Part shown: one piece after another, positions 1-64,000 of the stretch
Position numbering within the stretch: position 1 is the first letter of the stretch
Layout of the letters: every line of letters begins with the position of its first letter
Source: an uncultured bacterium
GTDB lineage: Bacteria > Verrucomicrobiota > Kiritimatiellia > CAIKKV01 > CAITUY01
Assembly: GCA_903895695.1 (NCBI GenBank)
Contig: CAITUY010000147.1
Location: 1 to 64,000, forward strand
Length of the DNA stretch: 64,000 nt
Direction of reading: 5' to 3'
The notes under the pieces: generated by a model
Databases searched by the model: none
The model's input: only the letters and a program-made list of their open reading frames with translations
Told to the model about the DNA's origin: nothing
Position numbers and translations under genes: made by a program

Positions 1-67
1 GGTAGCGCGCCCACAAAGGGGCGGAGGTGGAGTGCCCAACCCGAAGTCTCTGAGGTGGACGCGCTAC
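1..67. repeat. palindromic intergenic element (family E)
   Basis: Bases 1-14 (GGTAGCGCGCCCAC) are matched by the reverse complement of bases 54-67 with one mismatch, giving a hairpin of about 67 bp. A second partial GTAGCGCGC copy follows at 71-79. The element lies just beyond the 3' end of the glycosyltransferase-flippase gene. It may continue to the left of the window. No protein is expected here. Confidence 0.5.
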
Positions 68-107
68 CCCGTAGCGCGCGACAAAGTTGCGGGAAAGGGG
101 GGGGGCT

Positions 108-2138
108 CTACCGCTCCTGTTTCCGCATGGCCCGCCACGGGAGGCAAGCCAGGGTGAGCGCCAGGGCGAGCGACGAGGCGGCACCCAGAGCCAGCGGAAT
201 ATCGGCCAAGCGCACGTGCCAGCGGTCCACGGCAAATACATAACCGGCCGCACAAACCACCAAGGGCAGCGTGACCAGGAAGCGGCGCTGGGCGAGTTCG
301 TAATTCAGCAGCACCATGAGCACCCCCACGGGGGCAAGCGCCCACACCATCCCGACAGCTACGGGTACCAGGGCCGGGTCGTTTACCCCCGCGATGACTC
401 GCAGAACCCAGGCCGGAAAAATCGTGCAAAAAACGGCCATCAACACGGTGAGCAGCCCCACCATGCCCACGGTCTTGAGCAGCAACCGCCCGCTCGCATG
501 CGAGGCATCGCCCGTCGACACGACCTTTGGGAAAAGAGCCAGCACCACCGGCTGCGGCAGGAAGAACACCATGCGAGCCACCATGGCGGCCTTGGCAAAA
601 GCGCCGGCCGCATCGGGCTCGAAGTAATGCTTGGCCAGGATCACGTCGGCATTCGACAGCAAACCACAGGCGGCGAAGGCAACCAGACCCTTGAGAAAGT
701 AGGCGTACGTGCCCGGTTCGCGGCTGGGAGCCACCCGGTCGGTCCCAAGCAAACGCCAGCCTACGACGCCGACGATGGCCGTGCCCGCCGCTGTCCCGAT
801 CACATGTCCGCCCAAAGCGCCCAAAGCGCCAAATCCCATTAGTACCAGGACACTGCCCGCCGCCAGCCGGACTACCGCCCATAAATTACCGGCCACGGCC
901 GTCAGGCCGAACGCCTGCACTCCCGTCAATATGCCAACGGCCGCGGCCGCATAAAACGCCATCGCCGCCGCGAGCCCGGTCAACAATAACGGTGCCGCCG
1001 ATGCCAGGTTGAAATAGGCTTCAAGCGGATTCCGCCACCACCACACGGCCAGCATCACCGCGACCGAGGGTGCCAGGAGATCGAGCGCCAACCGCAGCAC
1101 CAGAGCCTTGGCCTTGTCGCGACGGCCGATAGCAAGATAGTGGGCCGTGTAATGCGTGACCGTCGTGCCAAGGGCGCCAATAGGAACACCCACCATCAGG
1201 AGGATTCCGAGCATGGCGGCCATTACCCCATATTCCGACTTGCTCAGCAGGCGCACCATGACCAACTGGAAGGCCAGGGTGAAGACAGCCCCGAGTTGCG
1301 AACCTCCGAGCACGAGCAGGCTGTGGATAACGAGCTTGTCTTCGCCCATCAGTACCGGGTTCAACAGCCTTCCCAGGCAGCGGTCGTAGATTGAGACGAC
1401 CCAGGCTAACGGAGAATACACCAGGCGCAGGCGGGTCAGCGCGATCAGCATCTCGGCGGAGGCACGACCAACACGAAGCTTGGACCCCTCCACATCGTGC
1501 CAAACGGTCGGAATTTCCGTGACGCGGTACCCCGCCCGTTTGAACTGAAAGAGCAGATCGACGTCGAACGCCCACTTGGTGATCCCCAGCCTAGGCAGGA
1601 TCTCCATGAGCGCGTCGCGCCGCATAAGCTTGGCCCCGCATTGGGTGTCGGTCAACGGGAGCCCGAAAAGCAGGCGCGTCAGCCCGTTGAAACACCGCGA
1701 CGCGATCCGCCGTGCGAGCGGCTGGTGTGGGCTCACGCGCGCCCCGGGACACCAACGGGAAGCGATGATCGCACCCGCATCGCCGATGTGCCCCACCAGA
1801 TCGTCAAACGCTTCCGGCGGGGTCGCGCCATCGGCATCGACGAATCCCACATAATCACCTTGGGCGACCTTGAAACCAAGCATCAGCGCCCCGCCCTTCC
1901 CCACGCGCTGGGGCTCGACACGTACACTCAAGATGGAAAAGCGGGCCGCATACTTCGCGACTATCTGCTCGGTGCGGTCGGTGGTCCCGTTAACCACGAC
2001 GATAAGCTCGACGTCCCGGCCGTAGCGTTGGGAGAAATACGGAAGATAGGCGTCGAGCATGCGCCCTATGCGGGCTTCTTCATTGTGGGCGGGGATGACA
2101 ATCGACAACCGCATGCGCCGCATCATGCCAGAGGGCAT
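108..2138 (-). CDS. GT2 glycosyltransferase fused to MOP-type polysaccharide flippase
   Basis: About 676 aa in two parts. Residues about 9-230 are a family 2 glycosyltransferase of the dolichyl/undecaprenyl-phosphate sugar transferase type. It starts RLSIVIPAHNEE, has GKGGALMLGF, and carries the acidic VDADGATP site. From about residue 275 to the end there are about 12 hydrophobic segments typical of oligosaccharide flippases (Wzx/MOP superfamily). One chain would therefore both make a lipid-linked sugar on the inner leaflet and help export lipid-linked glycans; that coupling is inferred. The start is uncertain: ATG at 2138, 2126 or 2114 (the last gives MRLSIV). No neighbouring polysaccharide operon is seen. 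Confidence 0.85.
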   Translation of the reverse strand: MPSGMMRRMRLSIVIPAHNEEARIGRMLDAYLPYFSQRYGRDVELIVVVNGTTDRTEQIVAKYAARFSILSVRVEPQRVGKGGALMLGFKVAQGDYVGFVDADGATPPEAFDDLVGHIGDAGAIIASRWCPGARVSPHQPLARRIASRCFNGLTRLLFGLPLTDTQCGAKLMRRDALMEILPRLGITKWAFDVDLLFQFKRAGYRVTEIPTVWHDVEGSKLRVGRASAEMLIALTRLRLVYSPLAWVVSIYDRCLGRLLNPVLMGEDKLVIHSLLVLGGSQLGAVFTLAFQLVMVRLLSKSEYGVMAAMLGILLMVGVPIGALGTTVTHYTAHYLAIGRRDKAKALVLRLALDLLAPSVAVMLAVWWWRNPLEAYFNLASAAPLLLTGLAAAMAFYAAAAVGILTGVQAFGLTAVAGNLWAVVRLAAGSVLVLMGFGALGALGGHVIGTAAGTAIVGVVGWRLLGTDRVAPSREPGTYAYFLKGLVAFAACGLLSNADVILAKHYFEPDAAGAFAKAAMVARMVFFLPQPVVLALFPKVVSTGDASHASGRLLLKTVGMVGLLTVLMAVFCTIFPAWVLRVIAGVNDPALVPVAVGMVWALAPVGVLMVLLNYELAQRRFLVTLPLVVCAAGYVFAVDRWHVRLADIPLALGAASSLALALTLACLPWRAMRKQER

Positions 2139-2145
2139 GGGGGAT

Positions 2146-2230
2146 GGGAAGTGAACAGTGAACGGTAATCAGTCAACAGTGAACGGTTAACGGTAACTGT
2201 TCACCGTTCACTGTCCACTGTTCACTTCCC
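2146..2230. repeat. palindromic intergenic repeat (family D) overlapping the pckG stop
   Basis: A perfect 15-bp inverted repeat (GGGAAGTGAACAGTG at 2146-2160 against 2216-2230) encloses further repeats of the motif GTGAACGGT. The whole is an 85-bp hairpin made of GTGAACAGT/GTGAACGGT units. The right arm supplies the last codons (Gly-Lys) and the stop of the PEP carboxykinase gene. Confidence 0.75.
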
Positions 2231-4030
2231 TGCCGCGAGCCGCTGCTTGAGGGCGGCCAGTTCCTGCTTCAGGGCCTCGGGCAGGCGGTCACCCAGCTTC
2301 GCATAGTAACCGCCGATATCGTCGGCTTCCGCCTTCCAGCCGGCGGGGTCGATCGCCAACAGGGCCTGCATGTCGGTCTTGTCCATCGCGAGCCCGCTGA
2401 CGTCGATCGCATCCTCCGTCGGCAGGTTTCCAATCGGTGTCTTGACCGCCTTGCCCGTGCCTTCGACACGCTCGCAAATCCATTTCAGCACGCGGCTGTT
2501 TTCGCCGTACCCGGGCCACAGCCACTTGCCGTCCGCGTTCTTCCGGAACCAGTTCACGAAGAACACCTTCGGCAGCTTGCTGCGGTCGGTGCGCTTGGCC
2601 ATCGACAACCAGTGGCCGAGGTAGTCGCCCATGTGATAGCCGCAGAACGGCAGCATGGCAAAAGGATCGCGCCGCAAAACACCGGCCTTGCCCAACGCCG
2701 CCGCCGTGGTCTCGGAACCGGCGGCCGACCCCATGAACACACCGTGCTCCCAACTGAACGCTTCGTTCACCAATGGGATTGTCGAGGGGCGACGTCCGCC
2801 GAACAGGAAAGCCGAGATCGGCACGCCTGCGGGACTCTCCCAATCCGGATCGATGACCGGGCACTGCGCGGCCGGAGCCGTGAAACGGGCGTTCGGATGG
2901 GCGCCCTTGCGCCCGCAATCCGGCGTCCAGTCCTTGCCTTCCCAGTCAATACCCTTGGCCGGCGCCGCCACGCCCATATCCTCCCACCAGATGTCTTGTT
3001 CGGGCGTAAGCAGCACGTTCGTGAAGATCGAGTTCTTCACGATCGTGAGCATGGCATTGGGATTGGATTTCATCGAAGTACCCGGAGCCACGCCAAAGAA
3101 GCCGGATTCGGGGTTCATCGCATACAGGCGGCCATCCTCGCCGACGCGGATCCAGGCGATGTCGTCGCCGAGGCAGCGCACGGTCCAGCCGGGCAGCGAA
3201 GGCCGCATCATGGCCAGGTTCGTCTTGCCGCAGGCGCTCGGGAAGGCCGCGCAGACATAGTGTTTCTTGCCGGCCGGCGAAGTGAGCGCCAAGATCACCA
3301 TATGCTCGGCCATCCAGCCCTCCTTGCGGGCGATCATCGAGGCGATACGCAGGGCCAGGCACTTCTTGCCCAGCAGGGCGTTTCCGCCGTAACCCGAACC
3401 ATAGGACCAGATCGAAAAATCGTCCGGGAAATGCACGATGTATTTCTTGTTCGGATCGGGCTCGCAAGGCCACGGCACGTCGGCCTGCCCGGGCTTGAGC
3501 GGCGCGCCGACCGAATGGTGGCACTTGACGAAATCGCCGTCGCCGAGAGAATCGAGGGCCGCCTTGCCCATGCGCGTCATGAGGCGCATGTTCACGACCA
3601 CGTAGGCAGAGTCGGTGATCTCAATGCCGATCTTGCGGATGGGCGAGGCCAGCGGCCCCATCGAAAACGGGATGACGTACATCGTGCGGCCTTGCATGCA
3701 GCCGTCGAAAAGTGTGCGCATCGTCTTGCGCATCTCGGCGGGATCGGCCCAGTTGTTTGTGGGACCGGCTTCCTCCTTGGTCGCCGCACAGATATAGGTG
3801 CGGTCTTCGACGCGGGCGACGTCGCTCGCGTGAGAGCGGGCCAGGAAGCTCCCGGGACGCGTCTTCTCGTTCAAGGGAGTGAAGGTGCCGTGCTGCACCA
3901 TCTCGCGGCAAAGCGTGTCGTACTCGCCCTGCGAACCGTCGCACCAGTGCACGCGTGCCGGCTTGCACAGCTTAACCATCTCGTCCACCCAGGCGATCAA
4001 TTTGCGATTCGTCGTCGGTACCGTATTCAT
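2222..4030 (-). CDS. pckG: phosphoenolpyruvate carboxykinase (GTP)
   Basis: Interconverts oxaloacetate plus GTP and PEP plus CO2 in the cytoplasm, a gluconeogenic/anaplerotic step. The protein is 602 aa, the usual length of the GTP-dependent family, and is unlike the shorter ATP-dependent type. The nucleotide-binding loop with the reactive cysteine is visible as [13 protein letters not shown]. The metal-site region is LGDDIAWI, and [12 protein letters not shown] is the family's conserved segment. The start ATG at 4030 has a GGAGG Shine-Dalgarno 7 nt upstream. The C-terminal Gly-Lys-stop lies inside palindromic repeat D. The gene is monocistronic as far as can be seen. Confidence 0.97.
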
Positions 4031-4123
4031 GTGTGTGCCTCCCTCAGAAGTGGCGGCGGAGGTTACGCGGCGCGCGCCCCAAAAGCAAGCGATTAATCAG
4101 AAGCGAGAGCGGAACAAACGTAT

Positions 4124-4164
4124 CGGCCCCGGCCCGCGCGAACGAGCGCACGAGGCCGGGGCCG
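4124..4164 (-). terminator. putative terminator hairpin
   Basis: A perfect 10-bp GC stem (CGGCCCCGGC at 4124-4133 against 4155-4164) with a 21-nt loop lies just 3' of the beta-barrel gene ending at 4216. The downstream T stretch on the minus strand is weak. A termination role is plausible but not certain. Confidence 0.4.
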
Positions 4165-4215
4165 CTGATTCTTGAATGGCCGGCGCTTGGCGTCGGCCAT
4201 GCGATTTCCGCGCGT

Positions 4216-5016
4216 CTACGGGAAGTTGATGTCCACCTGGGTGGTGAAGGTGTTTGCCCCGGCCAGGCTCTTTTCTTCGTAGATGTCGTAGCCGAAGATC
4301 ACGGACACATTCTTGGAGAACGACCAAGCGGCGCCAAAGCTCAGTGCGCTGAGGGAATTCCCGCCGCCCATGTAGTCAACAGCCAGCCAGAGCTTATCCG
4401 AGATCTCGTTCATGGTGCGATCCCACGAAAGGAGCACGCCGTCGTTGGCTTTCGCCCCATCCGTACCCAGCAGGACCTTGTCATTGCCGACGTAGTACCC
4501 CGCCGAGAGCCGGCCGAGTGACGGCACGCTGCCAAAGCCCGGTATCGTCTTGGCCACCATTCCGTAAACGATGTCCTGATCCGTTCGCACGGCGCTGTCC
4601 TTCTTGCCGTTGGTGCCGAAGCCGTACCCGCCCACTGCCAGCGCAGGCGCATTTGTCACGAGCGTTCCCTCGGGGATCCCGACCTTGGCATTAAAGTAAA
4701 CCGGATAGTCGTCGTACCCCGTGCCATTCGCGATATAATCCACCCCGACTTCCGCATTAACCTTCTCAAAGGGCAACACGCCAACCGTCAGGCCCGCGTC
4801 ATAGACGTTCGGATCCCGCTGCCCCGGGGTAATGTCCCCCTGAGAAGACGTCCTGAGATAGTTGTCCAGCCCAAGGTGCCATACGTTGAACGGCTGGATA
4901 TCCGTGGACGGAATCCAAACCTGCGTCGACGGAGTCGCCATCGCCACGACGACCCCACCTATCAAGGTGCCGCCCGCCACAACCGCCATCCATCCCGACT
5001 TCGATATCCGCTTCAT
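4216..5016 (-). CDS. predicted outer-membrane beta-barrel protein
   Basis: About 266 aa with an N-terminal signal segment (MKRISKSGW, then a Val/Ala/Gly stretch ending near VAMATP). Alternating hydrophobic strands follow, such as NAEVGVDYI and LSFGAAWSFSKN. It ends in a strand finishing VDINFP. The layout suggests a porin-like or export barrel, but I cannot name a family. ATG at 5016 is preferred: GAGGAGG lies 9 nt upstream, and an in-frame ATG at 5022 would sit only 3 nt from it. It is transcribed divergently from ddl across a 400-bp AT-richer spacer, so it probably has its own promoter there. Confidence 0.75.
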   Translation of the reverse strand: MKRISKSGWMAVVAGGTLIGGVVVAMATPSTQVWIPSTDIQPFNVWHLGLDNYLRTSSQGDITPGQRDPNVYDAGLTVGVLPFEKVNAEVGVDYIANGTGYDDYPVYFNAKVGIPEGTLVTNAPALAVGGYGFGTNGKKDSAVRTDQDIVYGMVAKTIPGFGSVPSLGRLSAGYYVGNDKVLLGTDGAKANDGVLLSWDRTMNEISDKLWLAVDYMGGGNSLSALSFGAAWSFSKNVSVIFGYDIYEEKSLAGANTFTTQVDINFP

Positions 5017-5022
5017 CGCCAT

Positions 5023-5423
5023 CGTCCTCCTCTGTTTGGGTTTCTGCACTAATGCCGGACATGTATGCAAAGCATGTGCCAACTCAACGAAGCGACGAGG
5101 TGTACCGCCACAACACATTCTAAAATAGCATCTTACGACAGAAGTCGGTCAGGTAGTGATCAAGACGAGCAGCAACTTTGATACAGATTTGTATGGTTAA
5201 TTAACGATACATTCACTGTTGTAGTCAAACTCCAAACAGGGAAGGCGCCCGCCTGCAACGTCACTACTTCCCCTTCCCCTGGCGCGGGATGATCGTGCTG
5301 GAGCGTCAGGCTCATCCGGTCCGCGCCTCGGTTTTTTCTTGTGCCCACGCACCCTCGCCGGTATGAAGTGTCCCACCCTTCGACGCCCGCAGAAGAGAGT
5401 TCGGGCGCCTTAGAAATCAGAAT
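5023..5423. other. intergenic region between divergent genes
   Basis: This 400-bp spacer separates the beta-barrel gene (minus) and ddl (plus). It is clearly more AT-rich than its flanks, especially 5117-5230, as expected for promoters. On the minus strand TAGAAT at 5117-5122 could be a -10 box for the barrel gene; I cannot see a convincing -35. No coding signal is seen. Confidence 0.5.
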
Positions 5424-6320
5424 GTGACCATGAAGCGTTTTCACCGAGTGGCCGTCCTTAAGGGCGGTCCGTCCACCGAGCGCAGCATCTCGCTCCAGTC
5501 GGGAGCCGCCGTCGCGCGTGGACTGGCGCAGGCCGGCTATGCCGTCACCGAAATCGACGTCACCGACCGGACGTTCGAACTGCCGCCCGACGTCGAGGGC
5601 GTGTTCGTGGCCCTGCATGGCGAGTTCGGCGAGGACGGGCAGGTCCAGTCACTGCTGGAGCAGCGGAGAATTCCCTACACGGGATCAGGACCCGCGGCCA
5701 GCCTGCTCTCCGTCGACAAACGGCTAAGCAAAGCGGTCTTCGTTAAAGCAGGCATCCCGACCGCCGCATTCGAAGTACTCGGGCCGCACGGCCGTCGCAC
5801 CCTCCCCTTGCCGGTGGTCGTCAAACCGCCATGCCAGGGGTCGACCTACGGCGTCCACCGCGTCAAGGCCGAGTCCGAGTGGCCGGCGGCGTTTGCCGAT
5901 GCGCTCCGATACGACGGCGAGGTGCTCGTCGAGGCTTTCATCGCGGGTCGCGAACTCACCTGCGGCGTAGTCGGCGACCAGGTCCTGCCGGTTACCGAGA
6001 TCCTGGCGCCCGATGGTTGGTACGACTTCACCGCCAAGTATGAAAAAGGCCAATCGCGCCATCTTTGTCCCGCGCCGCTGGACGAGGCAACGACCCGCCG
6101 GTGTCAGTCCATCGCCTTGCGCGTCTTCAAGTCGCTGGACTGCCGCGGGCTCGGGCGGGTGGATTTCCGGCTCTCGCCCGAAGGTGAACTATTCGTGCTC
6201 GAGCTGAATAACATCCCGGGCTTCACCGACACGAGCCTCCTTCCGGAAGCCGCGCAAGTCGCCGGTATCGCATTCCCCGACCTGTGCGCCCGCATCATGG
6301 AGATGGCCACGCTGGACTGA
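5424..6320 (+). CDS. ddl: D-alanine--D-alanine ligase
   Basis: ATP-grasp enzyme that joins two D-Ala for peptidoglycan pentapeptide synthesis. The protein is 298 aa, within the family range. The N-terminal signature GGPSTERSISLQSG is the family's GGxSxEREVSLxSG variant. LHGEFGEDGQVQ and PYTGSGPAASLLSVDK are typical of Ddl, and the C-terminal ELNNIPGFTDTSLLPEAA carries metal and substrate ligands. The start is GTG 5424 or ATG 5430. The gene is the first of ddl-ftsQ-ftsA-ftsZ; the usual upstream mur genes are absent from this side of the window. Confidence 0.95.
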   Translation: MTMKRFHRVAVLKGGPSTERSISLQSGAAVARGLAQAGYAVTEIDVTDRTFELPPDVEGVFVALHGEFGEDGQVQSLLEQRRIPYTGSGPAASLLSVDKRLSKAVFVKAGIPTAAFEVLGPHGRRTLPLPVVVKPPCQGSTYGVHRVKAESEWPAAFADALRYDGEVLVEAFIAGRELTCGVVGDQVLPVTEILAPDGWYDFTAKYEKGQSRHLCPAPLDEATTRRCQSIALRVFKSLDCRGLGRVDFRLSPEGELFVLELNNIPGFTDTSLLPEAAQVAGIAFPDLCARIMEMATLD

Positions 6321-6344
6321 CGCGAGTGCCGACGGATACACGCT

Positions 6345-7232
6345 ATGTGGATCGGAAAGAAACAACGCAAGGGCGACGAAAAAGGCAGCCTGTACAAGTC
6401 TGCGCCGCGCGTCGGCGCGAAAGGCCGACGCCGCCTGTCGGTGTCGCCTACGGTCACCATTCCGGTGGTGGCGGGCCTGGGTCTTGTGCTGGCGGGCGTG
6501 CTCGCCTGGAAGACGGCCGCTTGGCTCTTCTGGCAGAACCCCGACTACACCTTGAAGACGCTCACAATCCACATCGACGGCCAGTCGATTACCCCCCAGG
6601 TCGTACGCGATCTGACCGGCATCGCGGAAGGCACCAACCTTTTCGCGGTGGGCCTTGCCGACGCCGCCGACCGCTTCCTGAAGAAGAAACCCGAGGTAAA
6701 GGCAATCGCCCTGCACCGCAGGCTGCCGGATGCCATGACCATCGAGGTGTCGGAGCGCACGACCGTCGCCCGCCTGGGTCGGTGGGGATCCTATGGGGTG
6801 GACCATGATGGCTGGGTATTTCCCATCAAGCCCGGCGGCCGGGAACTGCCCGTGATTAGCGGGTGCAGCGAAGCCAGCCTGCGTCCCGGAACGCGCGCCG
6901 ACGTGGCCGTCCTCGAGGCCATCGACGTGCTGGAAGCCTGCACCCGGTGTCATTTCGGCGAGCGCGTGCGCATCGCCTCGATTGACGTGAGCGCAGCGGC
7001 CAAGGTCGGCGCGGAGCAACGCGGTTACGTGGAACTCTACCTGGCCGCCGGCGAGCGCATCCGCCTTGCCTGGCCGGGCATGGGCACGCCAACCCCCGAG
7101 GCGAGGGCGGCGGTCGAGCGCAAACTGGCACAACTGGCGACCGCCCTGCGCGTATCCGAGGAACGCGGGCACCGCCTGGTCAATTTGGATTTGACGTTTC
7201 ACGATCAATACGCGCCGGCCCAGGAGTACTGA
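6345..7232 (+). CDS. ftsQ: cell division protein FtsQ
   Basis: Bitopic divisome protein. A basic cytoplasmic tail (residues 1-40) is followed by one membrane segment (about 41-64). Next comes a POTRA-type domain starting near LKTLTIHIDG, with GIAEGTNLFAV and LPDAMTIEVSERT, and then the FtsQ domain. Length is 295 aa. It begins 24 nt after ddl and is followed by ftsA, the canonical dcw order, which supports the call given modest sequence conservation. In other bacteria FtsQ links FtsB/FtsL and late divisome assembly; that role is assumed here. Confidence 0.88.
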   Translation: MWIGKKQRKGDEKGSLYKSAPRVGAKGRRRLSVSPTVTIPVVAGLGLVLAGVLAWKTAAWLFWQNPDYTLKTLTIHIDGQSITPQVVRDLTGIAEGTNLFAVGLADAADRFLKKKPEVKAIALHRRLPDAMTIEVSERTTVARLGRWGSYGVDHDGWVFPIKPGGRELPVISGCSEASLRPGTRADVAVLEAIDVLEACTRCHFGERVRIASIDVSAAAKVGAEQRGYVELYLAAGERIRLAWPGMGTPTPEARAAVERKLAQLATALRVSEERGHRLVNLDLTFHDQYAPAQEY

Positions 7233-7269
7233 AGCGGCAGTTTCTCGAAATGATCGAAAGTGGGGAATT

Positions 7270-8487
7270 ATGGCTGTTTCACCCGTGGTGGCAGTGGAAA
7301 TCGGAACCTCGAAAGTCGTCGTCCTGGTGGGCGAACTCCGTGAGGACGGCCACATCGTGGTCGTGGGGAAGGGCGAACAACCGTCAACCGGCGTCCGCAA
7401 GGGCGAGGTGACGGATGTCGACCACGCCGAGACGTGTGTTCACGCCGCCCTGGGCGCGGCGGAAGAAAACGGCCAGGTCACCATCCATCAGGTGCACCTG
7501 GCGCTGTCCGGTGGCCACATCGAGGCCACCCCCAACCGGGGGGTCATCCCGGTACACTCGGCCGACCACGTGGTGACCGAGGACGACGTCGAGGAGGTCA
7601 CGGAGCTGGCGCGGGCCGTCAACCTATCCCCCGACGAACGCAAGGTGCTCCACTCGATCGGCCAGCTCTTCCATGTGGATGGCGAACGCGTGGGCAATCC
7701 AGTGGGATTCGAGGGCGCCCAACTGGCGCTCGACATGCTTATTCTGCATGCCAAGACATCGCATGTCCGGACTTCCGTCCGACTGCTTCGGAAACTCCAG
7801 CAGGACGTGGCCGACATCGCCTTCAGTGGACTTTGTTCGGCCCTGGCCGTCGTCACCCCGGAACAAAAAGAAGGCGGCGTGCTGGTCATCGATCTGGGTG
7901 GCGGCACGACCACCTATGTCGCCTATGCGGCCGGCACTTTCGCGGCGGCGGGCGCCCTGGGACTGGGGGGCGACCACGTCACGAACGACATCGCGCTGGC
8001 TTTCAACATCCCGCGCAGCCAGGCGGAGCGCCTGAAGAAGGAGGCGGGAGGGGCCATGCCCGACGAGTCGGCGCGGAATACGCGCGTAAACCTTCCACCC
8101 GAGGTGGGCTACCCCGGCCGGACAGTCAGCATGGCCGCCCTGCACACCGTGATCCACCTGCGATTGGGCGAAATCTTCAACCTCATCCTTCGCGACATCG
8201 AACGTCACGGCATCCAGCATCAGATCGGAGCGGGCGTGATCCTGACCGGCGGCGGCGCCCATATGAAAGGCATCCTGGACCTCGCCGCGCGGACGTTCCG
8301 GGTTCCCTGCGCGATCGGCGTCCCAATCGGCTTCATCGGCCGCCCCCAGTCCATCGAGTATCCGGAATACTCGACAGCCGCGGGGCTGCTTCGGTACGCA
8401 GCCCGTGCCGCCGCCGGTCAGCGCCGCCCCTCGCCGCTCAAAGGCCTGACCGATATGTTCAAGTCCGCCGTCGGGAGAAGACCATGA
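7270..8487 (+). CDS. ftsA: cell division protein FtsA
   Basis: Actin-like ATPase that anchors FtsZ to the membrane. At 405 aa it has the actin-fold motifs: phosphate-1 VEIGTSKVVVLVGE, phosphate-2 VLVIDLGGGTTTY and the adenosine motif GVILTGGGAHMKG. Position 10 in phosphate-1 is Glu where FtsA usually has Asp. A short basic amphipathic C-terminus (LKGLTDMFKSAVGRRP) fits the membrane-targeting helix. The gene overlaps ftsZ by ATGA at 8484-8487, indicating translational coupling. Confidence 0.95.
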   Translation: MAVSPVVAVEIGTSKVVVLVGELREDGHIVVVGKGEQPSTGVRKGEVTDVDHAETCVHAALGAAEENGQVTIHQVHLALSGGHIEATPNRGVIPVHSADHVVTEDDVEEVTELARAVNLSPDERKVLHSIGQLFHVDGERVGNPVGFEGAQLALDMLILHAKTSHVRTSVRLLRKLQQDVADIAFSGLCSALAVVTPEQKEGGVLVIDLGGGTTTYVAYAAGTFAAAGALGLGGDHVTNDIALAFNIPRSQAERLKKEAGGAMPDESARNTRVNLPPEVGYPGRTVSMAALHTVIHLRLGEIFNLILRDIERHGIQHQIGAGVILTGGGAHMKGILDLAARTFRVPCAIGVPIGFIGRPQSIEYPEYSTAAGLLRYAARAAAGQRRPSPLKGLTDMFKSAVGRRP

Positions 8488-9665
8488 CCTCGTCCGAGAC
8501 TCCCTTGACCATCGATCGCATAGTCGTGGTGGGCGTGGGCGGCGGCGGCTGCAATGCCGTCGACGCCATGGCCGCCGAATGGACGAACGCGCCTGCACTC
8601 GTGGCCATCAACACGGATGCCCAATCCCTGGAAGGACTGCAGCATGCCCGCCCGCTGGTCATCGGCCGCAAAATCACCAACGGGCTCGGGACCGGCGGCG
8701 ATACGGATGTCGGCCGGCTGGCCGCCGAGGACGATATCGGCGCCCTCCGCGAACTTTTCGCAGGGAAGGATCTCGCCTTTATCGTCGCGACGCTGGGCGG
8801 CGGCACCGGCACCGGCGCCGCGCCCCTCGTGGCCCGGGCCGCACAGGAGGCGGGCGCCCTGACGATCGTCTTTGCCACTCTTCCCTTCGATTTCGAGGGT
8901 GACCGCCGCCTGTCCCAGGCCCGGCAGGGCCTGGCTAAGCTGCGTGACCAGGCCGACATCGTCGTCGTGGTGCCCAACCAGGATCTCTTCGCGGCCGCCA
9001 GCTCGCACCTGTCGGCGGAAGAGGCCTTCCGGCTGGCCGATTACCACCTGGGCATGGGCGTCTTCGCGATTTGGAAACTGCTCGTGACGCGCGGAGTCGT
9101 CAACCTGGATTTCGCCACGCTTCGCATGGTCTCACGCTGCAGCGACGAAGCCTGCCTCTTTAGCTATGGCGAAGGCAAGGGTTCGGACCGGGCCGCGGAT
9201 GCCGTCCAGACGGCGCTACGCAGCCCGCTGGTGGGCGGCGGGAAGGCCGTGGCCGAGGCCGAGGCTGTCATCATCAGCATCCTGGGCGGCCCGGACCTGG
9301 CCTTGCGCGAGATCGAGACGGTCATGACCGCCGTGCGCGACGTGGCCCGCAAAGACTCGAATCTCTTCATGGGCGCGGCCATCGACCTTGCCTGGGCCGG
9401 AGCCGTGGCCGTCACCCTCGTCGTTTCGCAGCGATGGAACGCCGACGAGCCCGCTGCCGCCTCCGCCCCGGCACCGGAAAGCGGCAAGGCCGATTTGCCG
9501 GCCCCGAAACCCAGTTCCAGAAAGAAACGCGACTCGGCCTTGCAACCCTCGCTCGGGTTGGACGTGGCCAAGGGCATGTTCAAAGACGTCGAACGCACGG
9601 CCATAGACGGGGTCGACATGGATATCCCGACGTTCATCCGCCGTCGGGTTGTACTCGAGAAGTAA
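8484..9665 (+). CDS. ftsZ: cell division GTPase FtsZ (divergent T7 loop)
   Basis: Tubulin-like GTPase that forms the Z ring. At 393 aa it has VVVGVGGGGCNAVDAM at the N-terminus, the G-box LGGGTGTGAAP (GGGTGTG at residues 105-111) and a short C-terminal partner-binding peptide, DIPTFIRRR. The T7 synergy loop reads NLDFATLRMV instead of the usual NxDFADV. The first aspartate is kept (D209), but the second is Thr at position 212, the same number as the E. coli catalytic Asp. The GTPase rate may therefore be altered. The start ATG overlaps the ftsA stop. Confidence 0.96.
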   Translation: MTSSETPLTIDRIVVVGVGGGGCNAVDAMAAEWTNAPALVAINTDAQSLEGLQHARPLVIGRKITNGLGTGGDTDVGRLAAEDDIGALRELFAGKDLAFIVATLGGGTGTGAAPLVARAAQEAGALTIVFATLPFDFEGDRRLSQARQGLAKLRDQADIVVVVPNQDLFAAASSHLSAEEAFRLADYHLGMGVFAIWKLLVTRGVVNLDFATLRMVSRCSDEACLFSYGEGKGSDRAADAVQTALRSPLVGGGKAVAEAEAVIISILGGPDLALREIETVMTAVRDVARKDSNLFMGAAIDLAWAGAVAVTLVVSQRWNADEPAAASAPAPESGKADLPAPKPSSRKKRDSALQPSLGLDVAKGMFKDVERTAIDGVDMDIPTFIRRRVVLEK

Positions 9666-9669
9666 CACG

Positions 9670-10164
9670 ATGAAGTCGCTGATCAAGCAATTCAAGGGCC
9701 GCGAACACACACCCCTGATACAGTTCGTGAAATACAGCATCGGCGGGGCCCTGGCCACGCTGGTGCACATGGCCTTCTTCTACCTGCTGGCACTCAAGCT
9801 TCTGCCCGCGCTCAACCCGGACGATCTCATCGCGAACCTGCTGAACCTGTCGCGAACGCCGGCTTCAAACGCCTTGCGCGCGCGCAACTACATGATCGAT
9901 TATACGATCGCGTTTCTATTCTCCAACCTGGTGGCCTACGTGATCAACATCTACTGGGTGTTCCATCGCGGCCGGCATCACTGGTTGCTCGAGATTGCCT
10001 ACTTCTACGGCGTGTCCGGCATCAGTGCCGTCGTTGGCACGCTCCTGACCGGTTCGATGATCCACGGATTCGGCATTTCCACGACGCTTGCCTTCGGCAT
10101 CAACGTGATCGTCTCGTTGCTGATCAACTTCGTGGTGCGGAAGTCTTTCGTGTTCAAAGGCTAG
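9670..10164 (+). CDS. GtrA family membrane protein
   Basis: 164 aa with four hydrophobic segments: about 19-42, 75-95, 100-125 and 130-155. The GtrA pattern is visible: FVKYSIGGALATLVH at the start, YVINIYWVF in the middle, and FVVRKSFVF at the C-terminus. GtrA proteins are thought to flip or otherwise help move polyprenyl-linked sugars in cell-surface glycosylation. It begins 5 nt after the ftsZ stop and so is probably co-transcribed with the division genes. That placement is unusual. ATG 9670 fits better than an ATG further upstream inside ftsZ. Confidence 0.88.
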   Translation: MKSLIKQFKGREHTPLIQFVKYSIGGALATLVHMAFFYLLALKLLPALNPDDLIANLLNLSRTPASNALRARNYMIDYTIAFLFSNLVAYVINIYWVFHRGRHHWLLEIAYFYGVSGISAVVGTLLTGSMIHGFGISTTLAFGINVIVSLLINFVVRKSFVFKG

Positions 10165-10182
10165 CAACCCGTCGCGAGGAGA

Positions 10183-10211
10183 TTGACACCACCCCGCGTT
10201 TGCATTAGGTT
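10183..10211 (+). promoter_or_regulatory. putative sigma70-type promoter for the tRNA gene
   Basis: A perfect TTGACA (10183-10188) is followed after 17 nt by TAGGTT (10206-10211), a weak -10 box matching TATAAT at 3 of 6 positions. The tRNA begins 16 nt downstream, which fits a start site near 10218. Confidence 0.5.
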
Positions 10212-10226
10212 ATCGGCGCTTTTCAC

Positions 10227-10302
10227 GGCGGGATAGCTCAGTTGGCAGAGCAAGGGACTCATAAGCCCTGGGTCGTGGGTTCGATTCCCTCTCCCGCCAC
10301 CA
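10227..10302 (+). tRNA. tRNA with CAT anticodon (elongator Met, or Ile2)
   Basis: A 76-nt cloverleaf. The acceptor stem GGCGGGA (10227-10233) pairs perfectly with TCCCGCC (10292-10298). The discriminator A is at 10299 and CCA is encoded at 10300-10302. The D arm is GCTC/GAGC, the anticodon loop is CTCATAA with CAT at 10260-10262, and the T loop is TTCGATT. The G1-C72 pair argues against an initiator tRNA. CAT is also used by lysidine-modified tRNA-Ile2, so elongator Met is likely but not proven. The anticodon-stem pair next to the loop is A-G, a mismatch. Confidence 0.95.
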
Positions 10303-10454
10303 GCCTTCGCTCGCAGCGAAGCGGAGAGCGAAGGCTGTCCCGCCGGAGGCAGCCGAGCCGTGGCGAGGTTGCGTAGGCGGACCGCGAATCCCGCTGCGAG
10401 ACTACGGCTTGGCATGCCAGCCTTCGCTCGGCGGCTCAACACCAGGCGGCTCAG
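10302..10454. repeat. palindromic dispersed repeat (family C) after the tRNA
   Basis: A perfect 11-bp inverted repeat AGCCTTCGCTC (10302-10312 against 10326-10336) starts within the tRNA CCA and could act as a terminator. CAGCCTTCGCTC recurs at about 10419, after a stretch that looks like repeat debris (GGCGGCTCA twice). A related hairpin with GCGGAGAGCGAA lies at 39052-39082. No open frame here looks coding. Confidence 0.55.
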
Positions 10455-10651
10455 TGGAAATCACGGCTTGCATCGGGGTTGCCGCATTTCGCGCAGACAT
10501 ATTTTAGCCTCGCAAGCCTCCAGGCAGAATAAGCCATCCCCGGCACCAATAGGCACATCCACAAGAATGCTTCAACTCGCGGATTACCCTGTCTTGTTTT
10601 ATGAAAGTGATCTCTATTCCCGCATGTGTTACACACCCTATACGTGCTCAA
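10451..10651 (-). CDS. small zinc-ribbon membrane protein
   Basis: 66 aa. Two CxxC pairs (CNTCGN near the N-terminus and CAKCGNP near the C-terminus) flank one hydrophobic stretch, about residues 27-46 (EAFLWMCLLVPGMAYSAW). The arrangement suggests a small membrane-associated zinc ribbon; no function is known to me. The end overlaps the last bases of the repeat region. The gene stands alone and has no partner. Confidence 0.6.
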   Translation of the reverse strand: MSTYRVCNTCGNRDHFHKTRQGNPRVEAFLWMCLLVPGMAYSAWRLARLKYVCAKCGNPDASRDFH

Positions 10652-10936
10652 TGGAATCCTCCGCGTCCTACCCCACCCTCCCTATCTCACTGCGCAACCG
10701 CCCCCTGCGCTCCAGCCATCCCCCTGACTGTCTCCGTCGATACGACCCCCGCAGCCTTTGCTGATTGAGACGGCGATTATAGCTGGAATCGTGTCGCATT
10801 TCCACCGACAATCTGAATTCCGATCTGCGTGGCGCCCCCCCCGCTGACTTTCGCCCTAGACAACCGACCGCACAGCGCAATATTGTCCCCAAGTCAGGTT
10901 GAGTCGGCGCGTCGCAATACGGCAAGGAGAACAAGT

Positions 10937-11275
10937 ATGAGTATGATACGGAACGGATTGATGGCGTTGATGGTGGGGGCGGTTGTCGCTGCGGTGGCGG
11001 CCCGGGCGGCGGATGTGGCGAAGCCCCAACCCAAAGACGGCGACAAGGGCCAGATCACGGGCACAATCGAGAAGATCGTGAAACAGCAAGTCACGGTCAA
11101 ATCCGACGATGCGACCATCATTTTGTGGCCGTACTACAAGGGCAAAGGGTTCGACCACGAGACGATGGAACAAATCGAGAAACTCAAGGTCGGCGACAAG
11201 GTGACGGCTACGTGGACGTTCAAAGAGCATTATCGCATTGATAGCATCGCGAAAGTTGAGCAACCGCAGAAGTAG
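10937..11275 (+). CDS. small secreted protein, OB-like, unknown function
   Basis: 112 aa. A signal peptide (MSMIRNGLMALMVGAV to about ARAAD) is followed by a small beta-rich domain with GQITGTIEKIVKQQVTVKS and KVGDKVTATWTFKEHYR. The second half resembles short secreted domains in which a mixing or metal-dependent activity has sometimes been proposed, but I cannot assign a family. ATG 10937 is chosen because AAGGAGA lies 6 nt upstream; upstream in-frame codons look non-coding. A palindromic family A repeat follows the gene. Confidence 0.75.
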   Translation: MSMIRNGLMALMVGAVVAAVAARAADVAKPQPKDGDKGQITGTIEKIVKQQVTVKSDDATIILWPYYKGKGFDHETMEQIEKLKVGDKVTATWTFKEHYRIDSIAKVEQPQK

Positions 11276-11307
11276 TGATCTAGGACGGTTGCCTCCTCAA
11301 CCCAACA

Positions 11308-11384
11308 GGTAGGGCGAGGGCCTCCGGCCCCGCCGCGACAGGCACGAAACTGACACGGCGCGGCGAGGACGCCGTCGCCCTACC
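11308..11384. repeat. palindromic repeat family A, copy 1
   Basis: Begins GGTAGGGCGAGGGCCTCC and ends in its imperfect reverse complement (GGACGCCGTCGCCCTACC). It shares ends and the GCCGCG core with copies at 13007-13095 and 50775-50848. It is intergenic, between the small secreted protein and the sugar kinase. Confidence 0.8.
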
Positions 11385-11424
11385 AAAGACCTAGTTATTC
11401 GAATCCCTCGTGAAAAGGCCTGAT

Positions 11425-13011
11425 ATGTCCACGCCCCTCTACCTCGGCCTCGACTCCAGCACCCAAAGCCTCAAGGCCGTTGCCATTGACGACCGCCTGG
11501 GCGTCGTCGCCGAGTTCGCCGTGAACTATGACGCCGATCTGCCCGAGTTCAAGACCACGGGCGGCGTGCATCGGGGCGCCGACGGCCTGACCGTTACCTC
11601 CCCACCGCTGCTATGGGTGGCCGCCCTCGACCTCTTATTCGCCCGCATGAAAGAGGCCCGTTTCCCCTTTGCGCGCGTCGTCGCCGTGTCCGGCTCAGGC
11701 CAGCAACACGGTAGTGTCTTCTTCCGTCAGGGAGCCCGCACCACACTGGCCGGGCTGAAAGCCACCGCGCCCCTACGCGATCAGCTCAAGGACGCGTTCG
11801 CCATCGGCGCCTCTCCCGTCTGGATGGACTCCAGCACTACCCGGCAGTGCCTGGCACTGGAAACTGCCCTTGGGTGTCCCCAGGCCGTCGCCGACCTCAC
11901 CGGGTCCCGCGCCTATGAGCGATTCACCGGCAACCAGATTGCCAAGCTCGCCAAGGCTGAACCGGCCGGCTACGAGGCAACGGAACGGATCACTCTGGTG
12001 AGCTCATTCGTGGCCTCGTTGCTGATCGGCGACTACGCGCCGATCGATGTCAGCGACGGCTCCGGCATGAACCTGCTCGACATCCGCCGCAAGGCCTGGG
12101 CGCCCCGGGCCCTGGCCGCCACGGCTCCGGGCCTCGACGCCCGGCTGGGCGCACCGACGGCCTCACACGCGACGATCGGCCGGATACACCCGTACTATGT
12201 CGGCCGCTACGGGTTTGCCACGACCTGCCAGGTCGTGGCCTTCTCGGGCGATAACCCGTGCAGCCTCGCCGGCCTGCGCCTGCAGGAACCGGGCGACGTG
12301 GCGATCAGCCTGGGCACGAGCGATACGATGTTCGGCGCATTGCGCGAACCCCGGCCCTCGGCTTCGGAGGGCCACATCTTCGCCAGCCCCGTGGACCCGG
12401 ACGGATACATGGCGATGATCGTCTACAAGAACGGTTCGCTCACGCGCGAAGCGATCCGCGATGCCGTCGCGGAGGGATCGTGGAGCCGCTTTGAAGCCCT
12501 CTTGGCCAAGGGCGTCCCGGGCAATGGCGGCAGTATCGGGTTCTACTACAAAGAACCGGAAATCACGCCCCCGGTGCTGAAGACGGGTACTCATCGCTTC
12601 GGCCCCGACGGACGCCCATGCACTGCCTTTGCACCGGAGGCCGAGGTGCGCGCCGTGGTCGAAGGCCAGTTCCTTTCCATGCGACTGCACAGCGGTAACG
12701 TGGGCCTGAAGCCGGTTCAGATCCTCGCCACGGGCGGCGCCTCGGCCAACCGTTCGATCTTGCAGGTGATGTCGAATGTCTTCGGTGTGCCCGTCTTCAC
12801 GGCCACCCAGCCCAACTCGGCGGCCCTGGGCGCCGCCTACCGGGCGCTACACGGCTGGACATGCGCGGCACAGGGCCGCTTTGTCCCGTTTGCGGAGGTG
12901 ATGAAGGCCGCCCCTCCGTTCACGCGGGCGGCAATGCCGGATACGAAGGCCAATGCCGTCTACACGGCCATGTTGCCGGTGTATGCAAAACTGGAAAAGA
13001 GTATTGGGTAG
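11425..13011 (+). CDS. FGGY-family carbohydrate kinase, xylulokinase-like
   Basis: Probable D-xylulokinase that phosphorylates xylulose for the pentose phosphate pathway. It is about 528 aa. Signatures are LGLDSSTQSLKAV at the start, SGSGQQHGSVFF (substrate region), DGSGMNLLDI, SLGTSDTMFGA (phosphate loop) and LATGGASANRSIL (adenosine site). The substrate could be another ketopentose or polyol; no xylose isomerase is adjacent. ATG 11425 is preferred over a GTG at 11410. The stop TAG lies inside the first bases of repeat A copy 2. Confidence 0.88.
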   Translation: MSTPLYLGLDSSTQSLKAVAIDDRLGVVAEFAVNYDADLPEFKTTGGVHRGADGLTVTSPPLLWVAALDLLFARMKEARFPFARVVAVSGSGQQHGSVFFRQGARTTLAGLKATAPLRDQLKDAFAIGASPVWMDSSTTRQCLALETALGCPQAVADLTGSRAYERFTGNQIAKLAKAEPAGYEATERITLVSSFVASLLIGDYAPIDVSDGSGMNLLDIRRKAWAPRALAATAPGLDARLGAPTASHATIGRIHPYYVGRYGFATTCQVVAFSGDNPCSLAGLRLQEPGDVAISLGTSDTMFGALREPRPSASEGHIFASPVDPDGYMAMIVYKNGSLTREAIRDAVAEGSWSRFEALLAKGVPGNGGSIGFYYKEPEITPPVLKTGTHRFGPDGRPCTAFAPEAEVRAVVEGQFLSMRLHSGNVGLKPVQILATGGASANRSILQVMSNVFGVPVFTATQPNSAALGAAYRALHGWTCAAQGRFVPFAEVMKAAPPFTRAAMPDTKANAVYTAMLPVYAKLEKSIG

Positions 13012-13095
13012 GGCAGCGGCATCCCTGCCGCGCCGTAACGGTTGCGTTCATGTTGCGTTACGGTCACGGCGGGGCGAGGACGCCCACGCCCTACC
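13007..13095. repeat. palindromic repeat family A, copy 2
   Basis: Starts GGTAGGGCAGCGGC and ends CGCCCACGCCCTACC. An inner inverted repeat (CCGTAACG / CGTTACGG) flanks a short loop. The sugar-kinase stop codon is the TAG within its GGTAGGGC. Confidence 0.8.
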
Positions 13096-13130
13096 TCTTA
13101 GAGCAACGCGAGAGACAGAAAGGACACCCC

Positions 13131-14033
13131 ATGACAATCAGCATTGAAAAGATCCCGTACCGCGGCTGGGCGAACAACGTCAAGTTGTCGAACGGTCGAA
13201 TCGAACTGGTCGTGACGCAGGACGTCGGCCCCCGCATCATCCGCCTCGGGTTTGCAGGCGGAAAGAACCTGATGGCCGAGATGAAGCCCCAACTGGGCCA
13301 GTCGGGCGAGAAGGATTGGATGATCCGCGGTGGGCACCGGCTCTGGTTCGCGCCGGAAGCGAAGCCGGACACCTACGAACTCGATAACACGCCCGTGCAG
13401 GTCCGCGTCATTGATGGAGGCGTCAAGACGCAGCAGGAGCCCGGTGCCCTGACAGGCATCCAGAAGAGCATGGAGATCGGCCTCGCCAGCAGACGCGACG
13501 AGGTGACGATCACCCACACCCTGACCAATCGCGGTCGCCAGGCCCGCGAACTCGCCCCGTGGGCGCTGACCGTCATGGCGCCGGGCGGGACGTGCATCAT
13601 CCCCCTCCCGACGAAGATCGCCCACACGGCGCGACTCACGCACAACCAGGAGTGGAGCATCTGGGGCTATACGAACTTTGCCGACGGCCGCTGGACCCTG
13701 GGGTCACGCTATATTTTCTTCCGCCAGAGCCGCAAGCACGGTCCCGGCAAACTAGGCCTCGCGCAGCGCGAAGGCTGGGTCGCCTATCAACTCGACGACT
13801 GTCTGCTGGTGAAACAGTTCCAGTGGGTCGAGGGCGCCCGCTACCCGGACGGGGGCGTGAACTTCGAAACTTTCTCGAACGAGGAAATGCTCGAAGTCGA
13901 GACCCTTGGCCCGCTGGTCACGCTCCAGCCCGGCAAGTCCGTGCGCCACACGGAGACTTGGCGTCTCTTCAAGGGCATTAAGCCGATCAAATCCGAGGCG
14001 GATGCGGACAAGCTCGCGAAGAAACTGCGGTAG
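13131..14033 (+). CDS. galactose-mutarotase-like protein (DUF4380-type)
   Basis: 300 aa, cytoplasmic, with no signal peptide. The beta-sandwich pattern of the aldose-1-epimerase fold is visible: NGRIELVVTQDVGPRIIRLG at the N-terminus, IRGGHRLWFAPE, TITHTLTNRG, and ELAPWALTVMAPGG. I assign it to the DUF4380-like group of mutarotase-like proteins, whose substrate is unknown. It lies downstream of the sugar kinase across repeat A, which suggests a carbohydrate role, but co-transcription is not certain. The stop TAG again sits in GGTAGGGC (14029-14036). Confidence 0.75.
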   Translation: MTISIEKIPYRGWANNVKLSNGRIELVVTQDVGPRIIRLGFAGGKNLMAEMKPQLGQSGEKDWMIRGGHRLWFAPEAKPDTYELDNTPVQVRVIDGGVKTQQEPGALTGIQKSMEIGLASRRDEVTITHTLTNRGRQARELAPWALTVMAPGGTCIIPLPTKIAHTARLTHNQEWSIWGYTNFADGRWTLGSRYIFFRQSRKHGPGKLGLAQREGWVAYQLDDCLLVKQFQWVEGARYPDGGVNFETFSNEEMLEVETLGPLVTLQPGKSVRHTETWRLFKGIKPIKSEADADKLAKKLR

Positions 14034-14111
14034 GGCCGCGCGTTACCGGCCAACCGCTCACCGAGAACAATACCGGCAGGACGCCCCAGGGCTCTGCCGC
14101 CACAGCACGCA

Positions 14112-14576
14112 TCAGGCCTTGCGCTTCAGGAAGGTGCAGCAATCACCGCTCTTCATGCAGGCGTAGAGTTTGTAGACGGGACAGGCCCAGATTGCGGAGA
14201 TTGTCTTGACTACACAATACGCAAAAGTTAGGCTCCACCCCACGCGCTCGTTGATTCCATAGAGGAAGACCAGGCAGAGCACCGCGAACACCGCCCCCAT
14301 GCTGTGCGCGACCCGCATGCCCGCGGGGCTCAGCATGGTCGGCGCAGACGGCATCAACCGTTCGACGGTCATCGAGTACAGCCACACGAACGGAGCCCGA
14401 CGGATCGACAGCAAAGCCGAGAGCGCCAGCACGCCCCCCACCACGGCCACTAGAGCCTTGATCTTCAGCAAGAACGCCGTCCAGATGAGGACCGCCATCG
14501 CATAACGGCAGAACGCAAAGGCGCCTTTCGGCACCGGCACTTGATCCAGGTAGTTGCACTGCGGCGTCATGGTCAT
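14112..14576 (-). CDS. DUF4395-like membrane protein, last gene of lipid operon
   Basis: 154 aa with four hydrophobic segments (about 22-44, 47-66, 90-112 and 114-135). A Cys-rich tail (ACPVYKLYACMKSGDCCTF) follows. N-terminal CNYLDQ and the overall layout resemble DUF4395 membrane proteins of unknown function. ATG 14576 overlaps the stop of the methyltransferase gene by ATGA, with GGGAGGG close upstream, so it is translationally coupled. The five clustered cysteines could bind metal or take part in thiol chemistry; that is inference. Confidence 0.7.
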   Translation of the reverse strand: MTMTPQCNYLDQVPVPKGAFAFCRYAMAVLIWTAFLLKIKALVAVVGGVLALSALLSIRRAPFVWLYSMTVERLMPSAPTMLSPAGMRVAHSMGAVFAVLCLVFLYGINERVGWSLTFAYCVVKTISAIWACPVYKLYACMKSGDCCTFLKRKA

Positions 14577-15229
14577 GTCCCTCCCGCGCGGCGCGCGGCG
14601 GGCTTCTTCCAGAAGAACCTCCCAACGCGCCGGCAATAATCCTCATAGTCCTTGAATTCCCGCGCCAACATCGCCTCTTCCAGCCGGGCGCGGTAGGTCA
14701 TGAACGGCACAAACACCAGCGTGTTCGCCAGAAACGCCGCCGCATTGGCGTACACGAGACTGGCGCCAAAGAACATCCAGATGATCGATGCGTAGAGCGG
14801 ATGCCGTACCCAGCCGTAGACCCCGGTCGTCACCAGCGACTGCCCGTCGTAGATCGTCGCCTGGTTCGCCCAGTTGCGACCCAGCCGCAGACGTCCGGCA
14901 ATGTTCACCACGCAACCGAACACGATGACCGCCAACCCCGCCGCCGCCATCGCCAACCGCAGGCCGAACGCGTCGAGCGGCACTTCGCCGACACGAAACC
15001 GAATCAGCAGGTAGTAGCCGACGAAGAACAGGGTCATCGTCCCGGTCGCCACGACGCTCCGGCGTTCCTTCTTCACGCCGTCGTGGCCCCGATGGCAGGT
15101 CAGAAAGTTGACCAGGACCGCCCCGAAAACCCCAATGGCGCAGGATGTGATCACCAGGGAGGCGACGAGGTTCAACACTCCCGCCGGAGTTTGAAGACAC
15201 TGCCGCCAGACGTCAGGCATCGTGCTCAT
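14573..15229 (-). CDS. isoprenylcysteine-carboxylmethyltransferase-like membrane methyltransferase
   Basis: 218 aa with about five hydrophobic segments. The C-terminal half has the ICMT/phospholipid-methyltransferase pattern: GRNWANQATI, LVTTGVYGWVRHPLYASI (the conserved GxYxxxRHPxY SAM-binding motif), then RLEEAMLAREFKDYEDYCRRVGR with the two conserved acidic/basic residues. The enzyme is expected to transfer a methyl group from SAM to a lipid-type substrate in the membrane. It overlaps the preceding radical-SAM gene by 4 nt (15226-15229). In context it may modify a product of that enzyme. Confidence 0.85.
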   Translation of the reverse strand: MSTMPDVWRQCLQTPAGVLNLVASLVITSCAIGVFGAVLVNFLTCHRGHDGVKKERRSVVATGTMTLFFVGYYLLIRFRVGEVPLDAFGLRLAMAAAGLAVIVFGCVVNIAGRLRLGRNWANQATIYDGQSLVTTGVYGWVRHPLYASIIWMFFGASLVYANAAAFLANTLVFVPFMTYRARLEEAMLAREFKDYEDYCRRVGRFFWKKPAARRAGGT

Positions 15230-16608
15230 GGGTTCCGATGGAAGAGGTTATAGGCTGAGAACGGGATGCGCCGCAAGTCGCGCGTCACCACGTGCACGCA
15301 CTCGCGCTGCATGGATTTCAGATCGAAGTTGTAGGCGTCCACGAACGAGGACACGCTGATGCGAAACAGGTTGCGGTTGAAGTAGCCCGCCTTCTCCTTC
15401 TCGCTCAGCCGACCGTAGCCGGCCGGAATGAAGGGACGCACGGCAGAAAGGAAACGCGCCATGCACGCGCACACGCCTCCGTCCCCCGCCGCCTGGGCCA
15501 GGTATTCATCGGCGTCAAAGGCGAACGTGTTCCCGAGCAGGGGCAAATGCTCGCGCACATCCACTTTGCGCGTTATTGGCACGAACCGCCCATTCTCGCG
15601 GTAGCAGAAGGTCAAGGCGACCCGCTCGACATTGCAAGGCAACGGCACGAAATCCCGCAACTGGAATTCGCCCTCCGTCTGGCGCTCGAGGTTCTCGAGC
15701 ACGCCGGTCAACGTGAGACGATCTTGCCGGTCATCGGCGCGGCTGTCGCCGTAGTAGGCCAGTGGCTGGTAATTCACCCCGCGCACGCCGGGAATGGACA
15801 TGGCGTGCCGCAGGATCGCGCCAATCTCGCCATCGTTCACGCCCTGCCGGACCGTGGCGACGAGCGTCACGGGGATGCCGGCCGCAGTCAGTCTCATGAT
15901 GGCCCGCTCCTTGATGTCGCGCAGGTCGCGCCCCCTGAAGACCGAGTGGCCGCGCGCAGAGGGACCGTCATATTGCAGGTAAACCTCGAACTGGGGCAGA
16001 AGCCCGGCCAGGCCGGCGACCAGCGCATCATCCTCCGCCAACCTGAGCCCGTTGCTGTTGAGCAGGATGTATTTGAACCGTTTGGTCTTGGCCAGCGCGA
16101 TCAGGTCCAGCAGGCGCGGATGCAGCGTGGGCTCGCCGCCGCTCAGTTGCAGGATTTCCGCCTGACCGGATTCCGAGGCCTGCAGAAAGTCCATCATCCG
16201 GTCCGCCTCCGCGAGCGTGAGGTCCGGGATATCCTGCCGCCCCGTGTAGCAATCCGGGCAGGCGAGTTCGCAGGCCCCGTTGATCTCGATCAGCCCGATG
16301 CAGGTATGCTGGTCGTGCTCGGGACATAACCCGCAATCGAAAGGACAACCCCGCCGCGACTCGGTTTGGACGACCGAACGCGTACCAGGCTTGGTGAATG
16401 TGTTTCGCGCCAGATAGTAGTCGGCATTCGCTTCGCGCAGTTCGATCTGCTGTCCGTGAACCGGGCAGGACTTGACCACATAGACTGATCCGTCCCGGAT
16501 CGCCAGTTCGGCCGTTACCCGGTCGAGGCACTGCGGGCAGATGCTGACGGTCGGCTCGATCGAACGGAATCCGTCGGGCAGCGCCGGTGTCGTTGCGTGT
16601 TCGGTCAT
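15226..16608 (-). CDS. radical SAM enzyme resembling archaeal tetraether lipid synthase (Tes/MJ0619-type)
   Basis: 460 aa. The radical-SAM cluster is C113-x3-C117-x2-C120 (ACELACPDCYTG), with GGEP at 157-160. N-terminal to it is the extra metal module typical of MJ0619-type enzymes: C24-x2-C27, then C48-P-x-H51. A second set follows, C88-x3-C92-x2-C95-x2-H98 and C103 (GCPFDCGLCPEHDQHTC). More cysteines lie at 325, 335, 380 and 382. Archaeal Tes joins two lipid tails to make membrane-spanning lipids. A similar C-C bond or other lipid reaction is inferred here, not shown. The gene sits in a lipid-type operon. Confidence 0.85.
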   Translation of the reverse strand: MTEHATTPALPDGFRSIEPTVSICPQCLDRVTAELAIRDGSVYVVKSCPVHGQQIELREANADYYLARNTFTKPGTRSVVQTESRRGCPFDCGLCPEHDQHTCIGLIEINGACELACPDCYTGRQDIPDLTLAEADRMMDFLQASESGQAEILQLSGGEPTLHPRLLDLIALAKTKRFKYILLNSNGLRLAEDDALVAGLAGLLPQFEVYLQYDGPSARGHSVFRGRDLRDIKERAIMRLTAAGIPVTLVATVRQGVNDGEIGAILRHAMSIPGVRGVNYQPLAYYGDSRADDRQDRLTLTGVLENLERQTEGEFQLRDFVPLPCNVERVALTFCYRENGRFVPITRKVDVREHLPLLGNTFAFDADEYLAQAAGDGGVCACMARFLSAVRPFIPAGYGRLSEKEKAGYFNRNLFRISVSSFVDAYNFDLKSMQRECVHVVTRDLRRIPFSAYNLFHRNP

Positions 16609-16629
16609 GCCGGGTCTCGGGCGCAGATA

Positions 16630-17349
16630 CTAACGCAGCGACAAAATCACCATCGCATAGACCGGAGTCAAGGCCACATCGACCACCAACGCCGCGGGGA
16701 TGGTGATTAACTTGAGAATGTTCGGCGGAGGGCCAAAATTCGCAAGTTTTGGATCATAGAAGACGATTTCGCGACTGGTGTCGAACTGGTCGGGCACGGC
16801 CTTTTTGAGTTTGGCCGCCGAGGCGACGACGCCAGCCACGCGCACGTCGATAGTATATTGGCCAGGGGCATTGAGTTTAAAACCCAACGTCTTCAGTTCC
16901 TCGGACGTGGCCGGCGTGCGAGAGGACTTCTCCGGCTTGTAGGTCAGCGTGATATCCCCCCAGATGTTCTCACCCTCATAGCACAACCCACGCGTCCCGG
17001 GATCCAGTGTCAGCCCTGAACCGCCCAGAGCATGGGCTATCTTCTCGATGGTGCCCCCACCCTCCACCAGCAAGTACGTGTGCTTTCGCCCCAAGAACGC
17101 CACGACGTCCTCATGCCCCAACTCTTTCGTAAGAGCCGCATCCGGATGCGCCATGGCAAAGACTTTATCCCTCAACACGACCACCTGCCTGCTATGGTGC
17201 AAACTGGCAAGAGGATTGGGTGTCGCGGTCGCGGCGATATACGTGGCGCATCCGAGTCCGCCCACGGCTGCCGCGCACCCCAGCAGAATGAAAACGGCGC
17301 GGACGATCGGCGATGACTGAATCCACTGGCGTACGCTCTGCTGATTCAT
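16630..17349 (-). CDS. YceK-like putative lipoprotein
   Basis: 239 aa. A signal-type segment is followed by cysteines suited to lipidation (ILLGC at about residue 25, or GGLGC a little later; neither is a perfect lipobox). The C-terminal part (KLITIPAALVVDVALTP) resembles the YceK/YidQ family of small lipoproteins, whose function is unclear. ATG 17349 overlaps the stop of the lgt-like gene (ATGA, 17346-17349). A 21-nt gap separates it from the radical-SAM gene, consistent with one operon. It could be a cell-envelope partner of the lipid chemistry. Confidence 0.7.
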   Translation of the reverse strand: MNQQSVRQWIQSSPIVRAVFILLGCAAAVGGLGCATYIAATATPNPLASLHHSRQVVVLRDKVFAMAHPDAALTKELGHEDVVAFLGRKHTYLLVEGGGTIEKIAHALGGSGLTLDPGTRGLCYEGENIWGDITLTYKPEKSSRTPATSEELKTLGFKLNAPGQYTIDVRVAGVVASAAKLKKAVPDQFDTSREIVFYDPKLANFGPPPNILKLITIPAALVVDVALTPVYAMVILSLR

Positions 17350-18113
17350 GCGCGTTCCCTCCCCCGATCGCGAGCCAAGCCGGCAGCGATCGCCACGATG
17401 CTTACGATACAAACCCATTGAATGCCGGACAAGCCGAATGCATAGGCATGCGGCACCGGTTTAAGGAAATCAATCAGCAAGCGCCAGGATAGATAGCCGA
17501 GCATCGTTACACGGAAAGACAATCCTGGGCACGAGGTCCAGCGTTGCCGCCAACGCGGCCAAGTCGCGGCCGCCAACCCAGCGGCTGCGATTTCATAGAG
17601 CTGCGTGGGATGCCTGGGGATACCGTCGCCAAAATCGACACCCCAGATCGCAGACGTCGGATTGCCGCACGTGCCGTCCGGCAGTCCGGCCAGGAAACAA
17701 CCCACGCGGCCCACAACGAGCGCGACGAGAACGGGCAGCACGTAGTCGTCACCCGTGCGGGCTGCGATGCCGGCCACGCGTTTGCCGGCTTCCACGCCGA
17801 TCCATCCACCCAGCAATCCGCCCACAATGGACTGTCCGCCCAGCAGCAACACTAAGCCGGAGTGGAAACCTTGCTCGAAGCCCCCTTCGTCGAACCACGC
17901 CACCAACTTGTTTCCGATGGCGGCGCCCAGCAACGCGCCCAGCAGTGGGGCGAACGTTCCCGCGGCCAGCAGTCCCTGAGCCCCCGCCTGCGTGCGACGC
18001 CACCGGTAGATCGCGAGCCCCGTCAGCAACGCCGCCCACTCGAAACCATAGTGTAGACGCTGCGCCGCCGGCGCCGGGATCACAAAGGCCGCACACAACG
18101 ACGTCAGGACCAT
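17346..18113 (-). CDS. prolipoprotein diacylglyceryl transferase-like membrane protein
   Basis: 255 aa with about seven hydrophobic segments. Lgt-like motifs are GGQSIVGGLLGG, GRVGCFLAGLPDGT and RHPTQLYE. The arginine of the GRxxx motif is kept. However, the His of the HGG motif (here VGG) and the Asn that is essential in E. coli Lgt (here Cys) are replaced, so this may be a paralogue with another acceptor. Lgt moves a diacylglyceryl group from phosphatidylglycerol. It heads the operon and overlaps the lipoprotein gene by 4 nt. A housekeeping lgt may exist elsewhere. Confidence 0.75.
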   Translation of the reverse strand: MVLTSLCAAFVIPAPAAQRLHYGFEWAALLTGLAIYRWRRTQAGAQGLLAAGTFAPLLGALLGAAIGNKLVAWFDEGGFEQGFHSGLVLLLGGQSIVGGLLGGWIGVEAGKRVAGIAARTGDDYVLPVLVALVVGRVGCFLAGLPDGTCGNPTSAIWGVDFGDGIPRHPTQLYEIAAAGLAAATWPRWRQRWTSCPGLSFRVTMLGYLSWRLLIDFLKPVPHAYAFGLSGIQWVCIVSIVAIAAGLARDRGRERA

Positions 18114-18185
18114 CGCCGCGGCTCCCCTGAAACTCGTGTCAGCGCCTGGACTCCTGGTCCCATGCAGTTATGCGCGAACGGGCCG

Positions 18186-19409
18186 CTAGAACCGCAAGCC
18201 CGCTTTCAACAGGCGCGCTTCGAGTTCGGCGATCACGCGGGCATCGTCGGCCGGGCCCTTGGACTCGAAGGTCGCCGAAAACCGCAGGAACGGGCCGCAA
18301 TCATCCCACGGCACCGTCGAGATCGAGCACTCGCGGATCAGATGCTGCGATGCCTCCTCGGCCGTGGCAAAGGTCACCGTGCCGGCGCCCTTGGGGGCCG
18401 GCACGTACAGATAGAAGGTACCGCCCGGCATCCTGGCCTCAAAACCCACGCGCCGCAGAACCCGGACCATCTTCCGGAGACGCCGCTCGTAATGCTTGCG
18501 GATCTTGTCGGCCAGCGCCCGGTCGGCGATGCCGGCGCAGGCGGCCCATTGAATGGCCTTGAACTGGCCCGAATCGACGTTGTCCTTGACCTCGGCATAG
18601 GCCTGTACAATGCGGGGCGCGCCGGCCACAAAGCCCAGGCGCCAGCCGGTCATATTGTAGCTCTTGCTCATCGAGTGAAGCTCGATGGCGACATCCTTCC
18701 CGCCCGGGCGGCTGAGAATGGAAAGCGGCTCGCGTCCATGCACGAGCGTCGCGTAGGCCGCGTCCTGCACAATCAGGATGTTGTGCCGCTGGGCAAAAGC
18801 GATCAGGGAGTCGAAAAAGGATTCTGAAGGCGCCGCGCCCGTGGGGTTGTTCGGGTAGTTCACGTAGAACAGCTTGGCGCGCTCCAGCACCGCGGGGTCG
18901 ATGGCGTTGAGGTCCGGATAGAAGCCGTTCTCCTTGCGCAGCGGAACCTTCACCACCCGGCCGCCCAGATACCGCGTGTGCGTGGCCAGCACCGGATAGC
19001 CCGGGACCGTCACCAAGGCAACGTCGCCGGGATTGATGAAACACAGCGGCAGCATGGCCAGCGCGGGCTTCGAGCCGATGCTGTGGGTGATCTCGGTGTC
19101 GGGATCGAGCCCCGTGACGCCGAAGAACGTGGCCATGTACTCGGCGGCCGCGACTTTGAATTCACGGATGCCGTTGTCGGCGTAGCCGCGGTTGGCGGGA
19201 TCGTCGACGGCCTTTTTGAGGGCGCGGCGGATGGGCGCCGGCGCCATCTGGTCGGGCTCGCCCACGCCGAAGTCGAGCAACTCCACCTCCGGCCGTGCCG
19301 CCCGGGCCGCGGCCTTGGCACGCTTGATCTTCTCGAACTTATAGATCTCGTTCGTGGTGCCGAACGTGGCCCCGCCGATCCGTTCCGCAAACAGTTTCTG
19401 AACATCCAT
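18186..19409 (-). CDS. dapL: LL-diaminopimelate aminotransferase
   Basis: Converts tetrahydrodipicolinate directly to LL-diaminopimelate, using glutamate, in the lysine/peptidoglycan pathway. It is 407 aa from ATG 19409. The PLP-enzyme motifs are YVNYPNNPTGA, QDAAYATLVHG and the lysine-containing HSMSKSYNMTGWRLGF. LLDFGVGEPDQMAP is typical of the DapL-type class I aminotransferases. An upstream in-frame start at 19445 would add 12 residues; GATCATG is preceded by AAAGG. DapL is common in PVC bacteria. It stands alone, just upstream of the lgt-like operon. Confidence 0.92.
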   Translation of the reverse strand: MDVQKLFAERIGGATFGTTNEIYKFEKIKRAKAAARAARPEVELLDFGVGEPDQMAPAPIRRALKKAVDDPANRGYADNGIREFKVAAAEYMATFFGVTGLDPDTEITHSIGSKPALAMLPLCFINPGDVALVTVPGYPVLATHTRYLGGRVVKVPLRKENGFYPDLNAIDPAVLERAKLFYVNYPNNPTGAAPSESFFDSLIAFAQRHNILIVQDAAYATLVHGREPLSILSRPGGKDVAIELHSMSKSYNMTGWRLGFVAGAPRIVQAYAEVKDNVDSGQFKAIQWAACAGIADRALADKIRKHYERRLRKMVRVLRRVGFEARMPGGTFYLYVPAPKGAGTVTFATAEEASQHLIRECSISTVPWDDCGPFLRFSATFESKGPADDARVIAELEARLLKAGLRF

Positions 19410-19470
19410 GATCGTCTTGCCTTTCTGCCAGTAAAAAGGCCCCAAGCAATAGCGGGAACCCGGCCTCGAA

Positions 19471-19932
19471 TCAATGCCGATCTACTGAGCCCTTCGTCAT
19501 GTCCTCCAGAATGGCCACGACGGTCCGGACGCACGGCTTGCACGTGGCATTCAAAAGATCCCGATCCTTGAAGAGTTTGCGGCCTTCGTCGGTCGTGAGA
19601 TCGCACCCGCCCAGGAGCGCGCGGCAGGCGCACGTGCCGTGATCGTCCTCAAAACGCCGCATCAGTTCCTGCGTTCTGGCGTAGGTATCCTCGGTCGCCG
19701 CGCGATCCTGTCCCTCACCCCGGCCGTGACGGAGACCGAGCACCATGATGCCGCCGGCCACGGCGCCGCAGGTTTCCTGCCGACGCGCCATTCCGGCACC
19801 GAACCCGCAGGCGATCTTCAACGCGGTTTCGGGCTCCATTCGGAGCTCGTCGGCAAACGCCCACAACACCGACTGCGCACAGTTGTAGCCCGCCAGGAAC
19901 TTCTCCGTAGCCTTGTCACTTCGCGTCTTCAT
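19471..19932 (-). CDS. C_GCAxxG_C_C family redox protein
   Basis: 153 aa. The family pattern is visible: NCAQSVLWAF, then CGFGAGMARRQETCGAVAGG, CACRALLG and CKPCV, a set of conserved cysteines (about eight). These proteins are annotated only as putative redox or metal proteins. ATG 19932 has AAGGAGA 6 nt upstream and is preferred. Its order with dapL on the same strand suggests possible co-transcription, though 61 nt separate them. Confidence 0.85.
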   Translation of the reverse strand: MKTRSDKATEKFLAGYNCAQSVLWAFADELRMEPETALKIACGFGAGMARRQETCGAVAGGIMVLGLRHGRGEGQDRAATEDTYARTQELMRRFEDDHGTCACRALLGGCDLTTDEGRKLFKDRDLLNATCKPCVRTVVAILEDMTKGSVDRH

Positions 19933-20104
19933 CAGGTCTCCTTTCAAACCAGTTGCGGCGGCGCAGGAAAAACGTTGGCTCTTTCGAAGGGAATACGGTG
20001 CCAGAACCCTACCGGAGATTCAAGGGTGAGTGCCGCCCGAAACTCCACTGGTGCAAATGCGCGGAATCTTCTAGTGTGTCGCGGATTCGCCGGAATGATT
20101 GCCG

Positions 20105-22510
20105 ATGCCTGTTGACCCGCTTCATCGAATTGCGCCTTCCATGCGGAACCGCCAGGTCCTGGTGTCCGTCGCGCTCGGACTCGTGCTTCTGGCTGCAGTC
20201 GTCGGGCTGCGCTACCTCACCTACAGCAACGACGTCGCGCTGATGCTCCCTGCCGATCCGGGCGTGCAGCGCACCATGCGGTTCTTGCACGAGTCCAGCC
20301 TGTCGCAGGAGGTCGTGCTCTCGCTCGCGCTGAACGACCGCGAGCATACGACGGATGACCTGATCCTGGAGGCCGACCGACTGATCGGCACACTCAAGTC
20401 GCCCCTGATCAGCGAGGTGGCCGGCACGCTCGCGGGCGGCGACGTGATGACCGAGATGACGGCCTTTCTCCAGTACACACCGCAGTTGCTCACCCCGGAA
20501 GCCTTTGCCGCCATGACCAACCAAGTCACGCCCGACGGCGTCCAGGAACGGCTCAAGCGCCTGTACCGCCAATGCCTGGCGCCCAGCAGTTCGTTCACCA
20601 TACCGTTCATGCGGAGCGATCCCCTGGGCGTTGCCGACGGCACGATGCGCGATGTCACCCGCCTGTTCGGCTCGCTGGGCTATGACGTGAAGGTGAAGGA
20701 CGGCCACTTCATCAGCGCGGACGGCCGCCATGCCCTGGTCATCCTGAAGACCCCGGTGGTAATGACGGACAGCGCCGGGGCCCGGGATCTCATCGGGTTC
20801 CTGAGGGGCCGTCTGGCGGCCTTGCCGCCCTGGGTTTCGGGCAGCATCATCTCGGGCCACCTTCACACAATGAGCAACGAAGACGTGATCAAGCGCGACA
20901 TTCAACTGACGTCGGCGGCCGCCTCCCTGGCCTTTCTATCGCTGTTCCTGATCTGTTTTCGGGATGTCCGAGCTGTGCTGATCTTCGCAACGCCGTTTGC
21001 CGCGGTCGTGATCGCCACGCACGCCTCCTGGCTCGTCTTCGGCAGTCTCTCGGGCTTTGTGGTGGGCTTGTCAACAGTCGTGGCGGGCATCGCGATCGAC
21101 TATGGCATCTACGTCTATATGGCCGTGCGGCGCGCCGGCAATAGTCGCGAGACCATCCGGCAGATCGTCAGGCCCGTCACGTTTGGCGCACTCACGACCA
21201 TCAGCGTCTTCGCCGCTTTCTTCCTGTCGGGAGTGGAGGGGTATCGTCAGCTCGCGCTGTTGTCGAACTTGAGCATCGCCCTGTGCCTCCTGTTCTCATT
21301 GTTTGTTCTGCCGATGTTTCTGCAACGGAGGAAATCCGATGCGCCATCCGTGCCGACTGTCGAGCCCGGCGCAGTGCCCGGAAGCCCGGCGGGAGATCGC
21401 ATCCGCGTGTGGGTCTGGTTACTGATCGTGGCGAGCCTGGCGGCATTGGCCTGCCGCACTACCTTCAATGAAGACATCACGCAGTTCGACGGCTCAGGGC
21501 CGGATATCGTGAACGCCGAAAAGGAATTCCATCGCGTGTGGGGCGGCAGCACGATGCCTGCCATACTGGTCGCTCCCGCAAGGACGGCAGAGGAAGCCTA
21601 TCGACAGAATGACGCCATCTTCCGAGAGGCGAGTTCCGTGCTCGGCAAGGACAAGTTGGCAAGTCTGGCGACGATCTGGCCGTCCAAGGCCGCACGCGCC
21701 GAGAACCTGCAACGCTGGGACTCTTTCTGGAGCGGCGAACGCGAGGCGCAATTCCGGGATCTATTGGCTGTACAAGGCAAGGCTTACGGCTTCGCGACCA
21801 ATGCCTTTCAGCCTTTCTTCGAACAACTGCATGCCAAGGCCACCTTGGATGACGAACCGAAGAACGTGGCCTTTTTTGGCCGTCTCAGGGACCGGTTCGT
21901 GGTGCGCACGAAGGCCGAGTTCGAGATCCTGACGTTCTTCCCCGACAAGGACGAGGATCTGGCCGCCATGTCGAAGGTGTCGAAAGATTTCCCCGGCACA
22001 TTCCTGGTCTCGCAGAAGCACTTTGCCCGGCTGGTCTCGAGGTCAGCCATGTCGGAATTGCTCTTCCTGGCGGTACTCGGTATCGGGGCGACCGTGGTTC
22101 TCACGCTCCTGCTACTCAGAAGCATACGGCTGACGATTCTGGCATTGGTGCCTGTGGTCACCGGCCTGGCCGCGATTCTGGGCGTCATGGTGCTGCTGGG
22201 ACTATCCCTGAATATCCCCAGCATTATTGCGTCGCTCGTGGTCGTGGGCATTGTCAGCGACTACGGCATGTTCGTCGTCTATTACTGCAAACACAAATAT
22301 GAAACCGGCACCTATGCGGCCGTGTCCTTGGCCGCCGTGAGCACGTTCATCGGCGCCGGGGCGTTGCTGCTGGCCCGGCACCCCACCCTCTTCTCGGTAG
22401 GCGTGACCATGGTGACCGGGGTTCTCACCGGCTACCTGTCCAGCCTCTGGATCATCCCGCCCTTGTACAGGCTGTGGCCGAGCCGGGCGCCTAAAACTCG
22501 ATTACCGTAA
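20105..22510 (+). CDS. MMPL/RND-superfamily lipid exporter
   Basis: About 801 aa. It has the RND-like layout of two repeats, each with one N-terminal helix, a large extracytoplasmic loop and a bundle of about five helices. The first bundle carries GLSTVVAGIAIDYGIYVYM and the second VVVGIVSDYGMFVVYYC, the conserved acidic GIxxDY motifs of proton-driven MMPL exporters. Such proteins export lipids, hopanoids or aryl polyenes. Its position beside the lipid operon and a membrane phosphoesterase suggests a lipid cargo, by inference. ATG 20105 is the best start. Its end overlaps the convergent metallophosphoesterase gene by 20 nt. Confidence 0.85.
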   Translation: MPVDPLHRIAPSMRNRQVLVSVALGLVLLAAVVGLRYLTYSNDVALMLPADPGVQRTMRFLHESSLSQEVVLSLALNDREHTTDDLILEADRLIGTLKSPLISEVAGTLAGGDVMTEMTAFLQYTPQLLTPEAFAAMTNQVTPDGVQERLKRLYRQCLAPSSSFTIPFMRSDPLGVADGTMRDVTRLFGSLGYDVKVKDGHFISADGRHALVILKTPVVMTDSAGARDLIGFLRGRLAALPPWVSGSIISGHLHTMSNEDVIKRDIQLTSAAASLAFLSLFLICFRDVRAVLIFATPFAAVVIATHASWLVFGSLSGFVVGLSTVVAGIAIDYGIYVYMAVRRAGNSRETIRQIVRPVTFGALTTISVFAAFFLSGVEGYRQLALLSNLSIALCLLFSLFVLPMFLQRRKSDAPSVPTVEPGAVPGSPAGDRIRVWVWLLIVASLAALACRTTFNEDITQFDGSGPDIVNAEKEFHRVWGGSTMPAILVAPARTAEEAYRQNDAIFREASSVLGKDKLASLATIWPSKAARAENLQRWDSFWSGEREAQFRDLLAVQGKAYGFATNAFQPFFEQLHAKATLDDEPKNVAFFGRLRDRFVVRTKAEFEILTFFPDKDEDLAAMSKVSKDFPGTFLVSQKHFARLVSRSAMSELLFLAVLGIGATVVLTLLLLRSIRLTILALVPVVTGLAAILGVMVLLGLSLNIPSIIASLVVVGIVSDYGMFVVYYCKHKYETGTYAAVSLAAVSTFIGAGALLLARHPTLFSVGVTMVTGVLTGYLSSLWIIPPLYRLWPSRAPKTRLP

Positions 22511-23276
22511 TCTCCGGCCTGCACAGAAACCGCATGTTCAGATAGAACGTGCCGATGCCGGGATTGACGTACAAAGGTCCGCACGGCGTCTGGTACAGAC
22601 CCCTGCCGTACTTGCCGATGTCGATCGGCAGGGCAGACCGATTCGCAAAAGGGATCCGGACTTGCCCGCCGTGCGTGTGGCCGGCCAGAACCACGTCGAA
22701 CTGTTCACCGCGCACTTGCTCGACGGCATCCGGGTGATGTTCCATCAGAATGCGTTTGTACCCGGGCGGCGTCTGTTCATGACAATCGGCAAAAGTCATC
22801 AACGCCACACGCTTCGACGGCACAAGGATTGTCTCGCGGAAAAGCCAATCCCCACCCGTTTTGCGAAACACGTCCCGTAGGCGGCCAAAAGACCGTATGA
22901 CCCATTGATCGTGGTTCCCCGGAACGCCGTAGAGGGGCTTATTGATCTTCGAAAGAATGCGAAGCGCACCCTCCTGGAAGGCGGCCTCCTCAACCAGATC
23001 GCCCGTGAAGCACACAAAATCGGCATCCAGACGATTGATAACGGCCACCACCTTCTCAAGGTACTGGGTGTCGCCTTTGAAGTGAATATCCGTGATGTGG
23101 ATGACCCGGACCGTGGGCGACAGCGACAGCGTGATGTGCCTGACGCACAGCCAGGTTGGCTCGACAAATCGGGCGTAGGCGACGCACAACGCCGCCAAGG
23201 TCGCAAGCACACCGGCCACAGCAAACACGCGTCGCAGGGCGCGCTTCAATATCAGCAGGAACTGCGCGCGTTGCAT
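22491..23276 (-). CDS. membrane-anchored metallophosphoesterase (YaeI/LpxG-like)
   Basis: 261 aa. One N-terminal hydrophobic anchor is followed by a calcineurin-type domain with all five motifs: HITDIHFKG, CFTGDLVEE, GVPGNHDQW, LAGHTHGGQ and the intervening LMEHHPD. Chlamydial LpxG, which splits UDP-diacylglucosamine in lipid A synthesis, belongs to this group, but other YaeI-type enzymes have other substrates. A lipid A role is therefore possible and not established. ATG 23276 has AAGGATC upstream. It ends a minus-strand run of four membrane-protein genes. Confidence 0.85.
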   Translation of the reverse strand: MQRAQFLLILKRALRRVFAVAGVLATLAALCVAYARFVEPTWLCVRHITLSLSPTVRVIHITDIHFKGDTQYLEKVVAVINRLDADFVCFTGDLVEEAAFQEGALRILSKINKPLYGVPGNHDQWVIRSFGRLRDVFRKTGGDWLFRETILVPSKRVALMTFADCHEQTPPGYKRILMEHHPDAVEQVRGEQFDVVLAGHTHGGQVRIPFANRSALPIDIGKYGRGLYQTPCGPLYVNPGIGTFYLNMRFLCRPEITVIEF

Positions 23277-23320
23277 GGGAAGATCCTTGTGACGCGGACC
23301 ACTACGAAACATTTCGGCTT

Positions 23321-23878
23321 CTACGGCGACGAAGACAGTTCCAATTCGTGCAATGTCGGCCCCACGAGCTGGCCAATGTGGTTGCCGGCGACGAACACCA
23401 CGATTCCAAAACCGACCAGCGCTACCACCAGAGCCGCGAAAGCCCAGAAGTGCTGCGATTCCAGGCTCTCAAGCGAGCGGGCAAAAGCCACGAGCGCAAG
23501 CACCGCCGCAATGACAATGACAGCGTCAACGCTCGCCCGCTGCCAATAGTCGCCACCCAAATGCAGCCACATGCCAAATTCGTCGAAGGTCAGCCCCATG
23601 GCCATGCCATAGGCCAACGCGACGCCTCCGGCCGCGCGGCCGATCGGCCGACAGAACACGCTGTACCCGCCGACCGCGGCGAGCAGGAAGATGCCGTAGT
23701 TCAAATGGTGGACGTGGGTCCCCTGCAGAAAGAAATAAAGGTTTGGAATCCGCCGCGACATGATCAAGAAGACCACGGCCCGTGCCGCCAGGAACGTCAT
23801 GACGAAGCTGAATAAGGCCAACCGGGCCAGCCTGTGCACAGTGGCTTGACTCAACTCATGTTCAGCCGGCGGTTGCAT
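23321..23878 (-). CDS. multi-pass membrane protein, unknown family
   Basis: 185 aa with about five hydrophobic segments. Conserved-looking features are GTHVHHLNYGIFL and a later LTFDEFGMWLHLGGDYWQRAS. The buried His/Asp/Glu residues hint at an enzyme or transporter, but I do not recognise the family. ATG 23878 is preferred; upstream in-frame residues overlap the Tim44-like gene's 3' end. It lies 7 nt from that gene and 44 nt before the phosphoesterase, suggesting one operon. Confidence 0.75.
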   Translation of the reverse strand: MQPPAEHELSQATVHRLARLALFSFVMTFLAARAVVFLIMSRRIPNLYFFLQGTHVHHLNYGIFLLAAVGGYSVFCRPIGRAAGGVALAYGMAMGLTFDEFGMWLHLGGDYWQRASVDAVIVIAAVLALVAFARSLESLESQHFWAFAALVVALVGFGIVVFVAGNHIGQLVGPTLHELELSSSP

Positions 23879-23885
23879 GGCGATA

Positions 23886-26108
23886 TCAGTTAGCCCGAGT
23901 CTGTTTGTAATACCATTGCAGTTGGTCTGCGGAAGTGCCTTCATCGACGTTTTCGGCGGATAACGCCGCCTCGCCCCGCGCCTCGGGAAGGACCTCTTTG
24001 AGCTTCCACATGTTGTCCAGTCTTCCAAAGGTCCAGTACTCCACCCACGGGGTAACGTCTTCGTCCTGGCTGATCAACAGACTGTTCCGGCGGACAATCC
24101 TCTGGGCATGGGCGCTGATTCGGACGGTGAACTCGTCCTGCGTGTTGTCGGAATAGTTACGCACCAGGACCAACTCCGCCTTGCGCACGCAAAGGTTGCG
24201 GTACTCCAGCCGCGTTCCCTGGGCGCCGAGGCGTACCAGTTCCCCTTGCAGGCTGGTGGCCACGGCGGGGAACAACTCCGCCATCGGTATGGCGGCCGGG
24301 TCGCCGCCTTCGCGCGCGAGCATGACGTGCAAGAACACCTGGCGGGCGCGCTCCAGCATCGCCTCCTGATTCCAAAGCTTGTCGGTCTGAACGAGAAAGT
24401 TCAACAGCCGCTCGACGCGCGTAGTCTTGGCCAATGTATCCTTTTCCAACCACGGCCCCGCCGGGCCCTGCTTGCCCGCCGCGTCGGCATAGACCTGGTT
24501 CAATCCCACATTGGTAAACTGCTCGAAGAAATTCTCCTGCTTCAGCACGTCGGACTCGCGGGTCTGCTCGATCTCGCGCAGCAGCCAGGCGCCATCCTGC
24601 CGATGGAACGTCCAGAACTCCTGGAAACGCGCGGGCTGTTTGTCGCCGCGCACAAACTCCTGCGTGCGGTCGTCGAGATAGTAGTCGCGCGCGCAGGCCG
24701 AAATGAGCGCCGTGAATTCGCGATCGTTCTCCTTTTGCGTGTACCGGACGTTCACGATATCCACGTGCTCGACACGCAGATCCGCAAGCACATTGATCTC
24801 ATGGTTACGAATCAACCCGCCGATCTGGTGGCAGTGCTCCGCATAGAGGTCGGGCATGAGCAACGTCTTCATGGGGTCGTACTGCCGCGCCTGCCAGCAA
24901 TCCTGCAGTTTCTTGAACGTGGACAAAGCCAGTTCCTCCAGCGCGCCGGCTGCCATGGTCTGGTCCACGCGGGAAAGAAATTCAAGCAGCTTCCGTGTCT
25001 TGACGGCCTTGCGTTCGATGTCGGCCCGGCTGTAGGAGAAGTCCAGATCCTCGCCGTCACCGGCTTTCTGCCTGGCATTGAGAATAGTGCTCGCCAGCAC
25101 GATCACGCCCATGATGACGAGCACAATGATCAGGTCTTTTGGATCGTTCGATCCTCCCCCGGAGGAATGGAATCCGCCATAAGAGCCGCCGTGAAAGCCG
25201 CCGCCGCCGAAACCACCGCCACCCTTGTTGTGCACCGCCACCTTGTTGGCGAAATAGGTGTTCGGATGGTCGGTCTGCAAGTTGTAGACCCGAGTCGGAG
25301 CGTGGACGGTGTGAATGCTGGCAATACGCTGTTCTTGAAGGCGGTCGCCGGCGACCGCGAAGACCGCGTCCCCGACTTTCAATGCTTCCAGAGTCTTGAA
25401 TACTCCGTTACCCACGTAGAATGGGTGTTCTCGGGTCACACGCAGCGTCGCCGTTTCCGTGCTCACGACGAAGTATTCATCCACGTCGTAGACGATCACC
25501 TGCCGCACGGTGGTGTGGACCGTCTCCCCGGAGAGTGTGAATGCAAGCAACTCATCGCCGGGCTGAATCGCGCTGATGGGTGCTTCCGTGCTGTCCGCGC
25601 GCAGGATCGGCGTGTCGGGCAGGAAGCAGCCCTTGTTGTGCACCACCACGCCGTTCGCGAGATAGGTGCCGCCCGGAGCCACCATGAGGTTGAAGGCGGG
25701 GCGCAACGCTTTGACGTGGGCCACGGTGTCGATGCGAACAGCGCTAAGCCCGTTCGCGTCGCCCACCAGGACCGTGTCACCCGGCTGCAGGCTTGCTGCC
25801 GTGCGGAACACACCGGGCCCGATCTGCACTGGATGCTCCACGGTGGCCCGCAGCGTTCTCCCGGCCGCGACAATCTCGACATATTCGTCAGGACTGACCC
25901 GCATCACCGCCTGAACCGTAGCCGATTCGCAGTGCCCCTTCTCGACCGCCCAGACAGCATCGCCACACGCCAGTTGCTCGATGGGAACCAGACCGACCGG
26001 CGTGGCGACCCGCGTGCCCTCCTCCAGGCAGCCGCCGCCACCGCGCCCCCACGCCGCGCAGAGGGGAAGCAGCGTGAACGCGAAGATGGCTGTGGTCCGA
26101 AGTCTCAT
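23886..26108 (-). CDS. Tim44-like membrane protein with two tandem Hint (intein-like) domains
   Basis: 740 aa, in order: signal peptide (1-22, ending CAAWG), glycine stretch GRGGGG, Hint domain 1 (27-158), a Lys-Gly spacer, Hint domain 2 (161-294), glycine-rich KGGGGFGGGG region (295-320), one membrane helix (325-343), and two tandem Tim44-like domains (about 385-530 and 565-715). Each Hint domain begins with Cys (CLEEGT, CFLPDT), has a TxxH motif (TVEH, TREH) and ends in HN. The residue after HN is Lys both times, not Cys/Ser/Thr. It therefore looks like a bacterial intein-like pair able to cleave or possibly splice, not a standard intein. An upstream TTG at 26150 is an alternative start. 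Confidence 0.88.
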   Translation of the reverse strand: MRLRTTAIFAFTLLPLCAAWGRGGGGCLEEGTRVATPVGLVPIEQLACGDAVWAVEKGHCESATVQAVMRVSPDEYVEIVAAGRTLRATVEHPVQIGPGVFRTAASLQPGDTVLVGDANGLSAVRIDTVAHVKALRPAFNLMVAPGGTYLANGVVVHNKGCFLPDTPILRADSTEAPISAIQPGDELLAFTLSGETVHTTVRQVIVYDVDEYFVVSTETATLRVTREHPFYVGNGVFKTLEALKVGDAVFAVAGDRLQEQRIASIHTVHAPTRVYNLQTDHPNTYFANKVAVHNKGGGGFGGGGFHGGSYGGFHSSGGGSNDPKDLIIVLVIMGVIVLASTILNARQKAGDGEDLDFSYSRADIERKAVKTRKLLEFLSRVDQTMAAGALEELALSTFKKLQDCWQARQYDPMKTLLMPDLYAEHCHQIGGLIRNHEINVLADLRVEHVDIVNVRYTQKENDREFTALISACARDYYLDDRTQEFVRGDKQPARFQEFWTFHRQDGAWLLREIEQTRESDVLKQENFFEQFTNVGLNQVYADAAGKQGPAGPWLEKDTLAKTTRVERLLNFLVQTDKLWNQEAMLERARQVFLHVMLAREGGDPAAIPMAELFPAVATSLQGELVRLGAQGTRLEYRNLCVRKAELVLVRNYSDNTQDEFTVRISAHAQRIVRRNSLLISQDEDVTPWVEYWTFGRLDNMWKLKEVLPEARGEAALSAENVDEGTSADQLQWYYKQTRAN

Positions 26109-26146
26109 GCGCGAACCCAAAAGTTCCTTGGCACCGATCGAGGCGT

Positions 26147-26416
26147 TCAATGCAGTCCGGCAAGGATTCCGCCAAGCACGGCCGCCGCCACCACTATGCT
26201 GATTCCGATGATGCTGGCGCCGACGACCCGGCCGAAGTATTGCGCCACCGCGACATTGCCGCGGGCGATTTCCTTGTCCTCATCGATGTTGGGCGTCATG
26301 CGATCCACCAACCGCGGAATGAATAGCGACGCCAGCAGAACCAACCCGATCCCAATGAGGCCCCCGAGCACCGAGAACGCCACCGCCCAACCCATATTCT
26401 GTGCAACTTCGCTCAT
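26147..26416 (-). CDS. DUF350-like membrane protein
   Basis: 89 aa with two to three hydrophobic segments. The pattern EIARGNVAVAQYFGRVVGASI resembles DUF350/YjfL membrane proteins, which occur in pairs of a helix-helix unit; function unknown. ATG 26416 has GAGGGGGG 4 nt upstream. It is the first gene of a minus-strand run and precedes the Tim44-like gene. The two may act together in the membrane, which is inferred only from position. Confidence 0.75.
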   Translation of the reverse strand: MSEVAQNMGWAVAFSVLGGLIGIGLVLLASLFIPRLVDRMTPNIDEDKEIARGNVAVAQYFGRVVGASIIGISIVVAAAVLGGILAGLH

Positions 26417-26616
26417 GATCCCCCCCTCTTGGTTTGGTCGCCCTTCGACGGCCAGGTTCGGCGGCTTCGTTCGCACGTCCGACTGCGCGAACAGTCAGCC
26501 ACGGGCCGAACTATACGCAGGTCGTTCGGGGCGGTCTAGCGTTTCTGCGGAACCGTATCGCGCCACTGTTGCCATCGCCCTTGACCTCCAGGCCTCGGTC
26601 TCGCACCATATCCGCC

Positions 26617-28041
26617 ATGAATGCACGGCCTCAACCCGTACGCCGCGGATGCATCGGCGCGTCACAGAACAGGACCGCTATTGTCGGTAACCCGCGTCTG
26701 CGCGCGGCCATGATGATCGGAATCATGCCGCTACTTCTGACCACCGCCAGCGCGAACGATTGGCCGCAGTGGCGGGGTGGGCCACTGGCCGATGGCGCCT
26801 GGCGTGAAGACGGTATCGTGACCAACTTCCCGGCCTCGGGGCTTGCCGTCCAATGGCGGACGCCCGTTGGTCCAGGCTACTCCGGCCCTTCGGTCGCCAG
26901 GGGTTCTGTATTCGTGATGGATCGCCAGAACGCCGATCCCAGTAACTCCTGCGAGCGCATTCTGTGCCTCGACGCCAACAACGGCAAGATCCGCTGGCAG
27001 CATTCCTATTCCAGCACCTATCTCCATGTGGGCTACGACTCCGGCCCTCGCGTCACCCCCGCTGTCGCTGACGGGAAGGTCTACACGCTCGGGACCATGG
27101 GGGATTTGATCTGCCTGAATGCGGCTGACGGAAGCCTGGTGTGGCAGAAGAATCTCGCGCACGAGTACCAGGTCAACGTGCCGACATGGGGATTTGCCGC
27201 GCAACTGCTGGTGGACGGCCCGCGCCTGTACAGCATTGTCGGCGGCCCGGGTCATGCGGTCGTCACATTCGACAAAGACACCGGCAAAGAACTCTGGCGG
27301 GCCTTGTCCTCACGCGAGCCCGGCTATTCCGCACCGACGGTTCGGACGATCCAGGGTAAACGCCAACTGGTCGTCCGGCATGCCGACGGCCTTGCCGGCC
27401 TGGTGCCCGAAACCGGCGACGTCATTTGGTCGGCACCATTCGCCACCAAGATGGGCATGGCGGTCTGCACGCCGGCCGTGTTCGAGGATCGCATCTGCAT
27501 TTCCGGACAGTTCGAAGGCACGGCCATGTTCAAAGTCCGGCCCGACAGCAAGGAGGCCGCTCTGCTATGGAGCTGCAATGCGGGCGGTTCCCCAGAAAAG
27601 ACCTTTCGCACCGAGGGGTTCAACAGCCCCATGAGTTCCGTGCTGTTTGACGGCAGCCACGTGTATGGTGTTTCGCTCTATGGTGAATTGTGCGGCCTCG
27701 ACGCCGCCACGGGCCACCGTCTCTGGACGACCCTGGCGCTAACTGGCGACACCGAGCCCAAGGACAAGTGGTTCACGGCTTTCTTCGTGCCGCACGGCGA
27801 CCACTACTTCATCTTTACCGAAAAAGGCGACCTCATGATCGGACGCTTGTCCGCGAACGGCTTTGAACTGCTGGACAAAACGCACCTGTGCGATCCCGAC
27901 ATGCCAGTCGGCTCGCGCAAGGTCATCTGGTCCCATCCTGCCTTCGCGAATCGCAGCATCGTTGTTCGCCGCAATAGCGAACTGATCGCCTTTTCTCTGG
28001 CGGCACCAGAAGCCAAACCGGTGCCGATCACCGTCCCTTAG
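26617..28041 (+). CDS. secreted PQQ-type beta-propeller protein
   Basis: 474 aa. A hydrophobic signal segment (MMIGIMPLLLTTASA) is followed by NDWPQWRGG, a common beginning of secreted PQQ-like/BamB-type propellers. Several propeller blades with repeated tryptophan-bearing motifs are visible: ILCLDANNGKIRWQ, LICLNAADGSLVWQ, VTFDKDTGKELWRA and CGLDAATGHRLWTT. These proteins bind PQQ or act as scaffolds; no quinoprotein catalytic residues are obvious. Start is ATG 26617 (Arg-rich n-region) or ATG 26710. No clear partner lies adjacent. Confidence 0.85.
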   Translation: MNARPQPVRRGCIGASQNRTAIVGNPRLRAAMMIGIMPLLLTTASANDWPQWRGGPLADGAWREDGIVTNFPASGLAVQWRTPVGPGYSGPSVARGSVFVMDRQNADPSNSCERILCLDANNGKIRWQHSYSSTYLHVGYDSGPRVTPAVADGKVYTLGTMGDLICLNAADGSLVWQKNLAHEYQVNVPTWGFAAQLLVDGPRLYSIVGGPGHAVVTFDKDTGKELWRALSSREPGYSAPTVRTIQGKRQLVVRHADGLAGLVPETGDVIWSAPFATKMGMAVCTPAVFEDRICISGQFEGTAMFKVRPDSKEAALLWSCNAGGSPEKTFRTEGFNSPMSSVLFDGSHVYGVSLYGELCGLDAATGHRLWTTLALTGDTEPKDKWFTAFFVPHGDHYFIFTEKGDLMIGRLSANGFELLDKTHLCDPDMPVGSRKVIWSHPAFANRSIVVRRNSELIAFSLAAPEAKPVPITVP

Positions 28042-28207
28042 CAGCCCGGTGCTCCGGACGGTCACGAATCCCCCGCCTCGCGTCGAGGAACCTCGTGTAT
28101 TTCCTGTAAGATTTGGTGGGTGAGACGTAAGGAGTCTATGAGGGCGCAGATCAACCGCGTGAGAGGAACGATCCGGCATAGAGTGACGACACCAGAAGGG
28201 GGTTAAC

Positions 28208-28624
28208 ATGGCCCGGAAACGAAAAAGGAGCGAGATCCAGGCTGGCGAGTTGAACCTCACGGCCATGATCGATGTGGCCTTCCAGTTGCTGGCCTTCTTC
28301 ATCATCACCGTAAAGCCGGTCGACGTCATGGCCAGCCTGAACGTCTACCGCCCGTCCCCCGTGGAGGCGACAACCAACCAACCCCCACGACTGCCGATGA
28401 TTCGTATTCAGGTCTTCCCGAACGAATTCATGATTAATGATCGCGCTGTGACCGCCGCGGAGTTGGAGAAACTGCTCCATAAGCTGGCCAAGATCGACAA
28501 GACTCAGACCGTGTTGATCCTGTGCGCCAATGCGGCGCCGCACGAAAAGTTAGTCGAAGTCCTGGATACCTGCGCGAAGGTCGAACTGTCAAACCTGTCG
28601 GTGGTGAGTTCCGGCGGCTACTAG
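28208..28624 (+). CDS. ExbD/TolR-type biopolymer transport protein
   Basis: 138 aa with one N-terminal membrane helix (about residues 19-38) carrying the essential membrane aspartate (LTAMIDVAFQLLAFF), and a periplasmic domain ending KVELSNLSVVSSGGY. Normally ExbD works with ExbB/TolQ to use the proton force. No ExbB/MotA-type gene lies within this window, so it is an orphan here. ATG 28208 follows GAAGGGGG. A hairpin with a GC stem follows the gene. Confidence 0.88.
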   Translation: MARKRKRSEIQAGELNLTAMIDVAFQLLAFFIITVKPVDVMASLNVYRPSPVEATTNQPPRLPMIRIQVFPNEFMINDRAVTAAELEKLLHKLAKIDKTQTVLILCANAAPHEKLVEVLDTCAKVELSNLSVVSSGGY

Positions 28625-28626
28625 TG

Positions 28627-28655
28627 CGGCGCTCTGGCCCATCCATAGGGCGCCG
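28627..28655 (+). terminator. putative terminator after the ExbD gene
   Basis: Nine-base arms CGGCGCTCT (28627-28635) and AGGGCGCCG (28647-28655) pair with one G-T wobble, followed by a short T-rich TCCTTTA. This is a plausible intrinsic terminator. Confidence 0.5.
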
Positions 28656-28690
28656 TCCTTTACCCGGCGATGAACACTGGATTACTGCCG

Positions 28691-29086
28691 CTACTCCAGA
28701 TCAATCGCCCTGATTGCCTTCTGCACGAATTCGATCCTGTTCTTGACCTGGCTTGGTGTCCGCTCCCGGTTGGCGTCGAGGATACTCATGTCGGCCTGGA
28801 GTTGGTACGAGAGCCAACCTCGGACCATGACGTAATACCGTTGATCGAGTCCGAGATCGGTAACCACCTTCATCGCGTCCGGCCTTCTGGGATCCTGCAG
28901 CGCCTGTTCGACTGCGAGCACCTTGCGCCCGAGTTCCAAGGGAGCCCGGTCTTCGGCCGACGTCGGGAGTCCCGCTTCAGACCGGGCCTTGACATGTTCC
29001 GCCGCGGCGACCTCGCCCCGTCTCCATAACACGGCGACGACCACTGCCACCGCGATTCCGACCAGGATAGCGAGGGTCGTCTTCAT
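28691..29086 (-). CDS. membrane-anchored hypothetical protein
   Basis: 131 aa with one N-terminal hydrophobic anchor (LAILVGIAVAVVVAVLW). The rest is a soluble helical domain containing LELGRKVLAVEQALQD and RYYVMVRGWLSYQL. I do not recognise a family. It lies on the minus strand 32 nt after the start of the DUF3863-like gene's 3' end and could be co-transcribed with it. Codon pattern and length suggest a real gene. Confidence 0.55.
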   Translation of the reverse strand: MKTTLAILVGIAVAVVVAVLWRRGEVAAAEHVKARSEAGLPTSAEDRAPLELGRKVLAVEQALQDPRRPDAMKVVTDLGLDQRYYVMVRGWLSYQLQADMSILDANRERTPSQVKNRIEFVQKAIRAIDLE

Positions 29087-29118
29087 CGACTGATGTTGGA
29101 CTCCGTTCTATTCACGCG

Positions 29119-30384
29119 TCACCCCGCCAACTCCGGATATCGACGCAAGATCCGGTCTCGGTCCGTCGCCGGCAGTTGAGCGAACGGGACCGGCTTATCC
29201 TGCGGCCGGGTTTGTTTCTGGTTGATCTGGCCGAGCAGGCTCCACCGGCGCGTGAACTCCTGCGGCTCACAGGCGGGCACATCATAGCGCGTGTAATCGA
29301 TGACGTGCTCGCCACCGTCAGAGCGCAACAGCGCAAGACGGAAGTCACGGTTCATGAACCACCGGATTTCCTTATCGGCATCCGACCCGCCGATGCCGGT
29401 GCCGCGTTGCGCGAACCTGTAGTTCAGCCCGTCGTTGCTCGGAAAATGGCCCCGCCAGAGGTGACCAAACTCCCCCATCGTCGGGCACTGCGCGTCCGGC
29501 CAAAGGTGCCGAATTTCCGCGAGCCACCGGGTCAGCGCCTCCAGTTTGCCCAGTTGCGGCACGAGGATGATTTCCCAGCAATTCACCACCCAGGCAAATC
29601 CGTTCAATGCAAAGCCGGCATCGAAATGCGTGGCGACAGTCGCAAGCATCTGCCTGAGCGCGGTCTCGGTGTGGTACTTGCCGAGAGTCTCGATCGGCCC
29701 GACACCCATCCGACTATTGAAGCCTTCCGCAAACCCCTCCCGGCGCGCGGCAAGAAAATCGCACGTCCACCCGTCGAGATTGACGCAGTCGATGAAGTCG
29801 GGAGTCCCTTGCGCCGGCTTGCAGAAATGCTCACGCGACGGGTAATAGGGATAGCAGATCGAGCCATCACCATCCTGATTATCGATGCCGAACTGACTCC
29901 ATATATTTCCCTGACACACATGGACGTTTTCCTGCTCGGCCAGATACCGGAGATTCTCGGCGGCGAGGAAGCCGGCCTGGACCGTCGGCGACCGATATCC
30001 TTTGCCTACCATCCGCGTCACGGCGGCCAGCGCGTCGTGCAGGTCGCGGTTCACCTCGGCCCGGGTGTTGTACGCATTGGGGAAGAAGCCGCCGGCGCAG
30101 AACGTCACATCGTCGCCGTACTGATGATGGTATTCAGCGACCAACTCGCGCATGCGCCGGTAATTGGGTCGGTCGTCATGAAGCGCAAGCCAACTGAGCC
30201 CCCAAGTCATCCGACCGCCCGGCCACCCGCGTGCGAAAGCGTCGCGCAGCGCCTCCACGTGCTCGGGTTTGTGCACGTCGCCTTCATCGTCACCGGCATT
30301 GCGATCACGCCGGACTTCGATCTGGTTGACGCGAATGACAGAGTTGAACGTCAGGAAACGATTACCGAGTAGTTGGGGTGTCAT
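29119..30384 (-). CDS. DUF3863/DUF3864-type protein
   Basis: 421 aa, soluble, with no signal peptide. It matches from memory the pattern of DUF3863 with a following DUF3864 domain: FNSVIRVNQIEV at the N-terminus, GRMTWGLSWLALHDDRPNYR, CQGNIWSQFGIDNQDGDG, ICYPYYPS and HFDAGFALNGFAWV. The fold is expected to be a sugar deacetylase/hydrolase-type barrel, but the substrate is unknown. It is divergent from the GHMP kinase, and both may serve sugar metabolism. ATG 30384 has AAAGAAG nearby. Confidence 0.8.
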   Translation of the reverse strand: MTPQLLGNRFLTFNSVIRVNQIEVRRDRNAGDDEGDVHKPEHVEALRDAFARGWPGGRMTWGLSWLALHDDRPNYRRMRELVAEYHHQYGDDVTFCAGGFFPNAYNTRAEVNRDLHDALAAVTRMVGKGYRSPTVQAGFLAAENLRYLAEQENVHVCQGNIWSQFGIDNQDGDGSICYPYYPSREHFCKPAQGTPDFIDCVNLDGWTCDFLAARREGFAEGFNSRMGVGPIETLGKYHTETALRQMLATVATHFDAGFALNGFAWVVNCWEIILVPQLGKLEALTRWLAEIRHLWPDAQCPTMGEFGHLWRGHFPSNDGLNYRFAQRGTGIGGSDADKEIRWFMNRDFRLALLRSDGGEHVIDYTRYDVPACEPQEFTRRWSLLGQINQKQTRPQDKPVPFAQLPATDRDRILRRYPELAG

Positions 30385-30540
30385 AGTACTTCTTTCGAAG
30401 GCCGCCCGGTGCCTTGTCGGACATGGTGACGAACCGCGGCCGGCAGGTCAATGGCGGCGACGCGTGGACGAGGAATAGTTCTCGGTTGAATGTCCGTCGT
30501 ATCGGGTTCAGTATGGCACCGTTTACGACGGAACTGACCC

Positions 30541-31596
30541 ATGACCACTGACATCCGCTCGCAACCCCGCCCGCTGCGCGTCATCAACAGTGTCGCGCCG
30601 ATCCGCATCTGCGACAACGGCGGCTGGACCGACACCTGGTTCGCCGGTTACGGCCGGATCTTCAACATCGGTGTCTATCCGTATGCCGAGGTCCAGATTC
30701 AGGTCTATCCCTACCGGCGCCAAAAGGACCGGATCGTGATCCACGCGGAAAACTTCGGTGAACGCTACGCGGTGCGGCCGGAAAAGAAGTGGGACCGGCA
30801 TCCGCTGATCGAGGCCGCCATCGAGTACATGAAGGTCCCCAAAACCGTCGCGTTTGAGGTGACAATCTTCTCCGAGGCGCCCGCCGGCGGGTCCACCGGC
30901 ACGTCGGCCTCGGTTTCCGTCGCATTGATCGGCGCCCTGGACCGGCTGACCCCGGGCCGGCTGACCCCGCATGAGGTGGCACTCGTGGCCCAGCGCATCG
31001 AAACGGAAATGCTCAAGCAGCAGTGCGGCATTCAGGATCAGCTCTGCGCGGCCTATGGCGGCATCAACTACATCGAGATGTTCAACTACCCCCACGCGTC
31101 CGTATCCCCGATCCAGGTCTCGAACTCGATCTGGTGGGAACTCGAGCGCCGCCTCGTGCTGGTCTATCTCGGCAAGTCGCACAGTTCGTCCCAAGTCCAC
31201 GAAATGGTCATCCGTGAGCTGGAAAACGCCGGACCGGATTGCCCGAAGTTGAAACCCCTGCGCGAGACGGCGCCGCGCTCCCGTGATGCGGTGTACGCGG
31301 GTGATTTCAAGGCCTTGGGCAAGGCCATGATCGACAATACCGAGGCCCAGCGGCGACTGAACGAACGCCTGATCAGCTCCGACGCCGATGCCATCATCGA
31401 TATCGCCCGCGAGTACGGGGCCTTGGGCTGGAAAGTCAACGGCGCCGGCGGCGAAGGCGGGTCGATCACGATCCTGTGCGGCGATCTCTCGTTCCGCAAG
31501 CGGGCGATGATCAAGGCCATCGAGGCGGCCAACCCGCTCTTCAAGAGCATCCCCCTGTATCTCAGCCGCCACGGGCTGAGAGTCTGGGAACGGTAG
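30541..31596 (+). CDS. GHMP-family sugar kinase
   Basis: 351 aa. The N-terminal SAPIRI-like RICDNGGWTDTWF and the glycine/serine-rich ATP motif EAPAGGSTGTSASVSVALIG are typical of GHMP kinases that act on fucose- or heptose-type sugars. VNGAGGEGGSITILCGD is the C-terminal motif. The substrate (L-fucose, heptose 7-phosphate or another) cannot be decided from the sequence. The stop TAG lies within GGTAGGGC (31592-31599), the first bases of repeat family A. The gene is divergent from the DUF3863-like gene. Confidence 0.9.
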   Translation: MTTDIRSQPRPLRVINSVAPIRICDNGGWTDTWFAGYGRIFNIGVYPYAEVQIQVYPYRRQKDRIVIHAENFGERYAVRPEKKWDRHPLIEAAIEYMKVPKTVAFEVTIFSEAPAGGSTGTSASVSVALIGALDRLTPGRLTPHEVALVAQRIETEMLKQQCGIQDQLCAAYGGINYIEMFNYPHASVSPIQVSNSIWWELERRLVLVYLGKSHSSSQVHEMVIRELENAGPDCPKLKPLRETAPRSRDAVYAGDFKALGKAMIDNTEAQRRLNERLISSDADAIIDIAREYGALGWKVNGAGGEGGSITILCGDLSFRKRAMIKAIEAANPLFKSIPLYLSRHGLRVWER

Positions 31597-31638
31597 GGCA
31601 ACAGATCTGGAGCCTGCCCAAGCACGCCTCTGCCACAC

Positions 31639-31688
31639 GGAGCGGAGCCGCTTCCGGCTCCGGCCGGCGCGGGAAGCCGCGCCGCTCC
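31639..31688. repeat. palindromic repeat family B, copy 1
   Basis: GGAGCGGAGCCGCTTCCGGC at 31639 is followed by further palindromic bases and ends CCGCTCC. The reverse complement of 45353-45401 matches nearly the whole unit, making a two-copy dispersed repeat with internal symmetry. Confidence 0.75.
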
Positions 31689-31718
31689 CGAGGAGGCAGA
31701 AGGGCACCGGGCAAACTC

Positions 31719-32366
31719 CTATTCTCCCACGGCTTTCAGCCACGCCTGCGTCATGCGCTGATGGCCGGCGATGGTGGGATGCACGCCATCACCCGCCCAG
31801 TAGGCCGGCGGAGCCTCCTTGACGGCGGCGTCGAACATGGACTGGAACGGAACAAACACGGCGCCGAATTCCTTGGCGAGCTTCTTCGTTACTGTGCGGC
31901 GCTGATCCATCTCGGCCACCCAGTCCTTCGTCACCACACCGCAATTCAACACGAACGGTTCGCACAGCACGAATCGAATCTTGGGCAGGAACTCGCGTAC
32001 CTCGGCAAGAAATTCTCGATAGACGCGTTCGAACTTAGGCACCGCCACCCCATTCTGGCCGCCGAATTCGTGCCAGGTATCGTTGACGCCGATCAGGATG
32101 CTGAGCACATCAGGCTTGAGGTTGATCGTGTCGGACTTGATCCGGGCGGCAAGATCGACGACCCGATTGCCGCTGATCCCGCGGTTGAGAAACTTCAACT
32201 CGTCGGCCGGCCGGGCGGCCAGTAACGCCGCCGCAATGAATGTCGCATAGCCGCCGCCCAGCCCGCCATTGACCGGATTTCCATCGCGGGACCGGCCGCA
32301 GTCGGTGATGGAATCCCCCTGAAATAACACGGTGCTACTGGTCCGAATCAACCCGGCTTTGCTCAC
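31719..32366 (-). CDS. SGNH/GDSL hydrolase
   Basis: 215 aa, no signal peptide seen. SGNH-family blocks are present: LFQGDSITDCGRS (block I, nucleophile Ser), GISGNRVVDLA (Gly/Asn block), ILIGVNDTWHEF (Asn block), and GVHPTIAGHQRM (Asp-x-x-His type motif; here the Asp position is GDGVHP). Likely an esterase or acyl hydrolase acting on carbohydrate esters or lipids. GTG 32366 is preceded by GGAGGAGAC. It and the PHP gene follow each other on the minus strand and may be one operon. Confidence 0.88.
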   Translation of the reverse strand: MSKAGLIRTSSTVLFQGDSITDCGRSRDGNPVNGGLGGGYATFIAAALLAARPADELKFLNRGISGNRVVDLAARIKSDTINLKPDVLSILIGVNDTWHEFGGQNGVAVPKFERVYREFLAEVREFLPKIRFVLCEPFVLNCGVVTKDWVAEMDQRRTVTKKLAKEFGAVFVPFQSMFDAAVKEAPPAYWAGDGVHPTIAGHQRMTQAWLKAVGE

Positions 32367-32451
32367 GTCACGTCTCCTCCGATAGGTTCAAAATGCAAAA
32401 GGATGGCGGTCATTTGACCGCTTTGTCTGCCGCATGTCAAGGGCGCGCCCC

Positions 32452-33321
32452 TCACAGCGCATTCGTCCACGCCCGTCGGCCGTGGCTGTCCTCGACCTCG
32501 AGATAGGCGAACGGCCAATCGGACGGTACGTCGAACGTCGCACCGGTCATGAGCTTCCCGTGAAAGGCACCCACGCACCGGCCATGCGTGGCCGGGCCGA
32601 CGAGCCGAATGAACCGTACCGGCGAAGTCTGCACGAGCACTTTGCCGTCGCGGCACTCGATGGACTTCAACTCCGGCCCGCAGGTCGAATAAAAGCGTCC
32701 GTCTCGCAGTGCTTCGAGAATCGCCTCCGGGGCACAGGCGGCGGCATTTACCATGACCCACGCGCCGTTCCATCCCGGGTGCTCGGGAATGATGTGGGCA
32801 TCGTCGACGGCCAACGCCAGCGTCCGGGGATTCTGCGCCAGCGCCACGTGCCAGTGCACGAGCCCGTCGCCCTTGCCGTTCATCCACTGGCAGATGTGAT
32901 TGTAGACCTCGACACCGTCGAACCGCCAGCGCCGGACGTCGTCGGGCGTGTTCGCCATCCAGAACGGGTGCGCCATGATCAGCAGCCCGCCCTGCGCACG
33001 GATAGCCTCGATTCCCTTTTCCAAGCCGGCGGCCCGATCGATGCCGCGAAACGTGCCGAGGCCAATGATATGGAAGGCAGCGCCCGTTTGATCCTGGCCG
33101 TCAAGTTCGATGCCGTCCATCCACAGGAGCTTGCCGCCCTGGGCCCCGGCCCGGACATCCGAGGCATGCCAATGGTCGGTGCGGAACAGAAAGTCATAGC
33201 CCTTGGCGGCATACATCCGCTCCAACTGCGCGAACGTCTTCCCGCCGTCCGAGACCGTGCTGTGAATGTGCGTGTTACCCTTGAACCAGCGGTCGCCAAG
33301 CCGGTAGCGAGCTGACGTCAT
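32452..33321 (-). CDS. PHP-domain metal-dependent phosphoesterase-like protein
   Basis: 289 aa. The metal-binding PHP residues are visible: GNTHIHSTVSDG, FRTDHW, IMAHPFW and VDDAHI. The C-terminal third is a beta-rich segment that contains FIRLVG and HGRCVGAF, resembling CehA/McbA-type PHP proteins. The substrate is unknown; phosphoester hydrolysis is the usual activity. ATG 33321 has AAGGATC upstream. It lies 85 nt upstream of the SGNH hydrolase gene, suggesting co-transcription. Confidence 0.87.
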   Translation of the reverse strand: MTSARYRLGDRWFKGNTHIHSTVSDGGKTFAQLERMYAAKGYDFLFRTDHWHASDVRAGAQGGKLLWMDGIELDGQDQTGAAFHIIGLGTFRGIDRAAGLEKGIEAIRAQGGLLIMAHPFWMANTPDDVRRWRFDGVEVYNHICQWMNGKGDGLVHWHVALAQNPRTLALAVDDAHIIPEHPGWNGAWVMVNAAACAPEAILEALRDGRFYSTCGPELKSIECRDGKVLVQTSPVRFIRLVGPATHGRCVGAFHGKLMTGATFDVPSDWPFAYLEVEDSHGRRAWTNAL

Positions 33322-33458
33322 GAGCGATCCTTTCGTAAAAACGCAGGACTGTACTCTCTAGCCAGGCCGGACGCCAGCCCGCCGATAGCACTTCCCCGCC
33401 ACACGCAAGGCCGCGCTGAACTCTCGACATGGACACGGCCAGACGCTACCCTACGGGC

Positions 33459-34268
33459 ATGTATCTTGAGTTCTACAAACTCAAAGAATCGCCGTTCAAC
33501 ATCACCCCGGACCCGCACTATCTCTTTTTTTCCCGCCACCACCGCGCCGCCTACGACCACGTGCTGTACGGGATCCGGCAACGCAAAGGCTTCATCCAGC
33601 TCACGGGCGAAGTCGGGTCCGGCAAGACCACGCTCTGCCGCGCGGTCTTGGCCGAGTTGGGCCATGCCGTCCAGACGGCCCTGATCCTCAATCCCTGCCT
33701 GACCGAAACCCAGCTCTTACGGGCCATTCTTCACGACTTCGGCCTGAAGACCGGCGGCAACGACATGCTAAAGTTGATCGAAACGCTCAACGATTTCCTG
33801 CTCAAGAAGATGGAGGCCGGCGGGAACGTCGCGCTCCTGATCGACGAATCGCAAAACCTCTCGCCGAAACTTATGGAGCAGGTCCGCCTTCTATCCAATC
33901 TCGAGACCACGCACCAAAAGCTGATTCAAATCGTGCTCATCGGGCAACCGGAGCTGAGCGAGAAACTGATGGCGCCCTCGCTGCGGCAACTTCGTCAGCG
34001 CATTACGGTGCGCTACCACCTTGGGCCCCTGGATGAAGACGAGATGGAGGCGTACGTAGCCCACCGCCTCCGCATGGCCGGCTCTGACGGGCGCATCGTG
34101 TTCGACCCCAAAGCGCTCCGCACCGCCTATCGTTATGCGGAAGGCATTCCGCGCCTGATCAACGCCGTCTGCGACAACGCCCTGCTGGCGGGGTACGTCG
34201 GCGGCACGTGGTGCATTGATGGCGCCTGCATGAAGCGCGCGATCGCCCAGCTCGAAGGCCGTTCCTAA
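33459..34268 (+). CDS. ExeA-type secretion ATPase
   Basis: 269 aa AAA ATPase of the general-secretion (ExeA/PEP-CTERM-locus) type. N-terminal YLEFYKLKESPFNITPDPHY and FFSRHHRAAYDHVL are characteristic. Walker A is GEVGSGKTTLC, Walker B is ALLIDESQNLS, and RQRITVRYHLGPL is the arginine-rich C-part. The usual peptidoglycan-binding C-terminal domain is absent, so it is the short form. ATG 33459 gives the family-typical start; an upstream ATG at 33429 is less likely. It is convergent with the CAAX-protease gene, 7 nt apart. Confidence 0.88.
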   Translation: MYLEFYKLKESPFNITPDPHYLFFSRHHRAAYDHVLYGIRQRKGFIQLTGEVGSGKTTLCRAVLAELGHAVQTALILNPCLTETQLLRAILHDFGLKTGGNDMLKLIETLNDFLLKKMEAGGNVALLIDESQNLSPKLMEQVRLLSNLETTHQKLIQIVLIGQPELSEKLMAPSLRQLRQRITVRYHLGPLDEDEMEAYVAHRLRMAGSDGRIVFDPKALRTAYRYAEGIPRLINAVCDNALLAGYVGGTWCIDGACMKRAIAQLEGRS

Positions 34269-34275
34269 ATCGGCC

Positions 34276-34980
34276 TCACCAGAATCGGTACTGCCCGTAC
34301 GCCAGGACGTAAAGCCCCAGCAGCAGGTTGGTCGTCACATGCGCCACGCCGGCGGCCCATACGTCACGCGTCCTGGCATACAACGCGCCGTAGGCGGCCC
34401 CGGCAATAATTCCGGCCAGCCAGCGATCGTGCTCTAATCCGAACAAAATCGCCATGACCAGGAAGGCCCAGGCGTGCCGGATGCGCGGATCAATCGCCGT
34501 GAAGTCGCGATGAACGAACCAGCGGTACAGGAAACCGCGCCAGAAAAATTCCTCGATCATGGCGATCACGAACGCCGACCCGGCCAGACGGACGAGTGCC
34601 AGCCCCCAGCCACACGTCTCAGGCGCGTAGGGGCTTTGCAACGGCACGCCCGCGATCATGCCGATCGGACGCTTCGCATAGAGCAGGTACAAATCCTGCA
34701 GTCTCGGGAAACGGCTGAAGGCGACGGTCTCCGGCAGGACCCAGATGACGAAAACCGCCACGCCAATCACGACCGCCAGGGGAAGCGTACGAACGTTCAG
34801 TGCCGGATAGTACCGCCAGGGACGCAACCCCAGGAACAAACACACCCCGGCCAAGGCCTGGATGGCATAGCGCCAGGCCGCAGGCTCGATCGGCAGTTCC
34901 ATCACCACGACCCAGGCCACGAACGGGAGGACGTGCGCCCAGATGGCACGGTCGGATCGCTGAACGGATGTGGCGGTCAT
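34276..34980 (-). CDS. CPBP-type intramembrane protease, exosortase-associated type
   Basis: 234 aa with about seven membrane segments. The protease motifs are IEEFFWRGFLYRW (EExxxR motif), FGLEHDRWLAG and HVTTNLLLG. This is the CAAX prenyl-protease-like family that often accompanies exosortases in PEP-CTERM systems; no exosortase lies in the window. The neighbouring ExeA-type ATPase also fits PEP-CTERM loci, so the two may belong together even though they are convergent. Active residues appear intact. Confidence 0.87.
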   Translation of the reverse strand: MTATSVQRSDRAIWAHVLPFVAWVVVMELPIEPAAWRYAIQALAGVCLFLGLRPWRYYPALNVRTLPLAVVIGVAVFVIWVLPETVAFSRFPRLQDLYLLYAKRPIGMIAGVPLQSPYAPETCGWGLALVRLAGSAFVIAMIEEFFWRGFLYRWFVHRDFTAIDPRIRHAWAFLVMAILFGLEHDRWLAGIIAGAAYGALYARTRDVWAAGVAHVTTNLLLGLYVLAYGQYRFW

Positions 34981-35165
34981 AGGGTCGCGACATCATGCGG
35001 GGCCGGCCGGACGCGGGCAAGAACGGAAAAGCAGGGCCCTCCGTATTTGTGTTGCACTTGGGTCTCTGCTAAAACGCACGACCACGCATGAAACGGAGAC
35101 ACCCACGCCCATGGCCCGACTCCTGGGGACCGGCAGCCCGGCAACCCAGGGTCACCCCGCCCCGC

Positions 35166-36224
35166 ATGGTCATGAGTCGGACCAAGGACCTCATGCGGCT
35201 CGACACTCAGGCCATCCGCCACAAGTCCTTGAAGGATTATCACAAGGCCGAGCAAAGCCTGGAACAACTCAAGTCCCAGTTGAAACGGTTTCGGGAGCAG
35301 GATACGCCGGGCTTCAAGTCATGGCTGCACCAGACGTTCGGGAGTCTGCTCACCCGTCAGCGGGAACTCGCCCAAACGATCGCCGACAAGCAGAACCTGC
35401 TGCTGGAAATCGAGGATATCGCCGCCCGGTATCGTCTCTCCGACGTCGCCGCCTTCCGCAAAGTCCAGTGGCGGCGCGCGCATCCCGAGGAAGCCCAAGC
35501 CGAGGATCTGCGCTTCGAAGAAGAGCAGCAACGTCTGGAAGCCCGCAGAAAGCGTCCCGGCGCGGAGTCCGACCCCTGGGACGAAGAAACCGATGCAGAT
35601 GACTTCTTCGGTAATGACGACTTCAAGTCAGTCGGGGATGACGAGTGGACGAGCTTCAGCGACTTCTTCGAAGAAATGACCGGAGTCCGGCCGCCGCCCC
35701 GAGCCGCCAAACGTTCACCCCAAGAGGAGCGATCGGCCCGCGACCTGTACCGGACTATCGTCCGGCGGCTCCATCCTGACCATCACGGCGCCATGTCCGA
35801 GGCGCGTAAGAACCTGTGGCACGAGGCCCAGGAGGCCTACCGTCGCCGCGATGTCAACGCGCTCTACAATGTCCTCGCCCGCTGCGAAAACGGCGAGTCA
35901 GGCCTCGGACAGCACACGCCGGTCTCGCTGATCCGGCGTCTGACGGCGCAACTGAAACAGGCCATCCAATCGACCCGCTCGGAGATTCGTCGCATGAAGA
36001 CCGACCCGGCCTGGAACTACGAAGAACGGACCCGGGACCCGCGTTATGTGGGAGGAATCCGCTCCGAGCTGCAGAGCGCGATCCACCTCGCCGAGCACGA
36101 CCTGAGGTCGGTCGACGACGTCCTGGCGCATCTGGAGCGCCAAGCCAATCGCCCTCAACGCCCGCCCACGTCGAGGCGCCGGCGTCCGCCGCGTTCGGAC
36201 CCAATGGACGAGTTGCCGTTTTGA
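35166..36224 (+). CDS. J-domain protein with coiled coil
   Basis: 352 aa (ATG 35166 or 35172; ATG 35088 would add a low-complexity Pro/Arg tail). A coiled coil (residues about 10-80) is followed by an acidic linker. Then comes a J-domain with an HPD motif (RRLHPDHHG) and helices LYRTIVRR and NLWHEAQEAYRRRDVNALYNVL, and a basic Arg-rich tail. J-domains stimulate Hsp70. It is convergent with clpB and its stop shares TGATCA with that of clpB. A role with ClpB/DnaK in disaggregation is plausible but inferred. Confidence 0.8.
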   Translation: MVMSRTKDLMRLDTQAIRHKSLKDYHKAEQSLEQLKSQLKRFREQDTPGFKSWLHQTFGSLLTRQRELAQTIADKQNLLLEIEDIAARYRLSDVAAFRKVQWRRAHPEEAQAEDLRFEEEQQRLEARRKRPGAESDPWDEETDADDFFGNDDFKSVGDDEWTSFSDFFEEMTGVRPPPRAAKRSPQEERSARDLYRTIVRRLHPDHHGAMSEARKNLWHEAQEAYRRRDVNALYNVLARCENGESGLGQHTPVSLIRRLTAQLKQAIQSTRSEIRRMKTDPAWNYEERTRDPRYVGGIRSELQSAIHLAEHDLRSVDDVLAHLERQANRPQRPPTSRRRRPPRSDPMDELPF

Positions 36225-38834
<2,610 letters not shown>

Positions 38835-38931
38835 GGTCTCTACCTCCTGCCCGGTGAAGGGCTCGACCTGTTATAAGCATCTTACGTTCCAAGGCATCCA
38901 GAAGGCACGTGCGTCCCGCCGGACAACAGCG

Positions 38932-38945
38932 ATTAGTCTACTAAT
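38932..38945. promoter_or_regulatory. palindrome, possible operator
   Basis: ATTAGT-CT-ACTAAT is a perfect 14-bp palindrome in the AT-rich spacer between clpB and the C39-like peptidase gene. It may be a regulator-binding site; nothing else supports this. Confidence 0.3.
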
Positions 38946-39051
38946 ATGCTCATTTTAAACAAGTTACATTCATCTTCGGCAAGACAAGCACCGATCATTT
39001 CGCGTCAATATGTCCCATTCTCCTTCATGGCGGTGATGCCATTTTGGCGCA

Positions 39052-39082
39052 GGCGGCCTTCGCGCGGAGAGCGAAAGCCGCC
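39052..39082. repeat. hairpin related to repeat family C
   Basis: GGCGGCCTTCGC (39052-39063) and GCGAAAGCCGCC (39071-39082) pair with one mismatch around GCGGAGA. The shared GGAGAGCGAA core links it to the tRNA-flanking repeat at about 10321-10336. Confidence 0.55.
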
Positions 39083-39206
39083 CGGCTAGGCCGACTTCGG
39101 CGCAACCGTCTCATCCAGCCGCTCGTGCGCTGGTCGCCAAACGGGGTTTCACTGAATCCCGGTTTTGGGTAAAGTGAAGACATTGAGTACTGCCAGAGGA
39201 ACTCAC

Positions 39207-40988
39207 GTGCGGGTAACGCCAGATAAGGGGACACGGTTGCGCGGAAACGTGCTGTCGGGCGCGGCCGTACTGGCCGCTTGTGTGGCTTTGGCACAAGAAC
39301 CGGCGCCCCAGCAGAGTACGACCGGCCCCAAACCGCCACCGCAGGCGGCCGTGCCCACTTTTCTACACGCCGCCCCCGGCGCTACGATCGCCTCAATCGC
39401 CGGCGTGCCGGCCTACCTCTGGCGGCATGGCTGCGGTCCCACCGCCGTCGGCATGGTACTCGGTTACTATGATACGCATGGCTTCCCCGACATGTTTACC
39501 GGTGACGCATCAACGCAGACGGCCGACGTCAACCAGGGCATCGCCTCCCAGGGGAGCGGCACGGTCGGGTCCGGAACCCAGTTGCACTATGAGGACTACG
39601 CGTTGCCGGATGACAGCGCGTCCGCCTCCGTCATCGCCGACCGCTCCGTGTCCTATCCAGCCGGCTGCCACACGAACGATTCCATCGCCGACTTCATGCG
39701 AACGTCGTGGAGTTCGGCCGGGAACCGGTACGGGCAGACTTCGACTTCCGACATTCGCCCCGCCTTCACCAACTACGTGTGCGTGCGGAATCCCGGCTAC
39801 GTCCCGCGATCCACCCAGTACTTCATGGGCAGCACGCTCACCTGGTCCGTTCTCATCAACGAAATCGCGAATAACCGTCCCATGGTCTTCTTCGTCGACA
39901 GTTCAGGCACCGGGACCCCCGACCATTTCGTTGCGGTCGTCGGCTACACGGATGGACCGCCGCTGCAGTACGCCTGCTACGACACGTGGAACAGCGACGT
40001 GCAGTGGCACGAATTCCGCGCGACATCGACATCGTACGCCTGGGGCGTATGGAGCGGCTGGTCGTTCTCGCTGGCGATCGGCAGTACCGGTCCCGTATTT
40101 GGCTCATGCAGCCGTGCGCCGGTTAACGTTACGGCGGCCTGCACCGGCGCGGTGACCGTCCTCGTGCAGGTGACCGATGCCACGAGCGGCCTGGGCACGA
40201 ATGTGCCGCAGTTAGGTTGCGACTCCGGCGCCGGGTACGCCGACTGGAAAAACCTGTCGCCAGCAGGCGGATACTTCTGGTCTTTGACGGGCCAGGCGAC
40301 GGACTGGCTCGCGATGGGGGGAACAACGCTCTGCTACAAAGTGCGGTGCCGTGACATGGCGGGAAGCATCGCTGCGAGCGCCGTCCAGACCAACTACATA
40401 CTGAGCACATTGCCCACCGCCAACGGCGCGGCCAGCCCTCCCGCGGCCGGATGGTACGCCGGCGGCGCCACGGCAACGGTGCAGGCTATCGCCGCCCCGT
40501 ACTATCAGTTTGCCGGATGGACCGGCGACGTAACCGCCGGCCAGGCCGCGGCGAGTTCACTCAGCCTTGTCATGGACCGGCCGCGCGTCATTTCGCCGAC
40601 GTTCACGGCAACTCTGGCGCCGCTCCAAACGCCCGAGTGGTGGCTTGCCGCCCACGGGCTCACGAACGGCACCTGGGGAGCCATCGAGTTGGATGATTCG
40701 GACCATGATGGCGTCCCCAACTGGCAGGAATGGGTCTCCGATACCGACCCCACCAACTCCGCCTCCGTGCTCCGCCTCGTGGGCATCCATACCGACACAA
40801 ACGGAGTGCGCCTCGACTGGCACGGGGGAACCGCGTCCTGGCAATACGTCGAGAGCACCGACGCCCCTCTCGGCACCGCGGCCGTCTGGACGGTTATCAC
40901 CACCTGCGCCCCTCCCACTTCTGCCTCGACGGGCATCGTTCTCGCCGCTCCGGCTCACGCTTTTCTGAGGCTGCGGGCGGCCCGGTGA
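39207..40988 (+). CDS. secreted C39-like peptidase with InlB-type repeat
   Basis: 593 aa. Signal peptide (basic, then GNVLSGAAVLAACVALAQ). A papain-like/C39 catalytic region carries HGCGPTAVGMVLGYYD with catalytic Cys at residue 76, PDHFVAVVGY (catalytic His) and YDTWNSDVQWHE. An InlB-type repeat (TVQAIAAPYYQFAGWTGDVT) and a calcium-type DDSDHDGVPNWQEWVSDTD segment follow. An exported protease or self-processing protein is suggested; the role is unknown. GTG 39207 fits AGAGGAA 5 nt upstream; an earlier TTG at 39165 is less likely. Confidence 0.75.
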   Translation: MRVTPDKGTRLRGNVLSGAAVLAACVALAQEPAPQQSTTGPKPPPQAAVPTFLHAAPGATIASIAGVPAYLWRHGCGPTAVGMVLGYYDTHGFPDMFTGDASTQTADVNQGIASQGSGTVGSGTQLHYEDYALPDDSASASVIADRSVSYPAGCHTNDSIADFMRTSWSSAGNRYGQTSTSDIRPAFTNYVCVRNPGYVPRSTQYFMGSTLTWSVLINEIANNRPMVFFVDSSGTGTPDHFVAVVGYTDGPPLQYACYDTWNSDVQWHEFRATSTSYAWGVWSGWSFSLAIGSTGPVFGSCSRAPVNVTAACTGAVTVLVQVTDATSGLGTNVPQLGCDSGAGYADWKNLSPAGGYFWSLTGQATDWLAMGGTTLCYKVRCRDMAGSIAASAVQTNYILSTLPTANGAASPPAAGWYAGGATATVQAIAAPYYQFAGWTGDVTAGQAAASSLSLVMDRPRVISPTFTATLAPLQTPEWWLAAHGLTNGTWGAIELDDSDHDGVPNWQEWVSDTDPTNSASVLRLVGIHTDTNGVRLDWHGGTASWQYVESTDAPLGTAAVWTVITTCAPPTSASTGIVLAAPAHAFLRLRAAR

Positions 40989-41141
40989 CCGACGTCAGGT
41001 ACTGAGCCTTTCAGGCGCGCGAAAAGCCCGAAACTAAATTCGCTCATATGGCTTGCGCTCATGGCGACCATCCTCTATCTTATCCGCCATGTGTGCATTG
41101 CTCTGTTCATTCATCCCGAAAGATATCGGCATCGATATCCC

Positions 41142-41606
41142 ATGACTGAGTTCGGAGAGAGCCCCGCCCTGATCGCTGACCCGAAGCAGCGCGGAATACT
41201 CATCGTCGAGGACGACTGGGGGCCGAGGGAGGCCATACGCTATCTGCTGAAATCGCGCTCCTACGCGAACGCCCATTTTGCCCGGAACGGCCAGGAAGCG
41301 CTGGACAAGATTGCCGCCCTGGGGTCCGCCATCTACCTGATCCTTCTCGACATCCGGATGCCGGTAATGGACGGCATGACGTTTCTCCGCCATCTCGCCC
41401 GGGATTGCCACCACCCGGTGGGGATCATTGCCGCCACGGGCTTCCCGTCGGCGGACGGCAAGCGGGAATTCCTCGAAGTGAGCACACCGAACGTCATTGC
41501 TCTCGACTACATTAGCAAGCCGTTTGAACTGACGGAGATGCTGGAAAGCGTGTCCCGCTCGCTGGACCATATCCACGCGCAACGGGGCGTGACTACCGCG
41601 TCCTAG
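41142..41606 (+). CDS. single-domain response regulator receiver
   Basis: 154 aa. Receiver fold: ILIVEDDWGP (acidic pocket), LILLDIRMPVMDG with the phosphoacceptor Asp, IAATGFPS (Thr switch) and DYISKPFE (Lys). No output domain is seen. No histidine kinase is adjacent; the nearest kinase is the separate pair at 42.5-44.3 kb, and pairing is speculative. ATG 41142 is preferred over an upstream methionine. Confidence 0.85.
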   Translation: MTEFGESPALIADPKQRGILIVEDDWGPREAIRYLLKSRSYANAHFARNGQEALDKIAALGSAIYLILLDIRMPVMDGMTFLRHLARDCHHPVGIIAATGFPSADGKREFLEVSTPNVIALDYISKPFELTEMLESVSRSLDHIHAQRGVTTAS

Positions 41607-41763
41607 TCCCGCCCTCAGGACCCGCGTTCCGCGGGGCACCGCACCCCTCCCGGCCGACGAGACGACCGTCTGCAGGGCCCGAAATCCGCCCCGAGGTGGC
41701 GGCCATTCAAACGCAGGAGTGGCTGTATTGAAGGTGGCGGAACCATCCTGGGGGTCAAAAACA

Positions 41764-41839
41764 GAAACGCCTGTCCCGCTAGCCCCTCGCGGCTCCGTTG
41801 AAGGGAGCCCGCGAGCGGCTATTGGGGCAGGCATTTCGT
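41764..41839. repeat. large imperfect hairpin element (F)
   Basis: Left arm GAAACGCCTGTCCCGCTAG (41764-41782 onward) is matched by the reverse complement of the segment ending GCCTGCC/CATTTC near 41839, with several mismatches over about 32 bp and a short loop. It lies just beyond the 3' end of the XRE-type gene. No coding signal is seen. Confidence 0.5.
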
Positions 41840-41865
41840 GCCGGGAACCAGAAGATCCGTCCCAG

Positions 41866-42168
41866 TTACTTCCGCTTCGCGCCCTTGGTGACAAGGAAAC
41901 TGCTGGCAGGAATCTTCGTATAGATCGCGATTGCCTGCAGGTGCTCCACGGAGGGGAAACGATGACCGTGCTCCCACTCACATAGAATGGACGTCGAGAG
42001 CCCGGTATCCGCGGACACTTCCTTCAACGTCTTGCCTGTTTCCTGGCGCCACGCGCTCAGCCGAGCGGAAAATGCCTGAACCAAGGGGTTCATCCTCTGT
42101 GGCGTTTGCAGGTGCTCCCGCGTCGCAGGGCGCCCGGTGCGTCGAACCTTGTTAACCTTCTTCTTCAT
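41866..42168 (-). CDS. XRE-family HTH regulator
   Basis: 100 aa. A basic tail (KKKVNKVRRTGRPATRE) is followed by a helix-turn-helix of the Cro/XRE type: FSARLSAWRQETGKTLKEVS, then TGLSTSILCEWEHGHRFPS and LQAIAIYTKI. ATG 42168 has a GAGAGA Shine-Dalgarno a few nt upstream. Two inverted repeats upstream (42212-42228 and 42261-42278) are candidate autoregulatory operators. No partner toxin is seen adjacent, so this is not a clear toxin-antitoxin pair. Confidence 0.8.
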   Translation of the reverse strand: MKKKVNKVRRTGRPATREHLQTPQRMNPLVQAFSARLSAWRQETGKTLKEVSADTGLSTSILCEWEHGHRFPSVEHLQAIAIYTKIPASSFLVTKGAKRK

Positions 42169-42211
42169 TCGTCTCTCTCCGCCTTTCCGTTTCTTGTGTT
42201 GCAGGGTTTCC

Positions 42212-42228
42212 CGACATGCATGATGTCG
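42212..42228. promoter_or_regulatory. inverted repeat upstream of XRE gene
   Basis: CGACAT-GCATG-ATGTCG is a perfect 6-bp inverted repeat with a 5-nt spacer, 44-60 bp upstream of the XRE gene's ATG. It is a possible operator. Confidence 0.4.
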
Positions 42229-42260
42229 ACCTGACAATACACTACGATTGAAACGAGTAT

Positions 42261-42278
42261 ATACAGTGAAGGCTGTAT
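42261..42278. promoter_or_regulatory. second inverted repeat upstream of XRE gene
   Basis: ATACAG-TGAAGG-CTGTAT is a perfect 6-bp inverted repeat with a 6-nt spacer inside an AT-rich promoter-like stretch, 93-110 bp upstream of the XRE ATG. Confidence 0.4.
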
Positions 42279-42496
42279 TTCCAGGGTGGATTTACCTTAA
42301 TCGACAGAAACGTGCAGCCGTTCCGCCGGGAGCGATTGCCCTTGGAATTGCCGCAAGATGCGCAACATGCTATCCAGCATAATGTTACGCACGCGATCTG
42401 AGCGCGGAAGCGCCGTTCGGCACATAACTTTATGTGGAAAGAAAGTTCCCCGGAATCCGTACCTGGTGAAGAAAGGGGGGCCTTTGCGGCCTGGCT

Positions 42497-43156
42497 TTAC
42501 GGCTCGATCAGCCGATTGCGAATAGCGTACCGCACGATTTCGCTCACCGAGTGCACATCGAGTTTTCGCATCAAATTCGCTCGGTGTGTCTCCGCCGTTG
42601 CTTCACTGATGCCAAGGACGACGCCGATCTCCTTGCTGCTCTTCCCCTCAGCGATCAGGTGGACGATTTCGTGCTCGCGGGGCGTGAGGGCCTGCGCTAG
42701 GCCGCCCCGACTCCCGGCAGTGCGGTCGGGATGCAGGTAGGATGCCAGCAACACGTCGGAGACATTGGGCGTGAAATAGGGTTTGCCGCGGCTGAGGGCT
42801 TCCACGGCGTCCGACACGGCATCCCCGGCGTCCGACTTCAACAGGTACCCGCGGGCACCCGCGCCCAGCACCTCATGCACAAGCTGTTCGGAGTGGTGGA
42901 CGGTCAGGATCAGGACCTGCGTATCGGGCAGGCTGTGGCATATCTGGCGCGTGGCCTCCAGCCCATTCAACTCGGGCATGGTCAGATCCATGATCACGAT
43001 GGCAGGCCGCAACTCGCGGGCTTTCTCCACGGCTTCACGCCCGTTGGCGGCCTCACCACAGACGACCCAGCCCGGATGGGACTGCAGCACGATCTTGAGC
43101 CCCTTGCGGATCAACTCGTGGTCGTCGGCAATAAGAATGCGTACAGCCGATGTCAC
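42497..43156 (-). CDS. NarL/LuxR-type response regulator
   Basis: 219 aa. The receiver has RILIADDHELIRKGL, IMDLTMPELNG (phosphoacceptor Asp), LTVHHSEQ and YLLKSDA. The C-terminal LuxR-type HTH has LTPREHEIVHLIAEGKSSKE and ATAETHRANLMRKL. GTG 43156 overlaps the kinase stop (GTGA), so the two form a coupled two-component pair and this is probably the kinase's phosphorylation partner. The stimulus and target genes are not known. Confidence 0.92.
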   Translation of the reverse strand: MTSAVRILIADDHELIRKGLKIVLQSHPGWVVCGEAANGREAVEKARELRPAIVIMDLTMPELNGLEATRQICHSLPDTQVLILTVHHSEQLVHEVLGAGARGYLLKSDAGDAVSDAVEALSRGKPYFTPNVSDVLLASYLHPDRTAGSRGGLAQALTPREHEIVHLIAEGKSSKEIGVVLGISEATAETHRANLMRKLDVHSVSEIVRYAIRNRLIEP

Positions 43157-44310
43157 GGTGCCTCCGCGGCGGCCGGGAGCGCGGCAATGACTGTCGTCCC
43201 GCCGGGTCCCGTCTTGATCTCGAGGCGTCCACCCAACTGCCCCACCCGTTCCCGCATGCCGGCAATGCCGACGCCCACCGCGCCGCCCATGGCAGTCTGC
43301 GGGACGTCCGGCCGCATGCCCACGCCCGTATCCTGCACCTCCATCCGGATCTCCGCCGACTCCCTGACAATCCGGATCGAGGCCGTACGACTGCCGGAGT
43401 GCCGGTGCACGTTCGTCAGGCTTTCCTGCATGATCCGAAAGAGTGCGGTTTCAGCCTCCTTCGGCAACCGACCGAGATCCGGCGGCACGCTGAGATCGAC
43501 GCGTATGCCACTGCGTTCGGCGAACCCATCGCAGTAATCCCGAACCGATCCCACCAATCCCAACTCATCCAGCAACGGCGGATGCAGCAGGTAGGCCATG
43601 GTCCGCAACTCGTCCGAGCAGCGGCGCGCCAGGACAGCGCATTCGCTTAGAATGGACTTGGCGTCCGCCTCAAGGTTGGTCGCGCGGCGGGTCAGCAGCG
43701 ACAAGTTCATGGACAAGGCGGCGAGCGTCTGGCCCGTCGAGTCATGCAAGTCGCGCGCGATGCGCCGACGCTCTGCATCCTGCAAATCCATGAGCCGGGC
43801 CGACAGGTCGCGCAGTGCGTTATCGGAGCGCGCCCGCTCCACGGCATAGCGGATCGCCCGCACGAGCAAGTGCCGGTCGACCCGCTCCTTGAGCAGGTAA
43901 TCCTGCGCGCCCGTCCGCACCGCCTGCAACGCGATCGCGTCATCGTCGAGAACGGTCAGGATAATGATCGGGACGCGGCGGGCACGGGCATGGGCGACCT
44001 CGAAAGTCCGCATCCTGTTGCTGTCCGGAAGCCCGAGGTCGAGCAGCAGGACGTCGATGGCGCCCTGCTCCAGAACGGCAAGACCGCCAGCCAGCGTAAG
44101 CGCTTCGTCAAGCGCGAACCGGCCCGCCTCCTGTCGCATGAGAATATCCCGTATCCCATACGCAAAGCCTGCGTTATCTTCCACGAGCAGGACCCGGATC
44201 GGTTCAGTCCGGTCGAAAGTCGCCGCTAAATGCGGCAGGGCTTCCGTCGTGGTCGATCCCGTAGTCGCCGCCAAGTTGTGTTTGCCGTCCACAAAGGGAA
44301 TATAGGCCAT
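43153..44310 (-). CDS. receiver-containing soluble histidine kinase
   Basis: 385 aa from ATG 44310. The order is unusual for a sensor: an N-terminal receiver (VLLVEDNAGFAYGI, LLLDLGLPDSN) comes first. A HisKA_3-type dimer domain follows with phospho-His in RRRIARDLHDSTGQTLAAL, then a HATPase with LFRIMQESLTNVHRHS and DTGVGM. No transmembrane or sensor domain is seen, so it is soluble. It is coupled to the downstream NarL-type regulator. A longer upstream reading frame to 44526 overlaps the divergent beta-barrel gene start and is unlikely. Confidence 0.85.
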   Translation of the reverse strand: MAYIPFVDGKHNLAATTGSTTTEALPHLAATFDRTEPIRVLLVEDNAGFAYGIRDILMRQEAGRFALDEALTLAGGLAVLEQGAIDVLLLDLGLPDSNRMRTFEVAHARARRVPIIILTVLDDDAIALQAVRTGAQDYLLKERVDRHLLVRAIRYAVERARSDNALRDLSARLMDLQDAERRRIARDLHDSTGQTLAALSMNLSLLTRRATNLEADAKSILSECAVLARRCSDELRTMAYLLHPPLLDELGLVGSVRDYCDGFAERSGIRVDLSVPPDLGRLPKEAETALFRIMQESLTNVHRHSGSRTASIRIVRESAEIRMEVQDTGVGMRPDVPQTAMGGAVGVGIAGMRERVGQLGGRLEIKTGPGGTTVIAALPAAAEAP

Positions 44311-44446
44311 GCCGGCGGCAGGGTCAAGCCAGCCCCAAATGCCCCCCTTGAATGCTCGCCTCTCCGGGGGTGCTCGCCCCCGTCGCGAGGTCGCGCACCA
44401 AAAAAACGCTTGAAGCTGTTCACGGCGTACGGCTACCATGCCGACC

Positions 44447-45208
44447 ATGAACAAGAACACCCTCCTTTCTTCAGCCGTGTTCGTTTGCGCTTTCGTCTCC
44501 TCGGCGTGGGCGGTCAGCGGCGACACCTCCGCGTATCAAGGTGCTGTTTTCAACGCCGAATCCCCAAAAGCCTATGAAGCCCTCTACAATGGCTCGCCCC
44601 GCTTCCTGAGCATCGGCGGCTATTACGAACAAGAGAAGCGCGGTATCGATATTAACGGCGGCATGCAGGACTGGGAAGTCCAGCAGTCCGTGGGCTATGT
44701 CGGCGTGGATCTCACCCGCTGGCTGACGGTCCGCGGCGGAGGCGGCCAGAACACGCTCCGCGTTGACAAAGCGTCGGGCGACAGCGATCTCGAGTGGATC
44801 GCCGGGGGCACGCTGCGCCTGCTCGACTATTTCATCCTGGATCCGGTGATCGGCGAGGAATCCTACTGGTTGGGCGTCAACCTCGATGGCCAATACACGG
44901 GGGCCCGCTCCCACGCCCCCTCCGGGGATCTGACGTGGAATGAAGTCTCGGTGGCCCTGCTCTTCAACCTGACCGCGCACACCGAGCGCTGGGGCTTTGT
45001 GGATCGGGTCTCCCTCTATGCCGGACCGGCCTATTCGGGCATTGCCGGCAACAACGATGGGGGATTCGGCGCCAACATTCGCGAGGATAAGTCCGTCGGA
45101 CTTATCGCCGGCCTGGCCTTCGGGCTCAGCGACAACGTCACGATCAAGACCGAACTGCAGGACTTCGGCGACACCTCCTTCAGCCTCGGGGCCAGTTTCC
45201 ACTTCTGA
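44447..45208 (+). CDS. predicted beta-barrel outer-membrane protein
   Basis: 253 aa. A signal peptide (MNKNTLLSSAVFVCAFVSSAWA) is followed by beta-strands ending in an aromatic terminal strand, SFSLGASFHF. Repeated alternation such as SVGYVGVDLTRWLTVRGG, WLGVNLDGQYTG and VSLYAGPAYSG suggests a barrel of about 10-12 strands. A porin or transporter is expected, but the family is not identified. ATG 44438 is an alternative 9 nt upstream. A strong terminator hairpin follows. It is divergent from the two-component pair. Confidence 0.72.
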   Translation: MNKNTLLSSAVFVCAFVSSAWAVSGDTSAYQGAVFNAESPKAYEALYNGSPRFLSIGGYYEQEKRGIDINGGMQDWEVQQSVGYVGVDLTRWLTVRGGGGQNTLRVDKASGDSDLEWIAGGTLRLLDYFILDPVIGEESYWLGVNLDGQYTGARSHAPSGDLTWNEVSVALLFNLTAHTERWGFVDRVSLYAGPAYSGIAGNNDGGFGANIREDKSVGLIAGLAFGLSDNVTIKTELQDFGDTSFSLGASFHF

Positions 45209-45224
45209 TCCCCGCACCAGTGGG

Positions 45225-45261
45225 AACAAAACGGCCGGGCTTCTTGCCCGGCCGTTTTGTT
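45225..45261 (+). terminator. strong intrinsic terminator
   Basis: A perfect 16-bp stem (AACAAAACGGCCGGGC at 45225-45240 against 45246-45261) with a 5-nt TTCTT loop directly follows the beta-barrel gene. The right arm ends in TTTTGTT. This is a textbook-like terminator. Confidence 0.9.
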
Positions 45262-45352
45262 CGGTCGGCTTTGCGATAGGCTGGACACCCTACCGTCCGG
45301 CCGTTATTGTTGAAGCGTGAAGCCTATCGGAAAGGCCTGTCTACCACTTCCC

Positions 45353-45401
45353 GGAGCAGAACCGCTCCCCACGCCGGTCGGAGCCGGAAGCGGCTCCGCT
45401 C
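45353..45401. repeat. palindromic repeat family B, copy 2
   Basis: From GGAGCAG to CCGCTCT this is the near reverse complement of the 31639-31688 element, carrying GGAGCCGGAAGCGGCTCCGC. It lies upstream of gcvT. Confidence 0.75.
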
Positions 45402-45447
45402 TAACAAGAAAGAAAGCTCACGGGCGCGCTCCCTGCGAGGTTGCACG

Positions 45448-46530
45448 ATGCCGACCATGATCCAGTATACCCCGCTGCATGGACGCCATCAGGCACTTGA
45501 GGCTCGCCTGATCGAATTCGGCGGATGGATGATGCCTGTGCAGTACGAAGGCATTCAGGCCGAGCATGTCGCGACCCGTAAGGCCGTCACCGTGTTCGAC
45601 ACCTGCCACATGGGCCGATTCCGCTTCGAAGGCTCCGGCGCTATCGAGTCGCTCTCCCATCTGCTCTCCCAGGACCTGCGCACGTTGCGCGACGGTGTGT
45701 GCCGCTACGGATTTCTGCTCAATGACGATGGCGGCGTCTTGGATGACACGATTGTCTACCGCTTCGACGCGGAACACTGGATGCTGGTGGTTAACGCCGG
45801 CACCCGCGCGAAGGATCGCGCCTGGATCACAGCCCGGCTGGCGGGTTCGGTCACCTTCGAGGACGCGTCGGACCGCCTCGGCAAGGTGGATGTGCAGGGC
45901 CCCCGTTCGCTTGAGGTCGTCTCCACGGTGCTCGGCCGCGACCTGACGATGCTGCCCTACTTCCGCTTCGTCGAGTTCACCCGCGGAAAGGACCGCCTCC
46001 TGGTCAGCCGCACCGGATACACCGGCGAAAAGGGCGTGGAGATCTATGCCACTGCCGACCGGATCGGCCCGCTGTGGGACGACTTGCTGGCCGCCGGTGT
46101 GAAGCCTGCCGGTCTCGGCGCACGCGACACGCTGCGACTGGAGGCCGGGCTGCCCCTCTACGGACATGAACTCGGCGAAGATGTCACGCCGGTTGAAGCC
46201 GGCATGGAACGCTATGCGGCGAAGTCCGAGCCTTTCGTCGGCCGCGAGGCCGTGCTGAGGCGGCTGGCCGCGGGACCGGCGAAGCGGCTGTGCGGGTTCA
46301 AGACCACGGGCCGGCAAGCCGCCCGGGCCGGACACCGGGTGCTGGTCGCCGGGCAGGAAGCCGGCGTCGTCACAAGCGGCTCGTTCTCCCCCACCCTCCA
46401 GTGCGCCATCGGCTTCGCCTATGTTGCGACGCCGCATGCGCCGCTGGGCACGCGGGTGACGATCGACACGGGCCGCGCGGCCCTGGACGCCGAACTCGTC
46501 CAGATGCCGCTTTACTCAGCGGTGAAATAG
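45448..46530 (+). CDS. gcvT: glycine cleavage system T protein (aminomethyltransferase)
   Basis: 360 aa. Takes the aminomethyl group from lipoyl-H protein to give 5,10-methylene-THF and ammonia. Conserved segments are LHGRHQALEARLIEFGGWMM at the start, GARDTLRLEAGLPLYGHEL (folate/substrate site) and ERYAAKSEPFVGREAV. First gene of gcvT-gcvH-gcvPA-gcvPB, with 15 nt to gcvH. ATG 45448 is preferred to an ATG at 45307. I looked for a glycine riboswitch in the leader and found none. Confidence 0.96.
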   Translation: MPTMIQYTPLHGRHQALEARLIEFGGWMMPVQYEGIQAEHVATRKAVTVFDTCHMGRFRFEGSGAIESLSHLLSQDLRTLRDGVCRYGFLLNDDGGVLDDTIVYRFDAEHWMLVVNAGTRAKDRAWITARLAGSVTFEDASDRLGKVDVQGPRSLEVVSTVLGRDLTMLPYFRFVEFTRGKDRLLVSRTGYTGEKGVEIYATADRIGPLWDDLLAAGVKPAGLGARDTLRLEAGLPLYGHELGEDVTPVEAGMERYAAKSEPFVGREAVLRRLAAGPAKRLCGFKTTGRQAARAGHRVLVAGQEAGVVTSGSFSPTLQCAIGFAYVATPHAPLGTRVTIDTGRAALDAELVQMPLYSAVK

Positions 46531-46545
46531 AGGAGGAACCAGGCC

Positions 46546-46926
46546 ATGATTCCAGAAGGACTGCAGTACACGAAGGATCACGAATGGGTGCGTGTCGACG
46601 GCGCCGAACTGGTCGTCGGCATCACGCATCACGCGCAGGAAGCCCTGGGCGACCTGACCTTCGTCGACCTGCCCAAGGTTGGAAAGACGGTCAAGGCGCA
46701 CGACTCGCTGTCGGTCGTCGAATCTCACAAGGCGGCCAGCGACGTCTATGCGCCCGTGGCCGGCACCGTGGCGGCCGCCAACTCGGCGCTGGCGACCGAA
46801 CCCGAACGGATCAACCGCGACCCGTACGGGGAGGGCTGGATCTGCCGGCTCAAGGACTGGGACCGCAACGGCCTCAAGACTCTGCTGACCCCCGCCCAGT
46901 ACACGCAGTTCCTGGCGAGCACCTGA
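46546..46926 (+). CDS. gcvH: glycine cleavage system H protein
   Basis: 126 aa lipoyl carrier that shuttles the aminomethyl group among the P, T and L proteins. The lipoylation motif is VVESHKAASD, with the modified lysine at K62. The N-terminal YTKDHEWVRVDG is the family hallmark. A GGAGG Shine-Dalgarno precedes ATG 46546. It is followed after 1 nt by gcvPA. Confidence 0.97.
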   Translation: MIPEGLQYTKDHEWVRVDGAELVVGITHHAQEALGDLTFVDLPKVGKTVKAHDSLSVVESHKAASDVYAPVAGTVAAANSALATEPERINRDPYGEGWICRLKDWDRNGLKTLLTPAQYTQFLAST

Positions 46927-46927
46927 C

Positions 46928-48259
46928 ATGCCCTACATCGCCAATACCGACACCGACCGCGCAGCCATGCTTGCGGCCATCGGGTTGCCCGACATGGACG
47001 CGCTGTTCGCCGACATCCCGGCGGCCCTTCAGGTCCGGACGCTGGATCTCCCCGAGGGGCGGAGCGAAGCCGAGGTGTACGACCACCTGCACCACCTCTC
47101 GCATCGCAACGCGCACGACCTCGTGTGCTTCCTGGGCGGGGGGTTCTACGACCACTTCATTCCCGCGTGCGTGGACGAACTGTCTTCCCGAAGCGAATTC
47201 TACACGGCCTACACGCCCTACCAGCCCGAAGCCTCGCAGGGCACGCTGCAGGCTATCTTCGAATACCAGTCCGCCATCTGCCGGCTGACCGATATGGAAG
47301 TCGCCAACGCCTCGCTCTACGATGGCGGCACGGCCCTCTACGAGGCGGCCATGATGGCCGTCCGCATCACGGGCCGGAACAAAATCCTGCTCGATAGCGG
47401 CGTGAACCCGATCTACCGCAATATGCTCCACTGCTACACGAGCAATCTGGCGGTGGATTTCGAGGTCATCGAGGTCGTGCATGGGCAAAGCGACCGCAAC
47501 CGCCTGGCAGCGTCACTCGACGACAGCGTGGCGGCTGTCATCCTCCAGAACCCAAACTTCTTCGGGGCTGTCGATGACTTCACCGATGTCGTGGCCATGG
47601 CGCACGCCAAAGGCGCGCTGGCCATCATGTCCGTCTATCCCGTGTCGCTCGGGCTGCTGAAGACGCCCGGGACCATGGGCGCCGATATCGTTACCGGCGA
47701 AGGCCAGAGTCTCGGGCTGCACTTGTCGTTCGGTGGCCCCTACCTGGGCTTCATGGCCACCCGCCTGGAACACGTCCGCAAGATGCCCGGCCGGCTGGTC
47801 GGCGAAACCGTCGATATGCACGGTCGGCGCGGCTTCGTGCTGACGCTGCAGGCGCGCGAGCAACACATCCGGCGCGAGAAGGCGACCTCGAACATCTGCT
47901 CCAACGAGGCATTGTGCGCGTTGCGGGCGCTGATCTACCTCTCGTGGCTCGGCAAGCAGGGCTTCCGCGACCTGGCCCATCTGTGCGCGCAAAAGGCCGA
48001 ATACGCCAAGACCCGGCTGAGCGCCATTCCCGGCGTGCGGGTCAAGAAAAGCTCACCGACCTTCAACGAATTCACGCTTGAGTTGCCGGTGGACGCCAGT
48101 TCCGTCGTGAGCCGCCTCGTGGACAAAGGCATTGCGGCGGGCTTCCCGCTGGGTCGTTACTACAAGGGCATGGACAACTACCTGCTGGTTGCCATCACGG
48201 AGAAACGGACTCGCGAACAGATCGGCCTGCTGGCCGAGGGGCTGGAGGCCGTGCTGTGA
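46928..48259 (+). CDS. gcvPA: glycine dehydrogenase (decarboxylating) subunit 1
   Basis: 443 aa, the N-terminal half of the P protein as a separate chain. It supplies part of the active site with PB. Conserved NPNFFGAVDD, SFGGPYLGFMAT and GRLVGETVDMHGRRGF are typical of the split P protein. The stop overlaps the GTG start of gcvPB (48256-48259), so the subunits are made together. Catalyses glycine decarboxylation with transfer of aminomethyl to the H protein. Confidence 0.95.
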   Translation: MPYIANTDTDRAAMLAAIGLPDMDALFADIPAALQVRTLDLPEGRSEAEVYDHLHHLSHRNAHDLVCFLGGGFYDHFIPACVDELSSRSEFYTAYTPYQPEASQGTLQAIFEYQSAICRLTDMEVANASLYDGGTALYEAAMMAVRITGRNKILLDSGVNPIYRNMLHCYTSNLAVDFEVIEVVHGQSDRNRLAASLDDSVAAVILQNPNFFGAVDDFTDVVAMAHAKGALAIMSVYPVSLGLLKTPGTMGADIVTGEGQSLGLHLSFGGPYLGFMATRLEHVRKMPGRLVGETVDMHGRRGFVLTLQAREQHIRREKATSNICSNEALCALRALIYLSWLGKQGFRDLAHLCAQKAEYAKTRLSAIPGVRVKKSSPTFNEFTLELPVDASSVVSRLVDKGIAAGFPLGRYYKGMDNYLLVAITEKRTREQIGLLAEGLEAVL

Positions 48260-49713
48260 GCAAACTGATCTTCGAAAAGTCGGCGCCCGGCCGCCGGGCC
48301 GACAATCTGCCCCGCCTGAGCCAGGCCGAGAAGGACTGCCGCCTGCGCATTCCGCGCAAGTACTTCCGCGAGCACGAGGCCGAGCTGCCCGAGCTGTCGG
48401 AATTGGAGGTGGTCCGCCACTTCACCAACCTCTCGCGCATGAACTTCAGCGTGGACGGCAACATGTACCCGCTGGGGTCGTGCACGATGAAGTATAATCC
48501 CAAAATCTGCGAGCGCATCGCCGCACTCGACGGGTTCTCGTCGCTGCACCCCCTCCTGCCGCAATTGCGCGGGGGCGGCATCCTGACGCAGGGCGCCCTG
48601 GAGGTGCTGTACGAAACCGAGCGCCTGTTGTGCGAAGTGGCCGGCATGCAGGCCTTCAGCCTCCAGCCGCTGGCCGGCGCGCACGGCGAACTGACCGGCA
48701 TGATGCTGATTGCCGCCTACCACAAGGACAAGGGCCACAGAAAGCACAAGGTGCTCATTGCCGACTCGGCTCACGGCACCAACCCGTCCAGCGCGGCCAT
48801 TGCCGGGTTCAGCGTGGTCAGCGTCCCGACCGCGGCCGACGGCTGCGTCGACCTGGCCAAGTTCAAGGAGGCGCTGGACGACGACGTGGCCGCCGTGATG
48901 CTCACTTGCCCCAACACGCTGGGGCTATTCGAAAGGCAGATTCGCGAACTGGCGGACCTGGCCCACGCACACGACGCGCAGTTGTACTATGATGGCGCCA
49001 ACCTCAATGCCCTGCTGGGCCGGTGCAAGCCGGGCGACCTCGGGTTCGACGTGGTGCACTTCAACCTGCACAAAACCTTTGCCACGCCGCACGGCGGCGG
49101 CGGGCCGGGCGCCGGCCCCGTCGGCGTGAAGGCGCACCTCGCCCCGTACCTGCCGACGAGCATTGTAATCCGGCGCAGCGACGGCTCCTACGCGTTGGAG
49201 TACGAACGCGCCAAGACGATCGGGTTCATTGCGCCGTTCTACGGCAACTTCGCCATCATCCTGCGCGCCTATGCCTACATGCTGCTGCTCGGCCGCAACG
49301 GCATGCGCCGGGTGAGCGAGAACGCTGTCCTGAACGCCAACTACATCCAGGCGCGGTTGAAGGACCTCTACGACCTGCCCTACAAGCGCACCTGCATGCA
49401 CGAGTGCGTATTCAGCGCCGCGCGCCAGGCGGCCAAGGGCGTCCACGCCATCGACATTGCCAAGGCGCTCATCGAGCGCGGGCTGCACCCGCCGACCGTC
49501 TACTTCCCCATGATCGTGAAAGAGTCGATCATGATCGAGCCGACCGAGACGGAATCCAAGGAGCAGATGGACGAATTCATCATCGCCATGCGGGAAATCG
49601 CCGCCGAAGTCGACCGGGCGCCGGAATCCTTCCGCACCATGCCGCGCACGTCGCCCGTCACCCGCGTGGACGAGACCAAAGCCGCCAAGGATATGCGATT
49701 TAAGGCGGAGTGA
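48256..49713 (+). CDS. gcvPB: glycine dehydrogenase (decarboxylating) subunit 2
   Basis: 485 aa, the C-terminal half of the P protein and carrier of PLP. The Schiff-base lysine lies in VHFNLHKTFATPHGGGGPG. RMNFSVDGNMYPLGSCTMKY and YYDGANLNALLGR are typical. GTG 48256 overlaps gcvPA. The 3' end overlaps the convergent aldo-keto reductase gene by 14 nt. The enzyme pair releases CO2 from glycine. Confidence 0.95.
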   Translation: MSKLIFEKSAPGRRADNLPRLSQAEKDCRLRIPRKYFREHEAELPELSELEVVRHFTNLSRMNFSVDGNMYPLGSCTMKYNPKICERIAALDGFSSLHPLLPQLRGGGILTQGALEVLYETERLLCEVAGMQAFSLQPLAGAHGELTGMMLIAAYHKDKGHRKHKVLIADSAHGTNPSSAAIAGFSVVSVPTAADGCVDLAKFKEALDDDVAAVMLTCPNTLGLFERQIRELADLAHAHDAQLYYDGANLNALLGRCKPGDLGFDVVHFNLHKTFATPHGGGGPGAGPVGVKAHLAPYLPTSIVIRRSDGSYALEYERAKTIGFIAPFYGNFAIILRAYAYMLLLGRNGMRRVSENAVLNANYIQARLKDLYDLPYKRTCMHECVFSAARQAAKGVHAIDIAKALIERGLHPPTVYFPMIVKESIMIEPTETESKEQMDEFIIAMREIAAEVDRAPESFRTMPRTSPVTRVDETKAAKDMRFKAE

Positions 49714-50746
49714 TGGTCCCGTCCAGGTCCCACAAGGCTTCCCAGCTCTGGCCGGCCTTCCAGAGAAAGACTTGGCCCTTGACCAGGCGGCAGTTACGGT
49801 CGAGGCCGGCAATCGCCTGCATGTCGGCGGCGGTCAGCGGCGGCAACATCGCCGCCTTGAGGTTGGCCAGGTAGTTCGAGCGTTTCACGGAGAACGGAAT
49901 CGGCACCTGCCCTCGCTGGATTGCCCACTTGAGGCAGACTGTAGCCGGATGCACGCCGAGCCGGCGGGCAATGGCGACGATGACCGGGTCTTCCATGTCC
50001 ACGGTATCTTCCGGCGTGCGATCGCGTTCCGGGCGTCCCGGGGATCCCAGCGGACAGTACCCGATCGGCAGCAGGCCGCTGGCCCGCACAAAGTCGAAGA
50101 GATCCTGCTGCTGCAAGTGCGGATGGAGCTCCATCTCGTTACAGACCGGCTTGATCGCGGCATCACGCAACAGAAGCTTGAGTTTGGGTATGGTCATGTT
50201 CGAGGCGCCGATATGCTTCACGAGCCCGCGTTCGACCAGCCGCTCCATGGCACGCCAGGTCTTCATGTAGTTCTCGTGAATGTACGGTTTGGCATCAGGA
50301 CTGCGGGCCGTGACATCGCAGTGCGGCGGATGGAAGTTGGGGAACGGCCAATGGACAAGATAGAGGTCCAAATAGTCGAGCTGCAGGTCGCGCAGTGACT
50401 GCTCGCATGAGGCCGCCACGTCGCGCGGGGCGTGCTTGTCGTTCCACAGCTTGGAGGTGATCCACAGGTCCTCGCGCTTCACGCCGGAAGCCTGGATGGC
50501 CTTCAACGCAGGACCGATCAGGTGCTCGTTGCCGTACACGGACGCGCAATCGAAGTGACGGTACCCGACCGTCGCCGCTTCGCGGACGGCAGCCGCCACG
50601 GTATCTCCGGAAACGGAGTCGGAGCCGAAGGTACCGAGACCCACGACCGGGATCCGGGCACCGGAGGCAAACGTATGTTTCGGTACAAGATCCGGGTCCA
50701 CGCCGTCAGGGGCGAGAAACGGTTTGGTCTTCGCAACGGGGCTCAT
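49700..50746 (-). CDS. aldo/keto reductase
   Basis: 348 aa NADP(H)-dependent TIM-barrel reductase. The AKR tetrad region is visible: YRHFDCASVYGNE (Asp and Tyr), ITSKLWNDKH (Lys region), DYLDLYLVHWPFP (His). C-terminal PIPFSVKRSNYLANLKAA holds the nucleotide-binding part. The substrate is unknown. ATG 50746 follows a GAGGAG site and is preferred. Family A repeat copy 3 separates it from the zinc dehydrogenase. Confidence 0.9.
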   Translation of the reverse strand: MSPVAKTKPFLAPDGVDPDLVPKHTFASGARIPVVGLGTFGSDSVSGDTVAAAVREAATVGYRHFDCASVYGNEHLIGPALKAIQASGVKREDLWITSKLWNDKHAPRDVAASCEQSLRDLQLDYLDLYLVHWPFPNFHPPHCDVTARSPDAKPYIHENYMKTWRAMERLVERGLVKHIGASNMTIPKLKLLLRDAAIKPVCNEMELHPHLQQQDLFDFVRASGLLPIGYCPLGSPGRPERDRTPEDTVDMEDPVIVAIARRLGVHPATVCLKWAIQRGQVPIPFSVKRSNYLANLKAAMLPPLTAADMQAIAGLDRNCRLVKGQVFLWKAGQSWEALWDLDGTITPP

Positions 50747-50774
50747 GTCGGTCTCCTCAGTCCAGTTTACTCTT

Positions 50775-50848
50775 GGTAGGGCGACGGCGTCCCCGCCGCG
50801 CCTCTTTCGCTTCCCCAACTCGGCGGGGCCGGAGGCCCACGCCCTACC
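50775..50848. repeat. palindromic repeat family A, copy 3
   Basis: GGTAGGGCGACGGCGTCCCC... to ...GGCCCACGCCCTACC: ends match copies at 11308-11384 and 13007-13095. Intergenic between two minus-strand oxidoreductase genes. Confidence 0.8.
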
Positions 50849-50865
50849 TTTGAATGGCGGTCTCC

Positions 50866-51942
50866 TCAGAACACGACGCACACTTTGCCGGTCTGGCCTT
50901 TGTCGGCCAGGTCATAGGCCTTGGCGGCCTGGGCCAGGGGCAGTTGTGGGCCGCCCGTGGCTTCGGGATGAACATCCATCCGGGCCAGCACCTCGGCCAG
51001 GTCGGACAGGTGCTTCCGCGAGGTCACCCACGAACCAAACAGCGTGATCTGCTCGTGAATCAGGAACGGTGACACGTCGAACTCGATCTTTCCGCCTTCG
51101 CCGACAAAACCGCAGCGGCCCCACTGACGCGTGCCCTTGAGCGCCAGCAATCGCGCGGCGGCCACGCCTGAGCAGTCAATGCTCGCCTCGCAACCGGTCC
51201 CTCCTGTGAGGTCCTGGATGGCGCGCAGGCTGTTGTCGTCGAACGGCAGCACGTGATCGACGAGCCGGATGCCCTTCTTGTACGTGAGCTGGCGGGCGAC
51301 CTTGAGGCGACCCGGGGCCACGTCCAGGCCGATGACCTCGGTGACGCCCAGCAACCGGCCCAACTGAGCGGCGGCCAAACCGACAGGGCCCAACCCCGTG
51401 ACCAACAACCGGTCCCGGCCGCTGAGTTGCATGCGAGTCAGGCACTCCCACGCCGTGCCGAAGCCGCACGCCATGTAGGCGCCGTCGACATAGGTCAGCG
51501 GCTCGGGCAACGGCACGCAGTCCTCCTCCTCGGCGAGCACATAGGGCGCGTGGCCGCCGTCGCGCTGCCAGCCGTAGGCCTTGCGGTGGTGTTCGCTGGT
51601 GCAACTGATCTGGTAACCGTGCATGCAGTCGGGACAGCAGCCGCAACCGGAGATGTGATAGAGGATCACGCGGTCGCCCGCCTTGCGCTCGCGACAACCC
51701 GGCCCGGCCTTGACGATCTGGCCGCATGGCTCGTGCCCGGCGATGACGCCCTGGTAGGCCTCGGGCCCCTTGCCAAGATGCTCACGGTAGATGGCGCGGA
51801 TATCGCTGCCGCAGATGGACGACGCCTTCATGGCCACGAGTACCTGGCGTTCGCCGGGTTCGGGCACCTTGAAGGTCTTGAACTCAACCGTGCTGTTGCC
51901 GGGGAGGACGGCCCCGGTCATTTTTTTCGGGATAGCGCGCAT
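50866..51942 (-). CDS. zinc-dependent alcohol/polyol dehydrogenase (MDR family)
   Basis: 358 aa. Zinc residues are GHEPCGQIV (GHE motif) and SICGSD. The structural zinc loop reads [16 protein letters not shown], giving four Cys. The nucleotide-binding glycine motif is [15 protein letters not shown]. Likely a sorbitol/threonine dehydrogenase-like enzyme; the substrate is unknown. ATG 51942 has AAAGGAA upstream. It could be in an operon with the aldo-keto reductase, separated by repeat A copy 3. Confidence 0.9.
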
Positions 51943-52144
51943 GAATGGTTTCCTTTCTCAATGCGGCCCATGATGCCGCAAGATGCCGGTGCGGGCAAGC
52001 ACCAGACGCATTGTCTTCTGCAGAGCCTGTTCGCGGTTCGGAGGTGTGTGGTCACGTGGATATTCGATGGACGGCCTGCCCGGCCTGGGTGTAGCGTTTA
52101 TCTTCATGCGTCCGAATTTCCGGATGCTAATGAAGGAGAGGCCC

Positions 52145-52699
52145 ATGAAGACATTGACCGCAGTCTTGACCGTTCTGGCACTGACCGGGTTCGGCTTAGC
52201 CACGGTGGCACAGGAAAAACCGTCGCTCTTGTATGGTACCGTCGTCAGCGTGGACGCGGCCAACGGCAAGGTCGTGATAACCCCGAAGGGCGGATCGGAT
52301 GTGACGGTCACGACCGATGCCAGCACGAAGGTCCGCGTGAAGGACAAGGATGCCACACTGGCCAACGTGCAACCCGGCATGATGCTCCGGGTGAGTCCCG
52401 CCGCCGGCACGGCGTCGGACATCCGGGCTTTCCAGCAGCAGACGCCGCCGCCTTCGCCCGCCAAGCCCTCGCTGCTCTACGGGACGGTCGTAAGTGTTGA
52501 CGCGGCCACCGGCAAGGTCGTGATTGCCCCGAAAGACGGACCGCAGGTGACGGTCACGACGGACGCCAGCACCAAGGTTCGCGTGAAGGACAAGGATGCG
52601 ACGCTGGCCGATGTGCAGCCCGGCATGGTTCTGCGGGTGAGTCCCGCCACCGGCATGGCGGCGGACCTCCGAGCCTTCGCGCCTCAGACTTCCAAGTAG
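52145..52699 (+). CDS. secreted protein with tandemly duplicated domain
   Basis: 184 aa. Signal peptide (MKTLTAVLTVLALTGFGLATV, cleaved near AQE), then two copies of one about 70-aa unit: residues 27-96 and 109-178, each beginning SLLYGTVVSVDA and ending RAF, joined by a Pro/Gln linker. By eye they differ at about 11 positions, and third codon positions differ too. The unit looks like an OB/DUF5666-like small beta-domain of unknown role. GGAGAGG precedes ATG 52145. Confidence 0.8.
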   Translation: MKTLTAVLTVLALTGFGLATVAQEKPSLLYGTVVSVDAANGKVVITPKGGSDVTVTTDASTKVRVKDKDATLANVQPGMMLRVSPAAGTASDIRAFQQQTPPPSPAKPSLLYGTVVSVDAATGKVVIAPKDGPQVTVTTDASTKVRVKDKDATLADVQPGMVLRVSPATGMAADLRAFAPQTSK

Positions 52700-53054
52700 C
52701 GAAACTCGCCCCGCACGAGCCGGCGGTGCCAGCCGTGGCGGCCGCGGGCAGGGCGACAAGGAGGGGCGCATGAACCGCATCCGGTTCGGAGTAGTGCGCC
52801 CGTCGAGGACCTTCCCGCCCAAGCCCCCGAGGTGCCGCGGCCGGAGAAGCCGCCGGCCCGCCGGGCTACGCTTGGAGGTGGAGAAGCAGGCGGTCTTTTT
52901 TCAAACAACCTCCCATCTCCGACCTGTTGCCAATGTCTTCGGTGTGTAGTGTTCGTCCTTGAGGACCCACGTTTCCTCTCGGCACCATGAAGATGACTGT
53001 TCAGGAAACAACGAACGAATGGATCGCAGGGCACGAAGAGAACAGGAGACACCC
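52700..53054. other. intergenic region
   Basis: A 355-bp stretch between the duplicated-domain protein and the O-acetylesterase gene. I see no convincing gene on either strand and no repeat family. AGGAGA at 53044-53049 is the Shine-Dalgarno for the next gene. Confidence 0.5.
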
Positions 53055-54563
53055 TTGATCGGCACTTCGACGGGTACGTACCGCACAATCCCGGGGCTTC
53101 TGACAGCAGCGATCTGTTTCGCGACAGTTACGGCGCTTGGCGATGTGAAGCCCCATGCGCTCTTCTCCGACGGTGCGGTGCTCCAGCAGGAGATGTCGGT
53201 CCCGGTCTGGGGGACGGCGACCGACGGCGAGAAGGTTACGGTCAGATTCCAGGGCCAGGAGCTTTCGACCGTGGCTCAGGATGGCCGATGGATGGTCAGG
53301 CTCAAGCCCATGAAGCCTGGCGGGCCCTTTCATATGACCATCACCGGCAACAATACGGTCGAGATCACAAACATGATGGTCGGCGAAGTGTGGATCTGCA
53401 GCGGTCAGTCAAACATGGAGTTCCCGGTGGCCCAATGCACCAATGCCGCGGAGGCCATGGCTTCATCGCCAGATTCGATGATGCGGCTCTTCAATGTTCC
53501 CAAGCGGGAGATGCCGCCCGACCGTGCCGGGCCGATACCCCAGATGACCACCCGATGGACCGAGTGTGAACCCGGTTCCGTCGCCAAGTTCTCCGGGGTT
53601 GGATACTTCTTTGGACGAAGACTCCGTGAGACTCTGAAGGTTCCAGTGGGCCTTATCCACATTTCCTGCGGCGGCTCTTCCATTTACCTATGGATGAACA
53701 GCAAGACCCTGACGGAATTGGCCGGAGGAGTGGAGGCCCACGGGAACGGCTGGCTGTACGACAGCATGGTCAGGCAGATTCAGCCCTATGCCATTCGGGG
53801 TGTGATCTGGTACCAGGGAGAGTCCGACGCAGACAACTCGCTGAAATATCGCAAGGCGTTTCCTGCCTTGATAAAGAACTGGCGGGAAGACTGGCAGGAA
53901 TGCAGCTTTCCTTTCCTATTCGTGCAACTGACCTCGTGGAACTTCTGGAAGGCGGACGTGTCGCCTGAGCCGCAGGAACAGAGTACGTGGGCTGAACTGA
54001 GAGAGGCACAGGCCCGGACCGCCGCCACGGTTTCCAATACGGCCATGGTGGTCACAACAGACCTGGGCAGCCCGAAGGACGTCCACCCGGCACGAAAGAA
54101 GGAGATCGGAGACCGGCTGGCCATGGCGGCTGAAGGCATGGTGTATGGCAAGGACACCCATTACACGTCGCCGGAGTTCAAGAACATGACGGTCAAGGGA
54201 AGTCAGGCGGTGATCACCTTCGCCCACGTGAAGGGAGAGCTCGTCACCCACGGTCCGGCCGTGTGCGGCTTCGCCATCGCGAGCGAGGACAGGATATTCT
54301 ACAACGCCGACGCCGTCGTGGAGGGTGACAAGGTCACCGTTTCCAGCCCGAAGGTTCCAAGTCCGGCGGCCGTGCGGTACGGGTGGGCCAACTGTCCGCT
54401 CATGAATCTCTTCCTCTCGGACGGACTCCCCGTTGCCCCGTTCAGAACAGATGACTTCCCCCTGCTGAAATGCAGCAAATGCAAGTCTGTGAGCGGCCGT
54501 GGCATCAAGAACGGGATCTGCAATGAATGCGGAGGCCCGGCCGAAGAGTACCGGCTACCGTAA
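53055..54563 (+). CDS. sialate O-acetylesterase-like secreted enzyme with C-terminal zinc ribbon
   Basis: 502 aa. Signal-type segment (TIPGLLTAAICFATVTALG). Family motifs: PHALFSDGAVLQQEMSVPVWG, GEVWICSGQSNMEFP (nucleophile Ser), GVIWYQGESDAD and DVHPARKKEIGDRLA (Asp/His). It should remove O-acetyl groups from sialic or other acetylated sugars outside the cell. After the family's usual end (FRTDDFPL) there is a zinc-ribbon-like tail, CSKCKSVSGRG...ICNECGG, which is unusual. TTG 53055 has AGGAGA 5 nt upstream; ATG 53019 is an alternative. Confidence 0.88.
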   Translation: MIGTSTGTYRTIPGLLTAAICFATVTALGDVKPHALFSDGAVLQQEMSVPVWGTATDGEKVTVRFQGQELSTVAQDGRWMVRLKPMKPGGPFHMTITGNNTVEITNMMVGEVWICSGQSNMEFPVAQCTNAAEAMASSPDSMMRLFNVPKREMPPDRAGPIPQMTTRWTECEPGSVAKFSGVGYFFGRRLRETLKVPVGLIHISCGGSSIYLWMNSKTLTELAGGVEAHGNGWLYDSMVRQIQPYAIRGVIWYQGESDADNSLKYRKAFPALIKNWREDWQECSFPFLFVQLTSWNFWKADVSPEPQEQSTWAELREAQARTAATVSNTAMVVTTDLGSPKDVHPARKKEIGDRLAMAAEGMVYGKDTHYTSPEFKNMTVKGSQAVITFAHVKGELVTHGPAVCGFAIASEDRIFYNADAVVEGDKVTVSSPKVPSPAAVRYGWANCPLMNLFLSDGLPVAPFRTDDFPLLKCSKCKSVSGRGIKNGICNECGGPAEEYRLP

Positions 54564-54729
54564 GCCGAAGGGGGCCAACGGGCCGGGCGGCGATGGGCAA
54601 GCTGGATGGGATGGGCGTTCCGGTTCAGCCTTCCGGGCCGTCCCCGCAACGGCTCCTGATCCCGCCGTGACGATCGAAGCCCGCCGCCGGAACATTCCGC
54701 TTGCCGACTGATCCTCGCCATCGTATCGT

Positions 54730-54764
54730 ACCAAGGAAGTTGGTCATATCGCCAATGTTGTTGG
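54730..54764. promoter_or_regulatory. tandem ACCAA-N5-TTGGT operator candidates
   Basis: ACCAA-GGAAG-TTGGT (54730-54744) and CCAA-TGTTG-TTGG (54752-54764) are two inverted repeats with the same half-sites and 5-nt spacers. Their centres are 21 bp apart (two helical turns). They lie directly upstream of the wHTH gene at 54792. Confidence 0.5.
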
Positions 54765-54791
54765 TAATGCAACGAGGAACCGGGGTGCGTC

Positions 54792-55121
54792 ATGATCGAA
54801 ACGCTGTTGGGCTCGACCAATGCCGAGCGGGTCCTGCTCTTCCTGCTGGCCCGTGACGAAGGGTACGCCACCCAGATCGCGGACTTCTTCGACACGGACC
54901 TGTACGGCATCCAGAAGCAACTGGACAAGCTGGAGAACGGCGGCGTGCTGGCCAGCAGCACCGCTGGCCGCACGAGGCTCTACCGGTTCAGTCAACGATA
55001 TGCCTTCCTGAAGGAATTGCAGGCCTTGCTTCGAAAGGCGCTGGAGTCCTACCCGGCCGACGAACAGGACCGCCTGCTGATCGTCCGGCGCCGTCCGAGG
55101 CGCAGGGGCAAGCCGCTATGA
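54792..55121 (+). CDS. winged-helix regulator/antitoxin partner
   Basis: 109 aa winged-helix protein with a MarR/ArsR-like helix pattern (GYATQIADFFDTDLYGIQK, then LENGGVLASSTAGRTRLYRF as the wing). The tail is basic (RRRPRRRGKP). It overlaps the nucleotidyltransferase gene by ATGA (55118-55121), and operator-like repeats lie upstream. In such pairs the regulator is usually the antitoxin. Function is inferred from that context. Confidence 0.82.
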   Translation: MIETLLGSTNAERVLLFLLARDEGYATQIADFFDTDLYGIQKQLDKLENGGVLASSTAGRTRLYRFSQRYAFLKELQALLRKALESYPADEQDRLLIVRRRPRRRGKPL

Positions 55122-55774
55122 AGCCCGTTCGCGACATGACCAGGCTGGAACTGGCGGGCTTCGTTGCGGCGGAATGTCGGAGGCGCAACCTCAACGTGGT
55201 GCTTTCCGGCGGGTCCTGCGTGTCGATCTACAGCCGGGGGAAGTACGTCTCGATAGACCTGGACTTCGTGAACGTGGCTTTCGCGAAGCGGGCTCTCATC
55301 AAGGCGACAATGGAGGCACTCGGGTTCCATGAAGAGAACCGCTACTTCCGCCATCCCGATAGCGACATCCTCATCGAGTTCCCGCCCGGTCCCCTCGGCA
55401 TCGGGGAGGAATCCGTGAAGGAGATCCTGGAGATGGAGACCGGACTCGGGATCCTCAGGATCATCTCGCCGACCGACTGCGTCAAAGACCGGCTGAGCTG
55501 GTTCTACCACGGCCGGGACACCGAATGCCTGGAGCAGGCGGTCCTCGTTGCGCAGGACAGCGAGATTGACCTCAAGGAAGTCGAGCGCTGGTCAAAGGCC
55601 GAAGGCAAGGGCGACGCCTTTGCGCAGATCAAGAACCGGCTGCGCAAGCGACAGGCCAGTTCGTCGATTCGCTCCGCTGCGGAGCCACACGCCGGACGTT
55701 GTGCCAAAAGAAATGGGTTTGATGCGTATCCCATTTGTGGTACATTGCCGCTGGATCAAGGAGACGAGCCATGA
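55118..55774 (+). CDS. AbiEii/DUF6036-type nucleotidyltransferase, probable toxin
   Basis: 218 aa. N-terminal GGSCVSIYSRGKYVSIDLDF has the Gly-Ser and Asp-x-Asp elements of the nucleotidyltransferase fold. PTDCVKDRLSWFYHG resembles AbiEii/DUF6036 proteins. The natural end is probably near residue 190 (RLRKRQASS). The remaining tail looks non-native and overlaps the RelB promoter region, ending by ATGA overlap with relB (55771-55774). A toxin role is inferred from pairing with the wHTH gene. No substrate is shown. Confidence 0.8.
   Translation: MKPVRDMTRLELAGFVAAECRRRNLNVVLSGGSCVSIYSRGKYVSIDLDFVNVAFAKRALIKATMEALGFHEENRYFRHPDSDILIEFPPGPLGIGEESVKEILEMETGLGILRIISPTDCVKDRLSWFYHGRDTECLEQAVLVAQDSEIDLKEVERWSKAEGKGDAFAQIKNRLRKRQASSSIRSAAEPHAGRCAKRNGFDAYPICGTLPLDQGDEP
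55712..55735. promoter_or_regulatory. inverted repeat upstream of relB
   Basis: AATGGG (55712-55717) and CCCATT (55730-55735) with a 12-nt spacer lie 36-59 bp before the RelB start, inside the 3' tail of the nucleotidyltransferase frame. A possible RelB operator. Confidence 0.35.
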
Positions 55775-56031
55775 GCAAGAGCGCGATGTTGAGAGCCAGG
55801 CTTGAGCCGGAGTTGAAGACGCATGCCGAGGCAATCTTCAGCCGTTTGGGGCTGAACCCCACTCAGGCTATCACGATCTTCTACCGCCAGGTGGAGCTTC
55901 ATCAGGGACTTCCGTTTAGCGTTGCCGTCCCGTCCGCCGCCACCAGCCGCACGTTTGATGCCACGGACGCAGGACGCGATCTTGTCGTCTGCAAGGATGC
56001 TGGTGACATGTTCAAGAAACTCGGAATCTGA
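55771..56031 (+). CDS. RelB/DinJ-type antitoxin
   Basis: 86 aa. An N-terminal ribbon-helix-helix-type segment (MLRARLEPELKTHAEAIFSRLGLNPTQA, given here as separate motifs LRARLEPELK and GLNPTQAI) is followed by a toxin-binding tail. It matches the RelB/DinJ family by layout and position. GGAGACGAGCC precedes ATG 55771, which overlaps the nucleotidyltransferase stop. The stop TGA overlaps the toxin ATG (TGATG at 56029-56033). Confidence 0.88.
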   Translation: MSKSAMLRARLEPELKTHAEAIFSRLGLNPTQAITIFYRQVELHQGLPFSVAVPSAATSRTFDATDAGRDLVVCKDAGDMFKKLGI

Positions 56032-56303
56032 TGTATACCCCGGTCTACACGAAGCAATTCGCCAAGGACCTCAAGCTCTGCAATCGGCGAGGAAAGAATC
56101 TGGAAAAATTCAAGATCCTCGCCCGCACCTTGCTCTCCGGGCAGTCGCTGGACCCCATTCACAGGGATCACAAGGTTGTCGGCAATTATCAAGGCCGACG
56201 GGATTGCCACATCGAATCCGACTGGCTGCTTATCTACAAGATTGAAGATGCCAGGCTCATCTTCGAACGGACGGGCACTCATGCCGACTTGTTCAAGACA
56301 TAG
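56031..56303 (+). CDS. YafQ/RelE-type mRNA interferase toxin
   Basis: 90 aa, the usual size. The residues known to matter in YafQ have counterparts: H44/H47 (DPIHRDHK), H60 (DCHI), D64-W65 (ESDWLL) and H84 (TGTHADLF). It should cleave mRNA at the ribosome when free of antitoxin. The start overlaps the antitoxin stop, and no in-frame break is seen. It completes a RelB/YafQ-type pair that is chained to the wHTH/nucleotidyltransferase pair. Confidence 0.93.
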   Translation: MYTPVYTKQFAKDLKLCNRRGKNLEKFKILARTLLSGQSLDPIHRDHKVVGNYQGRRDCHIESDWLLIYKIEDARLIFERTGTHADLFKT

Positions 56304-56492
56304 CACCGCACAACCAGCCAATGCTCGCGAGGGCGAGTACGCCGTCGGAAAACCGGAGCCTTCTGCATGAGGCGATGGCCGGCTCAGGATCGCCTCTCGC
56401 CTTTTACCTGCGGGTAAAACGCCCGACGCCTGCCTGACTTTTCGGGCGAACGGAAGGTTGCCGCCGGCCTCGGTCGCCGGCCGCGATGCCCC

Positions 56493-56563
56493 GGCAACGT
56501 CAGAGTGGAGCTACGGGCGTCCGCGCTCAGCGGACGACCGTTAGCTCCCACGAATTGTTGGCC
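56493..56563. repeat. attC-like folded hairpin
   Basis: Outer arms GGCAAC (56493-56498) and GTTGGCC (56557-56563) flank 8-nt unpaired spacers. The inner arms GGAGCTACGGGCGTCCGC (56507-56524) and 56530-56548 pair well, with a GCTCA loop. This two-arm architecture recalls integron attC sites, but the GTTRRRY core is imperfect and no integrase gene is in the window. Confidence 0.4.
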
Positions 56564-56569
56564 GTTCGA

Positions 56570-56974
56570 TCACACGATTTGCTTTCCTGCCTCCGGTCCC
56601 ACTGACTGGTCGTAAACGGCTTCCACCGTGATTTGGACAACGTACTGAAGTGGGGGCAACTTCATCGGAGCCTTCTTTATCTCCCCAGCCACTTGCTCGA
56701 ACAGCAGCCCGGACTCCAGTATTTTTGCCGAACCTTTGATCTGGTAGCCCTTGTAGGTGGTCATGTCCACGACCGTGACCGCGACTTTGGGATTGGCCCG
56801 GAGGTTTTCACGCGTCTTCTTCGAAAACAGATCGGCAAAGACAATATGCTCATCGTCAATTATCTTAACCGATCCCTTGGGTGTCGCGTTGGGCATGCCA
56901 CTGGGCCCGGCTGTTGCGACCCAGGCCATTTTGCCTTTCAGGAACTCTTGCACTTCATTCGGTATTTTCGCCAT
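56570..56974 (-). CDS. pyridoxamine 5'-phosphate oxidase-like flavin protein
   Basis: 134 aa single-domain split-barrel protein. MAWVATAGPSGMPNATPKGS, ADLFSKKTRENLRANPKVAV and YKGYQIKGSAKI are the usual PNPOx-like segments that bind FMN or a related cofactor. The true substrate is unknown; many members are cofactor-binding oxidoreductases other than the vitamin B6 enzyme. It is monocistronic, on the minus strand after the toxin-antitoxin operon. Confidence 0.88.
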   Translation of the reverse strand: MAKIPNEVQEFLKGKMAWVATAGPSGMPNATPKGSVKIIDDEHIVFADLFSKKTRENLRANPKVAVTVVDMTTYKGYQIKGSAKILESGLLFEQVAGEIKKAPMKLPPLQYVVQITVEAVYDQSVGPEAGKQIV

Positions 56975-57125
56975 GTGGTCCTTCTTTCTCTTGTTTGTCT
57001 TGTTGCTTGCCTCTTCTGGTTTCCATCAACTGCTTCAAAGAAGTCTTCGGTAGCTGCGGCCAACGCGTCGGGTGTGGGACGGTGAGCATGCGAGCCGTAC
57101 CCACGACCCGCTTGTTCGCCGCCGT

Positions 57126-57584
57126 CTATCTTCTGGCATTGAGGAAGACTTCCTTGCGGTTGAAAGTGCCGATGCTCAAGAGATTCGAGTATGCCTCCGT
57201 CATTGTATTCCCCTTGAGAGTCTCGCTTCCGCACACGTGACCGAAGAAGACCCGGTTGGTGCCTGTGCTGTCATGCGTAATCAGAGTGCCACCCTGAATG
57301 TGGCCATGGCTGTTCAACGTCCGTAGCACCATCCATCCGCCATTCGGGAACGTGAGCAATGTGAGTCTGTTGCCTGCGTTGTCCCATCCAATGCGTCCAT
57401 CCTTGCCGGTCACATCGAGGCACTCAAATCGGTTCGTAACGTCGGCCAGGGTCCGACAAACGGCCAGGCGCTCCACCCACTGGCTGGCGTAGGCCCGTGA
57501 GCCTTTGCCCATGATGCAACTTGGGGCAATGAAGGTCGCCAAGCCAAGGCCGCCCAGCACAAGAAGTATCCATTTCCATCTCAT
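57126..57584 (-). CDS. hypothetical membrane-anchored protein
   Basis: 152 aa. N-terminal hydrophobic segment (WILLVLGGLGLATFI) then IAPSCIMGKGS, in which the Cys could suit a lipoprotein though the lipobox is weak. The rest is a small mixed domain with VTNRFECLDVTGKDGRIGW and GGTLITHDSTGTNRVFFGH. No family is recognised. The gene has no obvious partner. Confidence 0.55.
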   Translation of the reverse strand: MRWKWILLVLGGLGLATFIAPSCIMGKGSRAYASQWVERLAVCRTLADVTNRFECLDVTGKDGRIGWDNAGNRLTLLTFPNGGWMVLRTLNSHGHIQGGTLITHDSTGTNRVFFGHVCGSETLKGNTMTEAYSNLLSIGTFNRKEVFLNARR

Positions 57585-57795
57585 CTATATTGGGGCTCAC
57601 TGTACGGCTGGCGACCGGGGCAAGTCCATCTCGTTGTTGCGGAATATCCGGGGAGGATGCCGCCAGCGTCAGAGCGCCCACAGGGCGTCCCGTTGCGAGG
57701 CGTGCCCAAGTCAAGGGCCGAGAGCCCGAAGGCCGGTGGGGCGTCAGGGATCGCAAGCGCTCGCAGTCTTGACCAGATTACGATTATGTCGCAAT

Positions 57796-59025
57796 ATGGT
57801 CGGCATGAAGACCCGTTACCTTGAGACCCCGATCGAGCAGCTCTGCTTCTCCGGACACAAAATGGCTTTCGTCTCGGGGCCGCGCCAATGCGGCAAGACG
57901 ACCATGGCCAAGCTCATGCTGGCCCGACGGACTTCGGAATCGTACCGCAACTGGGATGACGTGGTGTTCCGGCGGCAGTGGGCGAAGGACCCGAGCGCCA
58001 TCGTGGCGGCTCCGCAAGGAAACGTCCCGCTCGTCGTGCTGGATGAGATTCACAAGGCAAAGGGCTGGAAGCGGACGCTCAAAGGGGTCTACGACACCCT
58101 CGTCACGCCGGCGGACATCATGGTGACGGGAAGCGCCCGTCTGAGCGTGTACAAGAAGGGCAGTGACAGCCTGACAGGGCGCTACTTCCAGTTTCGCCTT
58201 CACCCCCTCACGCTGGGGGAGATGGAGGCGTCGGGTTCCCCGACACCCGACGACGCTCTGTCGGCCCTCTTCCAGCGGTCTCGACGGTCGTCGCGTTCAT
58301 CGGTCTCGACTTTTGAGGCGCTGGAACGATTCGGCGGGTTCCCCGAGCCGCTGCTGGGGCAGGACGAGCGGAAGGCCCGGCTGTGGCGCCGGAACCGCAT
58401 CGACACCGTCATACGGGAGGACGTGCGCGACCTGACGCGCATCCCGGAATTGGGCAGGATCGAGATGATGGCGGCCTTGCTCCCCGAGCGGGTCGGGTCC
58501 CTGTTCAGCATGGCATCCCTGCGCGAGGACCTGGAGGTCAGCTTCGACACGGTGCGCCGTTGGACAGCATTGCTGAAGGATCTGTACTATGTCCACGAGA
58601 TCAAACCTTTCCAGACGGCCATCGCCCGTTCCCTCCGCAAGGAGGGGAAGCTATACATGTGGGACTACGGCGAGGTGTCGGAGCCTGCGGCGCGCTTCGA
58701 GAACCTGGTCGCCAATCACCTGCTGAAGGCGTGCCACTTGTGGACGGACACCGGCGAAGGGACGTTTGACCTCCATTACCTGCGCAACAAGGAGAAGCAG
58801 GAGATCGATTTTCTCATCGTGCGAGACCGGCGGCCATGGCTGCCCGTGGAGGTCAAGCTGGCCGACGTGGACCCTTCGCCGCACTGGCGGAGGTTCCTCC
58901 CAGCCATAAAATGCCCACGCGCGCTGCAACTGGTCGCGACACCGGGCGTATGGCGGGAACACTCGGTCGGCGACTCCCGCGTGACGGTGGCGAGCGCTTG
59001 TGAGGCACTCGCCCACCTGCCGTAG
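57796..59025 (+). CDS. DUF4143-type AAA ATPase
   Basis: 409 aa. N-terminal AAA ATPase: Walker A GPRQCGKTTMAK, Walker B LVVLDEIHKAKGWK and the sensor MVTGSARLSVYKKG. The C-terminal DUF4143-like domain is the usual partner and carries a nuclease-like motif near IDFLIVRDRRPWLPVEVK (PD-(D/E)xK-like, E-x-K). Such proteins are common in accessory islands; function is not established. Start is ATG 57796 or 57805. The gene follows the operator and toxin genes but is transcribed on its own. Confidence 0.9.
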   Translation: MVGMKTRYLETPIEQLCFSGHKMAFVSGPRQCGKTTMAKLMLARRTSESYRNWDDVVFRRQWAKDPSAIVAAPQGNVPLVVLDEIHKAKGWKRTLKGVYDTLVTPADIMVTGSARLSVYKKGSDSLTGRYFQFRLHPLTLGEMEASGSPTPDDALSALFQRSRRSSRSSVSTFEALERFGGFPEPLLGQDERKARLWRRNRIDTVIREDVRDLTRIPELGRIEMMAALLPERVGSLFSMASLREDLEVSFDTVRRWTALLKDLYYVHEIKPFQTAIARSLRKEGKLYMWDYGEVSEPAARFENLVANHLLKACHLWTDTGEGTFDLHYLRNKEKQEIDFLIVRDRRPWLPVEVKLADVDPSPHWRRFLPAIKCPRALQLVATPGVWREHSVGDSRVTVASACEALAHLP

Positions 59026-59136
59026 CGTCCGTCCCCCTTGGCCGAATCACGACATGATCGCCATTCGGTCGCGAGGCTTCCCGCTCTGCGTCTCGGCCAT
59101 CGCCGTTCCGCCATGATCGGGCCAGTCCGGCGGCCT

Positions 59137-59418
59137 TCAGTCACGGCTACGGCTTAGGATGCGCAACCGATCCATGTCTCCGGCGATGAGCGCCTCTTTC
59201 TTGGCGTGACTCCAACGTTTGAGTTGCCGTTCGCGCCTGATCGCCTCCAGTTCGGTCGCGAAGTCCTCGCGGTACAGTATGCTCGTAGGCGAGTTGATGG
59301 CGGTGTGCCTGGCGCCAGTTCCTGTCCGATGGCATGCAAATCGGGACGGCAAATCAGCCGTGTGGCCAACGTAAAATGTGCCGTTGCGGCATGCAAGGAT
59401 GTAGACGGTCCAAGTCAC
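59137..59418 (-). CDS. GIY-YIG endonuclease-like protein
   Basis: 93 aa. N-terminal TWTVYILACRNGTFYVGHT is the GIY-YIG motif, followed by ADLPSRFACHRTGTGARHT and EAIRRERQLKRWSHAKK. Small single-domain GIY-YIG proteins of this kind are often associated with repeats and mobile DNA. GTG 59418 gives the family-typical start; the frame extends upstream but that part looks non-coding. Upstream sequence is rich in repeat-like elements. Confidence 0.87.
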   Translation of the reverse strand: MTWTVYILACRNGTFYVGHTADLPSRFACHRTGTGARHTAINSPTSILYREDFATELEAIRRERQLKRWSHAKKEALIAGDMDRLRILSRSRD

Positions 59419-59797
59419 ACGGTGGAAGCCCTTCGACGCAGTCGCTTCGCTCCTTTGCTCAGGGCATTCGACACGCCCGCTCTGACGAGTCTGTGGCCTG
59501 CCATGAGCAAGCCCGCGACGGCGGGCGCGTCGAATGGCGGAGAGGGTGGGATTTGTCGTATCGTCTCCACTGCTGATTCGTAGCCTCTTGCAAATCAACA
59601 AGATACGCAAGACGCCAATTCCAGACTCCCGCAGGTAGGGGCTGAGTAGGTACCACTTCCGCTCCCCAGTTCACCTCTACTGACGGCACAAAGCCCTCGT
59701 AGTCCATGCGTATTCCTCGACAGGTTTAGTCTTGATTCCGGCCCCACCAATGGATACAAATACCAATAGTTATAAACATCACATGGTACTTCCATCC
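59419..59797. other. repeat-rich intergenic stretch
   Basis: Between the GIY-YIG gene and the AbiEi fragment. It contains palindromic pieces such as CGCCCGC near 59474 with GCGGGCG near 59520. An open minus-strand frame at 59459-59707 (82 aa) was not accepted as a gene. AT-rich bases at 59745-59785 may hold the promoter of the AbiEi fragment. Confidence 0.4.
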
Positions 59798-60148
59798 ATG
59801 CAAAACCGTGCGCCAGCAGAATCTGCCCAGACAAAAGCGACAGGGATTCTCCGTGCTCTTGGCGGGATGATCAAATCTCACGAAGCCATTCAGGCTGGTG
59901 TCCATCCCCGGACACTTCGGCAACTTCGCGACGCCGGAATTCTGGATCAAGTATCTCGCGGCATATATCGGCTTGCCGACCAACCGCCGATTTCCAACCC
60001 CGACCTTGTAACGGTGGCCCTGAGAATCCCGCAGGCGGTAGTCTGCCTGATCTCCGCTCTGGCCTTTCATGAACTGACAACCCAAATCCCACACACCGTC
60101 TCGATTGCACTCAAGAAGGGAGCCGAAGCCCCTCGACTGGACTATCCT
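59798..60148 (+). pseudogene. truncated AbiEi-type antitoxin/regulator
   Basis: The first ~117 codons match the N-terminal wHTH region of AbiEi-family antitoxins: GVHPRTLRQLRDAG, SRGIYRLADQPPISNPD, VVCLISALAFHELTTQIPH and ending EAPRLDYP. The normal continuation after LDYP is lost. From about 60148 the frame runs antisense through a TPR gene. The partner AbiEii gene is also missing. The break point is near 60148. Confidence 0.75.
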
Positions 60149-60370
60149 CTCGTACAGGCGGGCCAGCCCCTCGTAGCCGTCAAAATGCTCGGGCTGCGAC
60201 AGGATGAGTTGCTGGAATTTCGCCTCGGCTTTCGCAAGGTCGCCGTTGTCCATGAACTCCATGCCCTCATCCCGCCAATCGAAATCGTCTTCCTTGTGGG
60301 GGCGTATGGCCGGATGTTGGGCTTTGGCCAGGGCAATGAAGGCTTGTAGTTCGGGCGTCATAGTCGGCAT
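60149..60370 (-). pseudogene. truncated TPR protein, cut at the AbiEi junction
   Basis: The first ~74 codons (MPTMTPELQAFIALAKAQHP, then EGMEFMDNGDLAKAEAKFQQ and HFDGYEGLARLYER) look like a TPR protein. Past about 60148 the frame reads antisense through AbiEi. It starts 9 nt after the HU gene stop, so it was probably in one operon with it. Its 3' half is lost. Confidence 0.7.
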
Positions 60371-60379
60371 TCCAGGTGA

Positions 60380-60661
60380 TCAGCTCTTGAGCACGCGTTC
60401 CTTCATGATCTTGCCGGCCTTGAACTTCACGACTTTGCGGGCGGGGATGGCGACGGTCTTCATGGGCTTGTTGGGATTACGTCCAATGCGCGGCTTGCGG
60501 GTCGTCACCTCGAACACGCCGAAGTCCCGGAACTCGACGTTTTCCCCGCGGACCAGGCTCTCGGTGATGTAGTCGAGCGTCTTCTGTAAGATTCCGGCAA
60601 CCTGATGCTGGGTAAGTCCAGTTTCTTCCGTGATGCGAACAACCAATTCTCGTTTCGTCAT
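60380..60661 (-). CDS. HU/IHF-family DNA-binding protein
   Basis: 93 aa histone-like protein. TKRELVVRITEETGLTQHQ at the start, NVEFRDFGVFEV and TRKPRIGRNPNKPMKT (DNA-binding arm) and VVKFKAGKIMKERV are typical. It may bend DNA and condense the chromosome. ATG 60661 is preceded by AGGAGAA. A truncated TPR frame follows 9 nt downstream, suggesting an original operon. Confidence 0.95.
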   Translation of the reverse strand: MTKRELVVRITEETGLTQHQVAGILQKTLDYITESLVRGENVEFRDFGVFEVTTRKPRIGRNPNKPMKTVAIPARKVVKFKAGKIMKERVLKS

Positions 60662-61395
60662 GTTGAATTCTCCTGCCCTGCAAGCCCGCAGGGTCCCCCA
60701 GAGGAGGAAGCTACTACCGTGGTCATGGACGCTCAACACCAAAGCAGTGGCATGCAACGGTTCCAATTCAAGTAGCGGGAGACGACTTTCGGTTCTTCAT
60801 GTCACTAACGCGGCACGGGATCACATCGAGATGGGCGTGCCGCTATGAGAAAAGTCTCGGTCCCGCAACAGGGAGGGGAGTCAAGAGGGGGACCCTTGAC
60901 GGCCGTGAAGGGGACCGAGAAGAAGTTGTTTACCACCGATAAAGTGGTTCTGCAACAGTTATCCACCATTAGTAATAGGCCAACGGGATTCAGGTGGGGG
61001 CACTCTCGGGTCAGCGCCAGCGTCCTGCCCGCCGAAAAGAAGATACGGACGCACTACCTCTGCGAAAATCGGGTGGACTACCCGGATTCCTCCGCTGTAT
61101 AGTCACCCCATCAGCGGATGGTCGTGTGGCTGTGGGCAGGTGTCTCACGGGGGGCCTCACGGGTGGATGGGATCGTGGTATTGGAGAAGTTAAGAAAGCC
61201 CCCGAGGCGTTTATGGCTAAGCAAAACGTCCCCCTAATGGTACAACTCCCTCCCAACCGTGCGCGACGAGCCCTGCCTCACGGCGATTTCGTACCATCCT
61301 TTTTGCTGGGCGTTGAAGAGCGACATTCCGGAAAGAACCTCCAGGATGTCATATTTGCGCCACACACTGGTTGGAAAGTGCTCTTGCTACACCCT
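60662..61395. other. 734-bp intergenic region with nested palindromes
   Basis: Between the HU gene and the zinc-finger secreted protein. A perfect 9-bp inverted repeat CTCGGTCCC (60856-60864 against 60911-60919) encloses a second inverted repeat GTCAAG/CTTGAC (60880-60885 against 60895-60900). A single TTATCCACC occurs at 60959-60967. Open frames here (85 aa and others) look non-coding. Confidence 0.55.
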
Positions 61396-62919
61396 ATGCT
61401 CAGCCGTCCCTTCCATCTTCTTATCGCTGTTTTGACGGTCTGGATCACCTGTTGGGCAACCCCGACCTTATCGCAACCCAACGGCGAAACCACATCGTTC
61501 ACGGCAGCAGAAGTAGAAACTAAACTGCGCTCCATTGTCATTCCCGAAGCCCAATTCAGGCAGGCTCACATTGAAGAAGTGCGACAGTTCCTCTCGGCTG
61601 CAATCCACGAGGCCAGAATCAATGACCCGGATAAGCGCGAGATTACCATAGCCGTTGAATTGCCTGATGCCACAAGACGACGACTTGCAACCGATAAAGA
61701 TCCATTCGGCAACAATTCCGATGGGCCTGTCAAAGATGCTGAGCTAAGAGTTTCACTCAAAATATCACACACTCCGTTGTGGGAAGTGCTGCAATCTAGC
61801 GCCGAACAGATCAGATACGAGTGCCACATTGAGGGGCGCACTGTCACTCTCTCTCCACGGAAAAGGTCAACCACCGCTCCTAGCGAGCAGACGCATCAGC
61901 ATCTGACCACGGCCAATGGCGTTTCTCTGGAATCTGTCGTGGACGCGCAAGCCAATGAATTCGCGGCAATGCGTGTTGCATGTGAGACTCTGTCAGAGCA
62001 ACCACTTGAGGAACTGTCATTAAAAACGGTGCTGAATACGGCGCGTAGTGCCACCAATTCCGATCTTCGAAGCCGGGCAATGGCGATCTGCACCCTTGCA
62101 GCGATCTTGCGGAATGATTCTGATGGATACAGTCGATGCTTCACTGCCCTCAATTCCAAGTTTCCAGAGATTTCGGTGGCACATCAAATACAACCCAGCA
62201 AAGTGTCTGATGTGTGCTCGGTTTGTGCAGGTTCCGGCAAGGGCACGGCCACTTGCCCTGAATGTAAAGGCAACGGCAATTGTATTGGGTGCCGTGGCAG
62301 CGGCCAAGTCACGCGGCCTCAATTCGGGGGTCCCGACTACCGCACCGCTTGCCTGACTTGTGAGGGCACTGGACACTGCAAATACTGTCAAGGCAAAGGC
62401 AAGGTCCCGGTCATATGCCACAATTGTGGCGGCCGGGGGCAGGTCCTTTCACAAAGTAAGGCAAGTGACATTTACTTGCAGGTCGTCAAGGAGACTTCTG
62501 CTCTATCCTATCGATTACTCCACCCTGAAATCGGCGAAGTTGAGAATGCTATTCAGGCAGCCAAGGCCCAGGACGATTTTGCCACAGCACTTTCCATTCT
62601 CAGTGAGGCCATAAGACTGCATCCCCAATCCGACAATATCGACTCAGCAAAGGAGTTGAGGTCGTTGCTCCAAGACAAGCAACAGATCGCCCAGGCCGCA
62701 GCGCGAGAAGCGGCGGATAAGCTACTGAGACAGCAACGGCAACAGTTGAAGGAGGCCCGCGACTCGTCGGGACGTGACTCGCGTGACCTCCCTGCCGCCA
62801 TTAAGTCAGTCCACGATTTTATCCAGAACTACCCGACATCGCCCTACATTTCGGAGGCAAAGGTACTGCTGCAAGAGCTTGAAGCGAAACGGAAGCTGGT
62901 CGACTCCACCGGATTGTGA
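61396..62919 (+). CDS. secreted protein with STN-like domain, DnaJ-type zinc finger and TPR
   Basis: 507 aa. Signal peptide (MLSRPFHLLIAVLTVWITCW to about TLSQP). A beta/alpha segment resembles secretin/TonB short N-terminal domains: REITIAVELPDATRR, and WEVLQSSAEQIRYECHIEG. The cysteine-rich centre carries four CxxCxGxG-like repeats (CSVCAGSGKG, CPECKGNGN, CLTCEGTGH, CHNCGGRGQ), as in the DnaJ zinc finger. A TPR-like helical tail follows (about 390-507). This combination outside the cytoplasm is unusual. It is coupled to a membrane gene starting 10 nt later. Confidence 0.75.
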   Translation: MLSRPFHLLIAVLTVWITCWATPTLSQPNGETTSFTAAEVETKLRSIVIPEAQFRQAHIEEVRQFLSAAIHEARINDPDKREITIAVELPDATRRRLATDKDPFGNNSDGPVKDAELRVSLKISHTPLWEVLQSSAEQIRYECHIEGRTVTLSPRKRSTTAPSEQTHQHLTTANGVSLESVVDAQANEFAAMRVACETLSEQPLEELSLKTVLNTARSATNSDLRSRAMAICTLAAILRNDSDGYSRCFTALNSKFPEISVAHQIQPSKVSDVCSVCAGSGKGTATCPECKGNGNCIGCRGSGQVTRPQFGGPDYRTACLTCEGTGHCKYCQGKGKVPVICHNCGGRGQVLSQSKASDIYLQVVKETSALSYRLLHPEIGEVENAIQAAKAQDDFATALSILSEAIRLHPQSDNIDSAKELRSLLQDKQQIAQAAAREAADKLLRQQRQQLKEARDSSGRDSRDLPAAIKSVHDFIQNYPTSPYISEAKVLLQELEAKRKLVDSTGL

Positions 62920-62929
62920 AGGAAGAAGT

Positions 62930-64000
62930 ATGTCCCCATCAAAGCAAACAGGATACCGCTGGGCGAGACTCTACATTAAGTTGGTGCGTTTCCTTGCCCT
63001 TTTGTGCGTTTTGGCTGGGGCTGTGATGTTCTGGTATACCCTCAAGCAAGGAAGTGTGGCGTACCGCCGGACGCTTTATGAGCCGAATTCTGCGATTTCC
63101 GCCCATCTTGAGACAGTCAGGCTTCAGTACGGAACGGCACACGCAATCCTGCGGTCGAAAGGAATAGCGATAGATGCGAGTCCCACAAACAACTCCTCGG
63201 TTGGTGGACCAGACTATCGCACTTCTTTGCAACTGAGGGCTGTGCAGACAGTCGTGACCGAACTCCGCCAAGATGTGAACAGACTGCAGAATCGCTATTC
63301 TGCGGCGTTCTCAAGACCGATTGACTCTCTCATTGACATCCTTTCGGAGCATTCCCGCCAGATTCGGACTGCACTCACGCCGACGAACAATTCGCCCGTG
63401 TCCCGCGAGGAAGATGTCGAACAATCCGCCGCACCACCTCAAGTACCTGAGCGCGTACGGATGTATCGCGCCGTCTCACAGGACGAAATCGACCAACTGC
63501 ACCGCATCAAGGACGACCTCCAAACATATCAGAGCCAAGCGACCAAGGATACTACGAGAACTTGCCTGACTGACGGGATCGGGGCGCTGGACATCTACAC
63601 AACAGTTATGGAAGCGGAACTACCTGTGCGCATCACAACGCCAGTTGTGCGGACCAGCGTGGAGACGCAAATCCCGGTAGCGCCAAAGCTGCAACTCAAA
63701 GTCGACGACCTGATTCGATCACTGCAGAGCCACAAGGCAGCGGTACAGTCGGTCGTGCTTTCAGACTGGCAAGTGGCGATCTCGATAGACGACTTACTTG
63801 GCTTGATACATAAGGAACTCAAAGAGTGTATGGATTGTGAGCTTAGTGGCGAGCAACAGCTCATGCAGATGTACCGTTCCCTGGCCGAAATCACAGTAAT
63901 GGCATTGGTCGCGGCGTTCCTAACAATGGTGCTGGCGGATTTCCTTCAGGCGATCATCGATACACCTGACCTTATCCGCGGCACGAACGATCCGAAAGGC
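62930..64000 (+). CDS. membrane protein, partial at window end
   Basis: Open from ATG 62930 to the last base, 357 codons with no stop. One N-terminal helix (about 15-38: YIKLVRFLALLCVLAGAVMF) is followed by a long soluble domain of 280+ residues with helical segments, and a second helix near the end (about 320-343: MALVAAFLTMVLADFLQAII). No family is recognised. GGAAGAAGT precedes the ATG and the gap to the zinc-finger gene is 10 nt, so the two are probably one operon. Confidence 0.7.
   Translation, partial: MSPSKQTGYRWARLYIKLVRFLALLCVLAGAVMFWYTLKQGSVAYRRTLYEPNSAISAHLETVRLQYGTAHAILRSKGIAIDASPTNNSSVGGPDYRTSLQLRAVQTVVTELRQDVNRLQNRYSAAFSRPIDSLIDILSEHSRQIRTALTPTNNSPVSREEDVEQSAAPPQVPERVRMYRAVSQDEIDQLHRIKDDLQTYQSQATKDTTRTCLTDGIGALDIYTTVMEAELPVRITTPVVRTSVETQIPVAPKLQLKVDDLIRSLQSHKAAVQSVVLSDWQVAISIDDLLGLIHKELKECMDCELSGEQQLMQMYRSLAEITVMALVAAFLTMVLADFLQAIIDTPDLIRGTNDPKG

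Follow-up and report, generated by a model that had tools for sequence, protein, structure and literature searches.

A bacterial gene cassette pairing a GDGT-MAS-like radical SAM enzyme with an Lgt paralogue, and its possible role in lipid modification

The operon and its radical SAM enzyme

What might a radical SAM enzyme (rSAM) built like the archaeal tetraether synthase GDGT-MAS/Tes be doing in a bacterium, in an operon that also encodes a paralogue of prolipoprotein diacylglyceryl transferase (Lgt)? The question is raised by five minus-strand genes in the window, by which we mean the whole 64,000-nucleotide stretch analysed here, from an uncultured bacterium of the Kiritimatiellia. We tentatively propose, with somewhat less than even confidence, that this operon is one member of a lipid-modifying cassette widespread in bacteria, in which the Lgt paralogue transfers a diacylglyceryl group to a membrane Cys and the rSAM modifies the lipid chain.

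The genes are transcribed in the order Lgt-like, lipoprotein-like, rSAM, ICMT and DUF4395 (Table 1). All five frames are intact and start with ATG, and the order, positions and families given in an earlier note on this DNA agree with the frames and with Pfam, the lipoprotein-like gene having no family match. The 4-nt overlaps which that note had seen at three of the four junctions were borne out (17346-17349, 15226-15229 and 14573-14576), the lipoprotein-rSAM junction being a gap of 21 nt. The five-gene operon is real. The MMPL exporter and phosphoesterase genes noted nearby are also present, but the MMPL protein does not travel with the cassette: its gene lies on the opposite strand and neither it nor the neighbouring aminotransferase gene has a relative in cassette position in related loci. 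For the C_GCAxxG protein encoded between operon and exporter, phmmer likewise gave no relative in related loci, and it too was set aside as a cassette part.

Table 1. Genes of the operon and its surroundings in the window
Feature	Position	Strand	Remarks
Lgt-like protein, prolipoprotein diacylglyceryl transferase paralogue	17346..18113	minus	255 aa; Pfam LGT 7.9e-17
Lipoprotein-like or membrane-anchored protein	16630..17349	minus	239 aa; frame checked, no family match
GDGT-MAS-like radical SAM enzyme (rSAM)	15226..16608	minus	460 aa; Pfam Radical_SAM 1.1e-14, Zn_ribbon_HMPTM 6.5e-13
ICMT/PEMT-type integral-membrane methyltransferase	14573..15229	minus	218 aa; Pfam ICMT 7.4e-13, PEMT 3e-12
DUF4395 membrane protein	14112..14576	minus	154 aa; Pfam DUF4395 1e-7
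C_GCAxxG protein	19471-19947		
MMPL	20099-22510	opposite to operon	confirmed in window
Phosphoesterase	22491-23312		confirmed in window

The window genome has 49 Radical_SAM matches and one relative of this rSAM at the thresholds used. The extra cysteine modules that had been read ahead of its CX3CX2C motif are present, namely a rubredoxin-like site (C24/C27/C48/H51) and a cluster-N site (C88/C92/C95/H98), together with C103 and the SAM cluster residues C113/C117/C120, and further cysteines lie towards the C-terminus (C325, C380, C382 and C437). Over 94 aligned rSAM rows the modules are nearly or fully invariant (C48, C88 and C95 in 94 rows, C24 and C27 in 93, C92 in 92), as are the SAM cluster (94 for each residue) and C103, C325 and C437 (93 each). 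An AlphaFold2 model built from 29 aligned sequences (pLDDT 87.8, pTM 0.90) matched 7tom with a TM of 0.81 in Foldseek and, when aligned across 430 residues at 3.3 A, with a Z of 43.2; MoaA came next among the families (Z 19.9). GDGT-MAS (MJ0619; PDB 7tol/7tom; NCBIfam NF045702) was the only close solved structure and the only full-length structural match. As modelled, the rSAM thus has the full GDGT-MAS/Tes architecture, with the rubredoxin-type site, the N-terminal and SAM cluster motifs and the C-terminal Cys domain.

The fold did not bring with it the identity of a tetraether synthase. The best NCBIfam match of the rSAM is the radical SAM (seleno)protein TrsS (NF045646; 319.4 bits, residues 20-456 aligned), yet it falls under the cut-off of 490, just as its 259.1 bits against Tes (NF045702) fall under 450; ten other rSAM relatives scanned were all below both cut-offs. 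In the C-terminal domain GDGT-MAS has Met439, Tyr459, C455 (in RCC) and a PFC motif, where alignment places Ser420, Val440, E436 (in REC) and PFS in the window rSAM, whose C103 in turn aligns with an Ile of GDGT-MAS. In PMC9433317, Met439 and Tyr459 are reported as invariant in 1000 archaeal GDGT-MAS homologues, and variants at either position as still active, neither residue being essential. The same paper reports that GDGT-MAS binds the substrate carbon to the sulfur of an FeS cluster, put as the C-terminal one, and hence the chemistry of the window rSAM could differ at this altered site. In the tree, archaeal GDGT-MAS groups with four Chloroflexota homologues (support 99/93) outside the cassette rSAM clade, the archaeal side there being one long-branched row entered as alignment stretches of MJ0619, and the tree holding no Acidobacteria Tes or TrsS rows. 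The window rSAM falls into a single group (95/90) together with rSAMs of Elusimicrobiota, Actinomycetota, Armatimonadota and Bacteroidota, adjoined by the rSAMs of three ICMT-bearing phylum-mates (L016-L018; 99/96). Of the description 'tetraether-synthase-like' in the earlier note, the GDGT-MAS-type fold therefore stands, whereas the low Tes score, Ser and Val for Met439 and Tyr459, and the branching away from archaeal Tes led us to reject an assignment as Tes.

These results bear on one rival account, along the lines of the earlier note, in which the cassette makes membrane-spanning or tail-coupled free phospholipids, the rSAM joining the tails, the Lgt-like and ICMT proteins adjusting head groups and the small protein described below being an accessory. 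That a tail-coupling lipid enzyme is the only full-length match to the rSAM speaks for it, as does a phylum-mate (L019) in which two rSAM relatives have genes for beta-ketoacyl synthase, FabA-like and SDR proteins as neighbours; bacterial Tes homologues have also been put forward as candidates for brGDGT synthesis (PMC8941075, PMC11868695, PMC10087280). Set against this are the separate clade of the cassette rSAMs and the lack of Met439/Tyr459 in the window rSAM, and we regard the account as possible but rather improbable. The Mss/Ger membrane-spanning-lipid pathway, as described in PMC13274423, shares the proposed theme of fatty-acyl tail coupling but has a different gene set.

An Lgt paralogue travels with the rSAM

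Queried as a single sequence against genome contigs the rSAM found no relative, whereas an alignment query found 578. A set of 93 loci was made up of the best 80 of these 578 (alignment scan, named genomes), the window and 12 stretches of its phylum-mates; it leans towards close rSAM relatives. Among the best 80, a same-strand Lgt homologue lies within 1.5 kb of the rSAM in 65 and within 5 kb in 4 more, and 11 have none, several of these being at contig ends. When only loci with at least 1.5 kb on both flanks are counted, 69 of 74 have a same-strand Lgt homologue no farther than 5 kb from the rSAM, and in none of the 93 loci is one on the strand opposite to the rSAM. The five without it are L022, L024 and three loci from Dehalococcoidia. 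Four of the five Dehalococcoidia-type Chloroflexota loci lack an Lgt homologue in the stretch examined, L034 having one; in those four a soluble methyltransferase adjoins the rSAM. It is this near-universal diacylglyceryl transferase paralogue as a partner that a pathway to free tail-coupled phospholipids would leave unexplained, and the pairing with an Lgt-like and a small Cys protein further distinguishes the cassette rSAM from GDGT-MAS/Tes.

Two or more LGT-family matches were counted in each of the 24 cassette genomes tested, those of L104 including fragments of a broken gene. There are three in the window genome, where a separate Lgt scoring 201 bits lies on another contig. The cassette Lgt is therefore a second copy, in the window genome beside this high-scoring Lgt. 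The window protein belongs to the same Pfam family as Lgt of known structure (PDB 5azb/5azc), with 61.8 bits against a gathering cut-off of 24.9, and shares its Arg, Tyr and HPxxLYE residues, but differs in its low score against the equivalog TIGR00544 (27.2 bits, cut-off 118.9), in having Val for His, and in coexisting with a high-scoring Lgt. The absence of the canonical His and Asn, seen by the earlier note, is real: where E. coli Lgt has its catalytic His the window protein has Val, and the Asn is replaced by Cys. Its reading of this as fitting a changed acceptor is a weak argument, since the genome's own housekeeping-like Lgt lacks both residues too, with Tyr and Cys respectively.

The missing His would also suit a second rival, in which the Lgt-like protein is a subunit that presents lipid but has no transferase activity, and the rSAM has in the small protein and DUF4395 its scaffolds at the membrane or its electron donors, with their Cys serving redox or metal binding; four invariant Cys in the C-terminal tail of DUF4395 point the same way. 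In 79 rows of cassette Lgt, however, R127 is kept in 77, Y198 in 79 and R202 in 78 (P160 in 78 and C130 in 76), and the first three match, by position, R143, Y235 and R239 of E. coli Lgt. Their retention suggests, at the level of sequence, that the cassette Lgt-like proteins keep activity, and we consider the inactive-subunit account unlikely.

A small membrane protein with a conserved cysteine

A third element recurs beside these two. An ORF of 60-170 aa with two to four hydrophobic stretches follows the rSAM or Lgt gene in 70 of 89 testable loci, 69 of them with Cys, as against 12 of 384 control genes (8 with Cys) under the same criterion, which was set after viewing the first 93 loci and searched at two places per cassette and one per control gene. 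ORFs containing the ICMT motif were removed ahead of this count; the window's own match in an earlier small-ORF search was a piece of such an ORF. As the criterion had been set on the original loci, further Bacteroidota genomes were tested: among 198 drawn evenly, 16 carry the rSAM, one being the query, and of the other 15, Lgt was found in 14 and the small Cys protein in 14. Leaving out L114, the same genome as L102 of the locus set, gives 13 of 14 for each. In the 74 two-flank loci, small protein and Lgt are both present in 57, Lgt alone in 12, neither in 5 and the small protein alone in none (Fisher p 4e-4, indicative only, the loci being related); the 12 of 69 Lgt-bearing loci in which no small protein was detected include the window.

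In 67 loci the Cys sits past the midpoint of a hydrophobic stretch, position -2 being G, S or A in 52, with contexts such as GFSTC, LNAAC and LIGSC, and it is kept while the remainder of the protein diverges. Positive-charge topology places it at the predicted outer end in 57 of these 67, with 8 ties and 2 at the opposite end. Its surroundings, small and hydrophobic, do not fit a canonical lipobox. Four of the small proteins gave no Pfam match at E<=0.01, and six compared with NCBIfam came near no curated cut-off.

Short conserved ORFs adjoining an rSAM are typical of RiPP systems. Such a gene position, and a Cys that persists in an otherwise diverging protein, would be expected if the small protein were itself the rSAM substrate and the product a radically cross-linked, lipidated membrane peptide. 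This seems improbable to us, as by profile and by fold the rSAM comes closest to the TrsS/Tes group and to GDGT-MAS, a lipid enzyme, with peptide maturases far behind, and as the five Lgt-less loci and the window have the rSAM but no small protein.

In the window it is the lipoprotein-like gene that comes directly after Lgt, with a 4-nt overlap; the small protein of L016 has the same place and also a 4-nt overlap. The lipoprotein-like protein has Cys25 and Cys34 within its N-terminal hydrophobic stretch, no Pfam or NCBIfam match, and no relationship by BLAST or phmmer to the Collimonas protein in the same place. It was found in one of 288 genomes of the phylum, its own, and was accordingly rejected as a conserved part of the cassette. 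The window thus has no small protein of the cassette kind, and the lipoprotein fills its slot by position only.

The ICMT/DUF4395 sub-clade and the proposed function

The cassette core consists of the Lgt paralogue, the GDGT-MAS-like rSAM and the small Cys membrane protein, to which the sub-clade of the window adds ICMT and DUF4395. The window ICMT protein passes the Pfam gathering cut-off (49.2 bits against 24) but not that of the equivalog NF040696 (75 against 160). Of the 93 loci, 9 have an ICMT gene next to the rSAM and 4 have DUF4395 there; the window is among both. DUF4395 occurs a single time in each of four ICMT-bearing genomes, those of L027 (Elusimicrobia), L028 (Chthonomonas), L029 (Actinobacteria) and L030 (Armatimonadetes), and in none of six other cassette genomes. 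In Chthonomonas the rSAM contig ends in ICMT, and ICMT-DUF4395-Lgt lies on another contig. Two Bacteroidota genomes (L125 and L126) have the order rSAM-ICMT-DUF4395-Lgt-small protein; in the window the Lgt block of this gene set is shifted to the front and the lipoprotein is in the small-protein slot. The earlier note had made joint conservation of its five genes a test of its own reading, and four of them (rSAM, Lgt-like, ICMT and DUF4395) do recur together in unrelated phyla, whereas the lipoprotein does not. In a four-row alignment of DUF4395, the tail residues C132, C140, C146 and C147 are invariant, as is C23; its model is of helices (pLDDT 79.9) and had no PDB match at E<=0.001.

The product of the cassette is probably an unusual membrane lipid or lipid anchor. 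The analysis establishes which genes pair and how widely, the fold of the rSAM with the residues of its metal sites, and a conserved membrane Cys; the chemistry of our proposal is inferred throughout and runs as follows. The Lgt paralogue would move the diacylglyceryl group of phosphatidylglycerol onto the thiol of the dedicated membrane Cys or a similar thiol acceptor; the rSAM would then abstract H from an acyl chain of the Cys-bound lipid, or of the precursor phospholipid, and form a new bond aided by its C-terminal iron-sulfur cluster, as in GDGT-MAS; and ICMT may cap the product by methylation, with DUF4395 assisting at the membrane. Given that the Lgt family moves diacylglyceryl to Cys thiols, that the rSAM is built like a tail-coupling enzyme and that a membrane Cys is conserved, the simplest account would have this Cys as acceptor and its lipid or the donor as rSAM target. 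The best-known ICMT member methylates a lipidated C-terminal cysteine, which would fit a lipid-thiol product, but the substrates of bacterial members vary. It counts against the proposal that Lgt works at the outer face of the membrane and GDGT-MAS-like enzymes are cytoplasmic, since any lipid they share would have to be accessible on either side. The Cys context away from the lipobox, the 12 Lgt-bearing loci (among them the window) with no detected small protein, the choice of the small-protein criterion after the first loci had been viewed, and the Val at the catalytic His are to be counted on the same side. A more specific version, in which the Lgt paralogue lipidates the outer-end Cys of the small protein and the rSAM couples those acyl tails to each other or to another lipid, would yield a lipid tethered to protein, either macrocyclic or spanning the membrane, and in the ICMT clade methylated at a carboxyl or head group. 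It would amount to a third mode of membrane anchoring or spanning, but in this full form we think it improbable.

Our literature search found no paper that links this rSAM with either an Lgt paralogue or the small protein; the source of TrsS, reportedly Haft and Tolstoy 2025, may describe part of the cassette. Bacterial Tes homologues have been counted as possible evidence of branched tetraethers and used to suggest producers (PMC8941075, PMC11868695). The Tes-like enzymes described here, a large group in bacteria, are linked instead to an Lgt paralogue and a small Cys membrane protein. If the product of the cassette differs from tetraethers, counts of Tes homologues mislead; if the cassette makes membrane-spanning lipids, there would be a large new set of culturable producers, with Chitinophaga, Hymenobacter, Paenibacillus and Mucilaginibacter among the loci. 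Either way, the cassette is directly testable in ordinary laboratory bacteria.

Variation in the Lgt-like and accessory genes

Besides the Lgt-like protein of the cassette and a separate, high-scoring Lgt, the genome of the window encodes a weakly scoring third member of the family. In Flavobacterium davisii, the Lgt gene of the cassette has in-frame breakage, lying in two or three pieces with one TAA (L104 7262-7952; G410:C1:3115084-3115937). In the elusimicrobial locus L027 the small Cys membrane protein occurs 3' of Lgt in two tandem copies (10197-10832), with the Cys contexts FMGSC and LFGSC. The C-terminal extension of the ICMT-type methyltransferase at the related locus L020 is, by eye, similar to the DUF4395 tail, and this gene is possibly a fusion.

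Features of the window, of its genome and of locus L020
Feature	Position	Strand	Basis
C_GCAxxG_C_C family (seleno)protein-like redox protein	window 19471-19947	-	Pfam, 1.7e-32
754-aa frame, two repeated CFLPDTPI...HNKG modules	window 23886-26150	-	
ICMT with long Cys-rich C-terminal extension	L020 10022-11011	-	
Third Lgt-family protein (contig other than the window's)	G000:C209:53987-54709		32.5 bits (weak)

Other genes in the window

The C_GCAxxG_C_C protein scored 51 bits against the DVU_1555 subfamily, and phmmer found no relative of it in the surroundings of other cassettes. The repeated modules of the 754-aa frame look, by eye, like Hint/intein-type domains.

Radical SAM relatives

At four Chloroflexota loci with no Lgt in the stretch covered (L032, L035, L048, L054), a class I methyltransferase immediately follows the Tes-like radical SAM gene on its 3' side. 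Within the phylum of the window, the radical SAM genes of one group (L021-L026) lack the CxxxCxxC...H spacing of cluster N (C88/C92/C95/H98 in the window enzyme) in the alignment of relatives, and some still have an Lgt at a distance of 0.4-5 kb. At L019, from the phylum-mate G350, two diverged relatives share a single run (344-7931) with genes of SDR, FabA-like and beta-ketoacyl synthase type, possibly a fatty-acid-type cluster.

Follow-up and report, generated by a model that had tools for sequence, protein, structure and literature searches.

The locus described here raises the question of what two tandem Hint domains do between the signal peptide and the membrane helix of a bacterial Tim44-like protein. 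The role of bacterial intein-like (BIL) domains is, to our knowledge, not settled, in part because those studied sit in variable, poorly conserved proteins. The gene resides in a stretch of 64,000 nucleotides (the window; positions 1 to 64,000 of contig CAITUY010000147.1, assembly GCA_903895695.1) from a metagenome-assembled genome (MAG) of 6.3 Mb that is 94.6% complete and belongs to the Kiritimatiellia. An original prediction, made from the letters alone, had placed two BIL-like Hint domains in the glycine-rich linker of a Tim44-like protein, and the gene, its coordinates and strand and the residues of both domains are as first described when judged by open reading frame, Pfam and NCBIfam (Table 1). 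The array, every catalytic residue and a near-invariant lysine behind each domain (position +1) recur in distantly related bacteria, and for this reason we infer that self-cleavage, perhaps followed by religation, is a probable step in the maturation of the host protein.

Architecture and predicted fold

Table 1. Features of the Hint-Tim44 locus in window coordinates (aa, amino acid positions in the encoded protein)
Feature	Position	Strand	Extent and motifs	Basis and remarks
Hint-Hint-Tim44 protein gene	23886..26108	(-)	740 aa; ATG 26106-26108; stop 23886-23888	orthologues exist
Signal peptide	26046..26108	(-)	aa 1-21; ..LLPLCAAWG, then RGGGG	sequence; small residue ahead of R[AG]GGG in almost every relative
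N-flank RGGGG	26031..26045	(-)	aa 22-26	RGGGG ahead of Cys1 in 30/30 profile-aligned first domains
Hint1	25635..26030	(-)	aa 27-158, 132 aa; C27 ... TVEH(P) ... H157-N158	position-1 type
KG junction	25629..25634	(-)	aa 159-160	+1 Lys of Hint1 (K159-G160) and N-flank of Hint2
Hint2	25227..25628	(-)	aa 161-294, 134 aa; C161 ... TREH(P) ... H293-N294	position-2 type
KGGGG Gly-rich linker	25143..25226	(-)	aa 295-322; KGGGGFGGGG..	+1 Lys of Hint2 (K295) at 25224-25226; uninterrupted in Hint-less homologues
Membrane helix	25059..25142	(-)	aa ~323-350	AlphaFold helix, hydropathy, charge
Tim44-like domain 1	24564..24974	(-)	aa 379-515	Pfam PF04280; Foldseek to human Tim44 2cw9
Tim44-like domain 2	24000..24440	(-)	aa ~557-703	NCBIfam NF033779 stretch below cut-off; second Pfam stretch; model
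DUF350 small membrane protein gene	26147..26416	(-)		directly upstream, same strand; Pfam PF03994 5e-7

The best Pfam Hint model for the protein is PT-HINT (PF07591; 2.1e-18, two stretches); the models Intein_splicing, Hint and Hint_2 also exceed their cut-offs and the NCBIfam models intein_Nterm and intein_Cterm pass their curated ones. Pfam Tim44 (PF04280) likewise covers two stretches (4.9e-24; 85.6 bits versus a gathering score of 29.6), while the model for the TimA adaptor subfamily (NF033779) yields 40 bits versus a curated cut-off of 80, which leaves the protein outside that subfamily. The residue in front of R[AG]GGG is Ala in 23 relatives, Gly in eight, Ser in three and Pro in two, and once the signal peptide is off, RGGGG would make up the entire predicted N-extein.

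The original prediction had proposed structural modelling of both Hint domains as a check. An AlphaFold model of the Hint1-Hint2 pair has a mean pLDDT of 85.6, and in Foldseek it ranks BIL2 of the Tetrahymena protein BUBL1 (6y75, E 2.4e-10), the BIL of Clostridium thermocellum (2lwy) and DnaB inteins at the top. The better matches to solved BIL and intein structures reach target TM-scores of about 0.8-0.88; 4o1r was also matched. The crystallized BUBL BIL2 construct carries N143A, and its PDB alignment to the window Hint ends at the His. For the C-terminal part, the model (pLDDT 81.8) finds its matches in Tim44 of human and yeast (2cw9 and 3qk9) and in the related mitoribosomal subunit.

A family of Hint-Tim44 proteins in several phyla

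A scan of GTDB contigs identified 22 relatives and profile searches of four phyla supplied more, giving a total of 39 distinct proteins with the same architecture, each with one to four Hint domains (four in members L096 and L097) that are always found at the Gly-rich linker. Recurrence of the architecture in so many distinct proteins excludes chance. All members with identified records stem from MAGs, and the taxon names given here are record labels: Verrucomicrobia, Lentisphaerae, Phycisphaerales/Planctomycetota, Terriglobia/Acidobacteria, Auribacterota, Elusimicrobia and Deltaproteobacteria/Syntrophaceae/Desulfarculales. A search of the open-access literature retrieved no paper that joins a Hint domain with Tim44 or describes the family. 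In one member (L042, genome G154), Hint1 contains an in-frame insertion around residues 200-260 (..SETRNPKAKTNLKLQNPSKAQN..FDIRISS..) that resembles a translated dispersed repeat; at this place about 20 residues are absent from the same-genus relatives L002 and L005, in which all catalytic residues are nevertheless present.

The gene was present in only one of 232 sampled genomes of Acidobacteria and in two of 17 from the window's own order, and its distribution is thus patchy and probably reflects horizontal movement of the whole gene. We reject carriage by a virus or plasmid, as the plasmids, phages and viral contigs searched gave no full-length match to the Hint-Tim44 protein. Other Hint proteins of this kind were not found in the window's genome at E <= 0.01. 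The closest orthologues (68-73%), which also share the downstream gene, are encoded in MAGs of Limisphaerales/Verrucomicrobia subdivision 3, whereas the best match within the window's own order reaches 53%. A recent transfer or a mis-binned contig may be the source of this pattern, and our conclusions are unaffected either way. The phylum sample of the window's MAG includes genomes with Lentisphaerae record labels.

Catalytic residues and the +1 lysine

Residues were counted in a profile alignment built without any requirement for catalytic residues; absent cells represent contig ends or split alignments. In the family Hints, Cys1 (84/84), the Gly at -1 (83/83), the block-B His (87/87) and the penultimate His together with the terminal Asn (87/87) are invariant, the block-B Thr is present in 86 of 87, and block F features Asn in 84 of 87 domains. 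The catalytic residues form the most conserved columns of a domain whose mean pairwise identity within the family is only 36%. Behind the domain, position +2 is Gly in all 87 cases and position +1 is Lys in 86 and Met in one, and never Cys, Ser or Thr, which bears out the BIL-like ending that had been read from the window. Since position +1 is not part of the domain and belongs to an otherwise free Gly/Ser segment, its near-invariance calls for an explanation. Non-family Hints that end in HN and were met in the same searches have Ser, Cys or Thr at +1 in 42 of 51 cases and Lys in two; the terminal HN is absent in 16 further Hint domains outside the family. The sole change from Lys to Met is found in L131 (genome G729, C11), where the gene also contains an in-frame TAG, which might reflect gene decay or a fault in assembly. 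Two proteins outside the Tim44 family, L204 and L213, likewise feature Hint domains with HN-Lys; one stops right after HNK and the other continues with KEKP.

Values of dN/dS per Hint range from 0.05 to 0.28 and overlap with those for the Tim44 part. Judged by these sequence comparisons, the catalytic residues and the +1 Lys-Gly pair are retained under purifying selection.

Origin of the Hint array

The same phylum samples were searched with the Tim44 part alone in order to find orthologues without a Hint domain. The close orthologues number seven in the window's phylum, six in the Desulfarculales phylum sample (where a seventh, in genome G392, is truncated by the contig end and was not counted) and eight in the Elusimicrobial sample. 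Each of them contains at least one Hint, so that none of 21 assessable orthologues is Hint-less. The next homologues, at 20-33% identity, do not contain a Hint and consist of a signal peptide, R-A-G-G-G..., a Gly/Ser-rich linker, a helix and Tim44 (examples are L007-L009, L161-L168, L176-L180, L189-L198 and L207-L212). A comparison with such uninterrupted proteins had been proposed as a further check, and it agrees with the idea of a natural glycine linker: the Hint-less proteins run through RAGGGG... straight after the signal peptide, and in the family the Hints come directly after the R[AG]GGG with which this linker opens. A Hint domain at any other position or a mutated catalytic Cys or His was looked for across the family and not found. 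In the group L006-L009, the Hint-less Tim44-like proteins with a complete N-terminus begin with RAGGG after the signal peptide, and by eye several have CxxC pairs resembling zinc ribbons and a TerB-like-looking C-terminal region.

In the Hint tree, the domains fall into three clades according to position (first, second and third/fourth; supports 0.969, 0.983 and 0.879), each of which extends across several phyla. Proteins L003 and L026 contain a second-type Hint only, and Elusimicrobial proteins with one Hint have the third type alone. In L031, from a Lentisphaerae MAG, the third Hint falls into the position-2 clade and is thus a recent Hint2 duplication replacing the usual third type. Distances between Hints correlate with those between the Tim44 parts (Spearman rho 0.89 for position 1 and 0.67 for position 2). 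Position clades, correlated distances and dN/dS values together argue for an ancestral tandem duplication that has been maintained and has co-evolved with the host protein, and against repeated invasion. Hence, the part of the original prediction that saw the domains as inserted twice gives way to one ancient array with position-specific clades, and the latter rule out two independent insertions.

Fold and N- and C-terminal splicing motifs, together with the patchy occurrence of the whole gene across phyla, might point at mobile inteins that invaded the Gly linker. A domain of 132-134 residues has no room for a homing endonuclease, the +1 position lacks Cys, Ser and Thr, empty sites do not occur in the assessable orthologues, and clades by position as well as co-divergence with Tim44 are at odds with such invasion. 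We therefore reject a mobile intein; the idea is largely refuted and we grant it next to no probability.

Neighboring genes and membrane topology

Wherever the contig of a relative extends far enough (22 cases), the next gene upstream is a DUF350 gene, and the window copy scores 30.3 bits versus the Pfam gathering score of 26 for PF03994. In seven Deltaproteobacterial loci (L017-L019, L025 and L027-L029), a cluster of genes matching LemA (the match was tested for two members) directly precedes DUF350, and LemA, DUF350 and Tim44 appear to constitute an envelope module there. DUF350 (YjfL) proteins have been described elsewhere from envelope-stress operons and from operons that encode polyamine-related enzymes (PMC11237479). 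The window also contains, downstream of the Hint-Tim44 gene, a membrane-protein-like gene without Pfam match (23321-23878, (-)) that is shared with the nearest relatives L012-L014.

In a charge count, Lys and Arg amount to 2.8 after the helix versus 1.3 before it. This higher positive charge, combined with a cleaved signal peptide, would place the Hint domains outside the inner membrane and Tim44 inside, on the cytosolic face. As the helix separates the two, Hint cutting is predicted to trim only the outer N-terminal end. Liberation of the Tim44 part, which the original prediction had envisaged outside the cell, is ruled out on this topology. Control of assembly by the Hints is possible. In L017 the membrane helix is seemingly shortened or deleted, while Hints and Tim44 are intact.

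Relationship to known Hint proteins

Type A BILs carry His-Asn as their last two residues, have no nucleophile at +1 and cut themselves, and splicing is possible when the amine freed by Asn cyclization attacks the N-terminal thioester (PMC4031507). By this published definition, the HN end and the missing +1 nucleophile suggest that the family works like a type A BIL; the Hint/intein fold, Cys1, TxxH, His-Asn and absence of Cys, Ser and Thr at +1 all agree with the class, with activity itself being predicted. Shared with the type A BIL of C. thermocellum (2lwy) are the fold (Foldseek TMt 0.86), Cys1, TxxH, the terminal His-Asn, the lack of a nucleophilic +1 side chain, Asn in block F (VYN) and a secreted host protein. 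Type A BILs have been described from hypervariable regions of non-conserved bacterial proteins (PMC7765530), whereas the 39 members considered here keep one conserved protein and one site, and we thus regard their Hints as a variant of type A. The variant differs further in its conserved operon, ordered arrays of one to four domains at the fixed site, near-invariant +1 Lys-Gly and Gly at -1. Type B BILs show no similarity to intein block G (PMC4031507) and are ruled out, since HN is present in block G of all copies and the intein_Cterm model passes.

The best fold match is BUBL1 BIL2 (6y75, 6tmm), which is reported, in a CASP14 summary, to splice by an isopeptide bond between the upstream C-terminus and a Lys epsilon-amine (PMC8616854). 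BUBL BILs are ciliate domains and reside between ubiquitin-like domains, whereas the present family is bacterial, has its Lys directly at +1 and carries only a signal peptide and RGGGG upstream, i.e. no ubiquitin-like domain. Class 1 inteins share fold, block A, B and G motifs and the matches to curated N- and C-terminal intein models, but have Cys, Ser or Thr at +1, where the family has Lys; the family also lacks an endonuclease, and no empty allele was found among 21 assessable orthologues. Polymorphic toxins share the PT-HINT model, yet the family lacks a toxin domain, and its host membrane protein and operon stay the same throughout. Bacterial Tim44-like (PF04280) membrane proteins resemble the family in domain order, in R[AG]GGG right after the signal peptide and in the Tim44 fold; the commoner homologues are Hint-less, while the subfamily with two Tim44-like domains always contains a Hint in our sample.

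Proposed reaction and its alternatives

On the reading that we favor, export and removal of the signal peptide would leave an N-terminus of the form RGGGG-[Hint]n-KGGGG-helix-Tim44. Each Hint would then form a Gly-thioester on its own Cys1 and cleave its C-terminus by Asn cyclization, with cuts at Gly|Cys and Asn|Lys. The +1 Lys would accept the Gly acyl of RGGGG (or of the preceding KG/KGGG), either by its alpha-amine, as proposed for type A BILs (PMC4031507), or by its epsilon-amine, as reported for Tetrahymena BUBL BIL2 (PMC8616854). The Hint would leave and the Gly-rich ectodomain would close, keeping one Lys per Hint removed. We infer that the reactions occur and that ligation prevails over hydrolysis, and either amine may serve. 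Cutting of at least one Hint junction is, in our judgement, likely. That the Hints are active type-A-BIL-like domains which excise themselves and rejoin the Gly linker, and are needed for maturation of the host protein, has an even chance of being right. Every copy keeps both half-reactions, which points to coupled chemistry and, together with R[AG]GGG in Hint-less relatives, leads us to favor joining over shedding; as those relatives also keep this motif after the signal peptide, rejoining would restore an ordinary linker. Several points speak against excision and rejoining. The rejoined N-flank comprises only about five residues, such that a benefit of ligation is not obvious, and the keeping of one to four copies is not accounted for. 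In addition, the prevailing block F residue is Asn and not the Asp that is typical of class 1 inteins. A more special version, in which the epsilon-amine of the +1 Lys replaces Cys, Ser or Thr, attacks the Gly thioester and, after Asn cyclization has freed the Hint, leaves one epsilon-isopeptide per Hint, so that an envelope protein acquires a branched Gly ectodomain studded with Lys, appears unlikely to us.

The main rival is cleavage only. N-thioester hydrolysis and/or Asn cyclization would shed the Hints along with RGGGG, the mature protein would begin at the linker Lys, and the Hints would cap the outer Gly-rich segment until they are removed, either always or under certain conditions. In the type A BILs studied, cleaved products outweigh spliced ones (PMC4031507, PMC7664689), which is why we do not rate joining higher and consider cleavage a serious, albeit less probable, contender; the consistent lack of Cys, Ser and Thr at +1 and the low cost of losing a stub of about five residues fit it as well. 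A cap would need a single junction only, yet residues of both the N- and the C-side are kept in every copy, the RGGGG stub is invariant and persists in Hint-less relatives, and pure shedding leaves the near-invariant +1 Lys unexplained. Acyl transfer in trans, from the Gly thioester to an amine elsewhere (a Lys of a neighboring subunit, a polyamine or the cell wall), would turn the array into a maker of covalent cross-links in the way BUBL BIL2 dispenses ubiquitin-like domains. The fold match to that BIL, which is reported to conjugate its upstream domain to Lys residues of substrates (PMC8616854), and the polyamine-related operons of other DUF350 proteins (PMC11237479) are compatible with this; unless the signal peptide is retained, however, the cargo would be no longer than RGGGG, a ubiquitin-like domain is missing and the Lys is fixed in cis beside the Hint, and we deem such transfer improbable. 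Still less credence is given to Hints that have lost catalysis and serve the periplasmic segment in a structural or protein-binding role: nothing positive speaks for it, even if Hint domains without terminal HN exist outside the family, and it conflicts with the catalytic residues being the most conserved columns of the domain.

Implications

Beyond what the original prediction had recognized, the family is characterized by the near-invariant +1 Lys-Gly signature, variable copy number, the DUF350/LemA operon and its spread over several phyla. One host, one site, one operon, retained catalytic residues and a near-invariant candidate acceptor Lys make the role of a BIL directly testable. If the Lys is indeed the acceptor, these proteins would parallel, in bacteria, the ATP-independent isopeptide chemistry that has been reported for a ciliate BIL (PMC8616854), and would possibly provide a new tool for protein ligation. 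At the same time, the family may offer a first way into the DUF350-LemA-Tim44-like envelope module.
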